A DNA stretch of 64,000 bases from Phyllobacterium myrsinacearum. Lineage in GTDB: Bacteria > Pseudomonadota > Alphaproteobacteria > Rhizobiales > Rhizobiaceae. Every line of letters begins with the position of its first letter. Position 1 is the first letter of the stretch. This document shows positions 1 through 64,000 of this stretch, in pieces. The stretch lies in assembly GCF_002980555.1 (NCBI RefSeq), contig NZ_PVBT01000006.1, positions 306,846-370,845 of the forward strand. Reading direction: 5' to 3'. The notes beneath the pieces were generated by a model. The model was not told where the DNA came from, ran no database searches, and worked only from the letters and a program-made list of their open reading frames with translations. A program made the position numbers and the translations under genes.

Positions 1-258
1 CGCAACAGGATCGATTATCGCGTGGCCTATAGCTGCGATACGGGCGGTGGGCTGAAAATAGCCGCGGTTTCTGGCCTTGCTATCGCCCCGCTGGCGCGCA
101 GCAATATTCCGCCGGGCTGCCGTGAACTGACCGATGCGGAGGGTTTCCCGGTCATTGATTCATCAAATGTGGTGCTGCGCCGCAATCCGCGGATGACGAG
201 CCCGGCAATTGACGGCATGGCCAAGGTGATCCGCGATGCGTTCCAGCCCATGGGGTGA
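1..258 (+). CDS. LysR-type transcriptional regulator, C-terminal fragment
   Basis: The reading frame is open from the first base to a TGA at 256-258, so only the last 85 residues of a gene starting outside the window are seen. The fragment has the end of a LysR substrate-binding domain: a Y-S-C-D-T segment, then a glycine-rich stretch and GLAIAPLARSNIP, the usual strand-turn pattern around the effector pocket, then a terminal helix (SPAIDGMAKVIRDAF). The helix-turn-helix region is missing, so target and effector cannot be judged. Family call is good; specific function unknown. Confidence 0.75.
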   Translation, partial: RNRIDYRVAYSCDTGGGLKIAAVSGLAIAPLARSNIPPGCRELTDAEGFPVIDSSNVVLRRNPRMTSPAIDGMAKVIRDAFQPMG

Positions 259-321
259 GCAATTCCCTAGGGAACCACTCTCTCGTGTCGAACCACGCAA
301 CGCGCGCCAATCATCGGCCAT

Positions 322-588
322 TCAGTGCGTGGTCATCCATTCGCGGGCTTCGCGCATGGCGGTCGCCAGATCGGCCTTGGTCATGGTTTTCACCAGTTCG
401 GCCCGCAGCTCCGCAGCCCGTTCGCTGCCTTTGATTGCAGCGATGTTGAACCATTTGTGTGCGGCGACATGATCAACGGCGCAGTCACGGCCCGTGGCAT
501 ACATGATGCCCATTTCGAAAAGGATGTCCGTTTCCGCGGTGCCGCCGACATGTCCGGCATCGATATTCTGAAGATCAAAGCGTGCCAT
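322..588 (-). CDS. Small Sel1-repeat-like protein
   Basis: An 88-residue protein starting MARFDLQNIDAGHVGG. I chose the ATG at 588 over an in-frame start at 690 because the extra N-terminus is polar and low complexity and a GGGAC stretch precedes 588 at a plausible distance. The core (ILFEMGIMYATGRDC..DHVAAHKWFNIAAIKGSERAAELR) matches one Sel1/TPR-like helix pair with its G-x-G-x-x-x-D and A-x-x-W-F-x-x-A-A positions. There is no signal peptide or membrane segment. Sel1 units usually mediate protein-protein contact; the partner is unknown. It stands alone between the LysR fragment and a 471-bp non-coding stretch. Confidence 0.65.
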   Translation of the reverse strand: MARFDLQNIDAGHVGGTAETDILFEMGIMYATGRDCAVDHVAAHKWFNIAAIKGSERAAELRAELVKTMTKADLATAMREAREWMTTH

Positions 589-983
589 TTTACCGAGTCC
601 CTGTTTAAACCGATAAGCCCTGTTAGACTTCTGAGAACCGCCTGATTTGTTTGTTTTGGCGTGCTCTTTCGATGTTTTCGAGAATGCCACACAGCCCTCA
701 AATTGCTGTTAAGGGGCATGATTAACTGGAGCCAAACAAAACAAAAACAACTGGTAAACTTCGGAATTCATTAAATATATCGCCCCAGCAATTGCAGGCA
801 TTTGGATCAAATTCGCTTAAAATGCCGTTATCCGATTTCAAGCCTTTGCTAACCAAGGCGCAGCTTCTTTTTGCCGGGCTTGCCTCCGTTCAGGCTTCAA
901 TCTCCCCACCGTTCCACGCCGCCCGGATGCAAAAAACCCCGGCCGCGAGCGCGCACAAGGCTTCCTTTCACGGTTTTTTTGAA

Positions 984-997
984 TTACGTTTACGTAA
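984..997. promoter_or_regulatory. Palindromic operator-like site TTACGT-TT-ACGTAA
   Basis: A perfect 6+6 inverted repeat with a 2-base spacer, 62 bases before the DUF2147 start. It is the only obvious regulatory structure in the 471-base gap 589-1059, which otherwise holds AT-rich sequence and no convincing ORF. A closely related palindrome lies upstream of the ETF-QO gene at 10936-10951. MerR-family LiuR regulators of proteobacteria recognise similar ACGT-centred palindromes; that link is inference. Confidence 0.4.
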
Positions 998-1059
998 GGG
1001 ACATGCAGATGGACGAGGAGAGATCCCATTTGCCGCACAACCCTTATCGGGAGGAACAT

Positions 1060-1407
1060 ATGAATCGCAAACTCTTATTGGCATGCGCCGGCGTCGTATT
1101 GATGGCAGGTCCGGCACTGGCCCAAGAACCGATCGTCGGAACGTGGAAGCGGCCGACCGGCACGCTTATCCAATACTCGTCCTGCGGAGCGGACAAGTAT
1201 TGCGGCACGGTGCTGACCGGTGAATACAAAGGCAAGTCCATCGGTGAAATGTCCGGCAAGGGCGGAACCTATAAGGGGCAGGTCAACAAGCTCGACGAGG
1301 GCAAGACCTATAATGGCAAGGCCAGCGTCAGCGGCAACACCCTGTCACTGTCCGGCTGCGTTCTGGGCGGGCTCATCTGCAAGAGCGAAAGCCTGACACG
1401 CCAGTAA
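1060..1407 (+). CDS. DUF2147 family secreted protein
   Basis: A 115-residue protein. The start at 1060 is fixed by GGGAGGAAC directly upstream. Residues 1-21 are a clear signal peptide ending in GPALAQ. The mature part opens with IVGTWKRPTGTLIQY and carries the cysteines of the DUF2147 pattern (SSCGADKYCG near the start, SGCVLGGLIC near the end). Family members are exported and of unknown biochemical role. A strong terminator follows at 1423. The gene is monocistronic and converges on the beta-lactamase gene. The length is at the short end for the family. Confidence 0.75.
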   Translation: MNRKLLLACAGVVLMAGPALAQEPIVGTWKRPTGTLIQYSSCGADKYCGTVLTGEYKGKSIGEMSGKGGTYKGQVNKLDEGKTYNGKASVSGNTLSLSGCVLGGLICKSESLTRQ

Positions 1408-1422
1408 TTTTCAAACCACTGC

Positions 1423-1461
1423 CCCCTGCGGGAGCGCACGGCTCCCGCAGGGGTTTGTTTG
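1423..1461 (+). terminator. Intrinsic terminator after the DUF2147 gene
   Basis: A perfect 13-bp stem (1423-1435 with 1441-1453) with loop GCACG, followed by TTTGTTTG. It lies between two convergent genes and may also stop transcription from the beta-lactamase side, although the T-tract on that strand is poor. Confidence 0.85.
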
Positions 1462-1467
1462 TCCGTG

Positions 1468-2352
1468 TCAGATATGGTCCGCAACGAGGCGCGCCACCTT
1501 CTGATGAATGAGGTTGCGGCTGTCCGGCGTCCCCTTGGGATCATAGAGATAGACGGTCAGCACAATGGGCTTGCGATCAGGCGGCCAGATCACCGCAACG
1601 TCATTGGCCATGCCGCTGTCGCTGGTTCCAGTCTTGTCGCCGACCTTCCAGTCTTTTGGCAGCCCTGCCCGCAGACGCTTGTCACCAACCTTGTTGCCGA
1701 CCAGCCAATCGGTGAGCTGCTTGCGCGACGGTTCCGACAGGGCGGTCCCGAGAACGGTCTTTTCCAGATTTTCACGCATGGCGGCGGGCGTCGTTGTATC
1801 TCTCGGATCGCCGGGTTTGGCTTCATTGAGTTCAGGCTCGCGCCGGTCCAGCCGGCTGATCGTATCACCCAGACTGCGCGCATAATCCGTCATCCCCTGC
1901 GATCCGCCCAGCGCATCGAGCATCAGGTTTCCAGCAGCATTGTCGCTCCAGGTGATGGCCGCCTCGCAAATAGCCGAAAGCGTCATGCCGTCGGCCACAT
2001 GCTTTTCGGTAACGGGTGAATAGGTCACAAGATCGGACTTCCCATATCGGATGACCCGGTCGAGTTTCTCCTTCTTCTGATCCACCCGTGAAAGAATGGC
2101 AGCGGCGGCAAAGAACTTGAACGTGCTGCACATGGCAAACAACTCTTTCTCGCGGTAGCCGATGCGTTTACCGCTGCCCGTATCGTGCACCGAAACCCCA
2201 AGGCGCGCACCGCTTGCCTTCTCCAGGTCTTTGAACGCGGTTTCGAAATCCCATTCCTGCGCCGCGCCGGCCGACCTGATCGGCAGCGACAGAGCCGGAA
2301 CAACCAGCATCGACCCAACAAGTGCAGCGCGGCGTGTAATATGACCTGACAT
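1468..2352 (-). CDS. bla: Class A beta-lactamase
   Basis: A 294-residue periplasmic serine beta-lactamase that hydrolyses beta-lactam antibiotics. All catalytic motifs are present: S76-T-F-K79 (Ambler S70xxK73), S136-D-N138 (SDN loop), E172-P-E-L-N176 (Glu166 motif) and K240-T-G242. C75 corresponds to Ambler Cys69, but the Cys238 partner seen in carbapenemases such as KPC is absent (KTGTSDSGMAND), so the carbapenemase-type disulphide cannot form. The N-terminus has a twin arginine (HITRRAALVGS) before the hydrophobic segment, suggesting possible Tat export. GGAGATGGAGATGAAGC precedes the ATG. No AmpR-type regulator is adjacent; the divergent neighbour is an SRPBCC gene. Substrate spectrum cannot be predicted. 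Confidence 0.92.
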   Translation of the reverse strand: MSGHITRRAALVGSMLVVPALSLPIRSAGAAQEWDFETAFKDLEKASGARLGVSVHDTGSGKRIGYREKELFAMCSTFKFFAAAAILSRVDQKKEKLDRVIRYGKSDLVTYSPVTEKHVADGMTLSAICEAAITWSDNAAGNLMLDALGGSQGMTDYARSLGDTISRLDRREPELNEAKPGDPRDTTTPAAMRENLEKTVLGTALSEPSRKQLTDWLVGNKVGDKRLRAGLPKDWKVGDKTGTSDSGMANDVAVIWPPDRKPIVLTVYLYDPKGTPDSRNLIHQKVARLVADHI

Positions 2353-2501
2353 GCTTCATCTCCATCTCCGACATCGTGAATCGCAAGGCGGTCCTTGCCG
2401 GAGCGGAAACTGATGCCAGATGTGGCGCTTTCCAAGGAAAATGTGTGACGCAAAAAAGTGAGCCCCGGCAATGTTGACCTTGGCAAAATCAAAGTGTAAT
2501 A

Positions 2502-2531
2502 AACCATCAGGTTATTTAACCTATCAGTTAT
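2502..2531. promoter_or_regulatory. Operator-like repeat upstream of the SRPBCC gene
   Basis: The site contains the inverted repeat AGGTTA-TT-TAACCT (2509-2522) flanked by two near-direct copies of ACC(T)ATCAG(G)TTA. It lies 36-65 bases before the SRPBCC start and in the region shared with the divergent beta-lactamase gene. SRPBCC/AHSA1 genes are often paired with ArsR-family repressors that bind such AT-rich dyads. No ArsR gene is visible in the window, so the regulator would have to act in trans. Confidence 0.45.
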
Positions 2532-2566
2532 GAGCAAACGGTTCGCCACAGGGAGCAAGAGCAATC

Positions 2567-3043
2567 ATGACCGCAGCGCTGGCCCGCAGAGACAATGATC
2601 ACGAACTGACAATCGTCCGGATCCTCGATGCACCTGTAGCGCTTGTCTTCAAGGCATGGTCGCAGCCGGAACATGTCATGCGCTGGTGGGGACCGAAGAA
2701 TTTCACCTGCCCGAGCTGCCAGATGGATTTCAAAGAGGGCGGCGCCTATCGCTCGTCCATCCGCTCTCCCGATGGCGAGGAGGCCTGGATGGTCGGCCAC
2801 TACACGCAAATCGTCGAGCCGGAGCGGATCGTCTTCACCTTTGCCTGGGAGGACACCGACGGACTGCAGGGGCCGCAGACACTGGTGACGGTCACCCTGA
2901 GCGCACAGGGACAACGCACAAAGCTCGTCTTCCACCAGGCACCGTTCGATTCCGCCGAAGATCGGGATTCGCATCAGAATGGCTGGACCGAATGCATGCA
3001 GCGCCTGGAAGCCTATGTCGAGCCGCTGGGCCGCCCCCACTGA
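2567..3043 (+). CDS. SRPBCC (AHSA1/START-like) domain protein
   Basis: A 158-residue cytoplasmic protein that is one SRPBCC fold. It begins ELTIVRILDAPVALVFKAWSQPEHVMRWWGP, the usual first strand and two helices of the AHSA1 branch, and ends in a long amphipathic helix (NGWTECMQRLEAYVEP). These proteins bind hydrophobic ligands in a cavity; the ligand here is unknown. It is first in a run of three plus-strand genes (SRPBCC, DUF899, GFA) separated by 59 and 19 bases, each with its own Shine-Dalgarno, probably one transcript under the operator at 2502. Confidence 0.85.
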   Translation: MTAALARRDNDHELTIVRILDAPVALVFKAWSQPEHVMRWWGPKNFTCPSCQMDFKEGGAYRSSIRSPDGEEAWMVGHYTQIVEPERIVFTFAWEDTDGLQGPQTLVTVTLSAQGQRTKLVFHQAPFDSAEDRDSHQNGWTECMQRLEAYVEPLGRPH

Positions 3044-3102
3044 CGGACATATACCCTGCCTATGGACTGATTATCGCTGGAGCCAATATCGAGGAGGAAA
3101 CG

Positions 3103-3891
3103 ATGAACACCCATGCAACCCCTGACGGCCGCAAGGTCGTTTCCCGCGCCGAGTGGGACAAGGCCAGAAAGGCCTTTCTGCTGAAGGAAAAGGCGTTCAC
3201 CAGACAGCGCGATGCCCTGAACCGCGAGCGCCGTGCGCTTCCGATGGTGCAGATCGAAAAGGATTATGTGTTCGAGGGGCCGGAGGGCAAACTTAGCCTG
3301 TCCGATCTCTTCGCGGGCCGCCGCCAGCTGATCGTCTATCATTTCATGCTGGGACCGGGCGAAGGCCAAGGATGCCCCGGTTGCTCCTTCCTTGCCGACA
3401 GCATCGGCAATCTGGCGCACCTGCACGCCCGTGACACCACGCTGGTGGTTGTATCGCGCGCGCCCCTCGCCGAAATCGAAGCCTACAGGAAACGCATGGG
3501 CTGGACATTCCCGTGGGTGTCGTCTCACGGCAGCGATTTCAACTATGATTTTCACGTGACATTGGATGAGGCCGTCATGCCGCCCGTCTACAACTACACA
3601 ACGGCCGAGGAATATGAACGCAAGGGCATGCCCTGGTTCATGCGGGGCGAGCAGCCCGGAACAAGCGTCTTCCTGCGCGACGGCGATACGGTCTACCACA
3701 CCTATTCAAGTTATGGCCGCGGCGGCGACCTGCAGCTGGGCACCTACAACTATCTCGACCTGACGCCGCTCGGCCGGCAGGAGGGCTGGGATGGCACGCC
3801 CGATCTCGACGGCCTCGGCAAGAACTGGGTCAAGCGCCATGACGAATATGCCGGCACGGCCAAATCCGCCGATGACGCGTGCTGCCACTGA
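3103..3891 (+). CDS. DUF899 thioredoxin-like protein
   Basis: A 262-residue protein. GAGGAGGAAACG fixes the start at 3103; an upstream in-frame extension exists but lacks a good start. It has the DUF899 layout: an N-terminal helical segment (SRAEWDKARKAFLLKEKAF..RDALNRERRALPMV), then a thioredoxin-like fold containing LIVYHFMLGPG and a C91-P-G-C94 motif, then the family signature FPWVSSHGSDFNYDFHV. The C-terminus ends DDACCH. Proteins of this family are predicted cytosolic redox proteins, often next to SRPBCC or GFA genes as here. The substrate is unknown. Confidence 0.85.
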   Translation: MNTHATPDGRKVVSRAEWDKARKAFLLKEKAFTRQRDALNRERRALPMVQIEKDYVFEGPEGKLSLSDLFAGRRQLIVYHFMLGPGEGQGCPGCSFLADSIGNLAHLHARDTTLVVVSRAPLAEIEAYRKRMGWTFPWVSSHGSDFNYDFHVTLDEAVMPPVYNYTTAEEYERKGMPWFMRGEQPGTSVFLRDGDTVYHTYSSYGRGGDLQLGTYNYLDLTPLGRQEGWDGTPDLDGLGKNWVKRHDEYAGTAKSADDACCH

Positions 3892-3910
3892 TTTGCCCAG
3901 GAGCTATCCG

Positions 3911-4315
3911 ATGAAAAAAACCTATCATGGCAGCTGTCATTGCCAGGCCGTGCGTTTCGTATGCAGCATCGATCTCGATGCCGGTACGAGCAAATGCAAT
4001 TGCTCGTTCTGCGGCAAGCTGCGGTTCTGGAAAGCCTTTATCGGCGGCGATGCGCTACAGATTCTCGCAGGGGCTGACAATCTCACGCAATATCAGTTCG
4101 GCAGCAAGACCATCACGCATTCCTTCTGCAGGACCTGCGGCGTCAAGCCGTTCGGACAGGGCAATCTGGAGGTGATGGGCGGGCCGTTCTATGCCGTCAA
4201 CCTGTCCGTTCTCGATGACCTTTCGCTGGAGGAGCTGCTGGCGGCCCCATTGGAATATCAGGACGGCCTGCACGACAACTGGGAAGAGGCGCCGGCAGAA
4301 ATCCGGCACCTGTAA
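3911..4315 (+). CDS. GFA/CENP-V domain zinc protein
   Basis: A 134-residue protein with the GFA family cysteine pattern: GSCHC near the N-terminus, KCNCSFCGK in the middle and SFCRTCGV after it, the ligands of two zinc ions. The family is named for glutathione-dependent formaldehyde-activating enzyme, but many members have no proven activity, so a formaldehyde role is not claimed. AGGAG lies 7 bases before the start. It ends the SRPBCC-DUF899-GFA operon and is followed by a bidirectional terminator. Confidence 0.85.
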   Translation: MKKTYHGSCHCQAVRFVCSIDLDAGTSKCNCSFCGKLRFWKAFIGGDALQILAGADNLTQYQFGSKTITHSFCRTCGVKPFGQGNLEVMGGPFYAVNLSVLDDLSLEELLAAPLEYQDGLHDNWEEAPAEIRHL

Positions 4316-4324
4316 CATCATGAG

Positions 4325-4360
4325 AAATCCCCGGGATTGCAGCGGCAAATCCGGGGATTT
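4325..4360. terminator. Bidirectional terminator-like hairpin
   Basis: AAATCCCCGG (4325-4334) pairs perfectly with CCGGGGATTT (4351-4360) around a 16-base loop. The A/T flanks serve both strands between the convergent GFA and glutathione transferase genes. Confidence 0.65.
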
Positions 4361-4386
4361 GACGATTTTCTGCAGCTGCTTGCCGG

Positions 4387-5088
4387 TCAGCGCGCCCGTT
4401 GGCCGAACAGGATTTTCTGCGCTTCCTTGTCGTCGGCAAGATTACGGCGTGCTTCCTTGCCCAGATCCCTGCCCCTTTGAACAGCCGGCCGTGCAGCTAC
4501 GGCCTCGAACCAGCGCTTGAGATTGGGAAAATCATTGAGATCCTGCCCCTGATTGGCGTAGGAGACAACCCAGCCGAATGACGCCATATCGGCGATGGAA
4601 TAGTCACCGGCAAGATAGTCCCGGCCTTCCAGACGCCGGTTCATCACGCCATAAAGACGGTTGACCTCGTTGGTGTAGCGGTTGATGCCGTATTCGATCT
4701 TTTCAGGCGCATATTGCCGGAAATGATGTGCCTGCCCCGCCATCGGGCCGAGGCCGCCGACCTGCCAGAACAGCCACTCTTCCACGGCGACGCGCTTGCG
4801 CTCGTCCTGCGGATAGAACTTGCCGAACTTGCGGCCGAGATATTGCAGGATGGCACCGGATTCAAACACGGAGATCGGCTCACCGCCCGGCCCTTCCGGG
4901 TCGATGATCGCGGGCATGCGATTGTTGGGCGCGATCTTGAGGAATGACGGTTCGAATTGCTCGCCCTTGCCGATATTGACCAGCTTGAGATCGTAGGGAA
5001 CCCCAAGCTCTTCCAGCATGATGGAAATTTTCCAGCCGTTGGGTGTCGGCCAATAATAGAGTTCAATCGGCTTCGTCTGCGTCGTCAT
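4387..5088 (-). CDS. Glutathione S-transferase family protein (YfcG/YghU-like)
   Basis: A 233-residue cytosolic protein. The N-terminal thioredoxin fold (residues ~8-90) has YYWPTPNGWKISIMLEEL in place of a catalytic Ser/Tyr-Cys box, then NNRMPAIIDPEG with the cis-proline and VFESGAILQYL, the glutathione gamma-glutamyl site. The helical C-terminal domain holds YSIADMASFGWV, the GST N-capping box. The T-P-N-G-W start resembles the nu class (YfcG, YghU), which act as glutathione disulphide-bond reductases. Substrate unproven. CGGGAGAT precedes the ATG. It diverges from amn across 169 bases. Confidence 0.88.
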   Translation of the reverse strand: MTTQTKPIELYYWPTPNGWKISIMLEELGVPYDLKLVNIGKGEQFEPSFLKIAPNNRMPAIIDPEGPGGEPISVFESGAILQYLGRKFGKFYPQDERKRVAVEEWLFWQVGGLGPMAGQAHHFRQYAPEKIEYGINRYTNEVNRLYGVMNRRLEGRDYLAGDYSIADMASFGWVVSYANQGQDLNDFPNLKRWFEAVAARPAVQRGRDLGKEARRNLADDKEAQKILFGQRAR

Positions 5089-5257
5089 ATCGATCTCCCG
5101 GGAGCAAAGTCTATCCGGTCAAACATAGGTGCCCGATGCCCGATCGCAATAGCCGGAACCCGATTTTCGCGGACTTTGACGGGAGCTCTGAAACGAATTG
5201 AAATTTCAGGCTTTTTGCCATCTCCCAACTGACATCCGTTTTCACTATATTAAGGGC

Positions 5258-6766
5258 ATGAACAATCGAATCGGAACAAAGAAACCCGTCGCCATCAGCA
5301 TGCCGCCCCATGTTGAACCAGAGGAATTTACCGACGCGAAAGCCGCCGTACAGGCGCTGATCGCCCTTTACGAACGGAACACGCAGTTTCTGCGCGATGG
5401 CTTCGACAGGGTCGCCAAGGGCGAAGTGGAGAACAACACCCATTTTCGCGCCTTCTATCCGGAAGTGCGCCTGTCCACATCAAGCTATGCGCAGATCGAC
5501 TCCCGCCTTGCCTTCGGCCACGTCTCTGCGCCCGGCCAGTACTCTGCCAACATCACCCGGCCAGACCTTTTTGAAAACTATCTGGAAGAACAGATCAGGC
5601 TGCTGATCCGCAATCATGGCGGCCCGGTGACCGTACAGGAATCGACCACGCCGATCCCCATTCACTTTGCCTTCCTCGAAGGCACCTATGTGGAATCCTC
5701 GGTCGCCGATGCATTTCAGCGCCCGCTGCGCGATCTCTTCGACGTTCCCGATCTCAACGCTACGGACGACCGGATCGTCAATGGCGAGTATGAGACCGAC
5801 GATATTGACGGGATCATGCCGCTATCGCCGTTCACGGCGCAGCGCGTGGACTATTCCCTGCATCGCCTGTCGCACTACACCGCGACCCGCCCGGTGCATT
5901 TCCAGAACTATGTCCTCTTCACCAACTATCAGTTCTACATCGACGAGTTCTGTGCCCTGGCGCGGCGGCTGATGGCCGAGGGCGGCGGCGGCTACGAGCG
6001 GTTCATCGAGCCGGGCAACCTGATCACCGAAGCCGGTGACGATGCACCGACGTCGGGCGTACCGATTGGACGGCTGCCGCAAATGCCTGCCTATCATCTG
6101 GCGAAGAAAGACAATGCCGGCATCACCATGGTCAATATCGGCGTCGGCCCGTCCAACGCCAAGACCATCACGGACCACATCGCCGTTCTACGGCCGCATG
6201 CATGGCTGATGCTCGGCCATTGCGCCGGGCTGCGCAACACGCAGGCGCTCGGCGACTATGTGCTGGCCCATGCCTATGTGCGTGAGGATCACGTGCTTGA
6301 CGACGACCTGCCGGTCTGGGTACCGATCCCGGCGCTGGCTGAAGTGCAGGTAGCGCTCGAACAGGCGGTCGCTGAAGTCACCGGACTTGAGGGCTACGAC
6401 CTGAAGCGCATCATGCGCACGGGTACGGTTGCCACCATCGACAACCGCAACTGGGAACTGCGCGACCAGCGCGGACCGGTGAAGCGGCTGTCGCAATCGC
6501 GCGCCATTGCACTCGACATGGAATCGGCAACCATTGCCGCCAACGGCTTCCGCTTCCGCGTGCCCTATGGAACGCTGCTGTGCGTCTCCGACAAACCGCT
6601 GCATGGCGAATTGAAGCTGCCGGGCATGGCAACGGAGTTCTACAAGCGTCAGGTCGCCCAGCATTTGCAGATCGGTATTCGCGCCCTGGAGAAGCTGGCG
6701 GAAATGCCGCCGGAAAAACTGCACTCGCGCAAGTTGCGCAGCTTCTTCGAGATGGCCTTTCAGTAG
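5258..6766 (+). CDS. amn: AMP nucleosidase
   Basis: A 502-residue enzyme that hydrolyses AMP to adenine and ribose 5-phosphate. The start at 5258 follows AAGGGC; a further in-frame ATG at MPPHVEPEEF is also possible. The N-terminal ~200 residues are the AMP nucleosidase-specific domain; the C-terminal part is a nucleoside-phosphorylase fold with MVNIGVGPSNAKTITDHIA, WLMLGHCAGLR and the ALDMESATIAANG signature whose Met-Glu contacts ribose. Its length fits the family. It stands alone; the tiny-ORF array begins 84 bases after its stop. Confidence 0.93.
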   Translation: MNNRIGTKKPVAISMPPHVEPEEFTDAKAAVQALIALYERNTQFLRDGFDRVAKGEVENNTHFRAFYPEVRLSTSSYAQIDSRLAFGHVSAPGQYSANITRPDLFENYLEEQIRLLIRNHGGPVTVQESTTPIPIHFAFLEGTYVESSVADAFQRPLRDLFDVPDLNATDDRIVNGEYETDDIDGIMPLSPFTAQRVDYSLHRLSHYTATRPVHFQNYVLFTNYQFYIDEFCALARRLMAEGGGGYERFIEPGNLITEAGDDAPTSGVPIGRLPQMPAYHLAKKDNAGITMVNIGVGPSNAKTITDHIAVLRPHAWLMLGHCAGLRNTQALGDYVLAHAYVREDHVLDDDLPVWVPIPALAEVQVALEQAVAEVTGLEGYDLKRIMRTGTVATIDNRNWELRDQRGPVKRLSQSRAIALDMESATIAANGFRFRVPYGTLLCVSDKPLHGELKLPGMATEFYKRQVAQHLQIGIRALEKLAEMPPEKLHSRKLRSFFEMAFQ

Positions 6767-6883
6767 TAGAGTAGGCTTTCTATCGGCGGGTTGCCCACCA
6801 AACCGGGCAAATCCTGCTTGGAAACGAAACCAAAATACGTTATTCTTCTGGAGTGGAGATGGACTTTCGCCCACCTCCTTTTT

Positions 6884-6973
6884 CTAGATCGTGAATTGAA
6901 CCCGGATGACCAGCGTCCAGCTAGTCCGGGTTCTTTTCACTTCCAGTGTGATGCTCAGCGGCAGATACCACAT
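6884..6973 (-). CDS. Tiny ORF copy 1 (29 aa, MWYLPL family)
   Basis: Encodes MWYLPLSITLEVKRTR followed by TSWTLVIRVQFTI. A near-consensus Shine-Dalgarno, GGAGGTGA, lies just before the ATG. Two runs of alternating hydrophobic and polar residues (L-S-I-T-L-E and W-T-L-V-I-R-V-Q-F) flanking a basic KRTRTS turn suggest an amphipathic beta-hairpin; this is inference. Against copy 4, codons 1-18 differ at seven synonymous sites and one conservative Val/Met site, so the reading frame looks selected. I do not recognise the family and assign no function. Confidence 0.6.
   Translation of the reverse strand: MWYLPLSITLEVKRTRTSWTLVIRVQFTI
6899..6936 (+). terminator. Terminator-like hairpin downstream of amn
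   Basis: On the plus strand AACCCGGA (6899-6906) pairs with TCCGGGTT (6925-6932) and is followed by CTTTT. The same DNA lies inside tiny ORF 1 on the other strand. Equivalent hairpins occur in copy 2 (7294-7332, followed by seven Ts) and copy 3 (7689-7726). They could stop amn transcripts, or simply reflect the repeat's own structure. Confidence 0.4.
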
Positions 6974-7073
6974 CGCGTCACCTCCAGTTTTGAGAGCAAG
7001 GCCATTGCTATGGTCGGGTGGCCCATCCTCCCGATGCACCGGCTGGCTCGGTGCATGCTGCTTCACTCTCAAA
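6974..7073 (-). promoter_or_regulatory. Structured leader of tiny ORF 1
   Basis: The 5' arm TTTGAGAGT (7065-7073) pairs with GCTCTCAAA (6989-6997), which ends four bases before the GGAGG at 6981-6985. Inside are hairpin A (7036-7054, stem GCACCG/CGGTGC) and hairpin B (7014-7034, TCGGG/CCCGA around a loop containing GATGGGCC). After the stop codon, 6855-6878 forms a 10-bp stem capped by GAAA. Confidence 0.6.
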
Positions 7074-7278
7074 TGCCTGCGTGACGGGCACCTTTGCAAA
7101 TTCCACGAAAACAGCAACGAATACAGGGTTGAGCGCTGAGAAGCTCTGCATTTCACGGTTGTTGCAGCAGGCCGTTTTGAAGTGATAGGCGGATCATCGA
7201 CGGAAAATCGGCTTGGAATTTGGGCCAGAATACCGTATTCTTCTGGAGTGGAGATGGGCTTTCACCCACCTCCTTTTT

Positions 7279-7368
7279 CTAGGATATGAAATGAACCCGG
7301 AGGATCAGTGACCAGCTGCTCCGGGTTTTTTTCATTTCCAGCGTGATGCTCAGCGGCAGATACCACAT
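7279..7368 (-). CDS. Tiny ORF copy 2 (29 aa, MWYLPL family)
   Basis: Encodes MWYLPLSITLEMKKTR followed by SSWSLILRVHFIS, with the same GGAGGTGA ribosome site. It differs from copy 1 mainly after codon 11. On the opposite strand the ORF contains AACCCGGAG/CTCCGGGTT followed by seven Ts, which looks like an intrinsic terminator for plus-strand transcripts. Confidence 0.6.
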   Translation of the reverse strand: MWYLPLSITLEMKKTRSSWSLILRVHFIS

Positions 7369-7468
7369 CGCGTCACCTCCAGTTTTGAGAGCAAGGCCAT
7401 TGCCATGGTCGGGTGGCCCATCCTCCCGATGCACCGGCTGGCTCGGTGCATGCTGCTTCACTCTCAAA
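7369..7468 (-). promoter_or_regulatory. Structured leader of tiny ORF 2
   Basis: Same layout as leader 1, shifted by exactly 395 bases: outer arm 7460-7468, hairpins A and B, inner arm ending just before the ribosome site. The post-ORF hairpin at 7250-7273 has the closing pair T.G where copy 1 has C-G, so pairing is kept. Confidence 0.6.
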
Positions 7469-7673
7469 TGCCTGCGTGACAGGCACCTTTGCAAATTCCA
7501 CGAAAACAGCAACGAATGCAGGGTTGAGCGCTGAGAAGCTCTGCATTTCACGGTTGTTGCAGCAGGCTGTTTTGAAGTGATAGGCGGATCATCGACGGAA
7601 AATCGGCTTGGAATTTGGGCCAGAATACCGTATTCTTCTGGAGTGGAGATGGGCTTTCACCCACCTCCGTTTT

Positions 7674-7763
7674 CTAGATAATGAATCGAACCCGGAGGGT
7701 CAGTGTCCAACTGCTCCGGGTTCTTTTCATTTCCAGAGTGATAACAAGCGGTCTATACCACAT
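7674..7763 (-). CDS. Tiny ORF copy 3 (29 aa, MWYRPL variant)
   Basis: Encodes MWYRPLVITLEMKRTR followed by SSWTLTLRVRFII. This is the most divergent of the tandem three: Leu4 to Arg and Ser7 to Val, while the basic turn, the W-x-L strand and the 29-codon length are kept. An SD-like CTGGAGGTGAAGCA precedes the ATG. Confidence 0.55.
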   Translation of the reverse strand: MWYRPLVITLEMKRTRSSWTLTLRVRFII

Positions 7764-7863
7764 TGCTTCACCTCCAGTTTTGAGAGCAAGGCCATTGCCA
7801 TGGTCGAGAGGCCCATCTTCTCGATGCACCGGCTGGCTCAGTGCATGCTGCTTCACTCTCAAA
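7764..7863 (-). promoter_or_regulatory. Structured leader of tiny ORF 3
   Basis: The outer arm at 7855-7863 pairs with the arm before the ribosome site. Hairpin B (7804-7824) reads TCGAGA/TCTCGA, where copies 1 and 2 read TCGGG/CCCGA: a G-C pair has become A-T with the loop GATGGGCC unchanged. Hairpin A reads GCACTG/CGGTGC, a wobble-compatible change. Confidence 0.6.
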
Positions 7864-8045
7864 CTCAGGATCACTCAATCCGCAACTTCGCAAATCCCGC
7901 ACAAACAGCAACGAATGCAGGGTTGAAGTTTGAAGGCGGTGTGCATGTGAGAGTTGCGGTGATGGTCCGTCACGGAAGGAGCGGAGAATGCGATCCGGCA
8001 TTCGGCATCTTGATTGCGTCGCAATTGACCGTTTAAAGCGTGACC

Positions 8046-9089
8046 ATGACCACAACGACAAAATCATCCTGGATAAAGCTCGCGGCCGTGCTTGTACCGG
8101 TCCTGCTGTCGGTGCCGCTGGTGCTTGGATTTTTCGGTGCCGTGCATCCAGTTTTCGATGCCTTTGCGCACTTCCGCATGCACCTCGCCGCGCTCATGAT
8201 CCTCACGGCACTGCCGGCCCTTTTCATGGGGTTGTGGCGGGAGGGTCTGATGACCATCATTCTGGCGGTCATGGCCCTGTCGACCGTGCTGGCCCCTGCT
8301 CCCGCACCCGCATCAGCGGGAACGCCGTCAGCCGCGGCGCCATCCAGCCAGCCGCAATACACGCTGCTGCAGTTGAATCTTCGCTTCGACAATGCCGACC
8401 AGACGCAGGCTATCCGTCTGATTGCGCAGCAGAGCCCCGACGTCATCACCCTGCAGGAGGTTTCGGACAGCTGGCGGGCGAAGCTTGCGGCGATCGAAGC
8501 GCGGTATCCCTACAATCTCTACTGCCCCAGCAGCAAACGCATCGGCGGCGTGGCGATCCTCTCCCGCCGCCCCTTTGCGCTGGGCACGACGCCGCAATGC
8601 ATCGGCAACGCCCTTGCCGGCCTCGCACGGATTGATTTCGGCGGACGCACGGCACTGGTTGCCGCGCTGCACCTGGACTGGCCCTGGCCATTTGCGCAAC
8701 CGGATAATGTCGAGGAAATGCGGCCCTATTTCGAACGGCTGCAGGGACCGATGATTGTTGCCGGTGATTTCAATGCGGCACCGTGGAGCCAAACCGTTCG
8801 CCAGATCGCCGCGGCCAGCAAAACCATGCCGGCAGATGGCTTGCGCCCGAGCTGGCTGATCAACGGCACGCTGGCGAAGGCGGCCAGATGGGTCGGCCTG
8901 CCGCTTGATCATATTCTCGTATCAAGCCGCATATCGGGCACGAGCGTCGAAACGCTCGGGCCGGCCGGCTCGGATCACCTGCCGCTGCTTCTGCGGTTCG
9001 CAATCGATGCGGCAGCCGATGACGGCCCGGATTTGCAGACTGTGATGCTTGGCCGCGATGCCACGGAGCCTCTGCTGCAGGGCCAGTAA
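8046..9089 (+). CDS. Membrane-anchored endonuclease/exonuclease/phosphatase (EEP) family protein
   Basis: A 347-residue protein from the ATG at 8046; a GTG two codons earlier is also possible. Residues ~8-95 form two or three membrane helices. The rest is an EEP metal-dependent hydrolase: LQLNLRFDN, ITLQEVSD (metal-binding Glu), ALHLDWPWP, VAGDFNAAPWS, LPLDHILVSS and GSDHLPLL (catalytic Asp-His). The domain probably faces the periplasm. Family members cut DNA, phosphodiesters or lipid phosphates; the substrate here cannot be told. A bidirectional terminator follows. Confidence 0.85.
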   Translation: MTTTTKSSWIKLAAVLVPVLLSVPLVLGFFGAVHPVFDAFAHFRMHLAALMILTALPALFMGLWREGLMTIILAVMALSTVLAPAPAPASAGTPSAAAPSSQPQYTLLQLNLRFDNADQTQAIRLIAQQSPDVITLQEVSDSWRAKLAAIEARYPYNLYCPSSKRIGGVAILSRRPFALGTTPQCIGNALAGLARIDFGGRTALVAALHLDWPWPFAQPDNVEEMRPYFERLQGPMIVAGDFNAAPWSQTVRQIAAASKTMPADGLRPSWLINGTLAKAARWVGLPLDHILVSSRISGTSVETLGPAGSDHLPLLLRFAIDAAADDGPDLQTVMLGRDATEPLLQGQ

Positions 9090-9091
9090 AA

Positions 9092-9110
9092 AGCCCGGAT
9101 CAACCGGGCT
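9092..9110. terminator. Bidirectional intrinsic terminator between EEP and ETF-QO genes
   Basis: AGCCCGG (9092-9098) pairs with CCGGGCT (9104-9110) around loop ATCAA. On the minus strand it is followed by TTTTTA, an excellent terminator for the ETF-QO gene; on the plus strand CTTC follows. Confidence 0.8.
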
Positions 9111-9115
9111 CTTCA

Positions 9116-10783
9116 TCACATGCTGGTATAGACCGGCCCCTCACCGCCCTGCGGCGGCACCCAGTTGATATTCTGGTTCGGGTCCTTGATATCGCAGGTC
9201 TTGCAGTGAACGCAGTTCTGCGCGTTGATCACGAATTTCGGTCCGGTGCTTTCCTCGACCCATTCATAAACGCCCGCCGGGCAATAGCGCGTCGATGGCC
9301 CGGCAAAGACATCGTGTTCCGACGATTTCTGCAGCGCCGGATCCTTGACGATGAGGTGGACCGGTTCGTTTTCCTCGTGGTTGGTGTTGGACAGAAACAC
9401 CGAGGACAGGCGGTCGAAGGTCAAGACGCCATCGGGTTTGGGATAGGCGATCGGCTTGTGCCTGGCTGCCGGTTCCAGCGATGCCGCGTCGGACTTGCCG
9501 TGCTTCCACGTGCCAAAGGGTGACCAGCCGCCGAAAATCGTGTTCAGCCACATATCGATGCCGCCAAGCACCACGCCGCCGACGGTGCCGAGTTTCGACC
9601 ACATCGGCTTGACGTTGCGTACGCGCTTCAGGTCCTTGCCGATTTCGCTGGTGCGCCAGGCGTTTTCGTAGGAGATCAGCTCGTCATTGGCCCGTCCCGC
9701 CGCCAGTGCCTCGGCCGCATGTTCGGCCGCCAGCATGCCCGAGAGCATGGCATTGTGCGATCCCTTGATGCGCGGCACATTGACGAAACCAGCCGAGCAA
9801 CCGATCAGCACGCCGCCGGGGAAAGACAGTTTCGGCACCGACTGCCAGCCGCCTTCTGTGATCGCCCGTGCGCCATAGCCAAGGCGCTTGCCGCCCTCGA
9901 ACGTGCCGCGGATGGCCGGATGCGTCTTGAAGCGCTGGAATTCCTCGAACGGCGACAGATAGGGATTCTTGTAGTTGAGGTGCATGACGAAGCCGACGGC
10001 CACCGTATTGTCCTCAAGGTGATAGAGGAACGAACCGCCGCCCGTCTTCAGGTCAAGCGGCCAGCCGAAGGAATGTTGCACGAGGCCCAGCTTGTGCTTG
10101 GCCGGATCGATCTGCCAGAGCTCCTTCAGGCCGATGCCGAACTTGGCCGGTTCCTTGCCTTCGTCGAGCTTGAACTTGCTGATGAGCTGCTTGGCGAGCG
10201 AGCCGCGCGCGCCTTCGGCAATCAGCGTGTATTTGCCGAGCAGCGCCATGCCGCGCGTATAGGCCGGGCCGTGCGAACCGTCCTTTTCGATGCCCATGTC
10301 ACCGGTGGCCACGCCGATGACCGCGCCGCTATCGTCATAGAGAACTTCGGAACCGGCAAATCCGGGATAAATCTCGACGCCCAGCTCTTCGGCCTTGGTG
10401 CCAAGCCAGCGGCAGACATTGCCGAGCGAAACAATGAAATTGCCGTGATTGTTCATCAGCGGCGGCATGGCAAAATTCGGCAGCCGGACGGAGCCCGCCG
10501 GTCCCAGAACCAGAAAATGATCCGCTGTCACGGGTGTCTTGAAGGGGTGCCCCTCCTCGTCCCGCCAGCCCGGCAGCAGCTTGTCAACGCCGATGGGATC
10601 AACGACCGCGCCGGAGAGAATGTGGGCTCCGACCTCGCCGCCTTTTTCCAGCACGACGACCGACAGTTCAGGATTGATCTGCTTGAGCCTGATCGCCGCA
10701 GACAGGCCCGATGGGCCGCCGCCGACAATCACGACATCAAACTCCATGCTCTCCCGCTCTGGAAGTTCGTGTGTCTCGCTCAT
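9116..10783 (-). CDS. Electron transfer flavoprotein-ubiquinone oxidoreductase
   Basis: A 555-residue inner-membrane-associated enzyme that passes electrons from electron transfer flavoprotein to ubiquinone during fatty-acid and amino-acid oxidation. The start at 10783 is set by TCAGGAGGACTTC. The N-terminus is an FAD-binding Rossmann motif (DVVIVGGGPSGLSAAIRL). The C-terminus carries the 4Fe-4S ligands: YCPAGVYEW and then NCVHCKTCDIKDP. Length and motif order match the family. A palindrome at 10936 upstream suggests control by a LiuR-like regulator; this is inference. Confidence 0.94.
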   Translation of the reverse strand: MSETHELPERESMEFDVVIVGGGPSGLSAAIRLKQINPELSVVVLEKGGEVGAHILSGAVVDPIGVDKLLPGWRDEEGHPFKTPVTADHFLVLGPAGSVRLPNFAMPPLMNNHGNFIVSLGNVCRWLGTKAEELGVEIYPGFAGSEVLYDDSGAVIGVATGDMGIEKDGSHGPAYTRGMALLGKYTLIAEGARGSLAKQLISKFKLDEGKEPAKFGIGLKELWQIDPAKHKLGLVQHSFGWPLDLKTGGGSFLYHLEDNTVAVGFVMHLNYKNPYLSPFEEFQRFKTHPAIRGTFEGGKRLGYGARAITEGGWQSVPKLSFPGGVLIGCSAGFVNVPRIKGSHNAMLSGMLAAEHAAEALAAGRANDELISYENAWRTSEIGKDLKRVRNVKPMWSKLGTVGGVVLGGIDMWLNTIFGGWSPFGTWKHGKSDAASLEPAARHKPIAYPKPDGVLTFDRLSSVFLSNTNHEENEPVHLIVKDPALQKSSEHDVFAGPSTRYCPAGVYEWVEESTGPKFVINAQNCVHCKTCDIKDPNQNINWVPPQGGEGPVYTSM

Positions 10784-10935
10784 GAAGTCCTCCTGAATGC
10801 TATGCCCCGCAAACACTTCGCCTGTGTTTTTCCCATTTGTAACGCAACAATAGCCGTATGACAGAGGCTAGCATCCATTCAAGATGCGGCCAATTGCCCT
10901 CATCCTACGACCATTTCCACAATTTATAAGTTACC

Positions 10936-10951
10936 TTGACGTAAACGTCAA
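10936..10951. promoter_or_regulatory. Palindromic operator-like site TTGACGT-AA-ACGTCAA
   Basis: A perfect 7+7 inverted repeat with a 2-base spacer, 152 bases upstream of the ETF-QO start. It resembles the ACGT-centred sites of MerR-family LiuR, which in many proteobacteria controls branched-chain amino-acid and acyl-CoA oxidation genes including ETF components. I see no gene in the rest of 10784-11209. Confidence 0.5.
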
Positions 10952-11209
10952 TATTTCGGCCGCCTATGCGACGGAATTTCCGATGTTCGGAGACGGAATG
11001 GCGGCTGTGACAGCAAGGGCGGGCAAGAGGCATTTGCCGGTGTCCTTCAGGTGCATGATCGTGGTTCGCCCTTCGACAAGCTCACCAGCAATCCGCAGGC
11101 AGATGGACCCAGTTGCGCCTTTACACATTTCGTTCATACTCGCATCAATTGAAATGTCTCGCATAAAAAACTGCTGGTGGATCGGGGATAACCAACAAGC
11201 GGAGACGGG

Positions 11210-11809
11210 ATGAGATCACTTTGGATGATCTGGACAATGGGCAGCGTTCTGGCTGCCACGATGATTTTCACCCATTCTGCGGCGCAAGAGCAGAAAAAAT
11301 GGACCGTTGGGCCCTATAGTTTTTCCGATGAAATGGGCGGGTTCAGCATCCGTTCGGTCACCGGCACCGGCACGACCGAAGATCCGATCGTCATCACCGA
11401 AGAGCTGAATGATATCGTTCCGGTCACGCTCGTCATTCGCAACGCCAGCGTGGGCCAGCCAGGATTCGCGCCCAAGGGTTTTGGCCTGCTGTTCCATCTG
11501 CAGATCCGGGCCGTCAACGGCAGCGGCCGTCCGTGGCAGGAGTTTTTCTTCGAATTGCAGTCATTGCTGGGGGAGCCGAGTGACTATAGTGACGGGCTTT
11601 CCTTCTGCCAGCCCTGCGACGTGACCGGGATGATTCACTCCAATCTGTTTGCCGCCTACGACGATGATTTCGAGCCCTATGACCGCATGCTGTTTCATGA
11701 TGGCAAGGTAGACCCGAAGGCAAATGTGACGATGGATTTCCCCATTGGCGATTTTACCCCCAAGCGCATATTTTATCTGGTGCAGGAGCCGCGCATTCCC
11801 TCCACCTGA
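11210..11809 (+). CDS. Hypothetical exported protein
   Basis: A 199-residue protein with a signal peptide (residues 1-26, ending HSAAQ) and an acidic, beta-rich mature part: WTVGPYSFSDEMGGFSI, then VTLVIRNASVG, then a possible disulphide SFCQPCDVTG. It ends FTPKRIFYLVQEPRIPST. No domain is recognised. GGAGACGGG precedes the ATG. The coding quality and signal peptide make it a real gene; the function is unknown. It stands alone before the uracil-DNA glycosylase. Confidence 0.7.
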   Translation: MRSLWMIWTMGSVLAATMIFTHSAAQEQKKWTVGPYSFSDEMGGFSIRSVTGTGTTEDPIVITEELNDIVPVTLVIRNASVGQPGFAPKGFGLLFHLQIRAVNGSGRPWQEFFFELQSLLGEPSDYSDGLSFCQPCDVTGMIHSNLFAAYDDDFEPYDRMLFHDGKVDPKANVTMDFPIGDFTPKRIFYLVQEPRIPST

Positions 11810-11880
11810 CCTTGCAATCACGCGCGCAATTTGCGACTTGAAGGGAAGGCCCGCTCCAATCCGGGTTCAAGGATCAGCCA

Positions 11881-12714
11881 TTGCCCGACCTGCGTGAACT
11901 CTTGCACTTTTATGCCGAAGCCGGTGCCGACACACCGCTCGAAGACGTGCCGGTCGATCGCTTTGCCGCCGTGGAGCCCGCCCGCCAGCCTGTTCAGCCG
12001 CCGCCTGCTGCAACGCGCCAAGCCGCACCGCAGGCCGAGCGGCCGCGACCGGAACCGCAACCGGTGGCAGCGCCGGCTTTGAACAAGACCTCCGTTCCCG
12101 ACGACACCAAGATTGCGCTGGCGCGCCAGCTCGCCTCGAGCGCCACGACGCTTGAACAGTTACGCGAGCAACTCGCATCCTTCGACGGCTGCAATCTGAA
12201 ATTCACCGCCAAGAACCTGGTGTTTGCCGATGGCAATCCGCACGCCCCCATCATGTTCGTCGGCGAGGCGCCCGGACGCGAGGAGGATCTGGAAGGCGTG
12301 CCATTCATTGGCCGTTCCGGACAATTGCTCGACCGCATGCTCGCCGCCATCGGCCTTGACCGCACCGGCGTCTACATCGCCAATACCATTCCCTGGCGCC
12401 CGCCGGGCAACCGCACGCCGACGCCGCTGGAAACCGAGATTTGCCGCCCCTTCTTCGAACGGCAGATCGAACTTGCCGCCCCCAGACTGCTAGTTGCCCT
12501 CGGCGGGCCTGCCGCCAAGGCGTTGACCCATGCGCCGGAAGGCATTTTGCGGCTGCGCGGCAACTGGAAGACCCATCGGACCGCAGCGGGCATCGACATC
12601 CCCGTCATGCCGACGCTGCATCCGGCCTATCTCCTGCGCAATTCGGCCCAGAAACGCTTTGCCTGGCGTGATTTCATTGCCGCCAAAATGCAGTTGCGCG
12701 CCCTCACGCAATAA
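11881..12714 (+). CDS. Uracil-DNA glycosylase, family 4-like
   Basis: A 277-residue DNA repair protein removing uracil from DNA. The start is probably the TTG at 11881, preceded by AAGGA. Residues ~30-70 are a Pro/Gln/Ala-rich linker. The catalytic domain has MFVGEAPGREEDLEGVPFIGRSGQLLD (family 4 motif 1), PWRPPGNRTPTPLE and the motif-2 histidine in LHPAYLL. Family 4 enzymes hold a 4Fe-4S cluster with four Cys; here the first CxxC reads C-N-L-K and the KCRPPGNR cysteine is Trp, so at most two ligands remain. Either the cluster is lost or this is a distinct alphaproteobacterial branch. Confidence 0.85.
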   Translation: MPDLRELLHFYAEAGADTPLEDVPVDRFAAVEPARQPVQPPPAATRQAAPQAERPRPEPQPVAAPALNKTSVPDDTKIALARQLASSATTLEQLREQLASFDGCNLKFTAKNLVFADGNPHAPIMFVGEAPGREEDLEGVPFIGRSGQLLDRMLAAIGLDRTGVYIANTIPWRPPGNRTPTPLETEICRPFFERQIELAAPRLLVALGGPAAKALTHAPEGILRLRGNWKTHRTAAGIDIPVMPTLHPAYLLRNSAQKRFAWRDFIAAKMQLRALTQ

Positions 12715-12816
12715 TCCATATGCCATGCCGCAAAACTGGAATGACAGTGTCGTAATTTCCGGCTCTGAAGCCCGGTGAAACCTGTACTTTCCGGTGCAGA
12801 AACGCAGGGTACCCAC

Positions 12817-14064
12817 ATGTTTCGCCAGCTCTTGCCGATCACGGCGTTGTTGACCAGCACCTTTCTGATGCTGACCGCCGGAGGTTTGGCAGGCATTCTG
12901 CTGCCGTTGCGCGCCGGGATGGAAGGCTGGTCGCCGACCACGGTCGGCTGGCTTGGCACGGGCTATGCCCTCGCCTTCACCGGCGGCTGCATTGTCGTTC
13001 CGCGGCTGGTGCGCCGCGTCGGCCATGTCCGCGTTTTTGCCGTTCTTTTGACCCTGCTCAGCATGTCGATGCTGCTGCATGGGCTCATCATCGATCCCTG
13101 GGCCTGGACCCTGTTCCGGGCGCTTGCCGGTTTCTCGCTGGCCGGCAGCTACATGGTGATTGAAAGCTGGCTGAACGAGCGCGTGACCAACGCCACGCGC
13201 GGCATGGTGTTTTCAATCTACATGATCGTGTCGATGATCGGCCTGCTGGTCGGGCAATACATCCTGCCGTTCGGCAATCCGGCGACACAGGCGCTGTTCA
13301 TGATCGGGGCGCTGATCTATGCGGCGGCCCTCGTGCCAACCGGGCTATCCAATGCCCAGTCGCCGCGCCCGCTGACCGAGGTTTCGCTCGACCTGCCCGG
13401 CCTCTACCGCAAATCGCCCGCGGCGATGATCGGCTCGCTGATTGCCGGTATCATTGCAGGCGCGTGGAATTTCCTGTCAGCGATCTATGGCCGCGAAATC
13501 GGCCTGTCGACCTTCGATATCGCCACGATGATTGCCAGCGCCATGATCGGCGGCGCCATCTTCCAGTATCCCATCGGGCGCATCTCCGACTTTGTCGACC
13601 GGCGCTATGTGATGGTGGTGGCCGGTATGGTCGGCGTGCTGTTGTCCGTGACCATGATCATCGTGCAGCCTGTAACCCCCTGGGTCATCTATTCCCTGAT
13701 GTTCGCCTTCGGCACGGTGCTGTTTCCGATCTATTCGCTCAACGTCGCCCATGCCAATGATTTTGCCGAGCCGAGTGAATTCGTCAAAGTCTCGAGCGGG
13801 CTGCTGATCGTCTATGGCATCGGCAGCATGATCGGCCCGCAGATTGCCGGACGGCTGATGGATGTCACCGGCCCCGCCGGGTTCTTCATGACCATGGCGG
13901 GCTGCTATGCGGCCTATGGTTCCTACGCCTTCTGGCGCAGCCTGCGCCGGGCCCGGCAGGTGCCATCCGAGCGGCCGGATTTCGTCTACCGCGCGCCGGA
14001 CAGGCCGCAGACGCCGGAAACCCTTCAGCTCAACCCGGCCATCAGCACGGCCAAGGACGACTAG
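12817..14064 (+). CDS. MFS transporter
   Basis: A 415-residue inner-membrane protein with about twelve hydrophobic helices. The start at 12817 (MFRQLLPITALL) puts the first helix at the N-terminus. It carries MFS features: basic loop PRLVRRVGHVRV after helix 2, and GRISDFVDRRYVMV in the second half. ESWLNERV after helix 4 resembles the YcaD subgroup of sugar/drug transporters. The C-terminal ~40 residues are a polar tail. Substrate unknown. It converges on the EamA gene with one base between stops. Confidence 0.85.
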   Translation: MFRQLLPITALLTSTFLMLTAGGLAGILLPLRAGMEGWSPTTVGWLGTGYALAFTGGCIVVPRLVRRVGHVRVFAVLLTLLSMSMLLHGLIIDPWAWTLFRALAGFSLAGSYMVIESWLNERVTNATRGMVFSIYMIVSMIGLLVGQYILPFGNPATQALFMIGALIYAAALVPTGLSNAQSPRPLTEVSLDLPGLYRKSPAAMIGSLIAGIIAGAWNFLSAIYGREIGLSTFDIATMIASAMIGGAIFQYPIGRISDFVDRRYVMVVAGMVGVLLSVTMIIVQPVTPWVIYSLMFAFGTVLFPIYSLNVAHANDFAEPSEFVKVSSGLLIVYGIGSMIGPQIAGRLMDVTGPAGFFMTMAGCYAAYGSYAFWRSLRRARQVPSERPDFVYRAPDRPQTPETLQLNPAISTAKDD

Positions 14065-14065
14065 G

Positions 14066-15049
14066 TCAGCCCTGCGGCGTCGAGGCCTTGCGCGCCCTCG
14101 CCCGGGCAAGCCCGAGCTGGCGCTCGCGATAGATAATGAAGATGCCGGCACTGATGACGATGACCGCACCCGTCATCATTTCGCTGGACGGAATATCGCC
14201 GAACAGCATGTAGCCGATGACCAGGCCGAGCAGCATCGACGTATATTCAAACGGCGCGATGGTCGACATGTCGGCATGCCGGTAGCTCTCGGTCAAAAGG
14301 ATTTGCGCCACGCCGCCGGCAATCCCGGCCATGACCAGGAATGTCGCCTGCACCGGCGTGGGCCAGACCCAGCCGAAAGGCAGACTGACCAGAGCGATCA
14401 CGCTTGAGGCAATCGAAAAATAAACGACGATGGTCGGGGTGCGTTCGGTCTGGACCAGACGCCGCACCAGCAGCATGGCGATGGCCGCGAGCCCCGCCCC
14501 GCAGAGGGTAGCCAGCGCACCAACGGCCTCTTCGCCGCCGAATTCGCTTGCGCCGGTGAAGAAGGTCATGCGCGGCCAGAGAATGATCAGCACGCCGATG
14601 AGCCCGACAAACACCGCGCTCCAGCGGTAGAGCCGCACCGTCTCGCGCAGGAAGACCGCGCTGCACAATACGGTCAGCAGAGGCGTGGCATAGCTGAGGG
14701 CAATCGCTTCCGGCAGCGGCAGCTTGGTAAGGCCGTAGAAACTGGCGCTCATGGCGCTGACGCCGACAAAACCGCGCCAGAAATGGCTGAAGGGTTCATT
14801 CGTCTTGAACGCGACGTTCAACTGGCCCTGCCACGCGATGAAGACGATGACCGGAAAGATGGCGAAGAAGGAGCGGAAGAACACCAGCTGTCCGGCGGGG
14901 ATGCCATCCGACGCCTTGAGCAGGCTGGACATGCAGACGAAGACGCAGACCGAAGCGACCTTGAGGCCAATTCCGAGCATGACATTGGTGCTGCGCACCT
15001 TATCCGTGAGGGGTGGTCCACCGTCTTTCTGGTGAACGATAGTTGTCAC
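14066..15049 (-). CDS. EamA/DMT family transporter
   Basis: A 327-residue inner-membrane protein with ten hydrophobic helices in two repeats of the EamA fold (for example PAGQLVFFRSFFAIFP, ALSYATPLLTVLCSAVFLRE, and IAPFEYTSMLLGLVIGYMLFGD in the second half). The long upstream open frame is poor coding sequence. I place the start at the GTG at 15049 (VTTIVHQKDGG), preceded by CAAGGAAAACC; the first ATG is 23 codons further in, at the start of helix 1. Substrate unknown; relatives export metabolites or take up small organics. Confidence 0.82.
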   Translation of the reverse strand: MTTIVHQKDGGPPLTDKVRSTNVMLGIGLKVASVCVFVCMSSLLKASDGIPAGQLVFFRSFFAIFPVIVFIAWQGQLNVAFKTNEPFSHFWRGFVGVSAMSASFYGLTKLPLPEAIALSYATPLLTVLCSAVFLRETVRLYRWSAVFVGLIGVLIILWPRMTFFTGASEFGGEEAVGALATLCGAGLAAIAMLLVRRLVQTERTPTIVVYFSIASSVIALVSLPFGWVWPTPVQATFLVMAGIAGGVAQILLTESYRHADMSTIAPFEYTSMLLGLVIGYMLFGDIPSSEMMTGAVIVISAGIFIIYRERQLGLARARARKASTPQG

Positions 15050-15272
15050 GACTGGTTTTCCTTGAGGGAGCGAACGGAGAGAAACAGAATTGATATATCT
15101 GTATAGGTTACTTTGAAGAATCCTTCCAGATACCAATGCGATCACGTTGCATGTTTCAAGCACATACGGAAGTGAACAAAAGCAACAGCATACGCGGAAA
15201 AAGCCGGCCGCTTTGTTGTGCGGCGGGACAAACACGGTTACGGTCCGGCACCACAAAAAGGACAGTTTCCCA

Positions 15273-17918
15273 ATGCGTACCGATACCGGCCAGATCTTTC
15301 ATCTTGAAGATTACAAGCCAACCGATTTTCTTATTCCTGAAACCCATCTCGAATTCTCGCTCCATGCGGAGCGCACCATCGTCAGGTCGACACTGCATAT
15401 CGAACGCCGGCCGGGTGTTGCCGCCGATGCACCGCTTGTCCTTGACGGTGACGAACTCACACTCCTCGACATCAGCATCGATGGCGTCGCATTGGGCGAC
15501 AATGCTTACGTCGCAACGCCGGATCGCCTTGAAATCAGTGCCCTGCCCGAGAGCGGCACGTTCAAGCTGCAGATCACCACGCAGGTCAATCCGACAACCA
15601 ACCGCCAGTTGACCGGCCTCTACCGCTCCAGCGGCGTCTACTGCACCCAGTGCGAGGCGGAGGGTTTCCGCCGCATCACCTATTACTATGACCGTCCAGA
15701 CCTTCTGTCGGTCTATACGGTGCGCGTCGAAGCCGATGCCGGGGAAGCGCCGCTGCTTCTGGCCAACGGCAATCCGGGCGAAAAGGGCGCCCTTCCCGAT
15801 GGAAGGCACTTTGCCGTCTGGCACGATCCCCATCCCAAGCCTGCCTACCTCTTTGCACTTGTGGCGGGCGACCTCGGCGTCATCACCGACCGTTTCACCA
15901 CCGCCTCTGGCCGTCCTGTCGATCTTGGCATCTATGTGGAGCACGGCAAGGAACCGCGCGCGCTCTATGCCATGGATGCGCTCAAGCGCTCGATGAAGTG
16001 GGACGAGGAGGTGTTCGGCCGCGAATATGATCTCGAGGTGTTCAACATCGTCGCCGTGTCCGACTTCAACATGGGCGCGATGGAAAACAAGGGGCTCAAC
16101 GTCTTCAACGACAAATACGTGCTCGCCGACCACGAAACCGCGACCGACATCGACTATGCCGGCATCGAAGCGGTGATCGCCCATGAATATTTCCACAACT
16201 GGACGGGCAACCGCATCACCTGCCGTGACTGGTTCCAGCTGTGCCTGAAGGAAGGCCTGACGGTTTACCGCGACCACGAATTTTCCGCCGACATGCGCTC
16301 GCGCGCCGTCAAGCGCATCGCCGAGGTCAAGGGCCTTAAGGCCCACCAGTTCCCGGAAGATGCCGGGCCCCTCGCCCATCCCGTGCGCCCGCGCCAGTTC
16401 CGCGAGATCAACAATTTCTACACGGCAACCGTCTATGAAAAGGGCTCGGAAGTCGTGCGCATGATCCGCACCATCCTTGGCGCCGAACTCTTCCGCAAGG
16501 GGATGGACCTCTATTTCGAGCGTCATGACGGCGACGCGGCGACAATCGAAGACTTCATCAAGGTGTTCGAGGATGCCTCCGGCGAGGATCTGAGCCAGTT
16601 TGCCCTGTGGTATGATCAGGCGGGTACGCCCAACCTTGCCGTCACCTATGATTACGACCAGGCGACGCAGACTTTTGAAATCGAGATCGAACAATCGCTG
16701 AAGGCCACCCCCGGACAATCGTCGAAGAAGCCCATGCACATCCCCGTGCAGTTTGCCCTGCTGGGCGCCAAGGGCCGCGAGCTGAAGCCGAAATCCGTCA
16801 AGGGCGGCACGGTCAAGGGCGATGTCATCCACCTGTTCAAGCGCAAGGAGCGGTTGAGCTTTTCCGGCATCACCGAACGGCCAGTGCCGTCGCTCTTGCG
16901 CGGCTTCTCCGCTCCGGTCACCATGACCAGCGAACTCACCCGCTCCGATCTGACCTTCCTTGCCCGGCACGACGGCGATGCCGTCAACCGCTGGCAGGCG
17001 CTGACGCAGCTGCTCACGGCGAAACTGACCAGCAACGCCAAGCGCGTGCGCGGCGGCAAGTCCGCCACCATTGAAAGCTCGTCGATCAAGCTTCTCGGCG
17101 AAATCGCCTTCAACAGCAATCTGGACGAGGCCTTCCGGGCGCTGTGCCTTGGCCTGCCATCGGAAAGCGATATCGCCCGGGAACTCGGCAGCAATATCGA
17201 CCCCGACGCCATTCTGGGCAGCCGCGAGGCATTCATTCGCGCCGTTGCCGAAACCCATGCCGCCAAATTCGATCAGCTGTATGACGATCTTGACCACAGC
17301 GGCCCGTTCCGGCCCGATGCGGCCAGCGCCGGGCGGCGTTCGCTGCGCAATGTGCTGCTCGACTATCTCAGCACTGCCGACGGCAGCCCGAAACGCGCGG
17401 CGGCCCAGTTCAGCCATGCGGACAATATGACCGACCGCGTCGCGGCGCTGGCGGTGCTCGTGCAGCGGTTCGGCGACAGCAGCCAGACAAAGAGTGCGCT
17501 CAAGGCGTTCGAGGACCGCTTCGGCAATGATGCCCTCGTCATGGACAAATGGTTCATCGTCCAGGCGACCCAGCCGGGCGAAGGCGCCCTGGCCCGCGTC
17601 CGCCATCTGATGACCCACAAACTGTTCTCGCTCGACAATCCCAACCGGACGCGCGGCCTCATCGGCGCCTTCTCCAGCGGCAACCAGACCGGGTTCAACC
17701 GTGCCGATGGCGAGGGCTACAGGTTCTTCGCCGAGACGATCCTGACCGTCGACAAGAAGAACCCCCAGCTCGCGGCGCGGCTCCTGACCGCCATGCGGTC
17801 CTGGCGGTCGTTCGAGGCGGTGCGGCGTGAGCATGCGCGTGAGGCCCTGGCCTCCATCGCCGTGGTCAAGGACCTCTCCGCCGACGTCAGCGACATCGTT
17901 CAAAGGACGCTTGCCTGA
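15273..17918 (+). CDS. pepN: Aminopeptidase N (M1 family)
   Basis: An 881-residue zinc metallopeptidase that removes N-terminal residues from peptides in the cytoplasm. The exopeptidase motif GAMENKGL is near residue 268, the zinc motif HEYFHNWTGNRI near 304, and the third ligand sits in KEGLTVYRDHEF. The C-terminal half is the PepN-specific helical domain. Length equals that of E. coli PepN. The start at 15273 (MRTDTGQIFHLEDY) removes a non-homologous extension. A strong terminator follows at 17975. Confidence 0.95.
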   Translation: MRTDTGQIFHLEDYKPTDFLIPETHLEFSLHAERTIVRSTLHIERRPGVAADAPLVLDGDELTLLDISIDGVALGDNAYVATPDRLEISALPESGTFKLQITTQVNPTTNRQLTGLYRSSGVYCTQCEAEGFRRITYYYDRPDLLSVYTVRVEADAGEAPLLLANGNPGEKGALPDGRHFAVWHDPHPKPAYLFALVAGDLGVITDRFTTASGRPVDLGIYVEHGKEPRALYAMDALKRSMKWDEEVFGREYDLEVFNIVAVSDFNMGAMENKGLNVFNDKYVLADHETATDIDYAGIEAVIAHEYFHNWTGNRITCRDWFQLCLKEGLTVYRDHEFSADMRSRAVKRIAEVKGLKAHQFPEDAGPLAHPVRPRQFREINNFYTATVYEKGSEVVRMIRTILGAELFRKGMDLYFERHDGDAATIEDFIKVFEDASGEDLSQFALWYDQAGTPNLAVTYDYDQATQTFEIEIEQSLKATPGQSSKKPMHIPVQFALLGAKGRELKPKSVKGGTVKGDVIHLFKRKERLSFSGITERPVPSLLRGFSAPVTMTSELTRSDLTFLARHDGDAVNRWQALTQLLTAKLTSNAKRVRGGKSATIESSSIKLLGEIAFNSNLDEAFRALCLGLPSESDIARELGSNIDPDAILGSREAFIRAVAETHAAKFDQLYDDLDHSGPFRPDAASAGRRSLRNVLLDYLSTADGSPKRAAAQFSHADNMTDRVAALAVLVQRFGDSSQTKSALKAFEDRFGNDALVMDKWFIVQATQPGEGALARVRHLMTHKLFSLDNPNRTRGLIGAFSSGNQTGFNRADGEGYRFFAETILTVDKKNPQLAARLLTAMRSWRSFEAVRREHAREALASIAVVKDLSADVSDIVQRTLA

Positions 17919-17974
17919 GCCGGCTTCGCACCGGTTTTGCCTCAAGATTCGGCTGCCTCCTCCCCGTTTTGATG

Positions 17975-18010
17975 CCCCGGCCGGTTATCCACCGGCCGGG
18001 GTGTCGTTTT
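17975..18010 (+). terminator. Intrinsic terminator after pepN
   Basis: An 11-bp perfect stem (17975-17985 with 17991-18001) with loop TATCC, followed by TGTCGTTTT. It separates pepN from the pleC promoter region. Confidence 0.8.
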
Positions 18011-18070
18011 ACCCCTCGCCGGCCTTTTCCGGACTTGGAGTCTTTTCAAAGGCTTAGTCGAACCGGCTGC

Positions 18071-18147
18071 AAAACTGATTCATGCCTGCCACAATGATTG
18101 CTAAATATTTAACAAAAGGACTGGACACACCGAATCAGTTTTGATTC
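18071..18147 (+). promoter_or_regulatory. pleC upstream region with three GANTC methylation sites
   Basis: GANTC sites occur at 18077, 18132 and 18143, all within 71 bases and 74-144 bases before the pleC start. AAAACTGATTC (18071-18081) is the exact reverse complement of GAATCAGTTTT (18132-18142), and GAATCA-GTTT-TGATTC (18132-18147) is itself an inverted repeat. GANTC is the target of the alphaproteobacterial cell-cycle methyltransferase CcrM. Confidence 0.45.
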
Positions 18148-18220
18148 ACTACAGGTGCTTCGGATGTGCGGCGTGGCGAAGCAAATCACTGATTATAAAG
18201 GCAATTGAGGGGGCCATTCG

Positions 18221-20566
<2,346 letters not shown>

Positions 20567-20572
20567 AACGCT

Positions 20573-23557
20573 CTATTTTCCGTTGGATTTACTCGCCCGG
20601 ACGTCACGCAGCACCGCGTTGAATGTCTTGCGGACCGATTTGGCCGTGTCTTCCAGATGGGTTTCCACCCGCCCGAGGTCGGGAAGATCGCAGGCGCGGC
20701 AGAGCAAATCGCCAAGACCGGGCGGAAAATCCTCGCGCCGTGTGTCGCTGTTCAGGCAAAGCCGGATGATCTGCGTCAGTTCCGTATAGAGATTGGCAGC
20801 GCCCACCAGCTGATCCGTCACGTCGGGCGCGGCGAAACCCGCCTTGAGTTTCGTCAGCACCTCGGCCGTCGAATGAGCAATGATCGGGCCCTCGACATTG
20901 CCGGTAAGCACGGCGAACTGGGCAATGAATTCCAGATCGATGATGCCGCCGGGGATCAGCTTCATGTCCCAGGCATCGCGCGGCGGCTTCTCGGTTTCCA
21001 GCAGCGCCCGCATTTCGGCTACGTCCTTGGCGATCTTGGCCGGATCGCGCGGCAGCGCGAGAATGGCGCTGATATCCGTCTCGATCTCGCCGAACAGCGC
21101 GGTATCGCCCGCCACCGGCCGCGCCCGCGTCAGCGCCATGTGTTCCCAGGTCCAGGCTTCGGTACGCTGATACTTACGGAAGGAATCGATGTGCGTTGCC
21201 ACAGGCCCCTTGTTGCCGGAGGGGCGCAGACGGAAATCCACCTCGTAGAGAACGCCCTCCGCCGTCGGCGCGGACAGCGCTGCAATCAGGCGCTGGGTCA
21301 GCCGCATATAATATTGCGACGGCGCCAGCTGCTTTTCGCCATCGGACTCCTCGGCATCCGCATCGTGATCATAGAGCAGGATGAGATCGATATCGGACCC
21401 CGCCGTCAGCTCGCGGCTGCCGAGCTTGCCCATGCCCAGAATGGCGATGCGCCCGCCCGACACCACGCCATGCTTGCTGGCAAATTCGTCAATCACCGCC
21501 TGCAGGGCCCGGTCGATGACGAGATCAGCGAGATCGGAAAAGGCTTTGCCGGCCCGAATACCGTCAATAGCGCCGGTCAGAAGCCGGATGCCGATGAGAA
21601 AGCGGTGCTCCGCCGCGAAAATCCGCAGGCGGTCGAGAATATCCTCATAGACCTGGGCAGGCCCGAGAAAGTTTTCCAGCCGGTCGGCCAGATAGGCGCG
21701 GGTCGGGATATCGGCGAAGATGGCGGGATCGAGCATACCATCGAAGACATGCGGTTTGCGTGTGATGATGTCTGCAAGGCGCGGTGCCGCGCCCATGATC
21801 AGGACGAGCAGGTCGAGCAGCCGCGGGTTGGACTGCAAAAGGCTGAACAGCTGGATGCCCGCGGGCAGGCCCTTGATCATCTCGTCGAAGCGCATCAGCG
21901 CTTCATCGGCCCGGCTCGTCGCACCAAACGCCTTGAGCAGCACCGGCGTGAGTTCAGTCAGGCGTTCGCGCGATTCCGCCGATTGGGTGGCGCGGTAGCG
22001 GCCGAAATGCCAGGTGCGGATGACGCGGCAGATATCGCTCGGGCGCTCGAAGCCGAATTTTGTCAGGGTTTCCAGCGTGTCGGGATCGTCGACATCGCCG
22101 GTGAACACCAGATTGCCGGCCTCGCCCGCCAGCTCCTGCGCCTGTTCGAACAGCGCCGCATAGTGTGTCTCGACGGTTTTCAGCGACTGGCGGAAATCGG
22201 CGGCAAAGGTCTCGCCGTCGCGATAGCCCATCATGTGGGCCACCCGCAGGAAATTCTCGTCGTCTTCCGGCAGCATGTGGGTCTGCTCATCGGCGATCAT
22301 CTGGATGCGGTGTTCCACATCGCGCAGAAACCCGTATTTCTCCACCAGCGTGTCGCGTGCCTCCGCACTGATCCAGCCAAGACCGTTGAGCGCCGCCAGC
22401 ATGTCCACCGTGCGCGAGCCGCGCAGCTGCGGAAAGCGGCCGCCGGCAATCAGCTGCTGGGTCTGAACGAAAAATTCGATTTCACGGATGCCGCCCCGGC
22501 CAAGCTTGACATTGTGCCCGCGCACGGCAATTTCGCCGTGGCCCTTATGGGCATGGATTTGCCGCTTGATCGAATGCACGTCGGCAATGGCCGCATAGTC
22601 GAGATATTTGCGCCAGACATAGGGCGCAAGCTCCGCCAGCACCTGCTTGCCCGCCGCGATATCGCCGGCGACGGGCCGCGCCTTGATCATGGCCGCGCGT
22701 TCCCAGTTCTGGCCGCGCCCCTCGTAATAGTTGAGCGCTGCACCGACGGGAATTGCCAGCGGGGTTGATCCGGGATCCGGGCGCAGGCGCAGATCCGTGC
22801 GGAAGACATAGCCGTCGGCGGTGCGGTCCTGCAGAATGCGCACCAGACGCCGCGTCAGCCGCGAAAACGTTTCGACGCATTCATAGGGATCGGGAATGGC
22901 CGGGCTGTGCTCGTCAATGAAGACGATCAGGTCGATATCGGAGGAATAGTTCAGTTCGAACGCGCCGAACTTGCCCATGGCGAGGATGATCCAGCCGCAC
23001 TGCTTTTCCGGGTGTTGCGGGTCCGGAAGCTTGAGTTTGCCGGACTCGTGCGCATCGCGCAGCAGGAACCGCACCGCCGCCCGCACGCTTTCTTCCGCCA
23101 GCCGCGACAGCCAGCGGGTTGTTTCTGCCGTATCGAACACGCCGGAAAGATCGCCCAGCGCAATCAGCACATGCCCCTCCAGCTTCAGCTGGCGCAGGAC
23201 AGCCATGATGCCGGTTTCTGTGATGTTTTCGGCTTCCGAGCTTGCCGCCACACTCTGCATGAGCGCCTCAAGACGCTGTGCCAGCGGCATGGCGAACAGC
23301 GGTTCCAGGATGGCAGGGCGGCGGATGAAGACCGTGCGCAGATAGGGCGAAAGGTCGAGGACAGCCGCGAGGAAGGCCGCCGCCTGTGCATGGCCCTTCA
23401 CACCGGCGGTGGCAGGGCATTCCTTGTCGGCTGCGCTGCCGGCAAGCTCGGCCAGAAAGGCGGCAGCCGCCTTCTTGTCCAGCGGTGTCAGCGGGCGCAG
23501 ATCGCGGGCGAAAAACGCTGCATCATCAAGGCCGGATGCCCTGGTCCTGACATTCAT
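20573..23557 (-). CDS. glnE: Bifunctional glutamine synthetase adenylyltransferase/deadenylase
   Basis: A 994-residue cytosolic enzyme that adds AMP to glutamine synthetase or removes it according to PII and glutamine, controlling nitrogen assimilation. Two nucleotidyltransferase domains carry the metal motif: SSDIDLIVF near residue 204 (deadenylase half) and GSDIDLILLYDHD near 720 (adenylyltransferase half), separated by a helical regulatory region. Length fits the family. The ATG overlaps the stop of the upstream histidine kinase gene (ATGA), so it is co-translated with a two-component system. Confidence 0.95.
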   Translation of the reverse strand: MNVRTRASGLDDAAFFARDLRPLTPLDKKAAAAFLAELAGSAADKECPATAGVKGHAQAAAFLAAVLDLSPYLRTVFIRRPAILEPLFAMPLAQRLEALMQSVAASSEAENITETGIMAVLRQLKLEGHVLIALGDLSGVFDTAETTRWLSRLAEESVRAAVRFLLRDAHESGKLKLPDPQHPEKQCGWIILAMGKFGAFELNYSSDIDLIVFIDEHSPAIPDPYECVETFSRLTRRLVRILQDRTADGYVFRTDLRLRPDPGSTPLAIPVGAALNYYEGRGQNWERAAMIKARPVAGDIAAGKQVLAELAPYVWRKYLDYAAIADVHSIKRQIHAHKGHGEIAVRGHNVKLGRGGIREIEFFVQTQQLIAGGRFPQLRGSRTVDMLAALNGLGWISAEARDTLVEKYGFLRDVEHRIQMIADEQTHMLPEDDENFLRVAHMMGYRDGETFAADFRQSLKTVETHYAALFEQAQELAGEAGNLVFTGDVDDPDTLETLTKFGFERPSDICRVIRTWHFGRYRATQSAESRERLTELTPVLLKAFGATSRADEALMRFDEMIKGLPAGIQLFSLLQSNPRLLDLLVLIMGAAPRLADIITRKPHVFDGMLDPAIFADIPTRAYLADRLENFLGPAQVYEDILDRLRIFAAEHRFLIGIRLLTGAIDGIRAGKAFSDLADLVIDRALQAVIDEFASKHGVVSGGRIAILGMGKLGSRELTAGSDIDLILLYDHDADAEESDGEKQLAPSQYYMRLTQRLIAALSAPTAEGVLYEVDFRLRPSGNKGPVATHIDSFRKYQRTEAWTWEHMALTRARPVAGDTALFGEIETDISAILALPRDPAKIAKDVAEMRALLETEKPPRDAWDMKLIPGGIIDLEFIAQFAVLTGNVEGPIIAHSTAEVLTKLKAGFAAPDVTDQLVGAANLYTELTQIIRLCLNSDTRREDFPPGLGDLLCRACDLPDLGRVETHLEDTAKSVRKTFNAVLRDVRASKSNGK

Positions 23558-24957
23558 TTGGTCTCCTCCCCCACCGGGAAAGCGAGCACAGCGCGCAGCC
23601 CCGGAGCATTGTCCTGCAATTCCAGAGTACCACCGTGCAATTTCATCACCGCCTTGGCAAGACTGAGACCCAGTCCTGACCCCGGTTGCGAACGGCTTTC
23701 CTCAAGGCGCACAAAACGCTCCGTGGCCCGATCCACCTGATCGGGCGGGATGCCCGGGCCATTGTCCGCGACAATCACCCGGATGGTGTGGTCCTGCTTT
23801 TCCACAGCGAGGGATATTTCCACCGGCTTTTCACCGCCGCCGGCATATTTGATGGCATTGTCGACGAGATTGGAGATGGTCTGCCCGACCAATTCGCGGT
23901 TGATGCGGACCGGCGTTGCATCCTCCGCACCCAACGCGAAGCGGATGCCCGCGTCTTCAGCCGTGGGCTCGTACAGCTCGTAGACGTCCTGCACAACAGT
24001 CGAGAGCGGCAACAGCTCCATCGTTTCGGAGGAATAACCGGATTCCAGCCGCGAGATCATCAGAATGGCATTGAAGGTGCGGATCAGCTGGTCGGAATCG
24101 GCAATCATCCCGTCCAGCGCAGCCCGATAGGCCTTGGTGGTCGTGGCATTGGCAAGGGCCGATTCCGCCCGGTTGTGCATGCGGGTCAGCGGTGTCTTGA
24201 GGTCATGCGCAATATTGTCGGAGACGTGGCGCACCCCCTCGTTCAATTCCTGAATGCGCGCCAGCATGCCGTTGAGATTGGCGGCCAGACGGTCGAACTC
24301 ATCACCCGAACCGCTGACGGGCAAACGCCCGGCGAGATCGCCGCCCATGATACGCTGCGACGCGGCGGAAACCTCGTCGATCCGGTGCAATGCGCGCCGC
24401 CCGACGAAAAACCAGATCAGGAATGCGCCGATGCCCATGATGCCCAGCGCCGCGCCGAGCGAGCGCCGGACCACGAGCCTGATCTTTTCCGGCTCGCCCA
24501 GATCGCGGCCGACCATGACACGGATGCCATTGGGCATGACGATCACCCGCGCGATGGCGGTGTGCACCTGCGGATCGCTGCTGGTTTCGCCGTAGCGTTC
24601 ATAGGCAATCGGCCGCTCGATCCAGCCATCGGTCTGCAGAACGCCCGCCTCGATGCTCTGGACATTGCCGGCGACGATGCGTCCGGCGGGATCGGCGACG
24701 AGATAGAGATAGGCGCCGGGCTGACGGCTGCGCCGGTCAACCGAGCGCACAAGACCGGCAATACCCGCACGCTGATAGGACTGGCCGACGCTTTCGACCT
24801 CCTCGTTGACAGCGGCCTCAGTCTGGGATGTGAGAAGATTGACGGAAAGACTGGTCATGTAGAAGACCAGCACGATGGCGCAAACGGTAAAGAGCAGAAG
24901 ATACAGCGCTGACAGCCGGACGGCTGTCATTTTCATCATGGCAAGAAATCGGCTCAT
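23554..24957 (-). CDS. Sensor histidine kinase (HAMP type)
   Basis: A 467-residue membrane kinase. Two membrane helices (residues ~12-35 and ~165-185) enclose a periplasmic sensor, followed by HAMP (RRALHRIDEVSAAS), HisKA (HVSDNIAHDLKTPLTRM, phospho-acceptor His) and HATPase (NLVDNAIKYAG, DNGPGIP, GSGLGLSLAKAV). The gene is coupled by ATGA overlaps to the response regulator before it and glnE after it. With degP upstream, envelope stress sensing is a reasonable guess; the signal is unknown. Confidence 0.9.
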   Translation of the reverse strand: MSRFLAMMKMTAVRLSALYLLLFTVCAIVLVFYMTSLSVNLLTSQTEAAVNEEVESVGQSYQRAGIAGLVRSVDRRSRQPGAYLYLVADPAGRIVAGNVQSIEAGVLQTDGWIERPIAYERYGETSSDPQVHTAIARVIVMPNGIRVMVGRDLGEPEKIRLVVRRSLGAALGIMGIGAFLIWFFVGRRALHRIDEVSAASQRIMGGDLAGRLPVSGSGDEFDRLAANLNGMLARIQELNEGVRHVSDNIAHDLKTPLTRMHNRAESALANATTTKAYRAALDGMIADSDQLIRTFNAILMISRLESGYSSETMELLPLSTVVQDVYELYEPTAEDAGIRFALGAEDATPVRINRELVGQTISNLVDNAIKYAGGGEKPVEISLAVEKQDHTIRVIVADNGPGIPPDQVDRATERFVRLEESRSQPGSGLGLSLAKAVMKLHGGTLELQDNAPGLRAVLAFPVGEETK

Positions 24958-25640
24958 GCATCGAGTCCGCCAGCCTTGAGCATATAGCCGGCGCCGCGCA
25001 CCGTGTGCAGCAGGGGCGTTTCAAATCCCTTCTCGATCTTGCCGCGCAGGCGCGAGACATGCACGTCGATCACATTGGTCTGCGGGTCGAAGTGATAATC
25101 CCAGACATGCTCGAGCAGCATGGTACGGGTCACCACCTGACCGGAATGGCGCATCAGATATTCCAGCAGGCGGAATTCGCGCGGCTGCAGGACAATGGCC
25201 TGTCCGGCACGCTTGGCCGTGTGGGACAGGCGGTCGAGTTCCAGATCGCCGACCCGGTACATGGTTTCCGCCTCTTTCGGGCTGGAACGGCGCTGCAGCA
25301 CTTCGATGCGCGCCAGCAATTCCGAGAATGCGTAGGGTTTGGTGAGATAATCATCCCCGCCGGCGCGCAGGCCGGTCACCCGGTCATCCACCTGGCCCAG
25401 CGCGGAAAGAATGAGTGCCGGCGTATCGATGCCCTGGGCGCGCAGGGCCGCGACAACGGACAGGCCGTCACGGCGCGGCAGCATGCGGTCAACGATCAGC
25501 GCATCATAGCTGCCCTGCTCGGCCAGGGCATAGCCGGTCTCGCCATCCCCCGCCAGATCGGCGGAGTGACCCGCCTCGGCAAAGGCCTTTTCCAGATAAC
25601 GGGCCGCTTCACGGTCGTCTTCAATAACGAGAATCTTCAT
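24954..25640 (-). CDS. OmpR/PhoB family response regulator
   Basis: A 228-residue DNA-binding regulator, partner of the kinase encoded next to it. The receiver domain has the acidic pair in IEDDREA, the phospho-acceptor Asp in YDALIVDRMLPRRDG, and the conserved Lys in DDYLTKPYAFSELLARI. The C-terminal winged helix (LELDRLSHTAKRAGQ..LLEYLMRHSGQVVTRTMLLEHVWDYHFDPQTNVIDVHVSRLRGKI) is of the OmpR type. The start at 25640 gives the normal N-terminus MKILVIEDD. degP lies 157 bases upstream on the same strand, so the regulator may be expressed from the degP promoter or its own. Confidence 0.93.
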   Translation of the reverse strand: MKILVIEDDREAARYLEKAFAEAGHSADLAGDGETGYALAEQGSYDALIVDRMLPRRDGLSVVAALRAQGIDTPALILSALGQVDDRVTGLRAGGDDYLTKPYAFSELLARIEVLQRRSSPKEAETMYRVGDLELDRLSHTAKRAGQAIVLQPREFRLLEYLMRHSGQVVTRTMLLEHVWDYHFDPQTNVIDVHVSRLRGKIEKGFETPLLHTVRGAGYMLKAGGLDA

Positions 25641-25709
25641 GGCAATTATACTAAGCCGGTTTTGAGACGGAGGTAAGCACCATTGCGATGGCACCCTTTA
25701 CGGCAAGCT

Positions 25710-25738
25710 GGCAGCAGATCTGTCGACAATCTGCTGCC
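25710..25738. terminator. Hairpin between degP and the response regulator gene
   Basis: GGCAGCAGAT (25710-25719) pairs with ATCTGCTGCC (25729-25738) around a nine-base loop containing TGTCGACA. On the minus (degP) strand there is no good T-tract, so it may be an attenuator or an mRNA 3'-end stabiliser rather than a full terminator. Confidence 0.4.
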
Positions 25739-25797
25739 CTTTGCTTTGGCGCTAACGGGGGACAGGTGCAGCGCCGCTGCAATCCCATCCTGACCGG

Positions 25798-27333
25798 TTA
25801 GCCCTGGTTGATGGGCAGAGCGATGAACCGCGACTGGTCATTGGTCTGCACCTGCAGGAGAACTGCCTTGCGGCCGCTCTTCGTCGCTTCGGCAATCGCC
25901 GCATCGATGTCGGAGCCGCTCTTGACCGGCTTGTTGTTGACCGAGACGATGATGTCGCCGGTCGTGATGCCCTTGTCGGCGGCATCGCCGGAGCGATCCA
26001 CGTCGGTCACCACGACACCCTTGCCATCGTCGGAAGGAACAACCGTCAGGCCGTAATCATCCAGCACCGAAGCCGGGTCCTGATGCTTGCCGCCGCTGTC
26101 CTTGTTCGATGCCTGTTTGTCATCGCCGGGCATCGACTTGATGGACACATTGAGCGACTTGGCCTCGCCCTTGCGCCAGACTGTCAGTTCGGCATCCTTG
26201 CCCGGATTGATCGCGGCAATCTTCTTGGCCAGATCACGCGGATCGGAAACCGTGTCGCCATTGACGGCGGTGATCACGTCGCCCGACTGGATACCGGCCT
26301 TGGCGGCAGGACCATCGGACTGCGGTTCGGCAACCAGCGCACCCTTTTCTTCGGAAAGACCGAGCGATTCGGCAATTTCCTTGCTGACGGGCTGTATCTG
26401 CACGCCGATCCAGCCGCGCGATACGGTGCCGGTCTTGATCAGCTGGTCCACGACCATCTTGGCCGTCGTCGACGGGATGGCGAAGGCAATGCCGACGCTG
26501 CCGCCGGACGGCGAGTAGATTGCGGTGTTGATGCCGACGACTTCACCGTTCAGGTTGAAAGCCGGCCCGCCGGAATTGCCCTTGTTGACGGCCGCATCGA
26601 TCTGCAGGAAGTCGTCATAGGGACCGGCGCCGATATCGCGGCCGCGGGCCGAGATGATACCGGCCGTCACCGTGCCGCCGAGACCGAACGGATTGCCGAC
26701 CGCAACGACCCACTGGCCGACACGCATCTTGTTGTCGTCGCCGAAGGACACGTAGGTGAACTTGCGCTTGTCATCGACCTTGAGCACGGCGAGATCGGTG
26801 CGCTTGTCCTTGCCGATCAGCTTGGCATCGAGTTCGGTGCCGTCATTGAGAACAACCGTATAGGTGCTGCCATCTTCGACCACGTGGTCGTTGGTGACGA
26901 GATAGCCATCCTCCGAAATGAAGAAACCCGACCCTTGAGCGGTGGGGCGCATGCGGTCTGGACGGTTCTGGTGATCGCGCGGACCCTTGCGCTGCTGCAT
27001 GCCGCGCTGGCCGTTCGGACCGCCGAATTCATAGAAGAAGCGCTTGAGCGGATGATTGTCGGGAAGCTGGTCGAAGCCGGGAATGCCCGACCCGTCATCG
27101 GCGGTCTGCTGGACCGAACTCTTCACCCGGACGCTGACAACAGCGGGACTCACCTTTTCAACGACATCGGCAAAGCCGGGCTGCTGCGAGCCGTCAACAC
27201 GCACGGCTTCAGCCTGCGCAGGCACAACGGCAGCGAGCGGGCCAGTCGCCAGCAGTCCCCCGGCGAGCGCCGAAGCGAGCAGCGCGGCAGCAATGCCCTT
27301 GCGGTAAGTGGAGGACGTACGATTGTTAGACAT
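25798..27333 (-). CDS. degP: Periplasmic serine protease/chaperone Do (DegP/HtrA)
   Basis: A 511-residue periplasmic protease that degrades or refolds damaged envelope proteins. CCAAGGAGAAAGTTTT fixes the start at 27333. It has a signal peptide (residues 1-42, ending AQAEA) and a trypsin-like domain with catalytic His150 (TNDHVV), Asp180 (RTDLAVLKV) and Ser254 (KGNSGGPAF), then two PDZ domains. Between the signal and catalytic domains is a Gln/Arg/Pro-rich loop (residues ~100-130), as in other rhizobial DegP. It diverges from the MBL-fold gene and heads a same-strand run with the two-component system and glnE. Confidence 0.94.
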   Translation of the reverse strand: MSNNRTSSTYRKGIAAALLASALAGGLLATGPLAAVVPAQAEAVRVDGSQQPGFADVVEKVSPAVVSVRVKSSVQQTADDGSGIPGFDQLPDNHPLKRFFYEFGGPNGQRGMQQRKGPRDHQNRPDRMRPTAQGSGFFISEDGYLVTNDHVVEDGSTYTVVLNDGTELDAKLIGKDKRTDLAVLKVDDKRKFTYVSFGDDNKMRVGQWVVAVGNPFGLGGTVTAGIISARGRDIGAGPYDDFLQIDAAVNKGNSGGPAFNLNGEVVGINTAIYSPSGGSVGIAFAIPSTTAKMVVDQLIKTGTVSRGWIGVQIQPVSKEIAESLGLSEEKGALVAEPQSDGPAAKAGIQSGDVITAVNGDTVSDPRDLAKKIAAINPGKDAELTVWRKGEAKSLNVSIKSMPGDDKQASNKDSGGKHQDPASVLDDYGLTVVPSDDGKGVVVTDVDRSGDAADKGITTGDIIVSVNNKPVKSGSDIDAAIAEATKSGRKAVLLQVQTNDQSRFIALPINQG

Positions 27334-27488
27334 AAAACTTTCTCCTTGGACGCCCGATCGGAAATCCGACCGTTTAATAACCAACAGTGATACAGATAAG
27401 AACGTTACGCCGCCATTTCCGCAACATGACAAATTTGTAAGATAATTTTCTGGCGCTGCGATTCGTCAGTCACTGGAGGATAGTCCAT

Positions 27489-28385
27489 ATGCCATCAATG
27501 CCGCCGCTCGGATCTACAATGCGTACGCACCAGCCCTATCCGGGCGTTTATGCATTTTACGATGGCAGGATAGAGGGCGCGCGCGCCTATTCCGCCGATC
27601 CAAACTGGCTGGATGACGGGGCCTATACACTCGGCCTGTGTTCCTACGCCATCGTTTCCGGCGAGGAAGCTCTCGTTTATGACACCAGTATTTCAAACCA
27701 GCATGCGGCATTGATCCGCAACGCGCTGCAGGAGGCGGGCGTGCGCCATATCCGCGTGGTGCTCAGCCACTGGCATGTGGACCATGTGGCTGGCAATGCC
27801 GTTTTCGCCGATTGCGAGATCATCGCCAATGATCTGACGGCCAAGGCGCTCACCGGCAACAGGGAACGGCTGGAGAACGGCACGCCGCCCATCCGGCCGC
27901 TGGTCATGCCCAACAGCATTTTTACGGGCGAGCGCGATCTGAATGTTGGCGATATCGCCGTGCAGCTGCGCCACGTGGATATTCACAGCCATGACGGCAC
28001 GGTGATGATCCTGCCGCATCTGAAGCTGCTGTTTGCCGGCGACACGCTGGAAGAGCCGATCACCTATGTGGCGGAACCGGAGCGGCTGGAAAACCACCTG
28101 CTCGATCTGGAACGGATTTCAACCTGGGATATTGAAAAAATCCTACCCAATCACGGCGCCGAGAATGTGATCGTGGCTGGCGGATACGGGCCGGAACTGA
28201 TTGCCGCCACGGGGCGCTATGTCAGCAAGCTGATGCGCCTGCGCAACGAGCCGGAACTGGCTGGCGATGACCTGCAGGCGTTTACGGCCGACGATTTCCG
28301 CTCGGGCGTGCTCACCTATTATGCGCCCTATGAGCCGGTCCACCGGCAGAATGTGGAATCGGTCATCGGCGCACATCGCAAATAG
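27489..28385 (+). CDS. MBL-fold metallo-hydrolase
   Basis: A 298-residue metallo-beta-lactamase-superfamily protein. The zinc motif is HWHVDHVAGN, followed by the third-ligand region (VDIHSHDGTVM) and the bridging Asp in LLFAGDTLEEP; a further His is in LPNHGAEN. There is no signal peptide. GGAGGATAGTCCAT precedes the ATG. The superfamily includes glyoxalase II, lactonases and RNA-processing enzymes; this single-domain form cannot be assigned a substrate. Confidence 0.85.
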   Translation: MPSMPPLGSTMRTHQPYPGVYAFYDGRIEGARAYSADPNWLDDGAYTLGLCSYAIVSGEEALVYDTSISNQHAALIRNALQEAGVRHIRVVLSHWHVDHVAGNAVFADCEIIANDLTAKALTGNRERLENGTPPIRPLVMPNSIFTGERDLNVGDIAVQLRHVDIHSHDGTVMILPHLKLLFAGDTLEEPITYVAEPERLENHLLDLERISTWDIEKILPNHGAENVIVAGGYGPELIAATGRYVSKLMRLRNEPELAGDDLQAFTADDFRSGVLTYYAPYEPVHRQNVESVIGAHRK

Positions 28386-28395
28386 TGGTTGCGGA

Positions 28396-28875
28396 TCAAT
28401 CGTTGGAAGCAGCCAGAAGTTTCTTGAGCTGCTTCTTTTCGCTGTCGGACAGCGGCGCCGTTTCCTGAGGGGAACGGCGGCGGCGGCGAATCGAAACCAC
28501 GATGGCGATGGCACCGGCAATCAGCGCCGCAACGGGAAATCCCCACAGCAGGATTGTGCTCAGCATCAGGCGCGGCTTCAGGAGGACGAACTCACCGTAG
28601 CGGGCGACGATAAAATCGAGCACCTGCTCGTCCGTATCCCCCGCTGTCAGCCGTTCACGTACCAGCACGCGCAAATCCCTGGCGAGATCCGCGTTGGAGT
28701 CATCGATCGACTGGTTCTGGCACACCATGCAGCGCAGCTCGGTGGAAAGCGTGCGCGCCCGTGTCTCCAGTGCCGGGTTGGCCAGCATCTCGTCGGGCGA
28801 GACGGCGCGTGCGCCGGTCGCCGCAAAGGTCAGGGCCGTCAGCAACAGCAAAACCGCGGCGAGCGCGCGTCTCAT
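28396..28875 (-). CDS. cycL: Cytochrome c maturation protein CcmH/CycL
   Basis: A 159-residue protein that reduces apocytochrome c haem-binding cysteines before haem attachment. Signal peptide 1-24; the active-site motif LRC49MVC52[17 protein letters not shown]; a single membrane helix near residues 105-127; and a basic cytoplasmic tail. The ATG overlaps the cycK stop (ATGA). It is last in the cycH-cycJ-cycK-cycL operon, the usual rhizobial order. Confidence 0.95.
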
Positions 28876-30866
28876 GCCACGGCTCCCCGCGCCCGCTGCG
28901 GCCTGGCGGCTTTTGCCTTGCCGGGTGCGCCGACCCGCAGGCGCCGGTCAGCCAGGGACATGGCACCGCCCGCCATCATCACCAGCGCGCCGAGCCAGAT
29001 CAGCGTGACATAGGGCTTCCACCAGACCCGCACCACCATGCCGCCATCCGGCGTCGCGTCACCCAGCGAGACATAGAGCTGGCTGAAAACGAATGTCTTG
29101 ATGCCCGCCTCAGTGGTCTGCATCTTGCGCACGGGGTAGAAGCGCTTGGATGACATCATCGTGTCCACCTCCCGCGCTGCGCTGTCGAGGATGGTGAACT
29201 TGCCCTGATCCTCGGTGAAATTCGAATCCTTGACCGGATCGATGCGGTCAAAGCGCAGGGTATAATCGGCCACACGCATGGTCTGGCCCGGCTTCATCAC
29301 CGTCACGTCTTCCGTGGCAAAGGTCGAAACGGCAACGATACCCAGAAGCGTAACGCCAAGGCCGAAATGGGCAAAGGCTGTGCCGAACACCGATTTCGGC
29401 AGGCCGGCCAGCCGCCGCAGCATGACGCTGACGGGCGCCTTGCCGACGCCCGCTTTCAGGGAAAGATCGGTCAGTGCGCCCAGCATCAGCCAGAACGCCA
29501 GGCCGATGCCGAACGCCGAAAACACTGCCGTGCCCGAGGTCTTGTAGAGCACCACGGCCACCACCAGCAGGGCGAGAAAGAACGCCATCATCAGCCGCTG
29601 GGCGACGCCAAGGATATCGCCGCGCTTCCATGCCAGCAGCGGCCCGAACGGCACGGCGGCGAGCAGCGGGATCATCAGCGGGCCAAAGGTCATGTTGAAA
29701 AACGGCGGCCCGACGGAAATCTTTTCGCCGGTCAATGTTTCCAGGAGCAGCGGGTAGAGCGTGCCGATCAGCACGGTGGCCGCAGCGGTCGTCAGGAAGA
29801 GGTTGTTGAACACCAGCGCCCCTTCGCGCGAGACCGGCTGGAACAGCCCGCCCGGCGCGAGCGTCTGGGCGCGGCGCGCAAACAGTGCCAGCGATCCGCC
29901 GATGAAAAGCACGAGAATGGCAAGAATGAACAGGCCGCGGCCCGGATCGGTGGCGAAGGTATGCACCGAGGTCAGGACGCCCGAACGGACGAGGAAAGTG
30001 CCGAGCAGCGACAGGGAGAAGGTGAGGATTGCCAGCAGCACCGTCCAGATTTTCAGGGCCGAGCGCTTTTCCATCACCAGGGCCGAATGCAGCAGCGCCG
30101 TGCCTGCCAGCCATGGCATGAACGAGGCATTTTCAACCGGATCCCAGAACCACCAGCCGCCCCAGCCAAGCTCGTAATAGGCCCAGTAGGAGCCCATGGC
30201 GATGCCGCCGGTCAGGAACATCCAGGCCGTCAGCGTCCATGGCCGCACCCAGCGCGCCCAGGCGGCGTCGATACGCCCGTCGATGAGCGCCGCCACGGCA
30301 AAGGAGAAGCAGACGGAAAAGCCGACATAGCCGAGGTAAAGCAGCGGCGGATGGATGGCGAGGCCGATGTCCTGCAGGATCGGATTGAGATCCTGCCCTT
30401 CGATGGGCGCTGGACTGGTGCGCGTGAACGGATTGGACGTGGCAACGATGAACAGCAGGAAGGCCGAGCCGATCCAGGCCTGCACGCCCAGGACATTGGC
30501 TTTGAGCGAGGGCGGCAGATTGTTGCCGAAAAAGGCAACCAGTGCGCTGAAGAATGTCAGGATGAGCACCCACAGCAGCATGGAGCCCTCATGATTGCCC
30601 CAGACGCCGGTGATCTTGTACAGCATCGGCTTTTGCGAATGCGAATTCTCCCAGACGTTCTGCAGGGAGAAATCCGACACAATGTAAGCAGATGTCAGCG
30701 CGGCAAAGGCAAGCGCGATCAGGGCAAAGACGGTGAAGGCGGCGGGAACGGCAACGGCCATCATGCGGTCGTCATTGCGCCGTGCGCCCCACACCGGAAC
30801 CACTGCTTGCACGATGGACAGGGCGAGCGCCAGAACCAGTGCGAAATGTCCGAGTTCAACGGTCAT
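28872..30866 (-). CDS. cycK: Cytochrome c haem lyase CcmF/CycK
   Basis: A 664-residue integral membrane subunit of the haem ligation complex. It has about fifteen membrane helices and the tryptophan-rich WWD haem-binding region ([28 protein letters not shown]). A large periplasmic loop lies before the last helix. It probably acts with CycH and CycL to join haem from CycJ to apocytochrome. Start and stop overlap cycJ and cycL by four bases each, indicating translational coupling. Confidence 0.95.
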
Positions 30867-31309
30867 GGCTGCTTGTTCTCCCCCTGCCAGACGCCCTTGG
30901 CCTTCAGACTGTCGGCAACTTCCTTGGGCATATAGTTTTCATCATGCTTGGCAAGCACGCTGTCCGCCTGAAACGCACCGCCCGGCGCAAACCTGCCTTC
31001 GATCACCACACCCTGATCCTCGCGAAAGAGATCGGGAAGGATGCCGTCATAGGTCACCGGCACGCTCTTGATGTGATCGGTGACAGCAAAGGTGATCCGT
31101 GTGCCGGTGCCACGCACCACACTGCCCTTTTCGACCAGGCCACCCAGCCGGAACCGCGATTCCGATTGCAGGTCCGCCGCGGCGATGTCCGACGGCATGC
31201 GGAAAAACGCAATCCGCTGCTGCAGCGCGAACAGCACCAGCCCGGCCGCGCAGGCCAGCACCACCAGAGCACCGCCGATCACCGAAAGCCGTTTCTGCTT
31301 GCGCGTCAT
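30863..31309 (-). CDS. cycJ: Haem chaperone CcmE/CycJ
   Basis: A 148-residue periplasmic haem chaperone anchored by an N-terminal helix (residues ~8-28). It has the family signature [10 protein letters not shown] with His122, which binds haem covalently, and Tyr126. It hands haem to CycK. The start overlaps the cycH stop by one base. Confidence 0.95.
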
Positions 31310-32499
31310 TATTTCTTCTCCCGCGGCGTGTCGCCGGGCTGTTCCACCAGACCCAGATCATCGGCGACTGCGTCGAGACGCGCAACCTTATCGGCGCTCA
31401 ACACTTTGCGAGCATTTGCCAGCGCTTCCAGCGCATCATTGGGGCGGTTGAGCACCACATAGGACCGGACCAGCTTTTCCCAGCCCTCGACATCGTCGGG
31501 TGATTGCTTGAGTTTTTCGGCAAGGCTGGAGACCATGCCCTCGATCATGGCCGCGCGGTCCTGCACATTCATCCCAGCCGCCGCCTCGACCTGCGAGGCA
31601 TCGGGACCTGTCGCCCTGTCGATGTCGCTGACATCGGGCGCGTCGCCGGCGATTTCCTTGTCGAGGCGTGTCAACGCCGCCTGCGCCTCGTCGCGCCACG
31701 GCACGTCGCTCGGCGCATCGACCAGCAGCTTGCGGATCAGGTCGCGCGATTCAACCAGCTTGCCCTGCTGCATCCAGCCATTGATGATGAAGAATTGCGG
31801 GCGCATATCGCCGGGATTGAGCGTGAGCGCCCGGTTGAAACTGGCTTCCGCCTCGGGCGTCATCGTGCCGCCTGCAGCCGCGCTCAACGCTTCGCCCAGA
31901 CCCATCTGGCGCGGACCGCTGTCACCGTTCAGGCGGATGGCATTGCGGTATGCGGTCACCGCATCGGCGGGACGTCCAGTGCGCAGGTAAATCGGCGCCA
32001 GCACTTCCCATCCCTGCCCGTCATCGGGATTGAGGGTGAGATGCGCTTCGGCGCGGGCAATCAATTCGGCGGGTGTCGCCTGATCCGCCGGACGGGACAG
32101 GCGCTCGGCCAGCGGCTGCGCCGGCAGATCGGGCGAGCCGGTCTTAGCATAAATGCTCCAGGACAGCAGCGGAATGGCCAGCACGGTCGCCAGTGTCAGC
32201 CATTCGCGGGTGGCGCTCTTCTGCGGGCGATAGACCGTTTTATCGGCTTCGGCAGCGGCAGCCGACTTCAGCAGACGCCGGCTGATTTCAGCGCGCGCCT
32301 GTTCGCTGCTGGCGGCATCGATAATGCCGCGCTTCTCGTCAGCCTCCAGTTCCCGCAATTGATCACGGTAAACCTCGACATCATATGTGTTGTCCGACAC
32401 GCTTGTTTTGACGCGGCGTGTCAGCGGCAAGAGCACCACGAGCGTTGCGATAACGGTCAACAGTGCGGCAGAAATCCAGAAAACCATGCGTTGAGACAT
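31309..32499 (-). CDS. cycH: Cytochrome c biogenesis protein CcmI/CycH
   Basis: A 396-residue membrane protein thought to present apocytochrome to the haem lyase. Two N-terminal membrane helices (residues ~5-25 and ~90-110) flank a short cytoplasmic loop with [22 protein letters not shown], typical of CcmI. The periplasmic part contains TPR-like units (for example [31 protein letters not shown]). The start at 32499 (MSQRMVFW) places helix 1 at the N-terminus. First gene of the cyc operon. Confidence 0.93.
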
Positions 32500-32585
32500 A
32501 GTCTGCAAGCGCCGTAAAATCCAAATGGATTTCACGGCTAGGGCAATTCGCCGCAAAGCGGGCAAATGACCAGGCTATGGAAGCG

Positions 32586-33026
32586 TCAGATCAGCGGCGT
32601 CCAGCTGCCGTCTTCATTGCGGCAGGCGGTCCCGCGGGTCGTCTGCGGCGTTCCGTCGATGCGGATGGTGTGGGTATACTGGCGGCAGTTCTGCGAGCCG
32701 ACCTGATAGGGCTGCGCCGCCACCACTTCGCCGCTGCGGCTGCCCGAACTGTTCTTCCAGTCGACAGCCTTGCCGGCCGGTGAATATTCCAGTGCCTGAT
32801 ATTCGGCCTGCAGCGCGCTCTTGCGGTCCGCCGGATCGAGCGAAGCCGCCAGGCGGCTTCCGAGCAGGCCATTGCCGAGCGGCGCAAGCACGCCCGAGCT
32901 TGCCGGCTGGGACGATTTGCCGGTCAGGCGGGCAAAAGTGCCTCCGCCCTTGGCGCCCGACGTGGTCGAGCATGCGGAAAGAAGAAGAACGGCAATAAGG
33001 GAAAGAGCAATCTGGGATTTCATCAT
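32586..33026 (-). CDS. Outer-membrane lipoprotein, 17-kDa surface-antigen-like
   Basis: A lipoprotein of about 146 residues: a signal peptide with lipobox LLSAC gives the lipidated cysteine. The mature part is Gly/Ser-rich at first, then SRLAASLDPADRKSALQAEYQALEYSPAGKAVDWKN, the pattern of the RT0821/Lpp0805 surface protein family, and ends with two cysteines (QNCRQYTHTI, GTACRNEDGSW) that may form a disulphide. Two adjacent ATGs (33026 and 33023) are possible starts. It lies between the cyc and feu operons on the same strand; its role is probably structural in the envelope. Confidence 0.82.
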   Translation of the reverse strand: MMKSQIALSLIAVLLLSACSTTSGAKGGGTFARLTGKSSQPASSGVLAPLGNGLLGSRLAASLDPADRKSALQAEYQALEYSPAGKAVDWKNSSGSRSGEVVAAQPYQVGSQNCRQYTHTIRIDGTPQTTRGTACRNEDGSWTPLI

Positions 33027-33111
33027 GGGTCCGTTTTTACGGGGCCTCGCAACAAAGGCAATAGCTGGCAATTACTTATGACCCGATTGGGCGTGCGGTT
33101 GCAAGCGCCAT

Positions 33112-34512
33112 TCAATCCCCGGCCACCGGAAGCGTGATCCGCGCGCGCAAACCGCCAAGGTCCTCGCTGCGTTCCAGGCGCAGCGTTCCGCCATATTCGC
33201 GCACGGTGTCATGCACGATGGACAGGCCGAGGCCGGTTCCCGGCTTGCTCTCGTCCAGGCGTTTCCCGCGTGTCAGCGCATCCTTGATCTGGCCGGGCGC
33301 GAGACCCGGACCGTCATCCTCGACGCTGATATCAAATGCATTGTCCATGGTTTCCGGACCCGCTGCCGACACGGTAAGCCGGATGGCGCTGCGTCCCCAC
33401 TTCCCGGCATTTTCCAGAAGATTGCCGACGATTTCCTCAAGATCTTCCTGCTCGCCCGCAAACACGGCGTCGGGCATCCTGTTGTCGAAACGCATGTCCA
33501 TGCCTGGATTGAGCTTGGCGGTGACGCGCACGAGCCGCGCCAGGATCGGCGTGACGGATGCGCGAAAGACGACGCTGTCGCGCTGCGCCGCCACCCGGGC
33601 CCGCTGCAGATAGTGCTGGATCTGCACCTGCATGGCCGCGCTTTGTTCGGCAACGATCTTGCCTTTTGCGCCGCCGATTGTCCGGCTTTCATTGGCGAGA
33701 ACCGACAGGGGCGTTTTGAGGGAATGGGCGAGATTGCCCACCTGCGTGCGCGAGCGCTCCATGATGCGGCGGTTGTTTTCGATCAGCGCATTCATTTCGC
33801 GCGCCAGCGGCGCAATCTCGATGGGCAGATCCTCGTCGAGCCGCGAAACCTTGCCCTCGCGAATATCGGCGAGCGAACGGCGCACGCGGTCGAGCGGGCG
33901 CAGGCCGAACAGGATGACCGCCGCATTGATCAGCGTTCCGGCAATGCCGAAAACACCGAGGTAAAAATAGAGCGTATTGCGGAAATCGGCGATTTCGCCT
34001 TCCAGTTCGCTGAGATTGCCCATCACGCGAAAGCGGGCGACGCGGTTTTCCGCATCCAGCACGACTTCCGTCTCGACGATGGAGAGTTGTTCGCCCTTCA
34101 GGCCGGGCTCCGTATACGAACGCTGGAACGAGGTATCGAAGGGAACCATCAGGGTTGACGGGGAATCGATGCTCTTCCCGCCCAGCGAGATCGACCGCAA
34201 TGAGCCCTTGAGATTGTCCGCGACCGGATCGACGGACCAGTACCAGCCGGAAAACGGGCTGGAGTAGCGCACTTCGCCGGGGTCCGGCCGTCCAACCAGC
34301 GTGCCGTCATTCACGCTGACGGAAGCGATGACGCTGAACAGATGCGCCGACAGCAGCTGCTGGAAGCTGTGCTGGCGCGCTTCGCCATAGAGTGCCGAAA
34401 TGATGGTCGCGATGGCAACGAAGGATACAATGGTCCACAGCGTCGAGAAGAGGATGACGCGCAGGGAGAGTGACCGGACATTGGGGAGATAGCGGGTCAG
34501 CCGTAAGATCAC
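33112..34512 (-). CDS. feuQ: Sensor histidine kinase FeuQ (PhoQ-like)
   Basis: A 466-residue inner-membrane kinase with two membrane helices (~18-40 and ~185-205) around a periplasmic sensor of about 145 residues, a linker, HisKA with VGNLAHSLKTPLSVLANES and HATPase with GNLLENAGKWG, DDGPGL and GTGLGLSIVHDTV. In Sinorhizobium meliloti FeuQ activates FeuP and drives genes for cyclic-glucan export and low-osmolarity adaptation. The position (next to a PhoP-like regulator, a small secreted protein and the cyc operon) agrees. It follows feuP by 22 bases. Confidence 0.82.
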   Translation of the reverse strand: MILRLTRYLPNVRSLSLRVILFSTLWTIVSFVAIATIISALYGEARQHSFQQLLSAHLFSVIASVSVNDGTLVGRPDPGEVRYSSPFSGWYWSVDPVADNLKGSLRSISLGGKSIDSPSTLMVPFDTSFQRSYTEPGLKGEQLSIVETEVVLDAENRVARFRVMGNLSELEGEIADFRNTLYFYLGVFGIAGTLINAAVILFGLRPLDRVRRSLADIREGKVSRLDEDLPIEIAPLAREMNALIENNRRIMERSRTQVGNLAHSLKTPLSVLANESRTIGGAKGKIVAEQSAAMQVQIQHYLQRARVAAQRDSVVFRASVTPILARLVRVTAKLNPGMDMRFDNRMPDAVFAGEQEDLEEIVGNLLENAGKWGRSAIRLTVSAAGPETMDNAFDISVEDDGPGLAPGQIKDALTRGKRLDESKPGTGLGLSIVHDTVREYGGTLRLERSEDLGGLRARITLPVAGD

Positions 34513-34534
34513 GCGTTTGCCCTGCTCCTGCCCG

Positions 34535-35206
34535 TCAGGCCTTGTTGTCCTGGGATTTGATGCGATACCCCATGCCGCGGATGGTTTCGATCAGATCGAT
34601 ACCCATTTTCTTGCGCAGCCGCCCGACAAACACCTCGATCGTGTTCGAATCACGGTCGAAATCCTGATCGTAGAGGTGCTCCACCAGCTCGGTGCGCGAA
34701 ACCACTTCATCCATGTGGTGCATGAGGTAGGACAACAGGCGGAACTCGTGCGAGGTCAACTTCAGGGTTGTGCCGTTGACCGCCGCCTTCGACGTCTTGG
34801 TGTCAAGGCGCAGCGGACCGCAGGTGATTTCTGACGATGCATGACCCGCCGCACGGCGAATCAGCGCGCGCAGGCGCGCCAGCACTTCCTCGATGTGAAA
34901 CGGCTTGGCGACGTAGTCATCGGCCCCGGCATCGATACCGGCCACCTTGTCGCTCCAGCGGTCGCGTGCCGTCAGCAGCAGCACCGGCATGATGCGCCCG
35001 TCGCGCCGCCACTTCTCCAGCACTGTCAGCCCGTCCATCTGCGGCAGGCCGATATCGAGGATCACCGCGTCGTAGGGTTCCGTATCGCCGAGAAAATGCC
35101 CCTCTTCGCCATCGAAAGCGTGATCCACCACATAGCCGGCTTCGGTCGTTGCCTCGACCAGCTGGCGATTCAGATCACGATCATCTTCAACGATGAGTAT
35201 TCTCAT
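34535..35206 (-). CDS. feuP: Response regulator FeuP (PhoP/OmpR family)
   Basis: A 223-residue regulator from the ATG at 35206; a TTG two codons earlier is less likely. The receiver has VEDDRDLN, the phospho-acceptor in YDAVILDIGLPQMDG and the Lys in DDYVAKPFHIEEVLARL. The winged-helix domain has LTSHEFRLLSYLMHHMDEVVSRTELVEHLYDQDFDRDSNTIEVFVGRLRKKM, close to PhoP. In S. meliloti FeuP controls ndvA. A candidate direct-repeat binding site lies at 35581 before the upstream small gene, suggesting autoregulation. Confidence 0.85.
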   Translation of the reverse strand: MRILIVEDDRDLNRQLVEATTEAGYVVDHAFDGEEGHFLGDTEPYDAVILDIGLPQMDGLTVLEKWRRDGRIMPVLLLTARDRWSDKVAGIDAGADDYVAKPFHIEEVLARLRALIRRAAGHASSEITCGPLRLDTKTSKAAVNGTTLKLTSHEFRLLSYLMHHMDEVVSRTELVEHLYDQDFDRDSNTIEVFVGRLRKKMGIDLIETIRGMGYRIKSQDNKA

Positions 35207-35255
35207 GCGCAATTTTCCCCGGACAGGCGGAACAACAGATCAAACGGCATCCGGT

Positions 35256-35555
35256 TCAGTTTGCTGGAACCGCAACCTCGACGCGGCGCGGACGTTCACC
35301 GTCCTTGCCGGGAATGAGCACCACGACCACGCAAACTTCGCGGCCGTTCTGCGTCTGCGAGGTGGCGCGCGCCAGGGTGCCTCCCTGGGACTGAGCTACC
35401 TGCTGGCCGACCTGCGAACAGTCGGCAGCAGCCAGCTGAAGCAACGCACTGTTCTGCGACGCATCAGGTGCAATCGGAACCGCCCCGGCATGAAGCACGC
35501 CGGATGCTGAAATCAGGGCCGCTAGGGGCAAGGAGAAAAGTGTGTGTTTCATCAT
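35256..35555 (-). CDS. Small secreted protein, putative FeuN
   Basis: A 99-residue protein with a signal peptide (MMKHTLFSLPLAALISASGVLHAGA) and a small mature domain with two cysteines (AADCSQV, EVCVVVV) likely bridged in the periplasm. It lies 49 bases upstream of feuP on the same strand. In S. meliloti the feuN gene in this place encodes a small periplasmic inhibitor of FeuQ. Position, size and export fit; sequence similarity was not tested. No Shine-Dalgarno precedes the ATG pair (35555/35552), and a candidate -10 sits only about 10 bases away, so the message may be almost leaderless. Confidence 0.6.
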   Translation of the reverse strand: MMKHTLFSLPLAALISASGVLHAGAVPIAPDASQNSALLQLAAADCSQVGQQVAQSQGGTLARATSQTQNGREVCVVVVLIPGKDGERPRRVEVAVPAN

Positions 35556-35564
35556 GGCGCTATT

Positions 35565-35596
35565 ATTATCAATCGCAGTCTGAACGATGCATGAAC
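35565..35596 (-). promoter_or_regulatory. Candidate FeuP (PhoP-type) box and promoter before putative feuN
   Basis: Read on the minus strand, GTTCA-N6-GTTCA (35596-35581) is a direct repeat of 11-base period, the layout of PhoP boxes. GATAAT (35570-35565) lies 10 bases further on, the usual spacing of a PhoP box from its -10 element. Confidence 0.4.
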
Positions 35597-35654
35597 AGTT
35601 GGACGTGGCGTAAGCCTTCGATAACAGGTTTGCCACAGGTCACGTCTTTTAACA

Positions 35655-35873
35655 CTATATTTCTTTACGTGAAATGAGCGCGGTTGCACTCAACCGGCCA
35701 AAAAGCGCGGCAATGCCGCTGAGCGCCGTCAGAAACTGCATGATCGTATCGGCAAGCTTTGCCTCGACATCATGATCGAGCGACACGTTGAAGAAGCTGG
35801 AGCATGACAGGATGATCGTTGCCACTGCTGCCCATATGGTCTTGGACTGGTACCATTGTTTTTCATTGGTCAT
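35655..35873 (-). CDS. Holin-like small membrane protein at the end of the GTA cluster
   Basis: A 72-residue protein, MTNEKQWYQSKTIWAAVATI at the N-terminus, with two hydrophobic segments (residues ~12-28 and ~42-58) joined by a short charged loop (DHDVEAKLADT). Tail-end phage and GTA genes of this shape act as holins or anchor lysis enzymes. It follows the megatron gene by 28 bases on the same strand. A role in GTA release is inferred from size, topology and place only. Confidence 0.6.
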   Translation of the reverse strand: MTNEKQWYQSKTIWAAVATIILSCSSFFNVSLDHDVEAKLADTIMQFLTALSGIAALFGRLSATALISRKEI

Positions 35874-35901
35874 AATCAATTCCTTATGAAACAGTTTGAT
35901 T

Positions 35902-38900
35902 TTAAAGGGATTTTGTCTGCGTATCGAAAATGGCGCGGGCAAATCTGCCCGTACCGGCAGCACTGGAAATCATGGCGACGCTGAAATTGACCGCGCTTGC
36001 AAGACTGCCGAAATCCGCCAGGCGCAGTGCCGCCGGATAAAGCCATTGCGGCCGTGCAACCTCGGCCGACCGGATCAATTTGCCGCTGTTGCGTATCTCG
36101 ACCCGATAGGCCTCCCGCTCCTCGCCAAGCGGAATTTCGGTGGCCAGCCAGCTGTCCGCGTCAATGCGCCCGCGCCGAATCCAGGTGATATGCAGGTCGC
36201 CGCGGTCATCTGCCCTGCAGCTGAGGTGGACGGGTTCGAGCGGCTCAAGCGCCCGGATGCCTCCGGCGATTGTTACCGTGCTGAAATAGCGGTCGGAGAA
36301 ATCCTGTCCCGCAGCGCCGATGCGCCAGCGCAAGACCAACCCCGTTTCCCGTGCTTTCAATCCCGCCGGCATTACCGCACCGTCGAGAAGGATGAACGGC
36401 GTATCCTTTTCCCGCGGCTGCAGCGCTTCGCGTTCGGTTCCGCATTGCCCGCGCAACAGCCCGGACAAACGCCACCGGTCGGCAGCGATCTCCTCGGCAT
36501 GGTGGAATTGCAGGATTTCCCATTGGCCGTCGGGAGAGGCCAGAAGGGCCGAATTCGCCCCGTTGAAGAGCTGCGGCAATGTGGTGGATCGCAGCGCGCC
36601 GAAGTGGAGATCGATTTCAAGACCGGTATTGTTCAGCAAGCGGCCGCTGGCGCCGCCAGGGCATGCTTTGGCCAGCCTGCCCATCACCGCCCGCTCCGGC
36701 AATACGGCGCGGGCCGCAAAGCCGGTGTCTTCCGGCGAGACATGGACGGATGCACCCGCCCATGGCCTGGCAAAGGCGGCAACCCGCAATTGATCAAGCG
36801 GATTTTCAGCACCCGGCCACATCGGCAGATCGCACAGATGAAAACGCGGACGGCCGAACACCGCCGCCGTTGCCGCCATTGCGGACGCGGGTAATCCCGC
36901 CCGGTCCGCGTGCGGCACATGCCGGGGCAGGCCTTTTGCCTCGACACGGCGGGTTGCGCCGTCCTCAATTGACGTGACGATGTAATCCTTGACTGGCGCG
37001 GAGCCGTCCAGCCGGATACGGCTGCCCACCGTCAATGCAGCATGCTTCCACGGCAATTCGAACGATATGGTCCGCCGGGCGGCGCGGCGTGCCTGCAGCC
37101 AGTCCTCCGCCAGGCCTTTGACCTGCCCCGCCTCAAGCATGGCGGCAACGGCGAGATTTTCGGTTCCCTTGCCGTCCGGCCGGCTGGCGGATGCCATCGC
37201 CACCTGATAGTCGAGCATGGCGTCGCGATAGGCGATTTCGACCCTAGCAGGCTGCTCCATGATTTCATGCAGTTTCTGCTGCACCGGCCCCCTGTCGTCA
37301 GGCTCGACGAATTCATCGATCAGGGTGGTTTGCGCAGGCATACGCGCCGCGCTTTGAAACACCAGCGTCGCACCGTCTTCGAAAGCGTTGATGCCGAACA
37401 CCTCGAGCAGCGGCTCAAGGACCGACCGGGCATGGGCAGGCTCTTCAACAATCAAACCACTGACAAAGCCATCTGCCGCGCTCGCATCCACCCCGTCAAC
37501 ACCGAAATCGGCGAGAACAGCGCCAATCAGCTCATCGAGTGCAACCCCGGAAAGCCTGCCGTTGAGCCAATGTCCCGACGTCCAATTGTCGCCATCGGAC
37601 CAGAGCTTGCGGCTGAGGGGAAATTCCGGAAACGGCCTCGTATCCCAGGCCCAGACGTAAACGCGGCTTGTATTCAGCATGCTGCCGCCATGGCTGCGCC
37701 AATGGTCTAGATGGGCGCGTAGAAAACGGTTCTGCGCGAGGTCGCTGCGGCCATGACCAGAAAAATACGGAAACGCCCCCTCGGAGGATTTGGCATCGGG
37801 AAAGACATTGGGCTGATTGGGGCCCTTGTCGACAGCCGGACAACCCAATTCCGTCAGCCAGACTGGCTTACCCATCGGCTGCCACGCCGTGGCTTGGGCG
37901 CTCTCGACGCCGCCCTTGCGATTGTAATGCGGGTTTTTCCACCAGGCCTCGATGTCCTTGTAGCGGTAGACCCATGGCTTGCCCGATCCGTCGGTGACCG
38001 GCGTGCGCCGCCGTGCGGTTCGATCCGCATCCGACACATAATACCAGTCAAAGCCCTCGCCGCTGGCAATCTGCCCTTGCAGAGCTTTGAGATCATAGGG
38101 GCCGGAAAAACCATTGGCGCTCGGGGCGCTGTAGTCCTCGTCGCGCCAGTCGCTGAGCGGCATGTAATTGTCGACCCCGACCGCGCCGATGGCCGGATGC
38201 GCCCACAGCGGATCAAGATGGAAGAAAACGTCGTTCGATCCGTCCTGCGGGTGATGACCGAAATATTCGGTCCAGTCCGCGCCGTAGGTCAAAATACAGC
38301 CACTGCCGAGCACGGCTCGGACATCGTCCGCCAGCGCGCAAAGGCCGGAGACAAAGGGAAAACTGTCACCCGTTCCCCTGATGCTGGTCAGACCGCACAG
38401 TTCCGAGCCGAGCAGAAAGGCATCCACACCGCCGGCGCAGACGGCAAGATGCGCCAGATGCAGGATAAAGCGCCGATACCCCCAGTCATCGGCCTTGCCA
38501 CGGTAGATCACCGATCCGTCATCGGTTCCGAACGAGCGGATCTCGGCCGCCCCCAGGAAAGCGGCGACCTCTGCGGCCGCCGCATCCGTGCCATTGCTGC
38601 TGCCCGGCCGATAGGGCGCCGGATGGCAGCTGATACGGCCGCGCCACGGATAGGCCGCCTGCGTGATACCGCCATGGGGATCGGGCAAAGTATTACCGGC
38701 AGCGATATCGAGCATCAGGAATGGATAGAGCGTTACCTTCAGGCCCCGCGCCTTCGCTGCGCGGATCGCCTCGATGACGCTGCGGTCCGACGGCGTGCCG
38801 CCATAGGCGGCGCAATCGCCGCTGCGCGACATCAGATGTGCCCCGTCGCGATCGACATTGCCTGCCCGCCACGCCTCGCTTTCGTCATAGCCCTCGCGGT

Positions 38901-39726
38901 CCATCACGCCCGGCCGGATGCGGCAATGGCCAGCGCGCAGATCCGTGCCGAACCACGGCACGACAATGGCAACATTTTCCAGACTGGGACAAAGCGCCTG
39001 CAATTCGTCGAGCGAAGCCTGCCAGTCGGTTGCGCCGCGCAGGCAATTGCGGTTCAGGCCGCGCGTTTCGCCGGGTGCGGGCTCGCAGGTGACCGGGGTG
39101 GGCGACAGACCGAATTCGGTGGCCCCGGGAATGAGCGCGACCGCCTTGAGATCGCGGGCAAGCGCGGCGACGGCGCGTACCACCTCGAACTGGAATTGCG
39201 GTATGCGATTGCCATATACCTCAAGCGGAAACCGCTCGAACACCACATAGGCGGTGTTGCGATAGGCCGGCGCGTTGCCGGTTCCCTGTTTCGCCTCGAT
39301 CAGCGGATCGGGCAATTGCGACGCACTGCCCTTGTGAACGCGCAGCGTAACCGCATTCTGGTCCACTTCCCTGCCGTCAGCCCAGATCCGCCTGACAAGG
39401 CTGATTTCACCCTCCGCCAGCGCAATGGCAAAATTGCCAGCATAGGAATAGTCCGTCACCTTCGGCCCGCCCTTGGCACCACTCCGGTGCGTGGACTTCA
39501 CTTCCTCGAAGCGGGTCGCCCAGATGAGGGTGCCGGTCAGCCGCACCGCGCCATAGACTTTCGGCAGCGCGGCACCCTCCTCGGCGGTCATCGGCTTCAT
39601 TGAAGCCAGGCGCGGCCCCTCGATATGCTTTGTCCCGGAGAAGGCCCGGTCGATCAGATAGGCGCCCAGCGAACTCACGGCGCTGCCGATATAGGCGCCG
39701 ACCCCTTGAAGAATAAGCGTGGCCAT
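35902..39726 (-). CDS. GTA megatron/host-specificity tail protein (g15-like)
   Basis: A 1274-residue tail-tip protein, close in length to Rhodobacter capsulatus GTA g15. The N-terminus (LILQGVGAYIGSAVSSLGAYLIDRAFSG..GPRLASMKPMTAEEGAALPKVYGAVRLTGTLIWATRFEE) is the phage hub module. The middle is a TIM-barrel-like domain (for example DAFLLGSELCGLTSIRG, VWLTELGCPAVDKGPNQPN) and the rest is beta-rich adhesion modules. It closes the tail gene series g11-g15. The frame is intact, so the particle could be functional. Confidence 0.9.
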   Translation of the reverse strand: MATLILQGVGAYIGSAVSSLGAYLIDRAFSGTKHIEGPRLASMKPMTAEEGAALPKVYGAVRLTGTLIWATRFEEVKSTHRSGAKGGPKVTDYSYAGNFAIALAEGEISLVRRIWADGREVDQNAVTLRVHKGSASQLPDPLIEAKQGTGNAPAYRNTAYVVFERFPLEVYGNRIPQFQFEVVRAVAALARDLKAVALIPGATEFGLSPTPVTCEPAPGETRGLNRNCLRGATDWQASLDELQALCPSLENVAIVVPWFGTDLRAGHCRIRPGVMDREGYDESEAWRAGNVDRDGAHLMSRSGDCAAYGGTPSDRSVIEAIRAAKARGLKVTLYPFLMLDIAAGNTLPDPHGGITQAAYPWRGRISCHPAPYRPGSSNGTDAAAAEVAAFLGAAEIRSFGTDDGSVIYRGKADDWGYRRFILHLAHLAVCAGGVDAFLLGSELCGLTSIRGTGDSFPFVSGLCALADDVRAVLGSGCILTYGADWTEYFGHHPQDGSNDVFFHLDPLWAHPAIGAVGVDNYMPLSDWRDEDYSAPSANGFSGPYDLKALQGQIASGEGFDWYYVSDADRTARRRTPVTDGSGKPWVYRYKDIEAWWKNPHYNRKGGVESAQATAWQPMGKPVWLTELGCPAVDKGPNQPNVFPDAKSSEGAFPYFSGHGRSDLAQNRFLRAHLDHWRSHGGSMLNTSRVYVWAWDTRPFPEFPLSRKLWSDGDNWTSGHWLNGRLSGVALDELIGAVLADFGVDGVDASAADGFVSGLIVEEPAHARSVLEPLLEVFGINAFEDGATLVFQSAARMPAQTTLIDEFVEPDDRGPVQQKLHEIMEQPARVEIAYRDAMLDYQVAMASASRPDGKGTENLAVAAMLEAGQVKGLAEDWLQARRAARRTISFELPWKHAALTVGSRIRLDGSAPVKDYIVTSIEDGATRRVEAKGLPRHVPHADRAGLPASAMAATAAVFGRPRFHLCDLPMWPGAENPLDQLRVAAFARPWAGASVHVSPEDTGFAARAVLPERAVMGRLAKACPGGASGRLLNNTGLEIDLHFGALRSTTLPQLFNGANSALLASPDGQWEILQFHHAEEIAADRWRLSGLLRGQCGTEREALQPREKDTPFILLDGAVMPAGLKARETGLVLRWRIGAAGQDFSDRYFSTVTIAGGIRALEPLEPVHLSCRADDRGDLHITWIRRGRIDADSWLATEIPLGEEREAYRVEIRNSGKLIRSAEVARPQWLYPAALRLADFGSLASAVNFSVAMISSAAGTGRFARAIFDTQTKSL

Positions 39727-39738
39727 GCCGGGTGATTC

Positions 39739-40170
39739 CTATCTGCGAGCGGGAAAGGCGAAGACCGCCGCGATGCGTTTTCGCCATTGCGGCACCAGCG
39801 CCGATTCCATGACCCGGTGCCCCTCATAGGCGTGAATGAAGCGTTCCTCGCCCGTCACAATGCCGAGATGCTTGGCTGCCATGCCGTCCCGCCAGCGGAA
39901 GAGGATGAGATCGCCGGTGACCACATCCTGCACGGGCTTCTCGGCCATGTGACGCCTCGCTGCCTGCACAAGCGGATCGCCGCGCCCTGCTTCCGCCCAG
40001 TCGGCGGAATAGACGGGAATCGCTTCCGGTTCGCATCCGTACAAGGTGCGCCAGATGCCGCGCACCAGCCCAAGACAATCACAGCCGACCTGGAGCGTGG
40101 AGCCGCCGTGCCGGTATGGCGTACCAATCCAGCGGCGCGCTTCGGCGACAACGTCGGTTGCGATGGTCAT
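39739..40170 (-). CDS. GTA NlpC/P60 peptidoglycan peptidase (g14-like)
   Basis: A 143-residue cysteine peptidase predicted to cut cell-wall peptide during DNA entry. Catalytic Cys32 lies in VGCDCLGLVRG and His101 in AAKHLGIVTG; TPYRHGGS is the usual family start. Overlap with g13 is ATGA; 12 bases separate it from g15. Confidence 0.93.
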   Translation of the reverse strand: MTIATDVVAEARRWIGTPYRHGGSTLQVGCDCLGLVRGIWRTLYGCEPEAIPVYSADWAEAGRGDPLVQAARRHMAEKPVQDVVTGDLILFRWRDGMAAKHLGIVTGEERFIHAYEGHRVMESALVPQWRKRIAAVFAFPARR

Positions 40171-41045
40171 GGCACCAGCACGCCGCCGTCGAAATTGCCC
40201 GATCCGTCGGCATAATTGTAGGCGGCGTCATTGCCCGGCAGATGCGGAAATCCGCGAAAATTGGCCGCATTGCTGAATTTCGTCTTGCAGGTGCCAAAGC
40301 TCTTGTCACAGCCCGGCTGCAGCGAAAACATATCGCCTTTCCGCATGTCCGGCATCGGCGAATCGCGCAGATCGAGCCGGATATCGTTCCCCGCTGTCTC
40401 CTGCCCGGTCACCACATTGGTGCGGCCGGCATTGCCGCCGGAATCCCAGGTGAGCACGCCATTGCGGAACCAGTTCGCAGCGGCCGCATGCAGGCCGCTG
40501 GCCAGAAAGGCGCGGTCCGATATCACGCCTGCAACGCTGCCGTTCTCTTTGCCGCCGCTATAGCCGCAGCGTGCATCACCGATCTCCGCATCGCAAAGCC
40601 GCGTGATCCGCCGCCCCTTCACCCTGTCGAGATCGACGGCGCTGCTTTTCAGTTCCGCCACGAAACGGCCGCCGCTGCGGGTAACCGTGCCGATCCTTGC
40701 CCGCCGTAGGAGGACACGCTGCTCGGGGGCCGCCCAATTGACGAGGAATGTTTCGACATGGGCATTGTCGAACGCACCGCATTCCACATCGCTCTCGATA
40801 ATGCGGTGCGACGACAGCGCGCCCTCGACCTCAGCGCCGTCGACGGCCAGTCCCAGTGCGCTTGTCGCCTCGCTGGCCATCAGGCCCGTCTGCGGTTCGC
40901 AAGCCACGCGCTCAATATTCAATATCCGGTCATGGTCGGTGAAACCCAGGACAACCTCGTCAGCCCGGCGTATAATCCAGCAAAAACAATGGGTTGTCAC
41001 ATCGCCTGCAAGATGTGATTCAAGCTCGGGCATAAGATGGCTCAT
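40167..41045 (-). CDS. GTA baseplate hub protein, DUF2163 (g13-like)
   Basis: A 292-residue protein with DUF2163 at the N-terminus (HCFCWIIRRADEVVLGFTDHDR) and a C-terminal domain with four cysteines in two pairs (RLCDAEIGDARCGYS and PGCDKSFGTCKTKF). In the R. capsulatus GTA structure the equivalent protein binds an iron-sulphur cluster through four Cys, which this pattern matches. Coupled by ATGA overlaps to g12 and g14. Confidence 0.9.
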   Translation of the reverse strand: MSHLMPELESHLAGDVTTHCFCWIIRRADEVVLGFTDHDRILNIERVACEPQTGLMASEATSALGLAVDGAEVEGALSSHRIIESDVECGAFDNAHVETFLVNWAAPEQRVLLRRARIGTVTRSGGRFVAELKSSAVDLDRVKGRRITRLCDAEIGDARCGYSGGKENGSVAGVISDRAFLASGLHAAAANWFRNGVLTWDSGGNAGRTNVVTGQETAGNDIRLDLRDSPMPDMRKGDMFSLQPGCDKSFGTCKTKFSNAANFRGFPHLPGNDAAYNYADGSGNFDGGVLVP

Positions 41046-41671
41046 GTCTTCACCTCAATGATCGGAATAGTGGGTATTTCGCCCGCCTTGAACGATTTGA
41101 TGCTGACGGTCAGCCTGTCCGCATTGAAGCGGGCGGGAACGTCGAAGGCGAAACCGGCAGTCACATCCGTCCCCGAAGGAGGTACGCGGTCTGGTTTGAA
41201 CGTGACTTGGCCCGTCAGCACATCGACCGTGAAATCGGCCGGCTCCTGCTTTTCCAAGCCGGCCACCGCAATACGCACGGTGCCCGGCACCGGCTTGGTG
41301 ATGGTGCGCCGATAGTCGCCATAGCGTTTCTGCAGCTGGAAAGCCGCCTGTTTCCCGTCACCCGAACCCAGATGCTGATCCGTCGCCGTAATCGGTTTTC
41401 CAGCCGCACACGACTGATGATCGAAAGGATCGCGGAAACGGAATGCATACAGCGAACCGCGCCGGGCTTCGAAGAAGCCAAGAACCGTTTCCAGATCGGC
41501 CAGCGATCGCACACCGGTTCCCGCATCATAGTGATGACGCGACGAAGCCCAGCGCGCATTGCGCTGTTCGTGCCCCGAGGTCAGCGCTACAATTTCGTTC
41601 TTCCATTCCGGTCCGCCCGTTGCGCCAAAGGATATGCCGAGCGGAAACCGGGCATCATGGAAAGCCTCCAT
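41042..41671 (-). CDS. GTA distal tail protein, DUF2460 (g12-like)
   Basis: A 209-residue protein, MEAFHDARFPLGISFGATGG at the start, then the DUF2460 hallmarks RNARWASSRHHYDAGTGVRSLADLETVLGFFEARRG and FRFRDPFDH. It forms the distal tail ring above the hub. The start at 41671 leaves 11 bases after the tape-measure stop. Confidence 0.92.
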   Translation of the reverse strand: MEAFHDARFPLGISFGATGGPEWKNEIVALTSGHEQRNARWASSRHHYDAGTGVRSLADLETVLGFFEARRGSLYAFRFRDPFDHQSCAAGKPITATDQHLGSGDGKQAAFQLQKRYGDYRRTITKPVPGTVRIAVAGLEKQEPADFTVDVLTGQVTFKPDRVPPSGTDVTAGFAFDVPARFNADRLTVSIKSFKAGEIPTIPIIEVKT

Positions 41672-41682
41672 CGCATTGTTTC

Positions 41683-42213
41683 CTATAGGGTGCGCGTGCC
41701 GCGGCGCACTGCGCGCGCCAGCATGCCGGTCAATTGGGCTTCCGATTTGCGGAAGGAGGCGGCGTCGGGCGTATTCACATGCAGGACCACCTGCACCGGC
41801 GCACCGCCGCCCTGGGCGGCAACACCCAGCCTGCCGTCGGCGCCGCGCGCGAGCGGCATGATGGCCTCCGCACCCGCCTCGCCCATCAGTCCCAGCGAAC
41901 CGCCCGCGCCAAAATAGGTGGGGCTGGAAACCACGCCGCCCTTCGCATGGGGTTTTGCCGCACCCAGCAGGCCTGAAAACATTGACGCGCTCCAATCCTC
42001 GAGCGATTTCATGCCTGTCGTCAGCGCCATCCTGGCCATGTCCCGCCCCAATTGCCGCAGCACATCGCCGAGGTCGTTGCCGCTCATCACGGCACTTTTC
42101 AATGACCCGGTCAGGGCGCGGCCGAATTGCTCGGACTGGCCCTTCAGGTCGGACAAGGCCTTCTCGAAGCCGGATGTATCGGCATCGATCTCCACCGTCA
42201 TTTTATCGTTCAT
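41683..42213 (-). CDS. GTA tail tape-measure protein (g11-like)
   Basis: A 176-residue tape-measure protein, very short compared with phages, which fits the short GTA tail. It begins MTVEIDADTSGFEKALSDLKGQSEQFGRALTG, has a helical middle, and a glycine-rich hydrophobic segment (GGSLGLMGEAGAEAIMPLARG) typical of phage tape-measure C-termini. ATGA overlap with the chaperone gene upstream. Confidence 0.88.
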   Translation of the reverse strand: MNDKMTVEIDADTSGFEKALSDLKGQSEQFGRALTGSLKSAVMSGNDLGDVLRQLGRDMARMALTTGMKSLEDWSASMFSGLLGAAKPHAKGGVVSSPTYFGAGGSLGLMGEAGAEAIMPLARGADGRLGVAAQGGGAPVQVVLHVNTPDAASFRKSEAQLTGMLARAVRRGTRTL

Positions 42214-42437
42214 GGCTGTTCCTCGCCCAAAGCCGGCTCATCGGGAAACGTCTGTATCAACTGTTCGAACCGCGGACGGGAGAGGCCTGCGTGTCCCGTC
42301 GGCTCGGCAAAGGCCGCGCAGATTTCCCGTGGCGTCATTGCCCAGAAGTCGTGTGTGGAAAGCCGCAGCAGGCCAAAACCTGCGCCCATCAGGGCCGCCC
42401 ACGGAAAGGCCGGGCCGGAATCTGCTGCGGCATTCAA
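42210..42437 (-). CDS. GTA tail assembly chaperone, small (g10.1-like)
   Basis: A 75-residue protein with FPWAALMGAGFGLLRLSTHDFWAMTPREICAAF, the pattern of the small protein between g10 and g11 in Rhodobacter-type GTAs that helps tape-measure assembly. ATGA overlaps on both sides. Confidence 0.88.
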   Translation of the reverse strand: MNAAADSGPAFPWAALMGAGFGLLRLSTHDFWAMTPREICAAFAEPTGHAGLSRPRFEQLIQTFPDEPALGEEQP

Positions 42438-42775
42438 GGGTTTGCGCTGGATTGCTCCGTCTTTGATTCACCGAAGGTTGCCGCCAGCAGTTCACTGACG
42501 ATGCGGGCAAAACCCGTTGCCCCGCCCTCCGCCCGCATCTGCGCCGCCTCCTCCGCCGTTATGCTGTTGCCGCCACCCCTCAGCCCGGCCGCAATGATCT
42601 TTGCTGCGTCACGGGCCGAAAGCGTACCGCCGGAAAAGCGCTGCAACAGCGCGCCCATGTCGGCCGCCATGAAGGCGTGTTCCAATTCGGCCAATGCGCC
42701 CAACGTCAGGCACAATGTCCATTCGCGCCCGTCCAGGACGGCGCTGATCTCACCGCGATGCCGGTTTGCCATCAT
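42434..42775 (-). CDS. GTA tail assembly chaperone (g10-like)
   Basis: A 113-residue GTA-gp10 family protein: NRHRGEISAVLDGREWTLCLTLGALAELEHAF, then SARDAAKIIAAGLRGGG and AEEAAQMRAEGGATGFARIVSELLAATFG. It is thought to chaperone the tape measure before tail-tube growth. ATGA overlaps with g9 and g10.1. Confidence 0.92.
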   Translation of the reverse strand: MMANRHRGEISAVLDGREWTLCLTLGALAELEHAFMAADMGALLQRFSGGTLSARDAAKIIAAGLRGGGNSITAEEAAQMRAEGGATGFARIVSELLAATFGESKTEQSSANP

Positions 42776-43185
42776 GCCGCCTCGGTAAAGCGGATGAGGC
42801 CGGCGGATTCCAGCGCGATGTCAAAGGTCACCTCGCCATCATGCTTGCCGCCATATTCGAGCGCGGTGATCTGGAAAGACCCGTGCAGCGAGCCGAAATC
42901 CGGCAGGATGATCTGCCATGTCAGGATATCGCCGGCAAAAAATGCCCGCCGGATCAGCGCGTCCGACTGCGCATCCTTGAACAGGCCCGAGCCGCTGATC
43001 GACGCGCGCTGTACGCCGCTGCCGCCCAAAAGTTCGCGCCAGCGCCCGGCCGCATCGGCGTCGGTCACATCGATGGTTTCCGTGTTGAAGGCGATGCGGT
43101 TGGACCGCAGCCCGGCACAGGTAACGAACCTGCCGCCTGCCTCCTGCAGCTTGAGCAGGATATCCTTGCCTCTCTGGGCGCCCAT
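42772..43185 (-). CDS. GTA major tail tube protein (g9-like)
   Basis: A 137-residue TP901-1-type tail tube protein. MGAQRGKDILLKL at the start, TIDVTDADAAGRWRELLGGSGVQRASISGSGLF in the middle and a beta-strand C-terminus. The start at 43185 follows GGAGGACTTCAAACA; an in-frame extension lacks a ribosome site. Confidence 0.92.
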   Translation of the reverse strand: MGAQRGKDILLKLQEAGGRFVTCAGLRSNRIAFNTETIDVTDADAAGRWRELLGGSGVQRASISGSGLFKDAQSDALIRRAFFAGDILTWQIILPDFGSLHGSFQITALEYGGKHDGEVTFDIALESAGLIRFTEAA

Positions 43186-43241
43186 TGTTTGAAGTCCTCC
43201 ATGCAAAACGGACACCCGGCGGATGTCCTGCCGTGTGCGGC

Positions 43242-43646
43242 CTAGATATCTTCCGTCACCGCGCGGTACCGCATGATACCGGCGAAGCTGTCGCGGCTGT
43301 CGGCCAGCGCCGTCTGCGTGTATTCGAGGCGGAGGCTGACGAGTGTGTGCCCTTCCAGGGCCAGCGGCGCTGACAGCAGGAGCCGCTCGATCCGGTCCAC
43401 AATGTCGAAGACGGTTTTCCGGCTGGCCCGATGTGTCCAGACATGCAACGTCAGCAAATGTTCGCCGCCGCGTTCGGTCGATGTGCTCCAGTCATAGGTG
43501 CTGGCCGTTCCGAAGGTGACGTAGGGAAACTCAGCCTGCTGCGGCACATGATCGAAAACCCGCCGGTTCACCCATTCATTGAGCCCCGCATCCGCCTTGA
43601 GGGCCTGCAACAGTGCCTTTTGCAGTTGAAGCCCGGCACTGGTCAT
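43242..43646 (-). CDS. GTA tail terminator, DUF3168 (g8-like)
   Basis: A 134-residue DUF3168 protein: LQLQKALLQALKADAGLNEWVNRRVFDHVPQQAEFPYVTFG, then LTLHVWTHRASRKTVFDIVDRIERLL. It caps the tail tube and joins it to the head. The ATG overlaps the stop of the small ORF at 43643 (ATGA). Confidence 0.9.
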   Translation of the reverse strand: MTSAGLQLQKALLQALKADAGLNEWVNRRVFDHVPQQAEFPYVTFGTASTYDWSTSTERGGEHLLTLHVWTHRASRKTVFDIVDRIERLLLSAPLALEGHTLVSLRLEYTQTALADSRDSFAGIMRYRAVTEDI

Positions 43647-43789
43647 CGCACAGGCTTTCGTTTGTCCGGCGCATCCTGTTCGTGTCCAGCCGGTCTTGAC
43701 GCGTCTGCCCCCGCTTCGCGCAGTTCGATCGCGCACCAGCGCAGCGTCCGGATCAGATCCTCAACCGTTATTTGCAGGCTCAGTTTCAT
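43643..43789 (-). CDS. Small coupled ORF between GTA g7 and g8 (48 aa)
   Basis: Encodes MKLSLQITVEDLIRTLRWC followed by AIELREAGADASRPAGHEQD and a charged tail. GGAGGGGCT precedes the ATG. Its ATG overlaps the g7 stop and its stop overlaps the g8 ATG, both as ATGA, the coupling seen throughout this operon. The first ~27 residues can form an amphipathic helix; the rest is polar and probably disordered. I know of no GTA gene named at this place, so no function is given. Confidence 0.65.
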   Translation of the reverse strand: MKLSLQITVEDLIRTLRWCAIELREAGADASRPAGHEQDAPDKRKPVR

Positions 43790-44121
43790 AGCCCCTCCTC
43801 CCGTGCCCGGCAGACGAGATATCGTCCGGTTTCATCGGGATCGTGAATTGTCACCAGCCGGAAAATGCGGGTTCCCTTGCGCAGGCGCATGCCGCTTTTC
43901 AGATCATCCCGCCCCCGCAGCGTGATGCGATGTGTGGTTTCGGCCAGGCCCTGGCCGCCATAAAACACCGTACCGGCGCCCGCCGGCTCGATATGCGCCC
44001 AGACCGTCGCTATTTCCTGCCATTGTTCGACGCTGCCGTTCACCACGTCATCGGCAAGAACCGCCCGTTCCAGCTGCAGTTCATGCGCCAGTTTGCCGGG
44101 ATCAATGAACAGGGTCGGCAT
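43786..44121 (-). CDS. GTA head-tail adaptor (g7-like)
   Basis: A 111-residue head-completion protein: DPGKLAHELQLERAV, WAHIEPAGAGTVFYGGQGLAETTHRITLR and FRLVTIHDPDETGRYLVCRAREE, matching the SPP1 gp16-like adaptor family. Its start overlaps the g6 stop by one base. Confidence 0.9.
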   Translation of the reverse strand: MPTLFIDPGKLAHELQLERAVLADDVVNGSVEQWQEIATVWAHIEPAGAGTVFYGGQGLAETTHRITLRGRDDLKSGMRLRKGTRIFRLVTIHDPDETGRYLVCRAREEGL

Positions 44122-44681
44122 CAGAGCGAGACCCTTCGCCAGAGATTGACGACCCGCTCGAATGCAGGCGTGAGAGAGGCGGGATGATCGGCCGGGCCAA
44201 AGGTCGCGCGAAACTCATACCAGTGGGCAACCAGGGTCATCAGCGCGTGTTTGAGCGCATCCGGCACGTCCACCCCCATTTCGCCGAACCCGGCAATGAC
44301 ATCGACCTCCAGTCCGCCCAGCCCATGGGCTGGGGATTGCAGATGCAGCCGTGCCGGACGGGTTGCGGTCTCCAGATGCATCTCCGCTGCCGGAAGAATG
44401 ACCGGCACCCCGTCAGGCTCGTAGGCCGTGACGCAAGCGACGGATTGCACGGGATAGCGATCGATTCTTATCAGGCCGTCGCTTGGCCAGCGGTCGATAT
44501 AAAACCGCAACCGCTGTTTGATCAGCACCAGTCCGGTCAGGGCCTCCAGTGTTTCGCGGGCCGCCTTCAGCAGCCCGCAGAGCAGCGCATCGTCGCCGGT
44601 TCCGCTCAACCGCAGGAACTGGCGCAGATCCGCCAGCGCCACCGGCTCCACAGCCGGCGGCGTTACAACAGTGATGGTCAT
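44121..44681 (-). CDS. GTA head-tail connector (g6-like)
   Basis: A 186-residue connector: VVTPPAVEPVALADLRQFLRLSGTGDDALLCGLLKAARETLEALTG, then LRFYIDRWP and the helix-rich PDALKHALMTLVAHWYEFRATF, as in the phage phiE125 gp8/HK97 gp6 family. It forms the ring below the portal. 61 bases separate it from the capsid gene. Confidence 0.9.
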   Translation of the reverse strand: MTITVVTPPAVEPVALADLRQFLRLSGTGDDALLCGLLKAARETLEALTGLVLIKQRLRFYIDRWPSDGLIRIDRYPVQSVACVTAYEPDGVPVILPAAEMHLETATRPARLHLQSPAHGLGGLEVDVIAGFGEMGVDVPDALKHALMTLVAHWYEFRATFGPADHPASLTPAFERVVNLWRRVSL

Positions 44682-44742
44682 GGGAATTCCTGGATTGGTT
44701 GAGAGAGGTGCCGGGCTGTATGCCGATGCTTATGTCAGCGCG

Positions 44743-45993
44743 TCATACGGCGAATTTCAGCAGCTTGATCGCATCGAAATCCTGCACGCCGCCGCCCACG
44801 CGCTTGGTCGTGTAAAACAGCACGTAGGGTTTGGCGGAATAGGGATCGCGCAGGACCCGCACGCCGGTGCGATCCACCACCAGATAGCCGCGGGCGAAAT
44901 CGCCGAAGGCAATGGCAGCGCCGCTGGTTGTCATCGGTGGCATCGCTTCCGCCTCGGTCAGCCGGAAGCCCAGCAGAGAGGCCTGCTGGCCGGGTGCTGC
45001 GGGCGGTGTCCACAGATAGTTGCCGTCATTGTCCTTGAGCTTGCGCACGGCAGCCTGCGTCTTGCGGTTCATCACCCAGCTGGCATTCTGCCGGTATCCG
45101 GCCTTCAGCGTGTAAACCGTATCAAACAGGATATCCGAGGCGTTCGAGGCTGCAAAGCCGCCGGTAATCCCGGTCGAAACGCTGCCCAGCTTGCCCCAGC
45201 TCCAGATCGCATCGGCGACACTGTCATAGGTCAGGAAACCCTTGGGCTGGCTGGTGCCATTGCCGTTGATGAAGGCCTGCCCCTCCTGTTCGGCGAAAGC
45301 GGTCTCGACCTCGGAGGATATCCATTGTTCCACGTCAACCGCCGCATCGTCCAGCAGCGACGAGGATGCGGCCGGCATGGCGTAAAGCTCCATGGTGGGA
45401 AATTGCAGCTCCGCCAGCTTGGAGGCTTCCGTCTGCGGGCGGGCGTCGGTTTCCCCAACCCAGCCCACGGCCGGTCCCTTCACTGCAAACGGTTTTTTCA
45501 GCACGGAGCCGGATACCTGCCGTACCGTTGCGAGGGCACGGATGGGCGAGAGCGCCGCCAGCCGCGTGCCGATGTCGCGCTCCAGTTCCGGCGGCACGAG
45601 ATAGCCGCCATCCGTGGCCGCGCCGATGGACAGGGCCTTGGCTTCGATGCTGCGCACGCCATGCTCGTCCCCGCGCCTGATATAACTGTCGAAGGCGGTC
45701 TTGTGCTCCAGCGACAGCAAGGGGCTCGTCCCGGTTTCCAGGGCGGGCCGCGCCTTCTTCAGCAGCATATGGTCGATCATGCGCTTCTGTTCATCCAGCG
45801 CGTGATTGATGCGTTCGACCTTTTCATCGGTCAGAACATCGGCGCTGGCACGTTTTTCAATTTGCTTGATCCGGTCGTCATTGTTCTGGCGAAACTCGTC
45901 GAAAGCCTGCATGAAGTCATTGAATGCTTCGGCCACATTCTGAGTGCCCGCGCTCTTGGCTTCGGGGGCCGGTGCGGAAAATTGTTCGGTCAT
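44743..45993 (-). CDS. GTA HK97-type major capsid protein (g5-like)
   Basis: A 416-residue capsid protein. Residues ~20-110 are a charged coiled-coil delta scaffold domain (FNDFMQAFDEFRQNNDDRIKQIEKRA) removed by the protease after assembly. The shell domain has GGYLVPPELERDIGTRL, WISSEVETAFAEQEGQAFINGNGTSQPKGFL and GDFARGYLVVDRTGVRVLRDPYS. Shine-Dalgarno AAGGA is seven bases before the ATG at 45993. Confidence 0.95.
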   Translation of the reverse strand: MTEQFSAPAPEAKSAGTQNVAEAFNDFMQAFDEFRQNNDDRIKQIEKRASADVLTDEKVERINHALDEQKRMIDHMLLKKARPALETGTSPLLSLEHKTAFDSYIRRGDEHGVRSIEAKALSIGAATDGGYLVPPELERDIGTRLAALSPIRALATVRQVSGSVLKKPFAVKGPAVGWVGETDARPQTEASKLAELQFPTMELYAMPAASSSLLDDAAVDVEQWISSEVETAFAEQEGQAFINGNGTSQPKGFLTYDSVADAIWSWGKLGSVSTGITGGFAASNASDILFDTVYTLKAGYRQNASWVMNRKTQAAVRKLKDNDGNYLWTPPAAPGQQASLLGFRLTEAEAMPPMTTSGAAIAFGDFARGYLVVDRTGVRVLRDPYSAKPYVLFYTTKRVGGGVQDFDAIKLLKFAV

Positions 45994-46028
45994 TTCAAAT
46001 CCTTTGTGTGTGAAGTAGAGAGAATGAT

Positions 46029-46568
46029 TCAAGCGCGGAGCCGCTGGGCGGCGGCCCGCAAGGTTGCCGCCAGCGCCGCATGAACGTCCGCCGGCTGCGC
46101 CTTGACCTGCCCGACGCGGGCCGAGGGCAGCATTGGAAATGTCACCACCGAAATTTCCCAGAGGTCCGCCTCGAGAATTCGCCGGATGCCCGCACCGTCG
46201 GCCTTGGCCCTGACGGTGCGAAAGCCGATGGACAGCCCGTCAATTGCCCCGGCGCGCATCAGTTCCAGCACCTCGCGCCCACGGGTAACGCCGGTGGTCA
46301 AACGGCCCTCGACATAGAGCCCCCTCCGGTCCTCGGCGATCCGGGTCCAGACGCCGATGGGTTCGTTGGGATCGTGCTGCCAGAGCATGCGAATGCCCGC
46401 GGCGCCACGCTTGCCAATGGACCCGGCAAAGGCGCCGGGAGCGATGACATCCTTGCCAAGGTCGATCTCGCCGAACAGGCTGGCATAGCCGGAAAAACTG
46501 CCGTCCAGCTCAACCCGTTCGATGGCCACTCCAGCGAATTTCTTCTCGAACCTCTTATTTCTCAACAT
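46029..46568 (-). CDS. GTA prohead protease (g4-like)
   Basis: A 179-residue HK97-family serine protease that matures the head. GYASLFGEIDLGKDVIAPGAF is the signature start, catalytic His is in LWQHDPNEPIGV and Ser in GLSIGF. I chose the ATG at 46568 (MLRNKRFEKKF), preceded by AAAAGGGA, over one at 46625, because the longer form overlaps the upstream gene by 71 bases. Confidence 0.9.
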   Translation of the reverse strand: MLRNKRFEKKFAGVAIERVELDGSFSGYASLFGEIDLGKDVIAPGAFAGSIGKRGAAGIRMLWQHDPNEPIGVWTRIAEDRRGLYVEGRLTTGVTRGREVLELMRAGAIDGLSIGFRTVRAKADGAGIRRILEADLWEISVVTFPMLPSARVGQVKAQPADVHAALAATLRAAAQRLRA

Positions 46569-46926
46569 TGGCGATATCCCTTTTGCCGGAAGGACTTGAG
46601 TGATCCTGCGGAGGTTTTGATTCACCGATACGGGCCGTCAGACGGGCAAAGATGCCAAGCGCGGTCCACGCGGCAAGACTGGCGGCCGCGGCGCCCATCA
46701 GCATCAGTTCGCCATCGCCGAGCTGGCCGCGAATGTCGAGTTCGGATGCAATCTTCACACCGGCCAGCCCGCCAAAAGCCAGGCCGCAGACAATGCCAAC
46801 GATAAAGCGGATGGCTGCCTCGCTCTTGTCCCTCGGCAGCATATAGGCGAGTGAGACAGCGGAACCTGCAATGGCACCGGCTGCCTTTGCCGCCAGAATC
46901 CAGGCGGCATCGGACCAGTTTGTCAT
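46555..46926 (-). CDS. GTA-associated small membrane protein (DUF6107-like)
   Basis: A 123-residue protein with three or four hydrophobic segments (WILAAKAAGAIAGSAVSLAYM, FIVGIVCGLAFGGLAGV, LMGAAAASLAAWTALGIFA) and a polar tail. It occupies the place of g3.5 between portal and protease. The ATG at 46926 is spaced correctly from GGAGA; another ATG at 46932 overlaps the portal stop. A membrane role in GTA assembly or release is possible but unproven. Confidence 0.75.
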   Translation of the reverse strand: MTNWSDAAWILAAKAAGAIAGSAVSLAYMLPRDKSEAAIRFIVGIVCGLAFGGLAGVKIASELDIRGQLGDGELMLMGAAAASLAAWTALGIFARLTARIGESKPPQDHSSPSGKRDIANVEK

Positions 46927-46928
46927 GA

Positions 46929-48107
46929 TCATTCTCCGGAAAATTTGTGCGGCCTGCGGGCGTATCCCACGGCCTCTCTTTTCTCGTCATCACTGAGGAA
47001 CGGCGCAGCCGACACGCGCTGCCACAGCGCATCCCGTTCCATCGACAATCCGTCGATGCGATCGAAATCCGGCTCCAGCCGCAGCCCGGCGCCATAAACC
47101 GGCCCTAGCCAATTGCCGATGGCCTTGGCGGTGCGGGTGATCAACGGGATCACCGTCAGGCGATAGAAGGCGCGATTGGCTTCGGCATAATTGGCATAGG
47201 TGTTGTCGCCGGGGATGCCGAGCAGCATGGGCGGAACACCGAAGGCCAGGGCAATATCGCGGCTGGCGGCATTCTTGGCGGCAATGAAATCCATGTCGCG
47301 CGGCGACAGGCCCATGGATTTCCAGTCCAGCCCGCCCTCGAGCAGCAGGGGCCGGCCGGCCTTGGCTGCGCCGGTGTACCCTTCTTCCAGTTCGGTCTTC
47401 AGCCGCTCGAACTGGGCCTCGGTCAGCCGCGCCGTGTCGGCAGGCGCATAGACGAGCGCACCGGACGGCCGTGCCGAGTTATCGAGCAGCGCCTTGTTCC
47501 AGACGCCGGAGGCATTGTGAATGTCGAGGGCCATCAGGGCTGCTTCGAGCGGTGCAAATCCATAGTGGTCATCCAGCGGATGAAACAGTTTGAGATGCAG
47601 CGCCTGCCCGTCATCGAGCGGGATGGTGCGCTTGCTCGCGCCAACACCATAGCAAAGCGCCAGCGGCCATCCATTGTCACCCGTGACCACGCGTATCCGG
47701 TCCGGGCGCAGCAGATGCAGTTCGCAGGGACCGCTCCCGCTGCTGACCCTTTCCAGATAGGCGTTGCCGGACAAAAGGAGATGACCGTAGAGCGTTTCGA
47801 ACAGGCCGGCCCCATCGGCGCCGCGATGGGGATGTGACAGAAGGTCAAGCAGCGGATGCTGCGTGTGTTCCGTCCGTCCCTCGTAGAGCAGCCAGGGCGT
47901 AGCGGCAGCGGCTTCCGCCAGCAGACGCACGCAGCGGTAGACGATGGGATTGCGCATGAATCCCTGCCGGGACAATCCGGTGTAGCCGCCCTGCGACCAG
48001 CGCGCTTCACGATCGAACTGCAGGGCGACAAACCCTTGCGCAGCCTTGGTTTGCAGAGGCGGGTTTTCGTTCGCGGCGCGGCGGCGCCACGGCCAATGAA
48101 GTGCCAT
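46929..48107 (-). CDS. GTA portal protein (g3-like)
   Basis: A 392-residue HK97-type portal: GFMRNPIVYRCVRLLAEAAAATPWLLYEG, GLFETLYGHLLLSGNAYLE, WKSMGLSPRDMDFIAAKNAASRDIALAFGVPPMLLGIPGDNTYANYAEANRAFYRLTV. It forms the DNA channel of the head. Its ribosome site is weak. It is parted from terminase by 845 bases containing two tiny-ORF units on the other strand, so it may need its own promoter or read-through across them. Confidence 0.93.
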   Translation of the reverse strand: MALHWPWRRRAANENPPLQTKAAQGFVALQFDREARWSQGGYTGLSRQGFMRNPIVYRCVRLLAEAAAATPWLLYEGRTEHTQHPLLDLLSHPHRGADGAGLFETLYGHLLLSGNAYLERVSSGSGPCELHLLRPDRIRVVTGDNGWPLALCYGVGASKRTIPLDDGQALHLKLFHPLDDHYGFAPLEAALMALDIHNASGVWNKALLDNSARPSGALVYAPADTARLTEAQFERLKTELEEGYTGAAKAGRPLLLEGGLDWKSMGLSPRDMDFIAAKNAASRDIALAFGVPPMLLGIPGDNTYANYAEANRAFYRLTVIPLITRTAKAIGNWLGPVYGAGLRLEPDFDRIDGLSMERDALWQRVSAAPFLSDDEKREAVGYARRPHKFSGE

Positions 48108-48242
48108 GGGACATGTTCTCTTTGTTGGGTGAAACGGATCAGATCGCCGGAACAACCGCACGCCGAATAGCGCACTGTCGATTCAACCCTGCATTCGTTG
48201 AAGGTTCGGCAAAATCCGGCAATGTGTTGAACCGGAACCAGT

Positions 48243-48341
48243 TTTGAGAGCGAAGCAGAACGCACCGAGCCAGCCGGTGCACCGGGACGATGGGCCTCCC
48301 GGCCTCGGCAAGGGCCTTGCTCTCAAACTTGGAGGTGAACG
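48243..48341 (+). promoter_or_regulatory. Structured leader of tiny ORF 4
   Basis: Outer stem TTTGAGAGC (48243-48251) with GCTCTCAAA (48319-48327); hairpin A 48262-48280; hairpin B 48282-48302 (CCGGGA/TCCCGG, loop CGATGGGCC); ribosome site GGAGG at 48331-48335. The outer stem has C-G where copies 1-3 have T.G. Confidence 0.6.
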
Positions 48342-48431
48342 ATGTGGTATCTGCCACTTAGCATCACCTTGGAAATGAAGAGGACCCGGACCAGCTTGCA
48401 ACTGACGATCCGGATCCAATTCATCTTCTAA
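48342..48431 (+). CDS. Tiny ORF copy 4 (29 aa, MWYLPL family)
   Basis: Encodes MWYLPLSITLEMKRTR followed by TSLQLTIRIQFIF. GGAGGTGAACG precedes the ATG. Trp19 of the other group is Leu, but the alternating hydrophobic pattern of the second strand is kept. Confidence 0.6.
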   Translation: MWYLPLSITLEMKRTRTSLQLTIRIQFIF

Positions 48432-48645
48432 GAAACGGGGCGCGGGCGAAAGCTCGCGTCCCACTCCAAGACAATACAATAATTCCGCCGCCTTTCCAAG
48501 CAACCCGAGGTTTAGTCAACACGCGAATACGCGGGGTGACCTCTCATTCCCGAAACAACCGCACGCCGAACAGCGTGCAGCCGATTCAACCCTGCATTCG
48601 TTGAAGGTTCGGCAAAATCCGGCAATGTATTGAACCGGAACCAGT

Positions 48646-48744
48646 TTTGAGAGCGAAGCAGCAAGCGCCGAGCCAGCCGGTGCACCGGGACGATGGGCCT
48701 CCCGGCCTTGGCAAGGGCCTTGCTCTCAAACTTGGAGGTGAACG
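48646..48744 (+). promoter_or_regulatory. Structured leader of tiny ORF 5
   Basis: Same layout as leader 4: outer arms 48646-48654 and 48722-48730, ribosome site GGAGG at 48734-48738. Hairpin A reads GCGCCG/CGGTGC, replacing an A-T pair with G.T, so pairing is kept. Confidence 0.6.
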
Positions 48745-48834
48745 ATGTGGTATCTGCCACTTAGCATCACCCTAGAAATGAAAAGGACCCGGACGTGCTT
48801 GCAACTAACGATCCGGATCCAATTCATTCACTAG
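48745..48834 (+). CDS. Tiny ORF copy 5 (29 aa, MWYLPL family)
   Basis: Encodes MWYLPLSITLEMKRTR followed by TCLQLTIRIQFIH. It differs from copy 4 by synonymous changes (TTG/CTA, AAG/AAA, ACC/ACG, CTG/CTA) and three residues (Ser/Cys18, Phe/His29 and none in the first 17). Confidence 0.6.
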   Translation: MWYLPLSITLEMKRTRTCLQLTIRIQFIH

Positions 48835-48952
48835 GAAACGGGGGACGGGCGAAAGCTCGTTCCCTACTCCAAGACTGTACAACAATTTCGCCGCCTTTCC
48901 AAGCAACCCGGGGTTTAGTGCCTTTCCTGCTTAAATAGAAACAGGAAAGGCT

Positions 48953-50251
48953 CTAGCCCACCACACGAATACGCGGGATGACCTCCCGCTTCAGCATCAG
49001 CTCGCTCAAAGCCCAGACCAGCGCGTCAAGACGATCCGGCGAGCGGCCATTCGACAGGCCCGCATGGGTGAAATCGCACATTTCATCTTCCAGTGCGGCA
49101 AACCGGTCCGCATGCCGCACCCTGCCCTGTTCATACAGGGCGGCAATGGGCTCGGCGCGCAATGCCTTGCCGCGATTGGCCCGCACGCCGCGCACCGGCA
49201 CCGCATGGTCCTGCGCGGCGATCACCGCGGCAACCATGTCGCCGCCCTGGTTGATTTCCGCAACGATCAGGTCGGCCTCCAGCCGGTGAAACAGCGCCAC
49301 CGCGCCCCGCGCCCATTGGATGGGTTTGGCGGGTGCAAAACTTTCATCCGCGAGCACCCAGCCCATGCCCGTTGCATCAAGTCCGGCAGCGACAATGCCG
49401 CAGGCATCGGATTTCCGCGTTGCGCTGGCCGGGGGATCAATGGCAACGACAATCCTTCGCATGGGCGGCACGTCGGCGCAATAAATTTCCTCCAGCATCG
49501 GCCGCGACCACAGCGCATCGCGCCGTTCCTCGATCAGCTCGCCGTCAAGCTCCTGCCGGCCAAGCCGCGTGCCGCCATAGAGCTTGCCCATATGGGCGAG
49601 AAAGCTTTGCGCCAGATTGTCCCGGTTTTCCGCCGTCCGCATGGTCCGCACCAGCACGCTGTCGTCCCCCATCAGGCCTTTCAGCAGGGCGATGGGTTTC
49701 GGCGTGGTCGTCACCACCTGCCTGGGATTTTCCCCGAGGCGCAAACCGAACTGCAGCATGTCCCAGGTTTCCTGTGCATGTTTCCATTTTGCCAGTTCGT
49801 CGCCCCAGGCGGCATCGAATTGCGGCCCGCGCAAACTGTCGGGGTCCTCCGAGGAGAACATTGCCGCCGTCGCGCCATTGGCCCAGACGAGCCGCCGGCG
49901 CGTCACCTCGAAACGCGGCCGCTCCGTCCGTGATACCGCCATGATGCCGGACGGGCCATCAACCATGACCTCGCGCACATCGGCCAGCGTTTCGCCCACC
50001 AGGGCGATGCTGAGCGATGGCCGCGGCCGGAAGGGCGGAAAGCCCTGCACGATGCTGTTGACCCACTCGGCCCCGGCGCGGGTCTTGCCGGAACCGCGTC
50101 CGCCAAGGATCAGCCAGGTCCGCCAGTCAAGATGCGGCGGCAGCTGGCTCGTCCGGCCGCGAAACATCCATTCCCCGGCCATGGCCTGGATCTGCAGCGG
50201 GCTGAGATTGTCGCTGCACCAGTTCGTCGGCTCGGCAGAGGGCAAGTTCAT
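48953..50251 (-). CDS. GTA large terminase (g2-like)
   Basis: A 432-residue DNA-packaging ATPase/nuclease. Walker A is LILGGRGSGKTRAGAEW (residues ~48-64); Walker B region is FDAAWGDELAKWKH; the coupling motif is VVTTTPKP; nuclease acidic residues lie in VVAIDPPASATRKSDACG and in the C-terminal SPDRLDALVWAL. I place the start at MNLPSAEPTNW (50251, preceded by GGAAGAATCC), giving a 125-base overlap with g1. A later start at MAGEWMF is possible. Confidence 0.93.
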   Translation of the reverse strand: MNLPSAEPTNWCSDNLSPLQIQAMAGEWMFRGRTSQLPPHLDWRTWLILGGRGSGKTRAGAEWVNSIVQGFPPFRPRPSLSIALVGETLADVREVMVDGPSGIMAVSRTERPRFEVTRRRLVWANGATAAMFSSEDPDSLRGPQFDAAWGDELAKWKHAQETWDMLQFGLRLGENPRQVVTTTPKPIALLKGLMGDDSVLVRTMRTAENRDNLAQSFLAHMGKLYGGTRLGRQELDGELIEERRDALWSRPMLEEIYCADVPPMRRIVVAIDPPASATRKSDACGIVAAGLDATGMGWVLADESFAPAKPIQWARGAVALFHRLEADLIVAEINQGGDMVAAVIAAQDHAVPVRGVRANRGKALRAEPIAALYEQGRVRHADRFAALEDEMCDFTHAGLSNGRSPDRLDALVWALSELMLKREVIPRIRVVG

Positions 50252-50666
50252 GGATTCTTCCGTCAATGCGCACCAGCGCTTCGCGCAACTCGTCCGGGCT
50301 GAGCATGAGCATGGAGCGCTGCTGCTCCACGCGCTTCTCCTGCATGTCGCTGAGACGGTCCATGGTGCGGGCAAGCTGCGCCAGTGCGTCCAGCCGCGTC
50401 TTTGCCGTCGCTGTCTCGTCCCCCAGTTGCAGCTGTTCCAGTTCCCTGTGCAACAGCGCCATGAGATCGCGAATGAGGGTCACGTCGCTGTTTCCGCCTT
50501 GCAGATCGTCCGGCGTCAGCCCGTCATCGCGGACGCGCTGCTCGAACTCCGTCCGGCCGATGCCGAACACCGGCGCCATTGCATCGGCGGAAATCCCGTA
50601 GTGCCGGCAAAGGTCGTAAGCGTGCCGGCGGCACAGCGCGTTCCCGCTGTGCTCCATCATTGTCAT
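50127..50666 (-). CDS. GTA g1-like small terminase candidate
   Basis: A 179-residue protein, first gene of the GTA cluster. CCAAGGATTATCG fixes the start at 50666. The N-terminus (RRHAYDLCRHYGISADAMAPVFGIGRTEFEQRV) resembles a small helix-turn-helix unit; the centre (LIRDLMALLHRELEQLQL..TRLDALAQLARTMDRLSDMQEKRVEQQ) is a long helix. These suit a small-terminase role. The last ~42 residues overlap the terminase gene in another frame and look low in complexity. Confidence 0.82.
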   Translation of the reverse strand: MTMMEHSGNALCRRHAYDLCRHYGISADAMAPVFGIGRTEFEQRVRDDGLTPDDLQGGNSDVTLIRDLMALLHRELEQLQLGDETATAKTRLDALAQLARTMDRLSDMQEKRVEQQRSMLMLSPDELREALVRIDGRIHELALCRADELVQRQSQPAADPGHGRGMDVSRPDEPAAAAS

Positions 50667-50689
50667 CGATAATCCTTGGAAAACCAGAT

Positions 50690-50763
50690 TGTCCGAACGT
50701 TGAATTTTCCGGACACATTTCTGACGATAACCAGACCTTACACAAGGTCCGTCACGCAGTCAA
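50690..50763 (-). promoter_or_regulatory. Candidate GTA cluster promoter with palindromes
   Basis: On the minus strand TTGACT (50763-50758) and TAAGGT (50740-50735) are 17 bases apart, a good sigma-70 promoter 70 bases before g1. GACCTT-ACAC-AAGGTC (50734-50749) is a perfect inverted repeat covering the -10, and TGTCCG-N14-CGGACA (50690-50715) lies in the leader. The rest of the 145-base gap is AT-rich. Confidence 0.5.
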
Positions 50764-50811
50764 GGACTATTTTCCTAAATATGATTATTTTCTTTCAATG
50801 CGCCCTCGCCG

Positions 50812-51447
50812 TCAGGCGGAGGCCTTCTTCCAGCCGAGCGCCAGCAGCCCGGCCCCGATCATCAGTGAACCGCCGGTACGGTTGACCGCGCGCTGCACCC
50901 TCGGCTTGCGGATGGTCTGGCGCGCCATGGAGGCCATCAGCGCATAGGTTCCGGCATTGAGCGTGGCCAGCACCAGGAACGTCGTCTCGAAGATCAGCAT
51001 CTGGGTGAAGATCGGCCGCGCCGTGTCGAGGAACTGCGGCAGGAAGGCCACGAAAAAGATGATGCTCTTGGGGTTGAGTGCCGTCACCACATAGGTGTGC
51101 AGAAAAATGCGCAGCGCGCTGTCATTGCGCTCCTGCGCTTCGCCTGCGGCGGCCGTGTCCGCCACCGGGGCGCGCCACAGTTTGATACCGAGATAGATCA
51201 GATAAGCCGCGCCGATCCATTTGAGCACGGTGAAGATCGCGGCGGAAGCGGCCAGCAGGGCGCCGAGCCCCAGCATGGAGGCGGTCATGGCGGTGAAATC
51301 GCCCAGCGCCACACCCGCGACGGTTGCAGCGGCAAAGCGGCGGCCATGGCCGAGCGCATAGGAGATGACCAGCAGGATGGTCGGGCCGGGAATGGCCAGA
51401 AGGACTGCCGATGCGGCAACAAATGCCAGCCAGTGTTCGATGGACAT
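50812..51447 (-). CDS. LysE/RhtB family amino-acid exporter
   Basis: A 211-residue inner-membrane protein with six hydrophobic helices. MSIEHWLAFVAASAVLLAIPGPTILLVISYALGHGRR is the LysE family start (PGP motif), and ALNPKSIIFFVAFLPQFLD the second signature. It likely exports an amino acid or quaternary compound. It lies between the GTA promoter and the PBP gene, same strand as the GTA, but separated from it by a promoter. I see no feature in the 276-base gap after its start beyond likely promoters. Confidence 0.9.
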   Translation of the reverse strand: MSIEHWLAFVAASAVLLAIPGPTILLVISYALGHGRRFAAATVAGVALGDFTAMTASMLGLGALLAASAAIFTVLKWIGAAYLIYLGIKLWRAPVADTAAAGEAQERNDSALRIFLHTYVVTALNPKSIIFFVAFLPQFLDTARPIFTQMLIFETTFLVLATLNAGTYALMASMARQTIRKPRVQRAVNRTGGSLMIGAGLLALGWKKASA

Positions 51448-51723
51448 GCTCTTTCGCTCCCGCCAAAAACCACAGCAATCCATCACCAAAGCACAATTGC
51501 AAGTGGAATTTTTGCAGGCCCTGACTCCATCAAATCTCGGTGTTGCCAGCCGCGCCCCTTGTCGCCCGATCAGAAAAAGAGTTAAATTTTTCCTTGAGAT
51601 ACAAAGGGACGAAACGGACTGCCGCGGTCTTACAACGGCCATCATAACAGGCTGTTAAGCCTATTCGGCTACACCCTGTCTTTACGGGGGATGTGGCTGA
51701 CGACAGGCAGACAAGAGATTGGC

Positions 51724-53889
51724 ATGATGAACGAGCCTCCGGCCGGCAACACTCCGGCCAACACCAAACGCAAGCGATTCAAGGTCTCGCCTCTGCTTGG
51801 ACTTGATGCCTGGATCGATTCGTCGCTGTATGAGCTGCGGTTCCGCCTTGCCGAATTCTGGGAAGACACCACCATCTTCTTCCGCCGCTTCCATGTATCG
51901 GGCTGGCGGCGCGGCGTCGTCGAACTTGCCAGCGAAGGCTTTACCTGGGGCACGGCCGGCTCGGTGGTCATGCTGACGCTCGCCATTCCCGCCTTTCACG
52001 ACACGGAAAAGAACTGGCGCACGCGCGATGATTTCGCCGTCACCTTCCTCGACCGCTACGGCAACGAGATCGGCCAGCGCGGCATTCTGCACCGCAGCGC
52101 CGTGCCCATCGACGAATTGCCCGACCATGTGATCAAGGCGGTTCTGGCCACGGAAGACCGCCGCTTCTTTGATCATTTCGGCATTGATTTCCTTGGCCTT
52201 TCCCGCGCCATGACGGAGAACCTGCGCGCCAATTCCGTGGTGCAGGGCGGCTCCACCATCACCCAGCAGCTGGCGAAAAACCTGTTCCTGACCAATGAGC
52301 GCAGCCTCGACCGCAAGATCAAGGAAGCCTTCCTGGCGCTGTGGCTGGAATCCAACCTGTCGAAGAAGGAAATCCTGCAGACCTATCTCGACCGCGCCTA
52401 TATGGGCGGCGGCACCTTCGGCATTGCCGCGGCCTCCGAATTCTATTTCGGCAAGAGCGTCAAGGATGTGAACCTCGCCGAGGCGGCCATGCTGGCGGGC
52501 CTGTTCAAGGCCCCGGCCAAATATGCGCCGCATGTCAACCTTCCCGCCGCCCGCGCCCGCGCCAATGTGGTGCTGAGCAATCTCGTGCAGGGCGGGCTGA
52601 TGACCGAGGGCCAGGTGGTGGGTGCCCGGCGCAATCCGGCGACGGTCGTCGACCGCGCCCGCTCGGAAAGCCCGGATTATTTCCTCGACTGGGCCTTTGA
52701 CGAAATCCGCCGCGTCGGCCAGAAACTGCCCTCGCACACCCTCGTCGTGCGCACCACGCTCGACACCGGCATCCAGAAGGCGGCGGAGGAATCGGCGGAA
52801 TACCACCTGCGCCAGTTCGGCAAGGAATATCATGTGACGCAGGCGGCCGTCGTCGTTCTGGAAACCAACGGCGCGGTGCGCGCCATTGTCGGCGGGCGCG
52901 ACTATGGCGAAAGCCAGTTCAACCGCGCCACGGCGGCGCTGCGCCAGGCGGGTTCCTCGTTCAAGCCCTATGTCTATGCCGCCGCCATGGAAAAGGGTAT
53001 GACGCCCAAAACCATGATCTCGGGCGGCGCCGTCTCCTGGGGCAACTGGTCGCCGCAGAACTATTCGCGGCAATATCTCGGCCAGATCGATCTGACGACC
53101 GCGCTGGTCAAATCCATCAATACGGTGCCGGTGCGCCTTGCCAAGGATTATCTGACGACGGCGCCCATCGTGGCGCTGGCGAAAGCCATGGGCGTCGAAT
53201 CGGTGATCAGTTCGCACAAGACCATGGTGCTCGGCACCTCCGGCATGACGGTCATGGATCAGGCGACGGGCTACAACACCTTTGCCACCGGCGGGCTTGC
53301 CGGCATGCGCCATGCCTTCACCCAGGTCACCGACCAGAACGGCAAAATCATATGGGACTGGAAGACCGACGGCGACAAGCCGCACCGGGCGCTGAGCGAG
53401 AAGGCGGCGTTCAACATGAACCTCATGCTCAGCCAGGTGCCGGAATGGGGCACGGGACGGCGCGCCGCCCTGCCGATGACGCGCGTGGCGGGCAAGACGG
53501 GCACAACCCAGAGTTATCGCGATGCCTGGTTCGTCGGCTTCACCGGCAATTACACCGCCGCGGTCTGGTTCGGCAATGACAACTTTACCCCGACCAAGGA
53601 GCTGACCGGCGGCATCCTGCCGGCGATGACCTGGCAGCGTTTCATGAATTACGCCCACCAGAACATCGATCTGAAACCCATTCCCGGCATCGATCCCGCC
53701 ATGCCGAAGCAGGACAAGGTGGCGGCCGCCAAACCCGCCACGGCGGATGAGGAAGCGCTGAGGGCGGCCGAGCGCCCGCGCGTTCTCTCCAATGCCACCG
53801 TCACCGCCCTGCGCGAAATCGGCCAGGCGCTGAAGGACGCGCCGGAGCTGAAACTGCCGGTTGTGCCGACGAAAATCTCCGCCCGCTGA
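51724..53889 (+). CDS. Penicillin-binding protein, PBP1A family
   Basis: A 721-residue bifunctional peptidoglycan synthase. One membrane helix near residues 75-95 (GTAGSVVMLTLAIPAF). The glycosyltransferase domain has KAVLATEDRRFFDHFGIDFLG (catalytic Glu) and GGSTITQQLAKNLFL. The transpeptidase domain has GSSFKPYVYA (Ser ~411), SINTVP and KTGTT (~590). Two adjacent ATGs at 51724 and 51727 are possible starts. The long N-terminal cytoplasmic part is typical of rhizobial PBP1A forms. Relevant to the beta-lactamase earlier in the window only as a target class. Confidence 0.93.
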   Translation: MMNEPPAGNTPANTKRKRFKVSPLLGLDAWIDSSLYELRFRLAEFWEDTTIFFRRFHVSGWRRGVVELASEGFTWGTAGSVVMLTLAIPAFHDTEKNWRTRDDFAVTFLDRYGNEIGQRGILHRSAVPIDELPDHVIKAVLATEDRRFFDHFGIDFLGLSRAMTENLRANSVVQGGSTITQQLAKNLFLTNERSLDRKIKEAFLALWLESNLSKKEILQTYLDRAYMGGGTFGIAAASEFYFGKSVKDVNLAEAAMLAGLFKAPAKYAPHVNLPAARARANVVLSNLVQGGLMTEGQVVGARRNPATVVDRARSESPDYFLDWAFDEIRRVGQKLPSHTLVVRTTLDTGIQKAAEESAEYHLRQFGKEYHVTQAAVVVLETNGAVRAIVGGRDYGESQFNRATAALRQAGSSFKPYVYAAAMEKGMTPKTMISGGAVSWGNWSPQNYSRQYLGQIDLTTALVKSINTVPVRLAKDYLTTAPIVALAKAMGVESVISSHKTMVLGTSGMTVMDQATGYNTFATGGLAGMRHAFTQVTDQNGKIIWDWKTDGDKPHRALSEKAAFNMNLMLSQVPEWGTGRRAALPMTRVAGKTGTTQSYRDAWFVGFTGNYTAAVWFGNDNFTPTKELTGGILPAMTWQRFMNYAHQNIDLKPIPGIDPAMPKQDKVAAAKPATADEEALRAAERPRVLSNATVTALREIGQALKDAPELKLPVVPTKISAR

Positions 53890-54223
53890 CGCCGTTTGCC
53901 GCGATGCAGTGCGAACCACGCACCACACTGATTCGCCATGCCCGCGTGCATCCGCAATTTCGGGCTGGGTTGTATCCGCAGCGGTGATTGGGCTCCGGCC
54001 CGAACCTACATCTGTGGTTGAATTCAAGTATTCAATACAATCTACAATACGTTAAATACACGCTGTACTATACTAAAGTATGCCACATTACTTGCAATTC
54101 ACGGCTTGAAATCTCGCGTCTTCTGGCTATCGTTAAACCGGTAATTATACTGCTGCGTGAGTGGCGTTGTAGCGGCCATCCATTTTTAAACATTGATTTT
54201 GAACCATCCCTTTAGGAGAAATG

Positions 54224-54739
54224 ATGAAAATTTTCGTCCCCGTTTTAGCCATGTCCGCCCTCCTCGCCTCCACCGTTGCCGGCTGGTCGGCCCCAGCAAC
54301 CGGCACCCTGCAGGTCAAGCTGACAATTGCAAAAGAGTGCAAGGTTGTCAGTTCCAACGCCATCCTCACTTTTGATAGCACCAAGGTCTCTGCTGCTGGT
54401 AATATCGAAGACGACACGGGGAAAAATGGCGCCATCGAAGTCCAGTGTACCAGAGACACCACGTATAAAATTGCTCTCGGCGAGGGTGAGAATTACGAAA
54501 ATGGCTCGCGCCGGATGAAAACCGCCGACGGCAAAAACTTCGTGGCCTATGTGTTGTATTCGGACTCGAAGCGCGAACGGCCTTGGGGCAGTGTCGATAA
54601 AGCGCTCGGGGTGAATGATCCGCTCACGGGTACGAATGCCAGGCAGTCTTATCCGGTCTATGGCCGTGTGTTCATGCCTAAAGCAGGCATTGCCGCTGGC
54701 GATTATGCCGACACGGTAACGGTGACCGTCGAATTCTGA
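54224..54739 (+). CDS. SCPU-domain pilin 1 (archaic chaperone-usher pilus)
   Basis: A 171-residue secreted pilin of the spore-coat-U family. TAGGAGAAATG favours the second ATG. The signal peptide ends near AGWSA. The mature part begins GTLQVKLTIAKEC, the donor strand plus the first cysteine; the second is in EVQCTRD; the C-terminus DYADTVTVTVEF is the usual last strand. It is first in a Csu-like operon: three pilins, chaperone, usher, tip. The gene and the 334-base gap before it (53890-54223, AT-rich, probable promoter) are much AT-richer than the surroundings. Confidence 0.85.
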   Translation: MKIFVPVLAMSALLASTVAGWSAPATGTLQVKLTIAKECKVVSSNAILTFDSTKVSAAGNIEDDTGKNGAIEVQCTRDTTYKIALGEGENYENGSRRMKTADGKNFVAYVLYSDSKRERPWGSVDKALGVNDPLTGTNARQSYPVYGRVFMPKAGIAAGDYADTVTVTVEF

Positions 54740-54773
54740 TTACCCCCGATATTTGACCCGTTCGTAATTGAGC

Positions 54774-54794
54774 AGCGTGCACGCAAGGCACGCT
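54774..54794 (+). terminator. Hairpin between pilin genes 1 and 2
   Basis: AGCGTGC (54774-54780) pairs with GCACGCT (54788-54794) around a seven-base loop. No T-run follows, so it may be an mRNA stabiliser or processing signal that keeps pilin 1 message abundant. Confidence 0.35.
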
Positions 54795-54834
54795 CTCAAG
54801 GCAGTGATTTTGCAAATATACTTTAGGAGCGACA

Positions 54835-55413
54835 ATGAAAATTGTTATCCCCATTCTGGCCCTGTCCGGGCTGATTGCATCCAGTGTTTCCGCATGGTCT
54901 AGCTCGCCGAACGGCACTCTGCAGGTCAGTATGAAGGCGGAAAGGAAATGTGAGGTTATCGGTGCCGTGGTTGAATTCGAAGGAATCGGTACCGCTTTGA
55001 AAGATCTGCGTTACGATGGCGCCATCAAGGTCCAGTGCACGAAAGGCGTCGTTTACAGTATTAGCTTGGACGGTGGTAAAAATTCTAGTGACACTGAATA
55101 TAATGCTTTTTCTAAAGAACTTCCGGACGACACCCATCGTTGGATAAAAGATGAAAAAGGTTACATACGCATACCCTATACTTTGTATTCAACTGCCAAT
55201 AACGAGGAAATACTATGGAGAGATCGAGGAAATTCCAAGGTATACTTCATCGAAGGTAAAGCAACCCTTTTAAAACCAAACGTAATCGCCGACGTCTTGG
55301 CAAGCGGCACGTTGCAGCCGCATCCGTTTACCATTTTCGTTCGTAAAGTAGATATGGACGGCGCTCCCGCCGGCGTCTACACAGACACGGTAACGGTCAC
55401 GGTTGGTTTCTGA
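54835..55413 (+). CDS. SCPU-domain pilin 2
   Basis: A 192-residue secreted pilin paralogue. TTAGGAGCGACA precedes the ATG. Signal peptide MKIVIPILALSGLIASSVSA; donor strand GTLQVSMKAERKC; second Cys in KVQCTKG; C-terminal strand VYTDTVTVTVGF. Longer than pilin 1 because of an insert (residues ~85-150). Codon use is AT-rich, like its neighbours. Confidence 0.85.
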   Translation: MKIVIPILALSGLIASSVSAWSSSPNGTLQVSMKAERKCEVIGAVVEFEGIGTALKDLRYDGAIKVQCTKGVVYSISLDGGKNSSDTEYNAFSKELPDDTHRWIKDEKGYIRIPYTLYSTANNEEILWRDRGNSKVYFIEGKATLLKPNVIADVLASGTLQPHPFTIFVRKVDMDGAPAGVYTDTVTVTVGF

Positions 55414-55510
55414 TCCGCCTCCCCGCCGGTGGCAATGATGCCGCCGGGCCGCTTGCGCCATCCACACCTCGCATTCTCCCCGGCCAAAGACCGGGCAGGC
55501 TTTTTCAATA
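55414..55510 (+). repeat. Repeated intergenic element after pilin 2, with hairpin
   Basis: This GC-rich spacer is repeated after pilin 3 (56136-56240). Both start GATCCGCCTCC, contain ATGATGCCGCCGGGCCG and end with CCGGCCAAAGACCGGGCAGG followed by TTTTT. CCCGG (55479-55483) and CCGGG (55491-55495) form a short hairpin before the Ts, a possible attenuator. Confidence 0.6.
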
Positions 55511-55556
55511 ACCCGATTTTGCCAGTATTGATTTGAATTATTTTTTAGGAATAGTA

Positions 55557-56135
55557 ATGAAAATTGTTATCCTTGCTTTGTCCGCACTCGCATTGTCCAC
55601 CGTTTCCAGTTGGTCCGGCGATAAGTCGCCTAGTGGTACCCTTCAGGTTAAATTCAAGTATGGCACATCGGAATGTCAGGTTGATCTCGGCGAGGGCGTT
55701 CTCAATTTTGGAACGCCTGATAAGTTGAACGACGATATCAAGATGACCGCCACCATCCGGGTCAAATGTCCCAAAGACCAAGGCTACTGGGTTGCCCTTA
55801 ACGGTGGTGACAATCCATTGAATGGTCATGAAGAGGAGCGCCGTATGAAAAGCGCTGACGGCAACTTCATGGCATATGCGTTATGTAAGGATAGCGGCTG
55901 TGAATTTATATGGGGATTTTCCTCGGTCGAAAGTTCATCTCAAGGCGGGAAGTTTATTCCCGCCAATGTTTTGGGGCAGTATCTACGAGACAACAACTTG
56001 GCATACGCCGCTCATTTCAAGGCAGACGGTACCATACAGTCTCACACGGTTTATGGCCTCATCAAGAGCGCCGACCTGGCCAAAGCTCCCGCCGGCGCCT
56101 ATGCGGACAAGGTAACGATTACGGTTAAATTCTGA
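55557..56135 (+). CDS. SCPU-domain pilin 3
   Basis: A 192-residue secreted pilin paralogue. The start at 55557 (MKIVILALSALALSTVSSWSG) follows TTTAGGAATAGTA. Donor strand GTLQVKFKYGTSEC, second Cys in RVKCPKDQGYW, a further close Cys pair in ALCKDSGCEF not found in pilins 1 and 2, and C-terminus YADKVTITVKF. Confidence 0.85.
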   Translation: MKIVILALSALALSTVSSWSGDKSPSGTLQVKFKYGTSECQVDLGEGVLNFGTPDKLNDDIKMTATIRVKCPKDQGYWVALNGGDNPLNGHEEERRMKSADGNFMAYALCKDSGCEFIWGFSSVESSSQGGKFIPANVLGQYLRDNNLAYAAHFKADGTIQSHTVYGLIKSADLAKAPAGAYADKVTITVKF

Positions 56136-56240
56136 TCCGCCTCCGCGCCGGTGACAATGATGCCGCCGGGCCGGGTGCGCCATCCATACCCCCATGCTTC
56201 CCCGGCCCGCCCGGCCAAAGACCGGGCAGGCCAGCTTTTT
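56136..56240 (+). repeat. Repeated intergenic element after pilin 3, with hairpin
   Basis: Second copy of the element at 55414. GCCCGG (56209-56214) pairs with CCGGGC (56222-56227), loop CCAAAGA, followed after nine bases by TTTTT. It lies between the pilin genes and the chaperone, where partial termination would favour pilin over chaperone and usher. Confidence 0.6.
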
Positions 56241-56297
56241 CAATGACCCGATTTTACCTATTTTGTTTGAATTTTTGACAATTGGACTGGATTTTTG

Positions 56298-57014
56298 ATG
56301 ATTTTTCTCCGCTCCGCGATGCTCGCTGCCCTCATCCTGCTGTGCCATCCCGCCTTCGCGGCGCCGCTGCAGGTCTCGCCCATCTCCGTCGATCTCACCG
56401 CGCCGAGCCAGACCGCCACCGTCAACCTGCGCAATGAGGGCGACCGCCCGGTCAATGTCCAGGTGCGGGTGTTTTCCTGGACCCAGGTCAATGGCGAGGA
56501 CCAGCTTGCGCCGAGCCGCAATGTCATCGCCAGCCCGCCCGCCGCAACGCTGCAACCTGGCACCACCTATACGATCCGCCTGGCCCGCATCGCCCCGCCG
56601 CTGACATCAGGCGAGGAAAGCTACCGGCTGCTCATCGACCAGCTTCCCGAGGTCAATATCCGCCGCCCGGCGGCCTCGGTCAGCATGGCGCTGCGCTATT
56701 CCCTCCCCGTCTTCTTCACCGAGCGGGCGGCCGGCGCTGACCTGCAATGGACCATCCGCCGCTCCGGCAAGACCCTGATTGCCGAGGCCACCAACACCGG
56801 CAACCGCCACGCCAAGATCGCCGGTCTCGCCGTCGCCTCCAAGGCGGGCAAGGTGTCGTTCGGCGAAGGGCTGAACGGCTATGTCCTGCCCGGCACCACC
56901 CGGCGCTGGATCGCCGCTGCCGGTGCGCAGCCCATCCAGCCCGGTGCCAGCGTCACCGTGACGGCCAAGGGAGATGACTATGCGGTCAATCAGACAGTCG
57001 TGGTCAAGCCTTAG
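56298..57014 (+). CDS. Pilus chaperone, PapD-like (archaic type)
   Basis: A 238-residue periplasmic chaperone. Signal peptide MMIFLRSAMLAALILLCHPAFA, then two Ig-like domains: PLQVSPISVDLTAPSQTATVNLRNEGDRPVNVQVRVFSW and the inter-domain signature YRLLIDQLPEV. It delivers pilins to the usher by donor-strand complementation. High GC, unlike the pilin genes. No clear Shine-Dalgarno. Its end overlaps the usher start by 35 bases. Confidence 0.92.
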   Translation: MIFLRSAMLAALILLCHPAFAAPLQVSPISVDLTAPSQTATVNLRNEGDRPVNVQVRVFSWTQVNGEDQLAPSRNVIASPPAATLQPGTTYTIRLARIAPPLTSGEESYRLLIDQLPEVNIRRPAASVSMALRYSLPVFFTERAAGADLQWTIRRSGKTLIAEATNTGNRHAKIAGLAVASKAGKVSFGEGLNGYVLPGTTRRWIAAAGAQPIQPGASVTVTAKGDDYAVNQTVVVKP

Positions 57015-59397
57015 TCTGCGCCTTGCCGCCACGGGCTTTTGTCTCGCCGGAGCGTCTTGCCCTGCCCTCGCGCAGGAGGCACCGCCCCTCACGCAGGACA
57101 TGCCCGCCTCCGGCCAGGAACTGCTGCTTGGCGTTGCCATCAACAATGGTCCTTCGCGCGTGCTTGCCCGTTTCCACCGCTTGCCCGACGGCAAGCTGGC
57201 GGCAACGCCTGAGGAATTGCGTAAGGCGGGTTTCCGCCCGGCGCGCGGCGTTCCCGGCAAGGATGGGCTTATCCCGCTCGACAGCCTGCCGGAGGTTGCC
57301 TGGCAGTATAATGATGTCGACCAGATGATCGCCTTCACCGCGCCGGATGCGGCGCGCGAACCGGCGACCGTCGATCTTGGCGGCGAGAGCGAGCCGATCG
57401 ATTTTTCCGCGGTGCGCTCGAATTTCGGCCTGGTGACGAACTACGCGCTCTATGCGGCCTCGGGCGCCAGCTGGCATGACGGCCCCGTCGACGGCAGCCT
57501 CAGCGGCAGTGTCGAAACGCGGCTGCTGACGCCCTTCGGCACCTTTTCGGCAAGCGGTCTTGGCCGGATGAACCCCTTCGATGCCGGGCAATACGATATT
57601 GCCCGCCTCGACAGCGCCTGGCGCTATGTCGACCCGAAACGCATGCTGACCTACCAGATCGGCGATACGGTGTCCGGCGCGCTGGGGTGGAGTTCGTCCT
57701 ACCGGCTGGGCGGCCTGCAGCTGCGGCGCAATTTCGAGGTCCGCCCCGATCTCGTCACCACCCCCGTCCCCAGCTTGAGCGGCAGCGCCTCGCTGCCCTC
57801 GACGCTCGATCTCTACCTCAACAACATGAAGGTCTATTCGGGCGAGGTTGCGGCCGGTCCCTTCGATTTGAGCGGGCTGCCTTTTCTTGGCGGCGGCGGC
57901 GATGCGCGCATTGTCATGAAGGATGCGCTCGGGCGCGAATCCGTCATCCAGCGCTCCTATTTCTTTGCGCCGGGCATGCTGCGCAAGGGCTATGTGGATT
58001 TCTCCGCCGAAGCCGGTTTTCCGCGCCTTGGCTATGGCTACACCTCGTTCGATTACGGCCATGATATCGCCGCTTCGGGCAGCATCCGCTATGGCCTCAG
58101 CAACGGGCTGACGCTGGAAGCGCATGCGGAAGGCATCCGCAGCCTCATCAATGCGGGCACCGGTTTTGCCGCAAGCCTCGGCCCCTATGGCTCCATCAGC
58201 GGTTCGGCGGCGGCAAGCCGCTACGAAGGCGATTTCGGCGGCAAGTTTTCCGCCGTCTATCAGGTGGCCCGCAACGGCTATTCCTTCTACATCGGCGGCG
58301 ACCGCATGTTCGGCAATTACAACGATGTCGGGCTGGTCGCCGACCGGCGCGGCCATTACGACACGCCGGTCTCGGTCCGCAGCCGCCAGGTCGACCGCCT
58401 CGGCTTCAGCTTCCCGCTCGGCTTCGATCCCTCGTCGCTCAGCCTTGGCCTGTCGCGCATTCGCGGCGCCGGGCATGACAGTGACTCAACCCTTGTCACG
58501 GCCTCCTGGTCGCGCACCCTGTTCGACAAGCTCTCGCTCTATGTCACCGGCTATGGCGATCTCGACCGCTCCGGCGATTTCGGCGTCTATGCCGGGCTGT
58601 CGATGCCGCTGGGCAAGGATATGACCGCGTCATCCAGCCTGTCGCACAGCGGCGGGCGCAGCAGTGTCGATACCAGCCTGTCCAAATCCTCCGGCAGCGA
58701 GGAAGGCGCCGTGGGCTGGACCATCAGGGATCGTGAGAGCGGCAAGGGCAATGGCGCCCGCTCGGTCAATGCCAATTACCGCACCCGGCTGGCGCAGCTG
58801 ACGGGTTCGGTCGAACAGTCAGGCGATCAGGGCCGCGTCACCGGCAGCATCGAGGGCTCCATCGTCGCGGCCGGCGGCGGTGTGTTCCTCGCCAACCGGG
58901 TCGACGATGCCTTCGCCGTGGTCAAGGCGGGCGGCCCGAATGTCGATGTCTCGGTCAATGGCCGCCGCATTGGCACCACCAATTCCCGCGGGCGCGCCCT
59001 CGTGCCTTCGCTGGAATCCTACCGCAACAACCGGGTTTCCATCGATCCGGCCAAGCTCTCCTTCGACCTGCAGCCCGAACAGACGCAGGCGCTTGTCGTG
59101 CCCGCCGACCGTTCCGGCGTGGTGGTCGATTTCGGTGTCAGCAAGGTCGATGCCGCCATCGTCAACCTGACCGGGCCGGACGGCAAGCCCGTGCCGCTCG
59201 GCGCCGTGGTGCAGCTCGACGGGGCCGCCCAGCCCACCGTTGCGGGGTATGACGGGCGCACCTACCTCACCGGGCTTTCCGGCCGCAACAGCATCACCGT
59301 CACCCTGCCCGAAAACGCCGGCACCTGCCGCGCGTCCTTCGACTATGCGGCCAAGCCCGGTACCCAGCTTGAAATCGGCCCGATCCCATGCCGCTAA
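56980..59397 (+). CDS. Outer-membrane usher (FimD/PapC family, archaic type)
   Basis: An 805-residue usher. GGGAG sits correctly before the ATG at 56980, inside the end of the chaperone gene. Signal peptide ends GASCPALAQ. N-terminal domain ELLLGVAINNGPSRVLARFHRLPDGKLAATPEELRKAG; beta-barrel with plug (PSTLDLYLNNMKVYSGEVAAGPFDLSGLPFLGGGGDARIVMKDALGRE, the usher signature); C-terminal domains end with a Cys pair (GTCRASFDY, GPIPCR). It translocates the pilus across the outer membrane. Confidence 0.94.
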   Translation: MRSIRQSWSSLSLRLAATGFCLAGASCPALAQEAPPLTQDMPASGQELLLGVAINNGPSRVLARFHRLPDGKLAATPEELRKAGFRPARGVPGKDGLIPLDSLPEVAWQYNDVDQMIAFTAPDAAREPATVDLGGESEPIDFSAVRSNFGLVTNYALYAASGASWHDGPVDGSLSGSVETRLLTPFGTFSASGLGRMNPFDAGQYDIARLDSAWRYVDPKRMLTYQIGDTVSGALGWSSSYRLGGLQLRRNFEVRPDLVTTPVPSLSGSASLPSTLDLYLNNMKVYSGEVAAGPFDLSGLPFLGGGGDARIVMKDALGRESVIQRSYFFAPGMLRKGYVDFSAEAGFPRLGYGYTSFDYGHDIAASGSIRYGLSNGLTLEAHAEGIRSLINAGTGFAASLGPYGSISGSAAASRYEGDFGGKFSAVYQVARNGYSFYIGGDRMFGNYNDVGLVADRRGHYDTPVSVRSRQVDRLGFSFPLGFDPSSLSLGLSRIRGAGHDSDSTLVTASWSRTLFDKLSLYVTGYGDLDRSGDFGVYAGLSMPLGKDMTASSSLSHSGGRSSVDTSLSKSSGSEEGAVGWTIRDRESGKGNGARSVNANYRTRLAQLTGSVEQSGDQGRVTGSIEGSIVAAGGGVFLANRVDDAFAVVKAGGPNVDVSVNGRRIGTTNSRGRALVPSLESYRNNRVSIDPAKLSFDLQPEQTQALVVPADRSGVVVDFGVSKVDAAIVNLTGPDGKPVPLGAVVQLDGAAQPTVAGYDGRTYLTGLSGRNSITVTLPENAGTCRASFDYAAKPGTQLEIGPIPCR

Positions 59398-59411
59398 AAA
59401 GAGGAAGTGCA

Positions 59412-60404
59412 ATGTCTGTTATCCGTCCCGTCCGCTGGCTGCTTGCGCTCGCCGCCCTCACCATCGTGCTGGCGGCGGCGCCCGCCTCCGCCCAGACCTG
59501 CAAGGTGACCAGTACACCGGCGTTCGGAACCGTCAAAATAGACAATATGGCGTCAATCGGCGAAGCCTCGACCAAAGCCACCATCGAATTTGAATGCCCG
59601 GAATCGGACACCATCAAGGAGGTCCTGATCTGCGCCTACATCGAGCCGGTCGATGCACAGAGTCCTGTCCACCAGAACGCCAATCACTTTTACCAGAGAC
59701 AGAGCGGAAACAATTCCCGGCTCGCCTGGCAGGCGGACTTCGGTTCGGGCGAGACAGGGATGCTGAAATTGACGAAGACCGCTGGGCCGCTGAAAGGCAG
59801 TCTATCGCTGAAAATCACCTATCCCGATTACTTGCACCAGGATTTGATGCGGGCAGGAACCTACAGATCGACGTACCGGCTTGTCAGCGAAACCATCGAT
59901 CCGGGGATGGGGGGCTGCCCGGAGACACCTGCCAAAGGCGACCGCAGCAGCACGATAAACTTCGATCTTACAACCGAGGTCCTGCCCATCTGCCAGCTCG
60001 AAAGCAAGGGCAAACAGGCAACCAATTTCGATCCGATCGATTTCGGCAAAAGAGGCTCCATCTTTGCCGCCGAAGCGGCGGACGGAACGATCCGCGCGGC
60101 AACCGTCATCGATGTGCGCTGCACCTATGAAACGGACTACAAACTTGATCTGAGCGACGGCAAAAACTTCGAGAACGGCACGCGGCACATGAGAATTGAC
60201 AACAGCGGCAGCACCCTCGCCTACCAGCTGCTCAACGCGACCGGTTCGGGCGCACCTTCGCCGTGGAGCACCGTCTCCGGGAAAGGCAATACCGTCAACA
60301 CGATCAACCAGTATAAGGTGGAAGGCCAGTTGACCACACCCCTCGCCGTCGCGCCCGCCGCGGGCTCCTATGTGGATACGATTGTCGTGACACTCACATT
60401 CTAG
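59412..60404 (+). CDS. Two-domain SCPU protein, probable pilus tip adhesin (CsuE-like)
   Basis: A 330-residue secreted protein with two SCPU-like domains. GAGGAAGTGCA precedes the ATG at 59412; the signal peptide ends APASAQ. Domain 1 (residues ~27-175) starts TCKVTSTPAFGTVKI; domain 2 (~190-330) has LPICQLESKGKQATNFDPIDFG and VRCTYETDY and ends SYVDTIVVTLTF. In archaic Csu pili a two-domain subunit encoded after the usher is the tip adhesin; domain count, length and place match. Confidence 0.82.
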   Translation: MSVIRPVRWLLALAALTIVLAAAPASAQTCKVTSTPAFGTVKIDNMASIGEASTKATIEFECPESDTIKEVLICAYIEPVDAQSPVHQNANHFYQRQSGNNSRLAWQADFGSGETGMLKLTKTAGPLKGSLSLKITYPDYLHQDLMRAGTYRSTYRLVSETIDPGMGGCPETPAKGDRSSTINFDLTTEVLPICQLESKGKQATNFDPIDFGKRGSIFAAEAADGTIRAATVIDVRCTYETDYKLDLSDGKNFENGTRHMRIDNSGSTLAYQLLNATGSGAPSPWSTVSGKGNTVNTINQYKVEGQLTTPLAVAPAAGSYVDTIVVTLTF

Positions 60405-60473
60405 GACATCGGATGCGGTGTAATTCACCGCACCACCTTGCCTCGGTGCACCCTTCGCGTGTAGTCATCGTTC

Positions 60474-61058
60474 ATGCTTCGAAATGTGCTCCTTGCCCTC
60501 ATCGCTCTTGTCATCGCCATCGGCGGCGGCACGCTGAGCGCCTGGTATGCGGTCAACCGCTTCGACGGTTTCGGCACGCTGACCATCGGGCAATGGACCG
60601 GCTATCCCGATGCGGGCACGCCGCAGTCCGACCCCTATGCCAAGGCGCGCGCCGCGCGCGAGGGCGCGTTTCCGCTCGGCAGCGCCGAGGGCTTGGCCTT
60701 CTACGCCTACCGCGACGATCAGGGGCAGGCGCTCAACCGCCAGTGCACCTACCGTATTACCGGCAACAGCCCCAATTCGCGCTTCTGGACGCTCTACGCG
60801 GCGGATCTGGCGCTGATCCCGCTCGATCCCGGTGCGGACCGCCCGCCCGCCCTGCACTCGCGCCAGATTTTCCGCGGCGGCAACGGCGCCTTCATCGTCG
60901 CCGTCTCGCCCAAGGCGCAGGCCGGCAACTGGCTGGCCACGGCCGGCTCCGGCCGCATGGTGCTGGTGATGACGCTTTACGACACGCCCGTCGGCGGCAA
61001 TTCCGGCCTGGTCGACATGACCTTCCCGGCGGTGAAAAAGGTGAGCTGCGATGGCTAA
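60474..61058 (+). CDS. DUF1214 protein
   Basis: A 194-residue protein with an N-terminal membrane anchor or signal (residues 1-24). The DUF1214 part has DPYAKARAAREGAFPLGSAEGLAFYAYRDDQGQALNRQCTYRITG and ANWLATAGSGRMVLVMTLYDTPV-like end (GNWLATAGSGRMVLVMTLYDTP). It overlaps the DUF1254 gene by eight bases. In many bacteria DUF1254 and DUF1214 are halves of one protein; here they are split in reverse order. Function unknown. Confidence 0.85.
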   Translation: MLRNVLLALIALVIAIGGGTLSAWYAVNRFDGFGTLTIGQWTGYPDAGTPQSDPYAKARAAREGAFPLGSAEGLAFYAYRDDQGQALNRQCTYRITGNSPNSRFWTLYAADLALIPLDPGADRPPALHSRQIFRGGNGAFIVAVSPKAQAGNWLATAGSGRMVLVMTLYDTPVGGNSGLVDMTFPAVKKVSCDG

Positions 61059-61596
61059 GCTGATCCGCGCCTTGCTGTTCGGCCTGGTCGGCGCCGGCAT
61101 CGTGCACGTGGCCGTGGTGCTGCTCGTGCCGCTCTATTCCGACCGCAATGCCTGGTCGCGCATCTCGGATTATGGCGACGACTGGGCCTTCCACCCCGTC
61201 GTGCGGCAGGCGACGGCACAGACCGTGCCGCTGGCGCTCGATCCGCTGTTCGAAGCCGTGGCCTGCCGCTTCGACATCACCGACCTTCCCGCCCGCATCA
61301 CCGGCGTCGGCACGGCGCCGTACTGGTCGATTTCGGTCTATGACCGGCAGGGCGAGAACATCTATTCGATCAATGACCGCACCGCCATTGCCGACCAGCT
61401 CGATCTCGTCATCGCCCGGCCCCTGCAGATGATCGAACTCAACAAGACCAAGCCGGTATCGGCGGCCAATTCCGTGCTGATCGAAGCGGATATGAACGAA
61501 GGTTTCGTCGTCGTGCGCGGCTTTGTGCCCGACCAGTCCTGGAAAGCCCAGGTCGACGCCTTTCTGAAAAGCGCCAACTGTTCGCCGCTGCTGTGA
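61051..61596 (+). CDS. DUF1254 protein
   Basis: A 181-residue protein with an N-terminal hydrophobic helix (LIRALLFGLVGAGIVHVAVVLLVPLY) and the DUF1254 core: DPLFEAVACRFDITDLPARITGVGTAPYWSISVYDRQGENIYSINDRT. Likely a partner of the DUF1214 protein at the periplasmic face of the membrane. Its stop abuts the convergent YciI gene. Confidence 0.85.
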   Translation: MAKLIRALLFGLVGAGIVHVAVVLLVPLYSDRNAWSRISDYGDDWAFHPVVRQATAQTVPLALDPLFEAVACRFDITDLPARITGVGTAPYWSISVYDRQGENIYSINDRTAIADQLDLVIARPLQMIELNKTKPVSAANSVLIEADMNEGFVVVRGFVPDQSWKAQVDAFLKSANCSPLL

Positions 61597-61887
61597 TCAG
61601 GCGCCGATGAGGCCTTCGAGGCCCGCCTGCGCCTTTGTCGCCGCGAATTCCTGGATGTCATAGGTCGCCAGTTTCTTCTGCCAGAACGGATCTTCAGCCA
61701 GAATGGCGCGCAGCGCCTCCTCGCTCCCGCTCCGCGCCAGAATCACCCCGCCGGTGCGCGGCACCTTGCGGCCCGATGCGAGAAAAGTTCCGCTGGCATA
61801 ATGGCGGTCGAGAAAGGCGATGTGCTCGGGCACGGCCGCATCGAGCGCCTCGAGCGGCGCGACATAATTCAGCGAAACGATATACAT
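61597..61887 (-). CDS. YciI family protein
   Basis: A 96-residue ferredoxin-like alpha/beta protein: MYIVSLNYVAPLEALDAAVPEHIAFLDRHYASGTFLASGRKVPRTGGVILAR, with the conserved His (EHIAFL) and Asp (EDPFW) thought to form the active site. Substrate unknown. Confidence 0.9.
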   Translation of the reverse strand: MYIVSLNYVAPLEALDAAVPEHIAFLDRHYASGTFLASGRKVPRTGGVILARSGSEEALRAILAEDPFWQKKLATYDIQEFAATKAQAGLEGLIGA

Positions 61888-62045
61888 GGGAAAACTCCGG
61901 CAGGGATGATCGTACCCCTGTCATATAGACGTGCGAGCCCTCGGACAAAACCGGTGCGCCGTCAAAAAGCGGTGATCACAGGCGATTGCAAAACCGCGCG
62001 CCGCGTTTACCCTGCCCCCGTCCAACACCCGCCGGAGAAAGCCCC

Positions 62046-63098
62046 ATGAACCGTCCCGTCCTTGCCGCAGCCGCCGCCCTTCTCGTCCTCAGCGCTGCGC
62101 TGCCCGCCAGCGCCTTCGACCCGCAGAATGCCGAGCGTATCAAAACCCTCGTCGACACCGGCATGCAGTATTACTGGTCGGGCGGCGACGTCAAAAAGGC
62201 GGAAGCCGAGATTTTCAAGGGTATCACCCTGCATGGCCGCTACGACGTGGTGGAGCAATCCTTTACCGAGGCGTCGAAGCTGGCGCCCGAGCAGCTGAAT
62301 TTCCGCTTCGCCGTCGCCTCCTCGCAGATCCTGCAGAAGAAGGTGAGCGAGGCCCGCGCCACCTATCAGGACATTCTGGCCAAGGACCAGACCTCGTTCG
62401 AGGCGCAGGCATGGCTGGAGGCGCTGGCGCGCATCGGCAATGACGAGACCGGCGCCGCGCTGGCGCATCAGGCGCTGGCCGGGCTCGACCGCGAGCGGGC
62501 CGAAGCCTACCGCCAGCGTTTCGTGCGCGCCGAACAGATCATCGCGGAAAAGCCCAATGCGGATGTGCCTGTCTTGACCGGCAAGGTGATGATCGTGGCG
62601 CTCGGCTATGCGCTGGCCAAGGACGGCACCATGGAAAAGCCGCTTCTCGACCGGCTGGATGTGACGCTGAAGGCGGCGCAGGCCAATCCGGCGGCGCGCA
62701 TCATGGTCACCGGCGGCCAGCCGCAGGCGGGCGTCACCGAGGGCGACGTCATGACCAGATGGCTGGTGGACAAGGGCGTCGACCGCGACCGGATTCTGAT
62801 CGAGGACAAATCCAAGGATACGGTCGGCAATGTGCTGAATGTCGCCAATCTGTTGAAGCGGCACACCGCCGACAGCGTCATCCTGGTGACGAGTTCCAGC
62901 CATATGCGCCGGGCGCGGACGCTGCTGGACGATGCGCTGAAGCAATATGCCATCGGCGCGAATATCGTGCCGGTCGTGGCGCTGGATGCCCCGTCGCTGG
63001 AGGACGCGGCGAAAATTTCGGCGGATGAGCGGCTGGTGATTTTCCGCGACCTGATGCGCGTGTCGGGCCTGTGGGCCTATCCCGGCCTGCAGCAGTAG
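62046..63098 (+). CDS. YdcF-like (DUF218) protein with TPR-like N-terminus
   Basis: A 350-residue exported protein. GGAGAAAGCCCC precedes the ATG; signal peptide 1-23 (ALPASAF). Residues ~30-175 are helical repeats resembling TPRs (FRFAVASSQILQKKVSEARATYQDILAKDQ). Residues ~185-345 are a DUF218 domain: VMIVALGYALAKDGTMEKPLLDRLDVTLK, MVTGGQPQAGVTEGDVMTRWLVDKGVDRDRILIEDKSKDTVGNVLNV, and SSSHMRRA. DUF218 proteins have envelope roles; the ligand is unknown. Confidence 0.88.
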   Translation: MNRPVLAAAAALLVLSAALPASAFDPQNAERIKTLVDTGMQYYWSGGDVKKAEAEIFKGITLHGRYDVVEQSFTEASKLAPEQLNFRFAVASSQILQKKVSEARATYQDILAKDQTSFEAQAWLEALARIGNDETGAALAHQALAGLDRERAEAYRQRFVRAEQIIAEKPNADVPVLTGKVMIVALGYALAKDGTMEKPLLDRLDVTLKAAQANPAARIMVTGGQPQAGVTEGDVMTRWLVDKGVDRDRILIEDKSKDTVGNVLNVANLLKRHTADSVILVTSSSHMRRARTLLDDALKQYAIGANIVPVVALDAPSLEDAAKISADERLVIFRDLMRVSGLWAYPGLQQ

Positions 63099-63112
63099 CC
63101 GCGGTTAACAGA

Positions 63113-63136
63113 CCCGCCGGAGCGTTCTCCGGCGGG
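63113..63136. terminator. Hairpin between YdcF-like and autotransporter genes
   Basis: CCCGCCGGAG (63113-63122) pairs perfectly with CTCCGGCGGG (63127-63136), loop CGTT. It lies between two convergent genes; the plus-strand flank GTGTTGTGCTGTT is only moderately T-rich. Confidence 0.65.
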
Positions 63137-63152
63137 GTGTTGTGCTGTTGCC

Positions 63153-64000
63153 TCAGAATTTTACCGCCAGACTGGCCTTGACGGCATTGTCTTTAACCTG
63201 ACTGGAAAACGCGCCGGTATAGGTGAGGCCGATGGTGGTGGCCTTGCCGACATCGAAGGCAAGCCCGGCTTCGATGAGCGCGGTGTCGGCGGCAATCGGC
63301 TGGCCGCTGACGGCAAAGCTTTCGCCGCCGCTGGCAAAGGCAAACTGCGCCTCTGGTGCCACATCGCCATAGGCATGGCGCCAGCCGGCCATGCCGCGCG
63401 CCGTGACGGTGGTGGCATTGCCAAGTGTGAAGGCGCGCGAGGCCCTGACACCCAGCGTCGTCGTGGTCAGATCCGTTGCGGAAGCTGGCGCCGACAGGGC
63501 CGCGATGCCGCCGGTCTCGCTAAAGCCATCGGTCTTCAGATGGGTATAGGCGGCCGCGGCAAAGGGTTCAAAGGCGGCATAGGCCGTATCGATGCGGTAG
63601 GCGGCTTCACCGAACAGCTGCACCGACTTGGCGGAATAACCGGCACTTTCCGTCTCATCAAGCGTACCGAAGGTCACCGAACGGTGGGTGTCGATGGCGT
63701 GATGCGCCAGGATGGTGCCGAGGCTCAAGGTCAGCGCATCAATGGCCGTGCCGCCATAGACACCAAGCTGATAGCTGTCGGCGGAGGTGGAAGACCCCGC
63801 CCCATGCAGCGATGTCGACCCGTAACCGGCGAGCACGCCCAGCCGCCATGTCCCGGCGATCAGAGAATCCACACCGGTGACGAAGCCGCCGGTGTTTCTG
63901 CTGTAGGCTGATGCATTGCCATCGCTGGAACCATGGCTCCACGCGCCATAGCCTTGCCCCCACAGCGCCGTCGCCGGTGCGGCCGGTGCGGGCGTTGTTG
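63153..64000 (-). CDS. Autotransporter beta-barrel domain protein, C-terminal part
   Basis: The frame stays open to the window edge, so only the last ~282 residues are seen. They contain LWGQGYGAWS followed by SHGSSDGNASAYSRNTGGF, then a 12-strand barrel with GTWRLGVLAGYGSTS and a terminal KDNAVKASLAVKF ending in Phe, as outer-membrane proteins do. The upstream Pro/Ala linker (TTPAPAAPATALWGQG) joins it to a passenger outside the window. The passenger and its function cannot be seen. Confidence 0.9.
   Translation of the reverse strand, partial: TTPAPAAPATALWGQGYGAWSHGSSDGNASAYSRNTGGFVTGVDSLIAGTWRLGVLAGYGSTSLHGAGSSTSADSYQLGVYGGTAIDALTLSLGTILAHHAIDTHRSVTFGTLDETESAGYSAKSVQLFGEAAYRIDTAYAAFEPFAAAAYTHLKTDGFSETGGIAALSAPASATDLTTTTLGVRASRAFTLGNATTVTARGMAGWRHAYGDVAPEAQFAFASGGESFAVSGQPIAADTALIEAGLAFDVGKATTIGLTYTGAFSSQVKDNAVKASLAVKF

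Follow-up and report, generated by a model that had tools for sequence, protein, structure and literature searches.

A repeated 29-codon reading frame of rhizobia and related bacteria: candidate for a new type of toxin-antitoxin switch

The DNA analysed here (the window) is a stretch of 64,000 nucleotides from Phyllobacterium myrsinacearum (contig NZ_PVBT01000006.1). It contains five open reading frames (ORFs) of 29 codons each, three on the minus strand at 6884–6973 (copy 1, MWYLPLSITLEVKRTRTSWTLVIRVQFTI), 7279–7368 (copy 2, MWYLPLSITLEMKKTRSSWSLILRVHFIS) and 7674–7763 (copy 3, MWYRPLVITLEMKRTRSSWTLTLRVRFII), and two on the plus strand at 48342–48431 (copy 4, MWYLPLSITLEMKRTRTSLQLTIRIQFIF) and 48745–48834 (copy 5, MWYLPLSITLEMKRTRTCLQLTIRIQFIH). 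The ribosome site 5' of each ORF is CTGGAGGTGA or CTTGGAGGTGA. The original prediction, made from the letters of this DNA, had placed five ORFs of equal length with strong ribosome sites at these positions, and all of them were found there. For copies 1 and 4 it had also listed seven silent differences and a conservative one, and our recount over codons 2–18 gave exactly these numbers (seven synonymous, one nonsynonymous). The dN/dS check that it proposed for the copies came out mixed: by counting methods only, pN/pS was 0.30 for copies 1 and 4 over the entire ORF, while the ten pairs of window copies ranged from 0.15 to 1.00, the latter value being that of copies 1 and 2. With ratios of up to 1.00 among the ten pairs, the five window copies by themselves are weak evidence of selection.

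Each ORF is preceded by a structured leader that carries the Shine-Dalgarno (SD) sequence, at 6974–7076 (copy 1, with CTGGAGGTGA; 5' edge approximate), 7369–7471 (copy 2) and 7764–7866 (copy 3) on the minus strand and at 48240–48341 (copy 4, with CTTGGAGGTGA) and 48643–48744 (copy 5) on the plus strand. Further upstream, on the same strands, lies a motif at 7115–7131 (copy 1, CAACCCTGTATTCGTTG, element-specific) and, as CAACCCTGCATTCGTTG, at 7510–7526, 7909–7925, 48184–48200 and 48587–48603 (copies 2 to 5). The ORFs are followed by a 3' hairpin with a short segment, which is CACTCC, complementary to the SD, in copy 1 (6850–6883), an anti-SD segment in copies 2 and 3 (7245–7278 and 7640–7673), CACTCC in copy 4 (48432–48467) and TACTCC in copy 5 (48835–48870). 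On the opposite strand, antisense RNAs are predicted at 6850–6937 (copy 1, ends approximate), 7245–7332 (copy 2, with the terminator-like CCGGGTTTTTTT) and 7640–7727 (copy 3) on the plus strand and at 48378–48467 (copy 4) and 48781–48870 (copy 5) on the minus strand. Promoter-like sites for these RNAs lie, on the respective strands, at 6817–6844 (copy 1, one mismatch), 7212–7239 (copy 2), 7607–7634 (copy 3), 48473–48500 (copy 4, CTTGGAA-N16-GTATT) and 48876–48903 (copy 5). The last of these is weaker and falls outside the four matches with at most one mismatch; four of five copies thus have the site at this threshold, with 0.1 expected by chance.

The family extends well beyond the window. The genome of origin holds 11 copies in all, six of them outside the window, and a search with the copy 4 peptide matched 22 of 40 genomes, namely all 21 of Phyllobacterium and one of 19 others, which places the multi-copy family that had been proposed beyond chance. 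A profile of 21 peptides matched 17 of 347 genomes of the order (12 of 135 genera), and a covariance model of the leader only matched 21 of 21 Phyllobacterium genomes, 20 of 347 genomes (14 of 135 genera) in the order sample and 2 of 289 genomes class-wide. One of these two was the genome of origin itself; the other, a weak match in which neither SD nor ORF could be seen by eye, was set aside. An exact DNA pattern searched in 84,980 species returned 63 stretches, all titled as Hyphomicrobiales or 'Rhizobiales bacterium', and also 12 viral contigs. The titles name Phyllobacterium, Rhizobium, Aureimonas, Shinella, Microvirga, Mesorhizobium, Xanthobacter, Pseudovibrio and others, which we take to be genera of the Hyphomicrobiales. 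At an E limit of 10, matches were obtained in 45 records of an annotated plasmid collection and 14 of an annotated phage collection, the latter including 10 Rhizobium phages and, at E 0.9, two Ochrobactrum records; one copy is on plasmid pRmeGR4a of S. meliloti GR4 (L045). Among the matches listed, which cover 40 of the 45 plasmid records, either no feature was annotated at the match or the record carried no annotation. These results show that the family is patchily spread on chromosomes, plasmids, phages and gene transfer agent (GTA) clusters. Rhizobium phage records of 115–122 kb (among them L040) each carry one unannotated copy, and one copy is present in a 116-kb viral contig (L134).

Copies 4 and 5 lie in a GTA cluster that includes a GTA_TIM gene, and are flanked there by the portal and terminase genes. 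This cluster occupies 35902–50374 of the window (terminase, portal, protease, capsid and tail genes and GTA_TIM), and the elements in it are inserted against the direction of its genes. The portal gene is present in 15 genomes of the genus, and a comparison of the site in 14 of these (all but G009) found an element in six (G000, G002, G008, G012, G013 and G016), a decayed remnant in G017 and no element in seven (G001, G003, G005, G006, G010, G011 and G018). When one empty site (G010) was compared with the filled sites of G008 and G002, the gap was longer by 364 and 376 bp in the filled sites and the added DNA started at the upstream CAACCCT motif, a compact insertion at this one site; no target duplication was seen there by eye. 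When up to one mismatch was allowed, the motif CAACCCTGCATTCGTTG had six occurrences in the genome of origin, all of them at an element. The CAAC-N9-GTTG motif marks the left edge of each window cassette and is element-specific in this genome; it may be an operator or may hold the −35 of a sense promoter.

Other contexts differ. Copies 1–3 are located between AMP nucleosidase and endonuclease/exonuclease/phosphatase genes, as are the elements of four further loci (L014, L015, L076 and L123), and at Rhizobium-type loci the element lies between baseplate-hub-like and TIM-barrel genes. GTA genes were found within the flank in 5 of 63 genome loci and in 11 of 12 viral contigs, a figure that reflects the content of a virus collection. 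One 'Bacteriophage sp.' record (L042, MW462191.1, 45326–55409) has 89–97% protein identity to the window GTA genes; the identity extends to the LysE and penicillin-binding-protein-side flank, and the record resembles a stretch of bacterial chromosome. An unrelated palindromic insert (AAACTTAGA.. type) lies in the leaders of L107 and L124 and in L291, where it breaks up the leader or the entire element; it is perhaps a second small repeat family landing in these cassettes.

Is the 29-codon frame coding, or is it incidental to a structured RNA? Leaders were located by a nucleotide profile, the training leaders being cut 14 bases 5' of the start codon. Because all 45 training leaders came from ORF-bearing elements, the leader set is not blind, and three separate readings were therefore made. 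An SD-preceded start and an ORF of 26–31 codons followed 202 of 234 distinct leaders, compared with a mean of 32.3 and a highest value of 44 in 20 rounds of shuffling. Such an ORF was also found behind 85 of 103 distinct leaders from leader-model loci (part of the matches listed); by eye, the other 18 include frameshifted copies and some missed by the rule, and some of them retain the leader and hairpins though the ORF is broken. Three genomes of the order sample have leaders but were missed by the peptide profile (G033, G178 and G352); all eight of their leaders are followed by such an ORF. The 76 sites of the exact pattern were selected by the start of the ORF, and 71 of them have an ORF of 25–31 residues.

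The substitution pattern agrees with the coding reading. Across 110 sequences, pN/pS was 0.53 in frame, compared with 0.84 and 1.59 in the shifted frames and 0.96, 0.71 and 1.46 on the other strand. For codons 2–12 it was 0.47 (0.79 and 1.90 in the shifted frames) and for codons 17–27 it was 0.65; as silent sites are also restrained by RNA structure, these ratios are probably conservative. The 29-codon frame is thus coding and under selection, and the multi-copy microprotein with protein-level selection suggested in the original prediction is backed by both the leader-then-ORF counts and the in-frame pN/pS. Type I toxins are recognised in part by a small selected ORF, usually of under 60 residues, and the frame is an ORF of this kind.

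From an alignment of 61 main-form peptides, AlphaFold predicted a beta-hairpin with strands at residues 6–14 and 19–27 (mean pLDDT 79.4, but a pTM of only 0.28). The beta moment of the two segments is 2.49 and 2.39, compared with helical moments of 0.68 and 0.59 and shuffled values of 0.97 and 0.92. Both results favour the two alternating strands around a basic turn that had been read from the peptide earlier. The alpha-helical transmembrane domain of membrane-associated type I toxins is absent, the model being a beta-hairpin with a beta moment of 2.4–2.5 against 0.6–0.7 for a helix. A divergent form of the peptide (e.g., MSRKRWTLEISLTKYADRWRLTVRINFAR) was uncovered through the leader search. 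Its nine non-redundant members, chosen by the string DRW or ERW, have 28–29 residues and are hydrophobic at positions 8, 10, 12, 21, 23, 25 and 27, as in the main form, and the mean net charge is +5 in both forms. With the divergent form as the query, no match was obtained in plasmids. A possible third form, VRFELRFKVKRARRRLAVYFRALFRIT, is found at L212 (G351:C5) behind a weak leader match (E 2e-4) and has its own stem on the opposite strand.

Database searches returned no family match in Pfam (2 peptides) and no match in NCBIfam or PADLOC (5 peptides), and PHROGs gave only two families of unknown function at E 0.07–0.09. In Pfam (2 peptides), NCBIfam and PADLOC (5 peptides), no sequence match to known type I toxin families was obtained; we take Hok, Ldr, Ibs, TisB and Fst to be present in the curated libraries searched. 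A fold search of the PDB with the hairpin had a best E of 4.8.

The leader is a structured RNA. Its helices covary: 98.4% of the cells are paired, both sides vary in 8 of 10 pairs, and 65 compensatory cells were counted against 17.6 in shuffled alignments, with no slid control coming near. In the ten aligned leader pairs read on the ORF strand, there are 29 G-U cells versus 7 non-standard cells. A brute-force stem count points the opposite way to this aligned count, with A-C exceeding G-U on the ORF strand in the leader and ORF hairpin (128:55, 105:50 and 156:74) and in the SD–3' duplex (141 versus 96), and with the two about even in the 3' hairpin (A-C 167 versus G-U 195). From base composition alone, the A-C/G-U ratio would be 1.6 for the leader and 1.3 for the ORF part, which explains the A-C excess only in part. 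We treat the brute-force count as unusable for the strand question, yet it stands as an adverse result. Stability relative to shuffles favoured the ORF strand for the leader (57 of 76), the 3' hairpin (74 of 76) and the SD-to-3' domain (74 of 76); the ORF hairpin weakly favours the opposite strand (p 0.044).

Minimum-energy folds of three full-length elements gave z values of −6.4, −7.8 and −6.6. In the folds of L129 and L041, the CACTCC segment is the pairing partner of the SD, and the bases after the SD are paired with ORF codons; when copy 4 was folded with extra flanks, the SD–CACTCC helix was absent. Folds running from the leader to CACTCC were made for 105 elements (109 minus four that could not be parsed). 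In these folds, counted without a shuffle control, the ribosome site pairs with the 3' CTCC segment in 89, is mostly paired in 95, and is accompanied by at least two paired start-codon bases in 73; the pairing with the 3' segment is predicted in all five window copies. Pairing of the SD with the 3' end is better within an element than after partners are swapped for 59 of 76 elements in one set and 64 of 109 in another, a preference that is real but modest.

On the sense strand, the promoter signal is weak (9 of 109 elements, 3.5 expected), no terminator-like site was found within 80 nt in any of the 109, and LexA boxes were found neither upstream nor downstream (0 of 109). Rfam covariance models gave no match in the window at the gathering score and five permissive matches below the cut-offs. 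In L041, a gene annotated at 4882–4995 (POI1126 gp29, hypothetical protein) overlaps the structured leader and ends just 5' of the peptide start; it is probably a spurious ORF.

Transcription signals on the opposite strand are far more regular. Just beyond the 3' hairpin, a TTG-N16–18-TATA-like pattern is present in 93 of 109 elements, whereas 6.3 would be expected from shuffles; the other orientation has none, and upstream there are 5 against 6.4 expected. Its commonest bases are CTTGGAA, a spacer of 16–17 and GCTATATT, a few bases before GGAG. Inside the ORF, 100 of the 109 elements have an antisense terminator-like stem with a T-tract (2.8 expected from shuffles; 18 on the sense strand). 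The predicted antisense RNA has a median length of 90 nt (range 85–101, n = 192). A scan of both window stretches with E. coli consensus models found no promoter and no antisense terminator; stems of this kind fall outside the loop limit of 8 that the scan applies. Of 54 codons for Arg-14, 51 are AGA or AGG, an oddity that can be explained by the antisense terminator-like stem at this place. The basic turn has a second reason, as its codons are also the U-tract and stem of the terminator-like signal on the opposite strand. The divergent form has, by eye, a different stem with a T-tract at the same place. In some of the antisense RNAs, the 3' hairpin includes an anti-SD-like CACCTCC.

From these signals, we infer both an ORF-strand transcript and an antisense RNA of ~90 nt, and regulation of the ORF by cis-antisense RNA and mRNA fold-back is probable. 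What goes beyond the original prediction are the promoter-like and terminator-like signals for an antisense RNA, the leader structure and the predicted sequestration of the ribosome site.

A type I toxin-antitoxin module is the best overall reading of convergent signals for transcription, an mRNA predicted to be closed, copies in tandem, carriage on mobile replicons and a peptide that is small and cationic. We consider it reasonably likely that the copies are self-contained cassettes of ~370 bases that resemble type I toxin-antitoxin systems and encode a presumptively toxic peptide. On one strand, the cassette would encode a structured mRNA consisting of the branched-hairpin leader, the strong SD, the 29-codon ORF and the 3' hairpin. 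In the full-length mRNA, the SD would pair with the 3' CACTCC and the start region would be partly paired with ORF codons; as a consequence of such pairing, the mRNA should be translationally closed until it is processed or refolded. An antisense RNA of ~90 nt would start from an alphaproteobacterial sigma-70-type promoter just past the 3' hairpin, stop at an intrinsic terminator that overlaps roughly codons 13–25 of the ORF, and pair with the ORF's second half and the 3' UTR, leading to degradation or a translation block. Should the antisense RNA be lost, through loss of the cassette, plasmid or prophage or a halt in transcription, translation of the stable mRNA would yield a beta-hairpin peptide, cationic and amphipathic, that probably attacks the inner membrane. 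The predicted antisense RNA leaves the SD uncovered and binds the closing CACTCC, and it could therefore free the ribosome site unless degradation is faster. More tentatively, the elements might constitute an undescribed, order-wide type I family with a cationic beta-hairpin toxin, an antitoxin terminator within the toxin codons (a single DNA hairpin would encode the basic turn on one strand and stop transcription on the other), and GTA-nested copies that, as addiction modules, prevent the loss of a domesticated virus.

How does the predicted cassette compare with known systems? In txpA/RatA of Bacillus subtilis, a type I system, the toxin mRNA and the antisense overlap at their 3' ends. A 3' overlap of toxin mRNA and antisense RNA, with RNase III decay and SD sequestration, is also described for bsrG/SR4 in a passage of PMC8309996. 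The cassette is like these two B. subtilis systems in the 3' overlap, but its antisense terminator-like site lies within the ORF and its peptide is a predicted cationic beta-hairpin with no Pfam match. The full-length mRNAs of Hok and AapA are closed by pairing of the 3' end with the SD. The cassette mRNA is predicted to be closed in the same way as in hok/sok and aapA/IsoA, whereas its predicted antisense RNA targets the 3' half of the ORF and the 3' UTR rather than the ribosome site, and its peptide is without a transmembrane helix. In E. coli, ibs/Sib has a very short ORF in repeated copies, and both ZorO and Ibs are helical membrane peptides. For zorO/orzO of E. coli, a passage of PMC8309996 gives a ZorO of 29 residues, repeated copies, an RBS held in structure, and pairing of OrzO upstream of the RBS. 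Both systems share with the cassette the very short ORF, the repeated copies and the structured RBS; they differ in that OrzO acts upstream of the RBS and in that ZorO and Ibs are helical, while the cassette peptide is a predicted beta-hairpin. SmelA075 and SmelA099, multicopy Rhizobiales sRNAs for which part of PMC3927594 describes three or four hairpins and the loop CCUCCUCCC, share with the element, in a comparison by description only, the multiple copies, the Rhizobiales hosts and a CCUCC-type motif; their hairpin build and loop set them apart.

Must the peptide be a toxin? The regulatory anatomy is independent of toxicity, and the ORF could encode a microprotein that serves some other purpose, be it antimicrobial, regulatory, anti-phage or GTA-related, and that is held down by a cis-antisense RNA and harmless to its own cell. 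A cationic amphipathic beta-hairpin resembles antimicrobial hairpins, and the family is carried by Rhizobium phages and within GTA clusters. However, there is no consistent partner gene in the contexts examined, and a closed mRNA together with antisense control in tandem is presumably what dangerous products need. We therefore regard this explanation as unlikely, if the nearest competitor to the toxin-antitoxin cassette. A pair of complementary non-coding RNAs (an sRNA with a decoy or sponge) and an incidental ORF would account for the strong ORF-strand structure, the antisense transcription signals, the CACCTCC of some antisense hairpins and the copies that have lost their ORF. It is improbable in view of the ORFs behind 202 of 234 and 8 of 8 leaders, the lowest pN/pS in the true frame, and a divergent form that alters the RNA sequence yet retains the peptide length and strand pattern. 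Still less probable is a MITE-like repeat with no cellular role: the elements are multi-copy and hairpin-rich, with a discrete insertion at the one compared site, but they show coding selection and conserved opposite-strand signals, the same sites are kept across species, and the one site showed no target duplication by eye. Least credible is a role as leader peptide or attenuator of some gene further downstream, the other suggestion of the original prediction, which a short ORF followed by strong hairpins would fit; the next gene other than an element itself is a convergent AMP nucleosidase for copies 1–3 and a convergent terminase for copies 4–5, so that no downstream gene in the window could be governed by the ORFs, contexts elsewhere differ widely, and with no co-directional gene beside the window copies we disfavour it and keep only the microprotein part of that interpretation.

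In the open-licence literature covered, we found no description of this family and no paper for the peptide strings. The cassette, carried by rhizobia and related bacteria, appears to be a toxin-antitoxin switch of a kind not described before, with a toxicity that is presumed. Even if the peptide is non-toxic, a coding ORF that shares ~40 bases with an antisense intrinsic terminator would be an unusual overlap of two genes. If the toxin-antitoxin reading is true, the Hyphomicrobiales, which include symbionts and plant and animal associates, would gain a native RNA-controlled toxin family, a beta-hairpin would be added to a toxin class described as helical, and there would be a testable reason for the persistence of GTA clusters and large plasmids.
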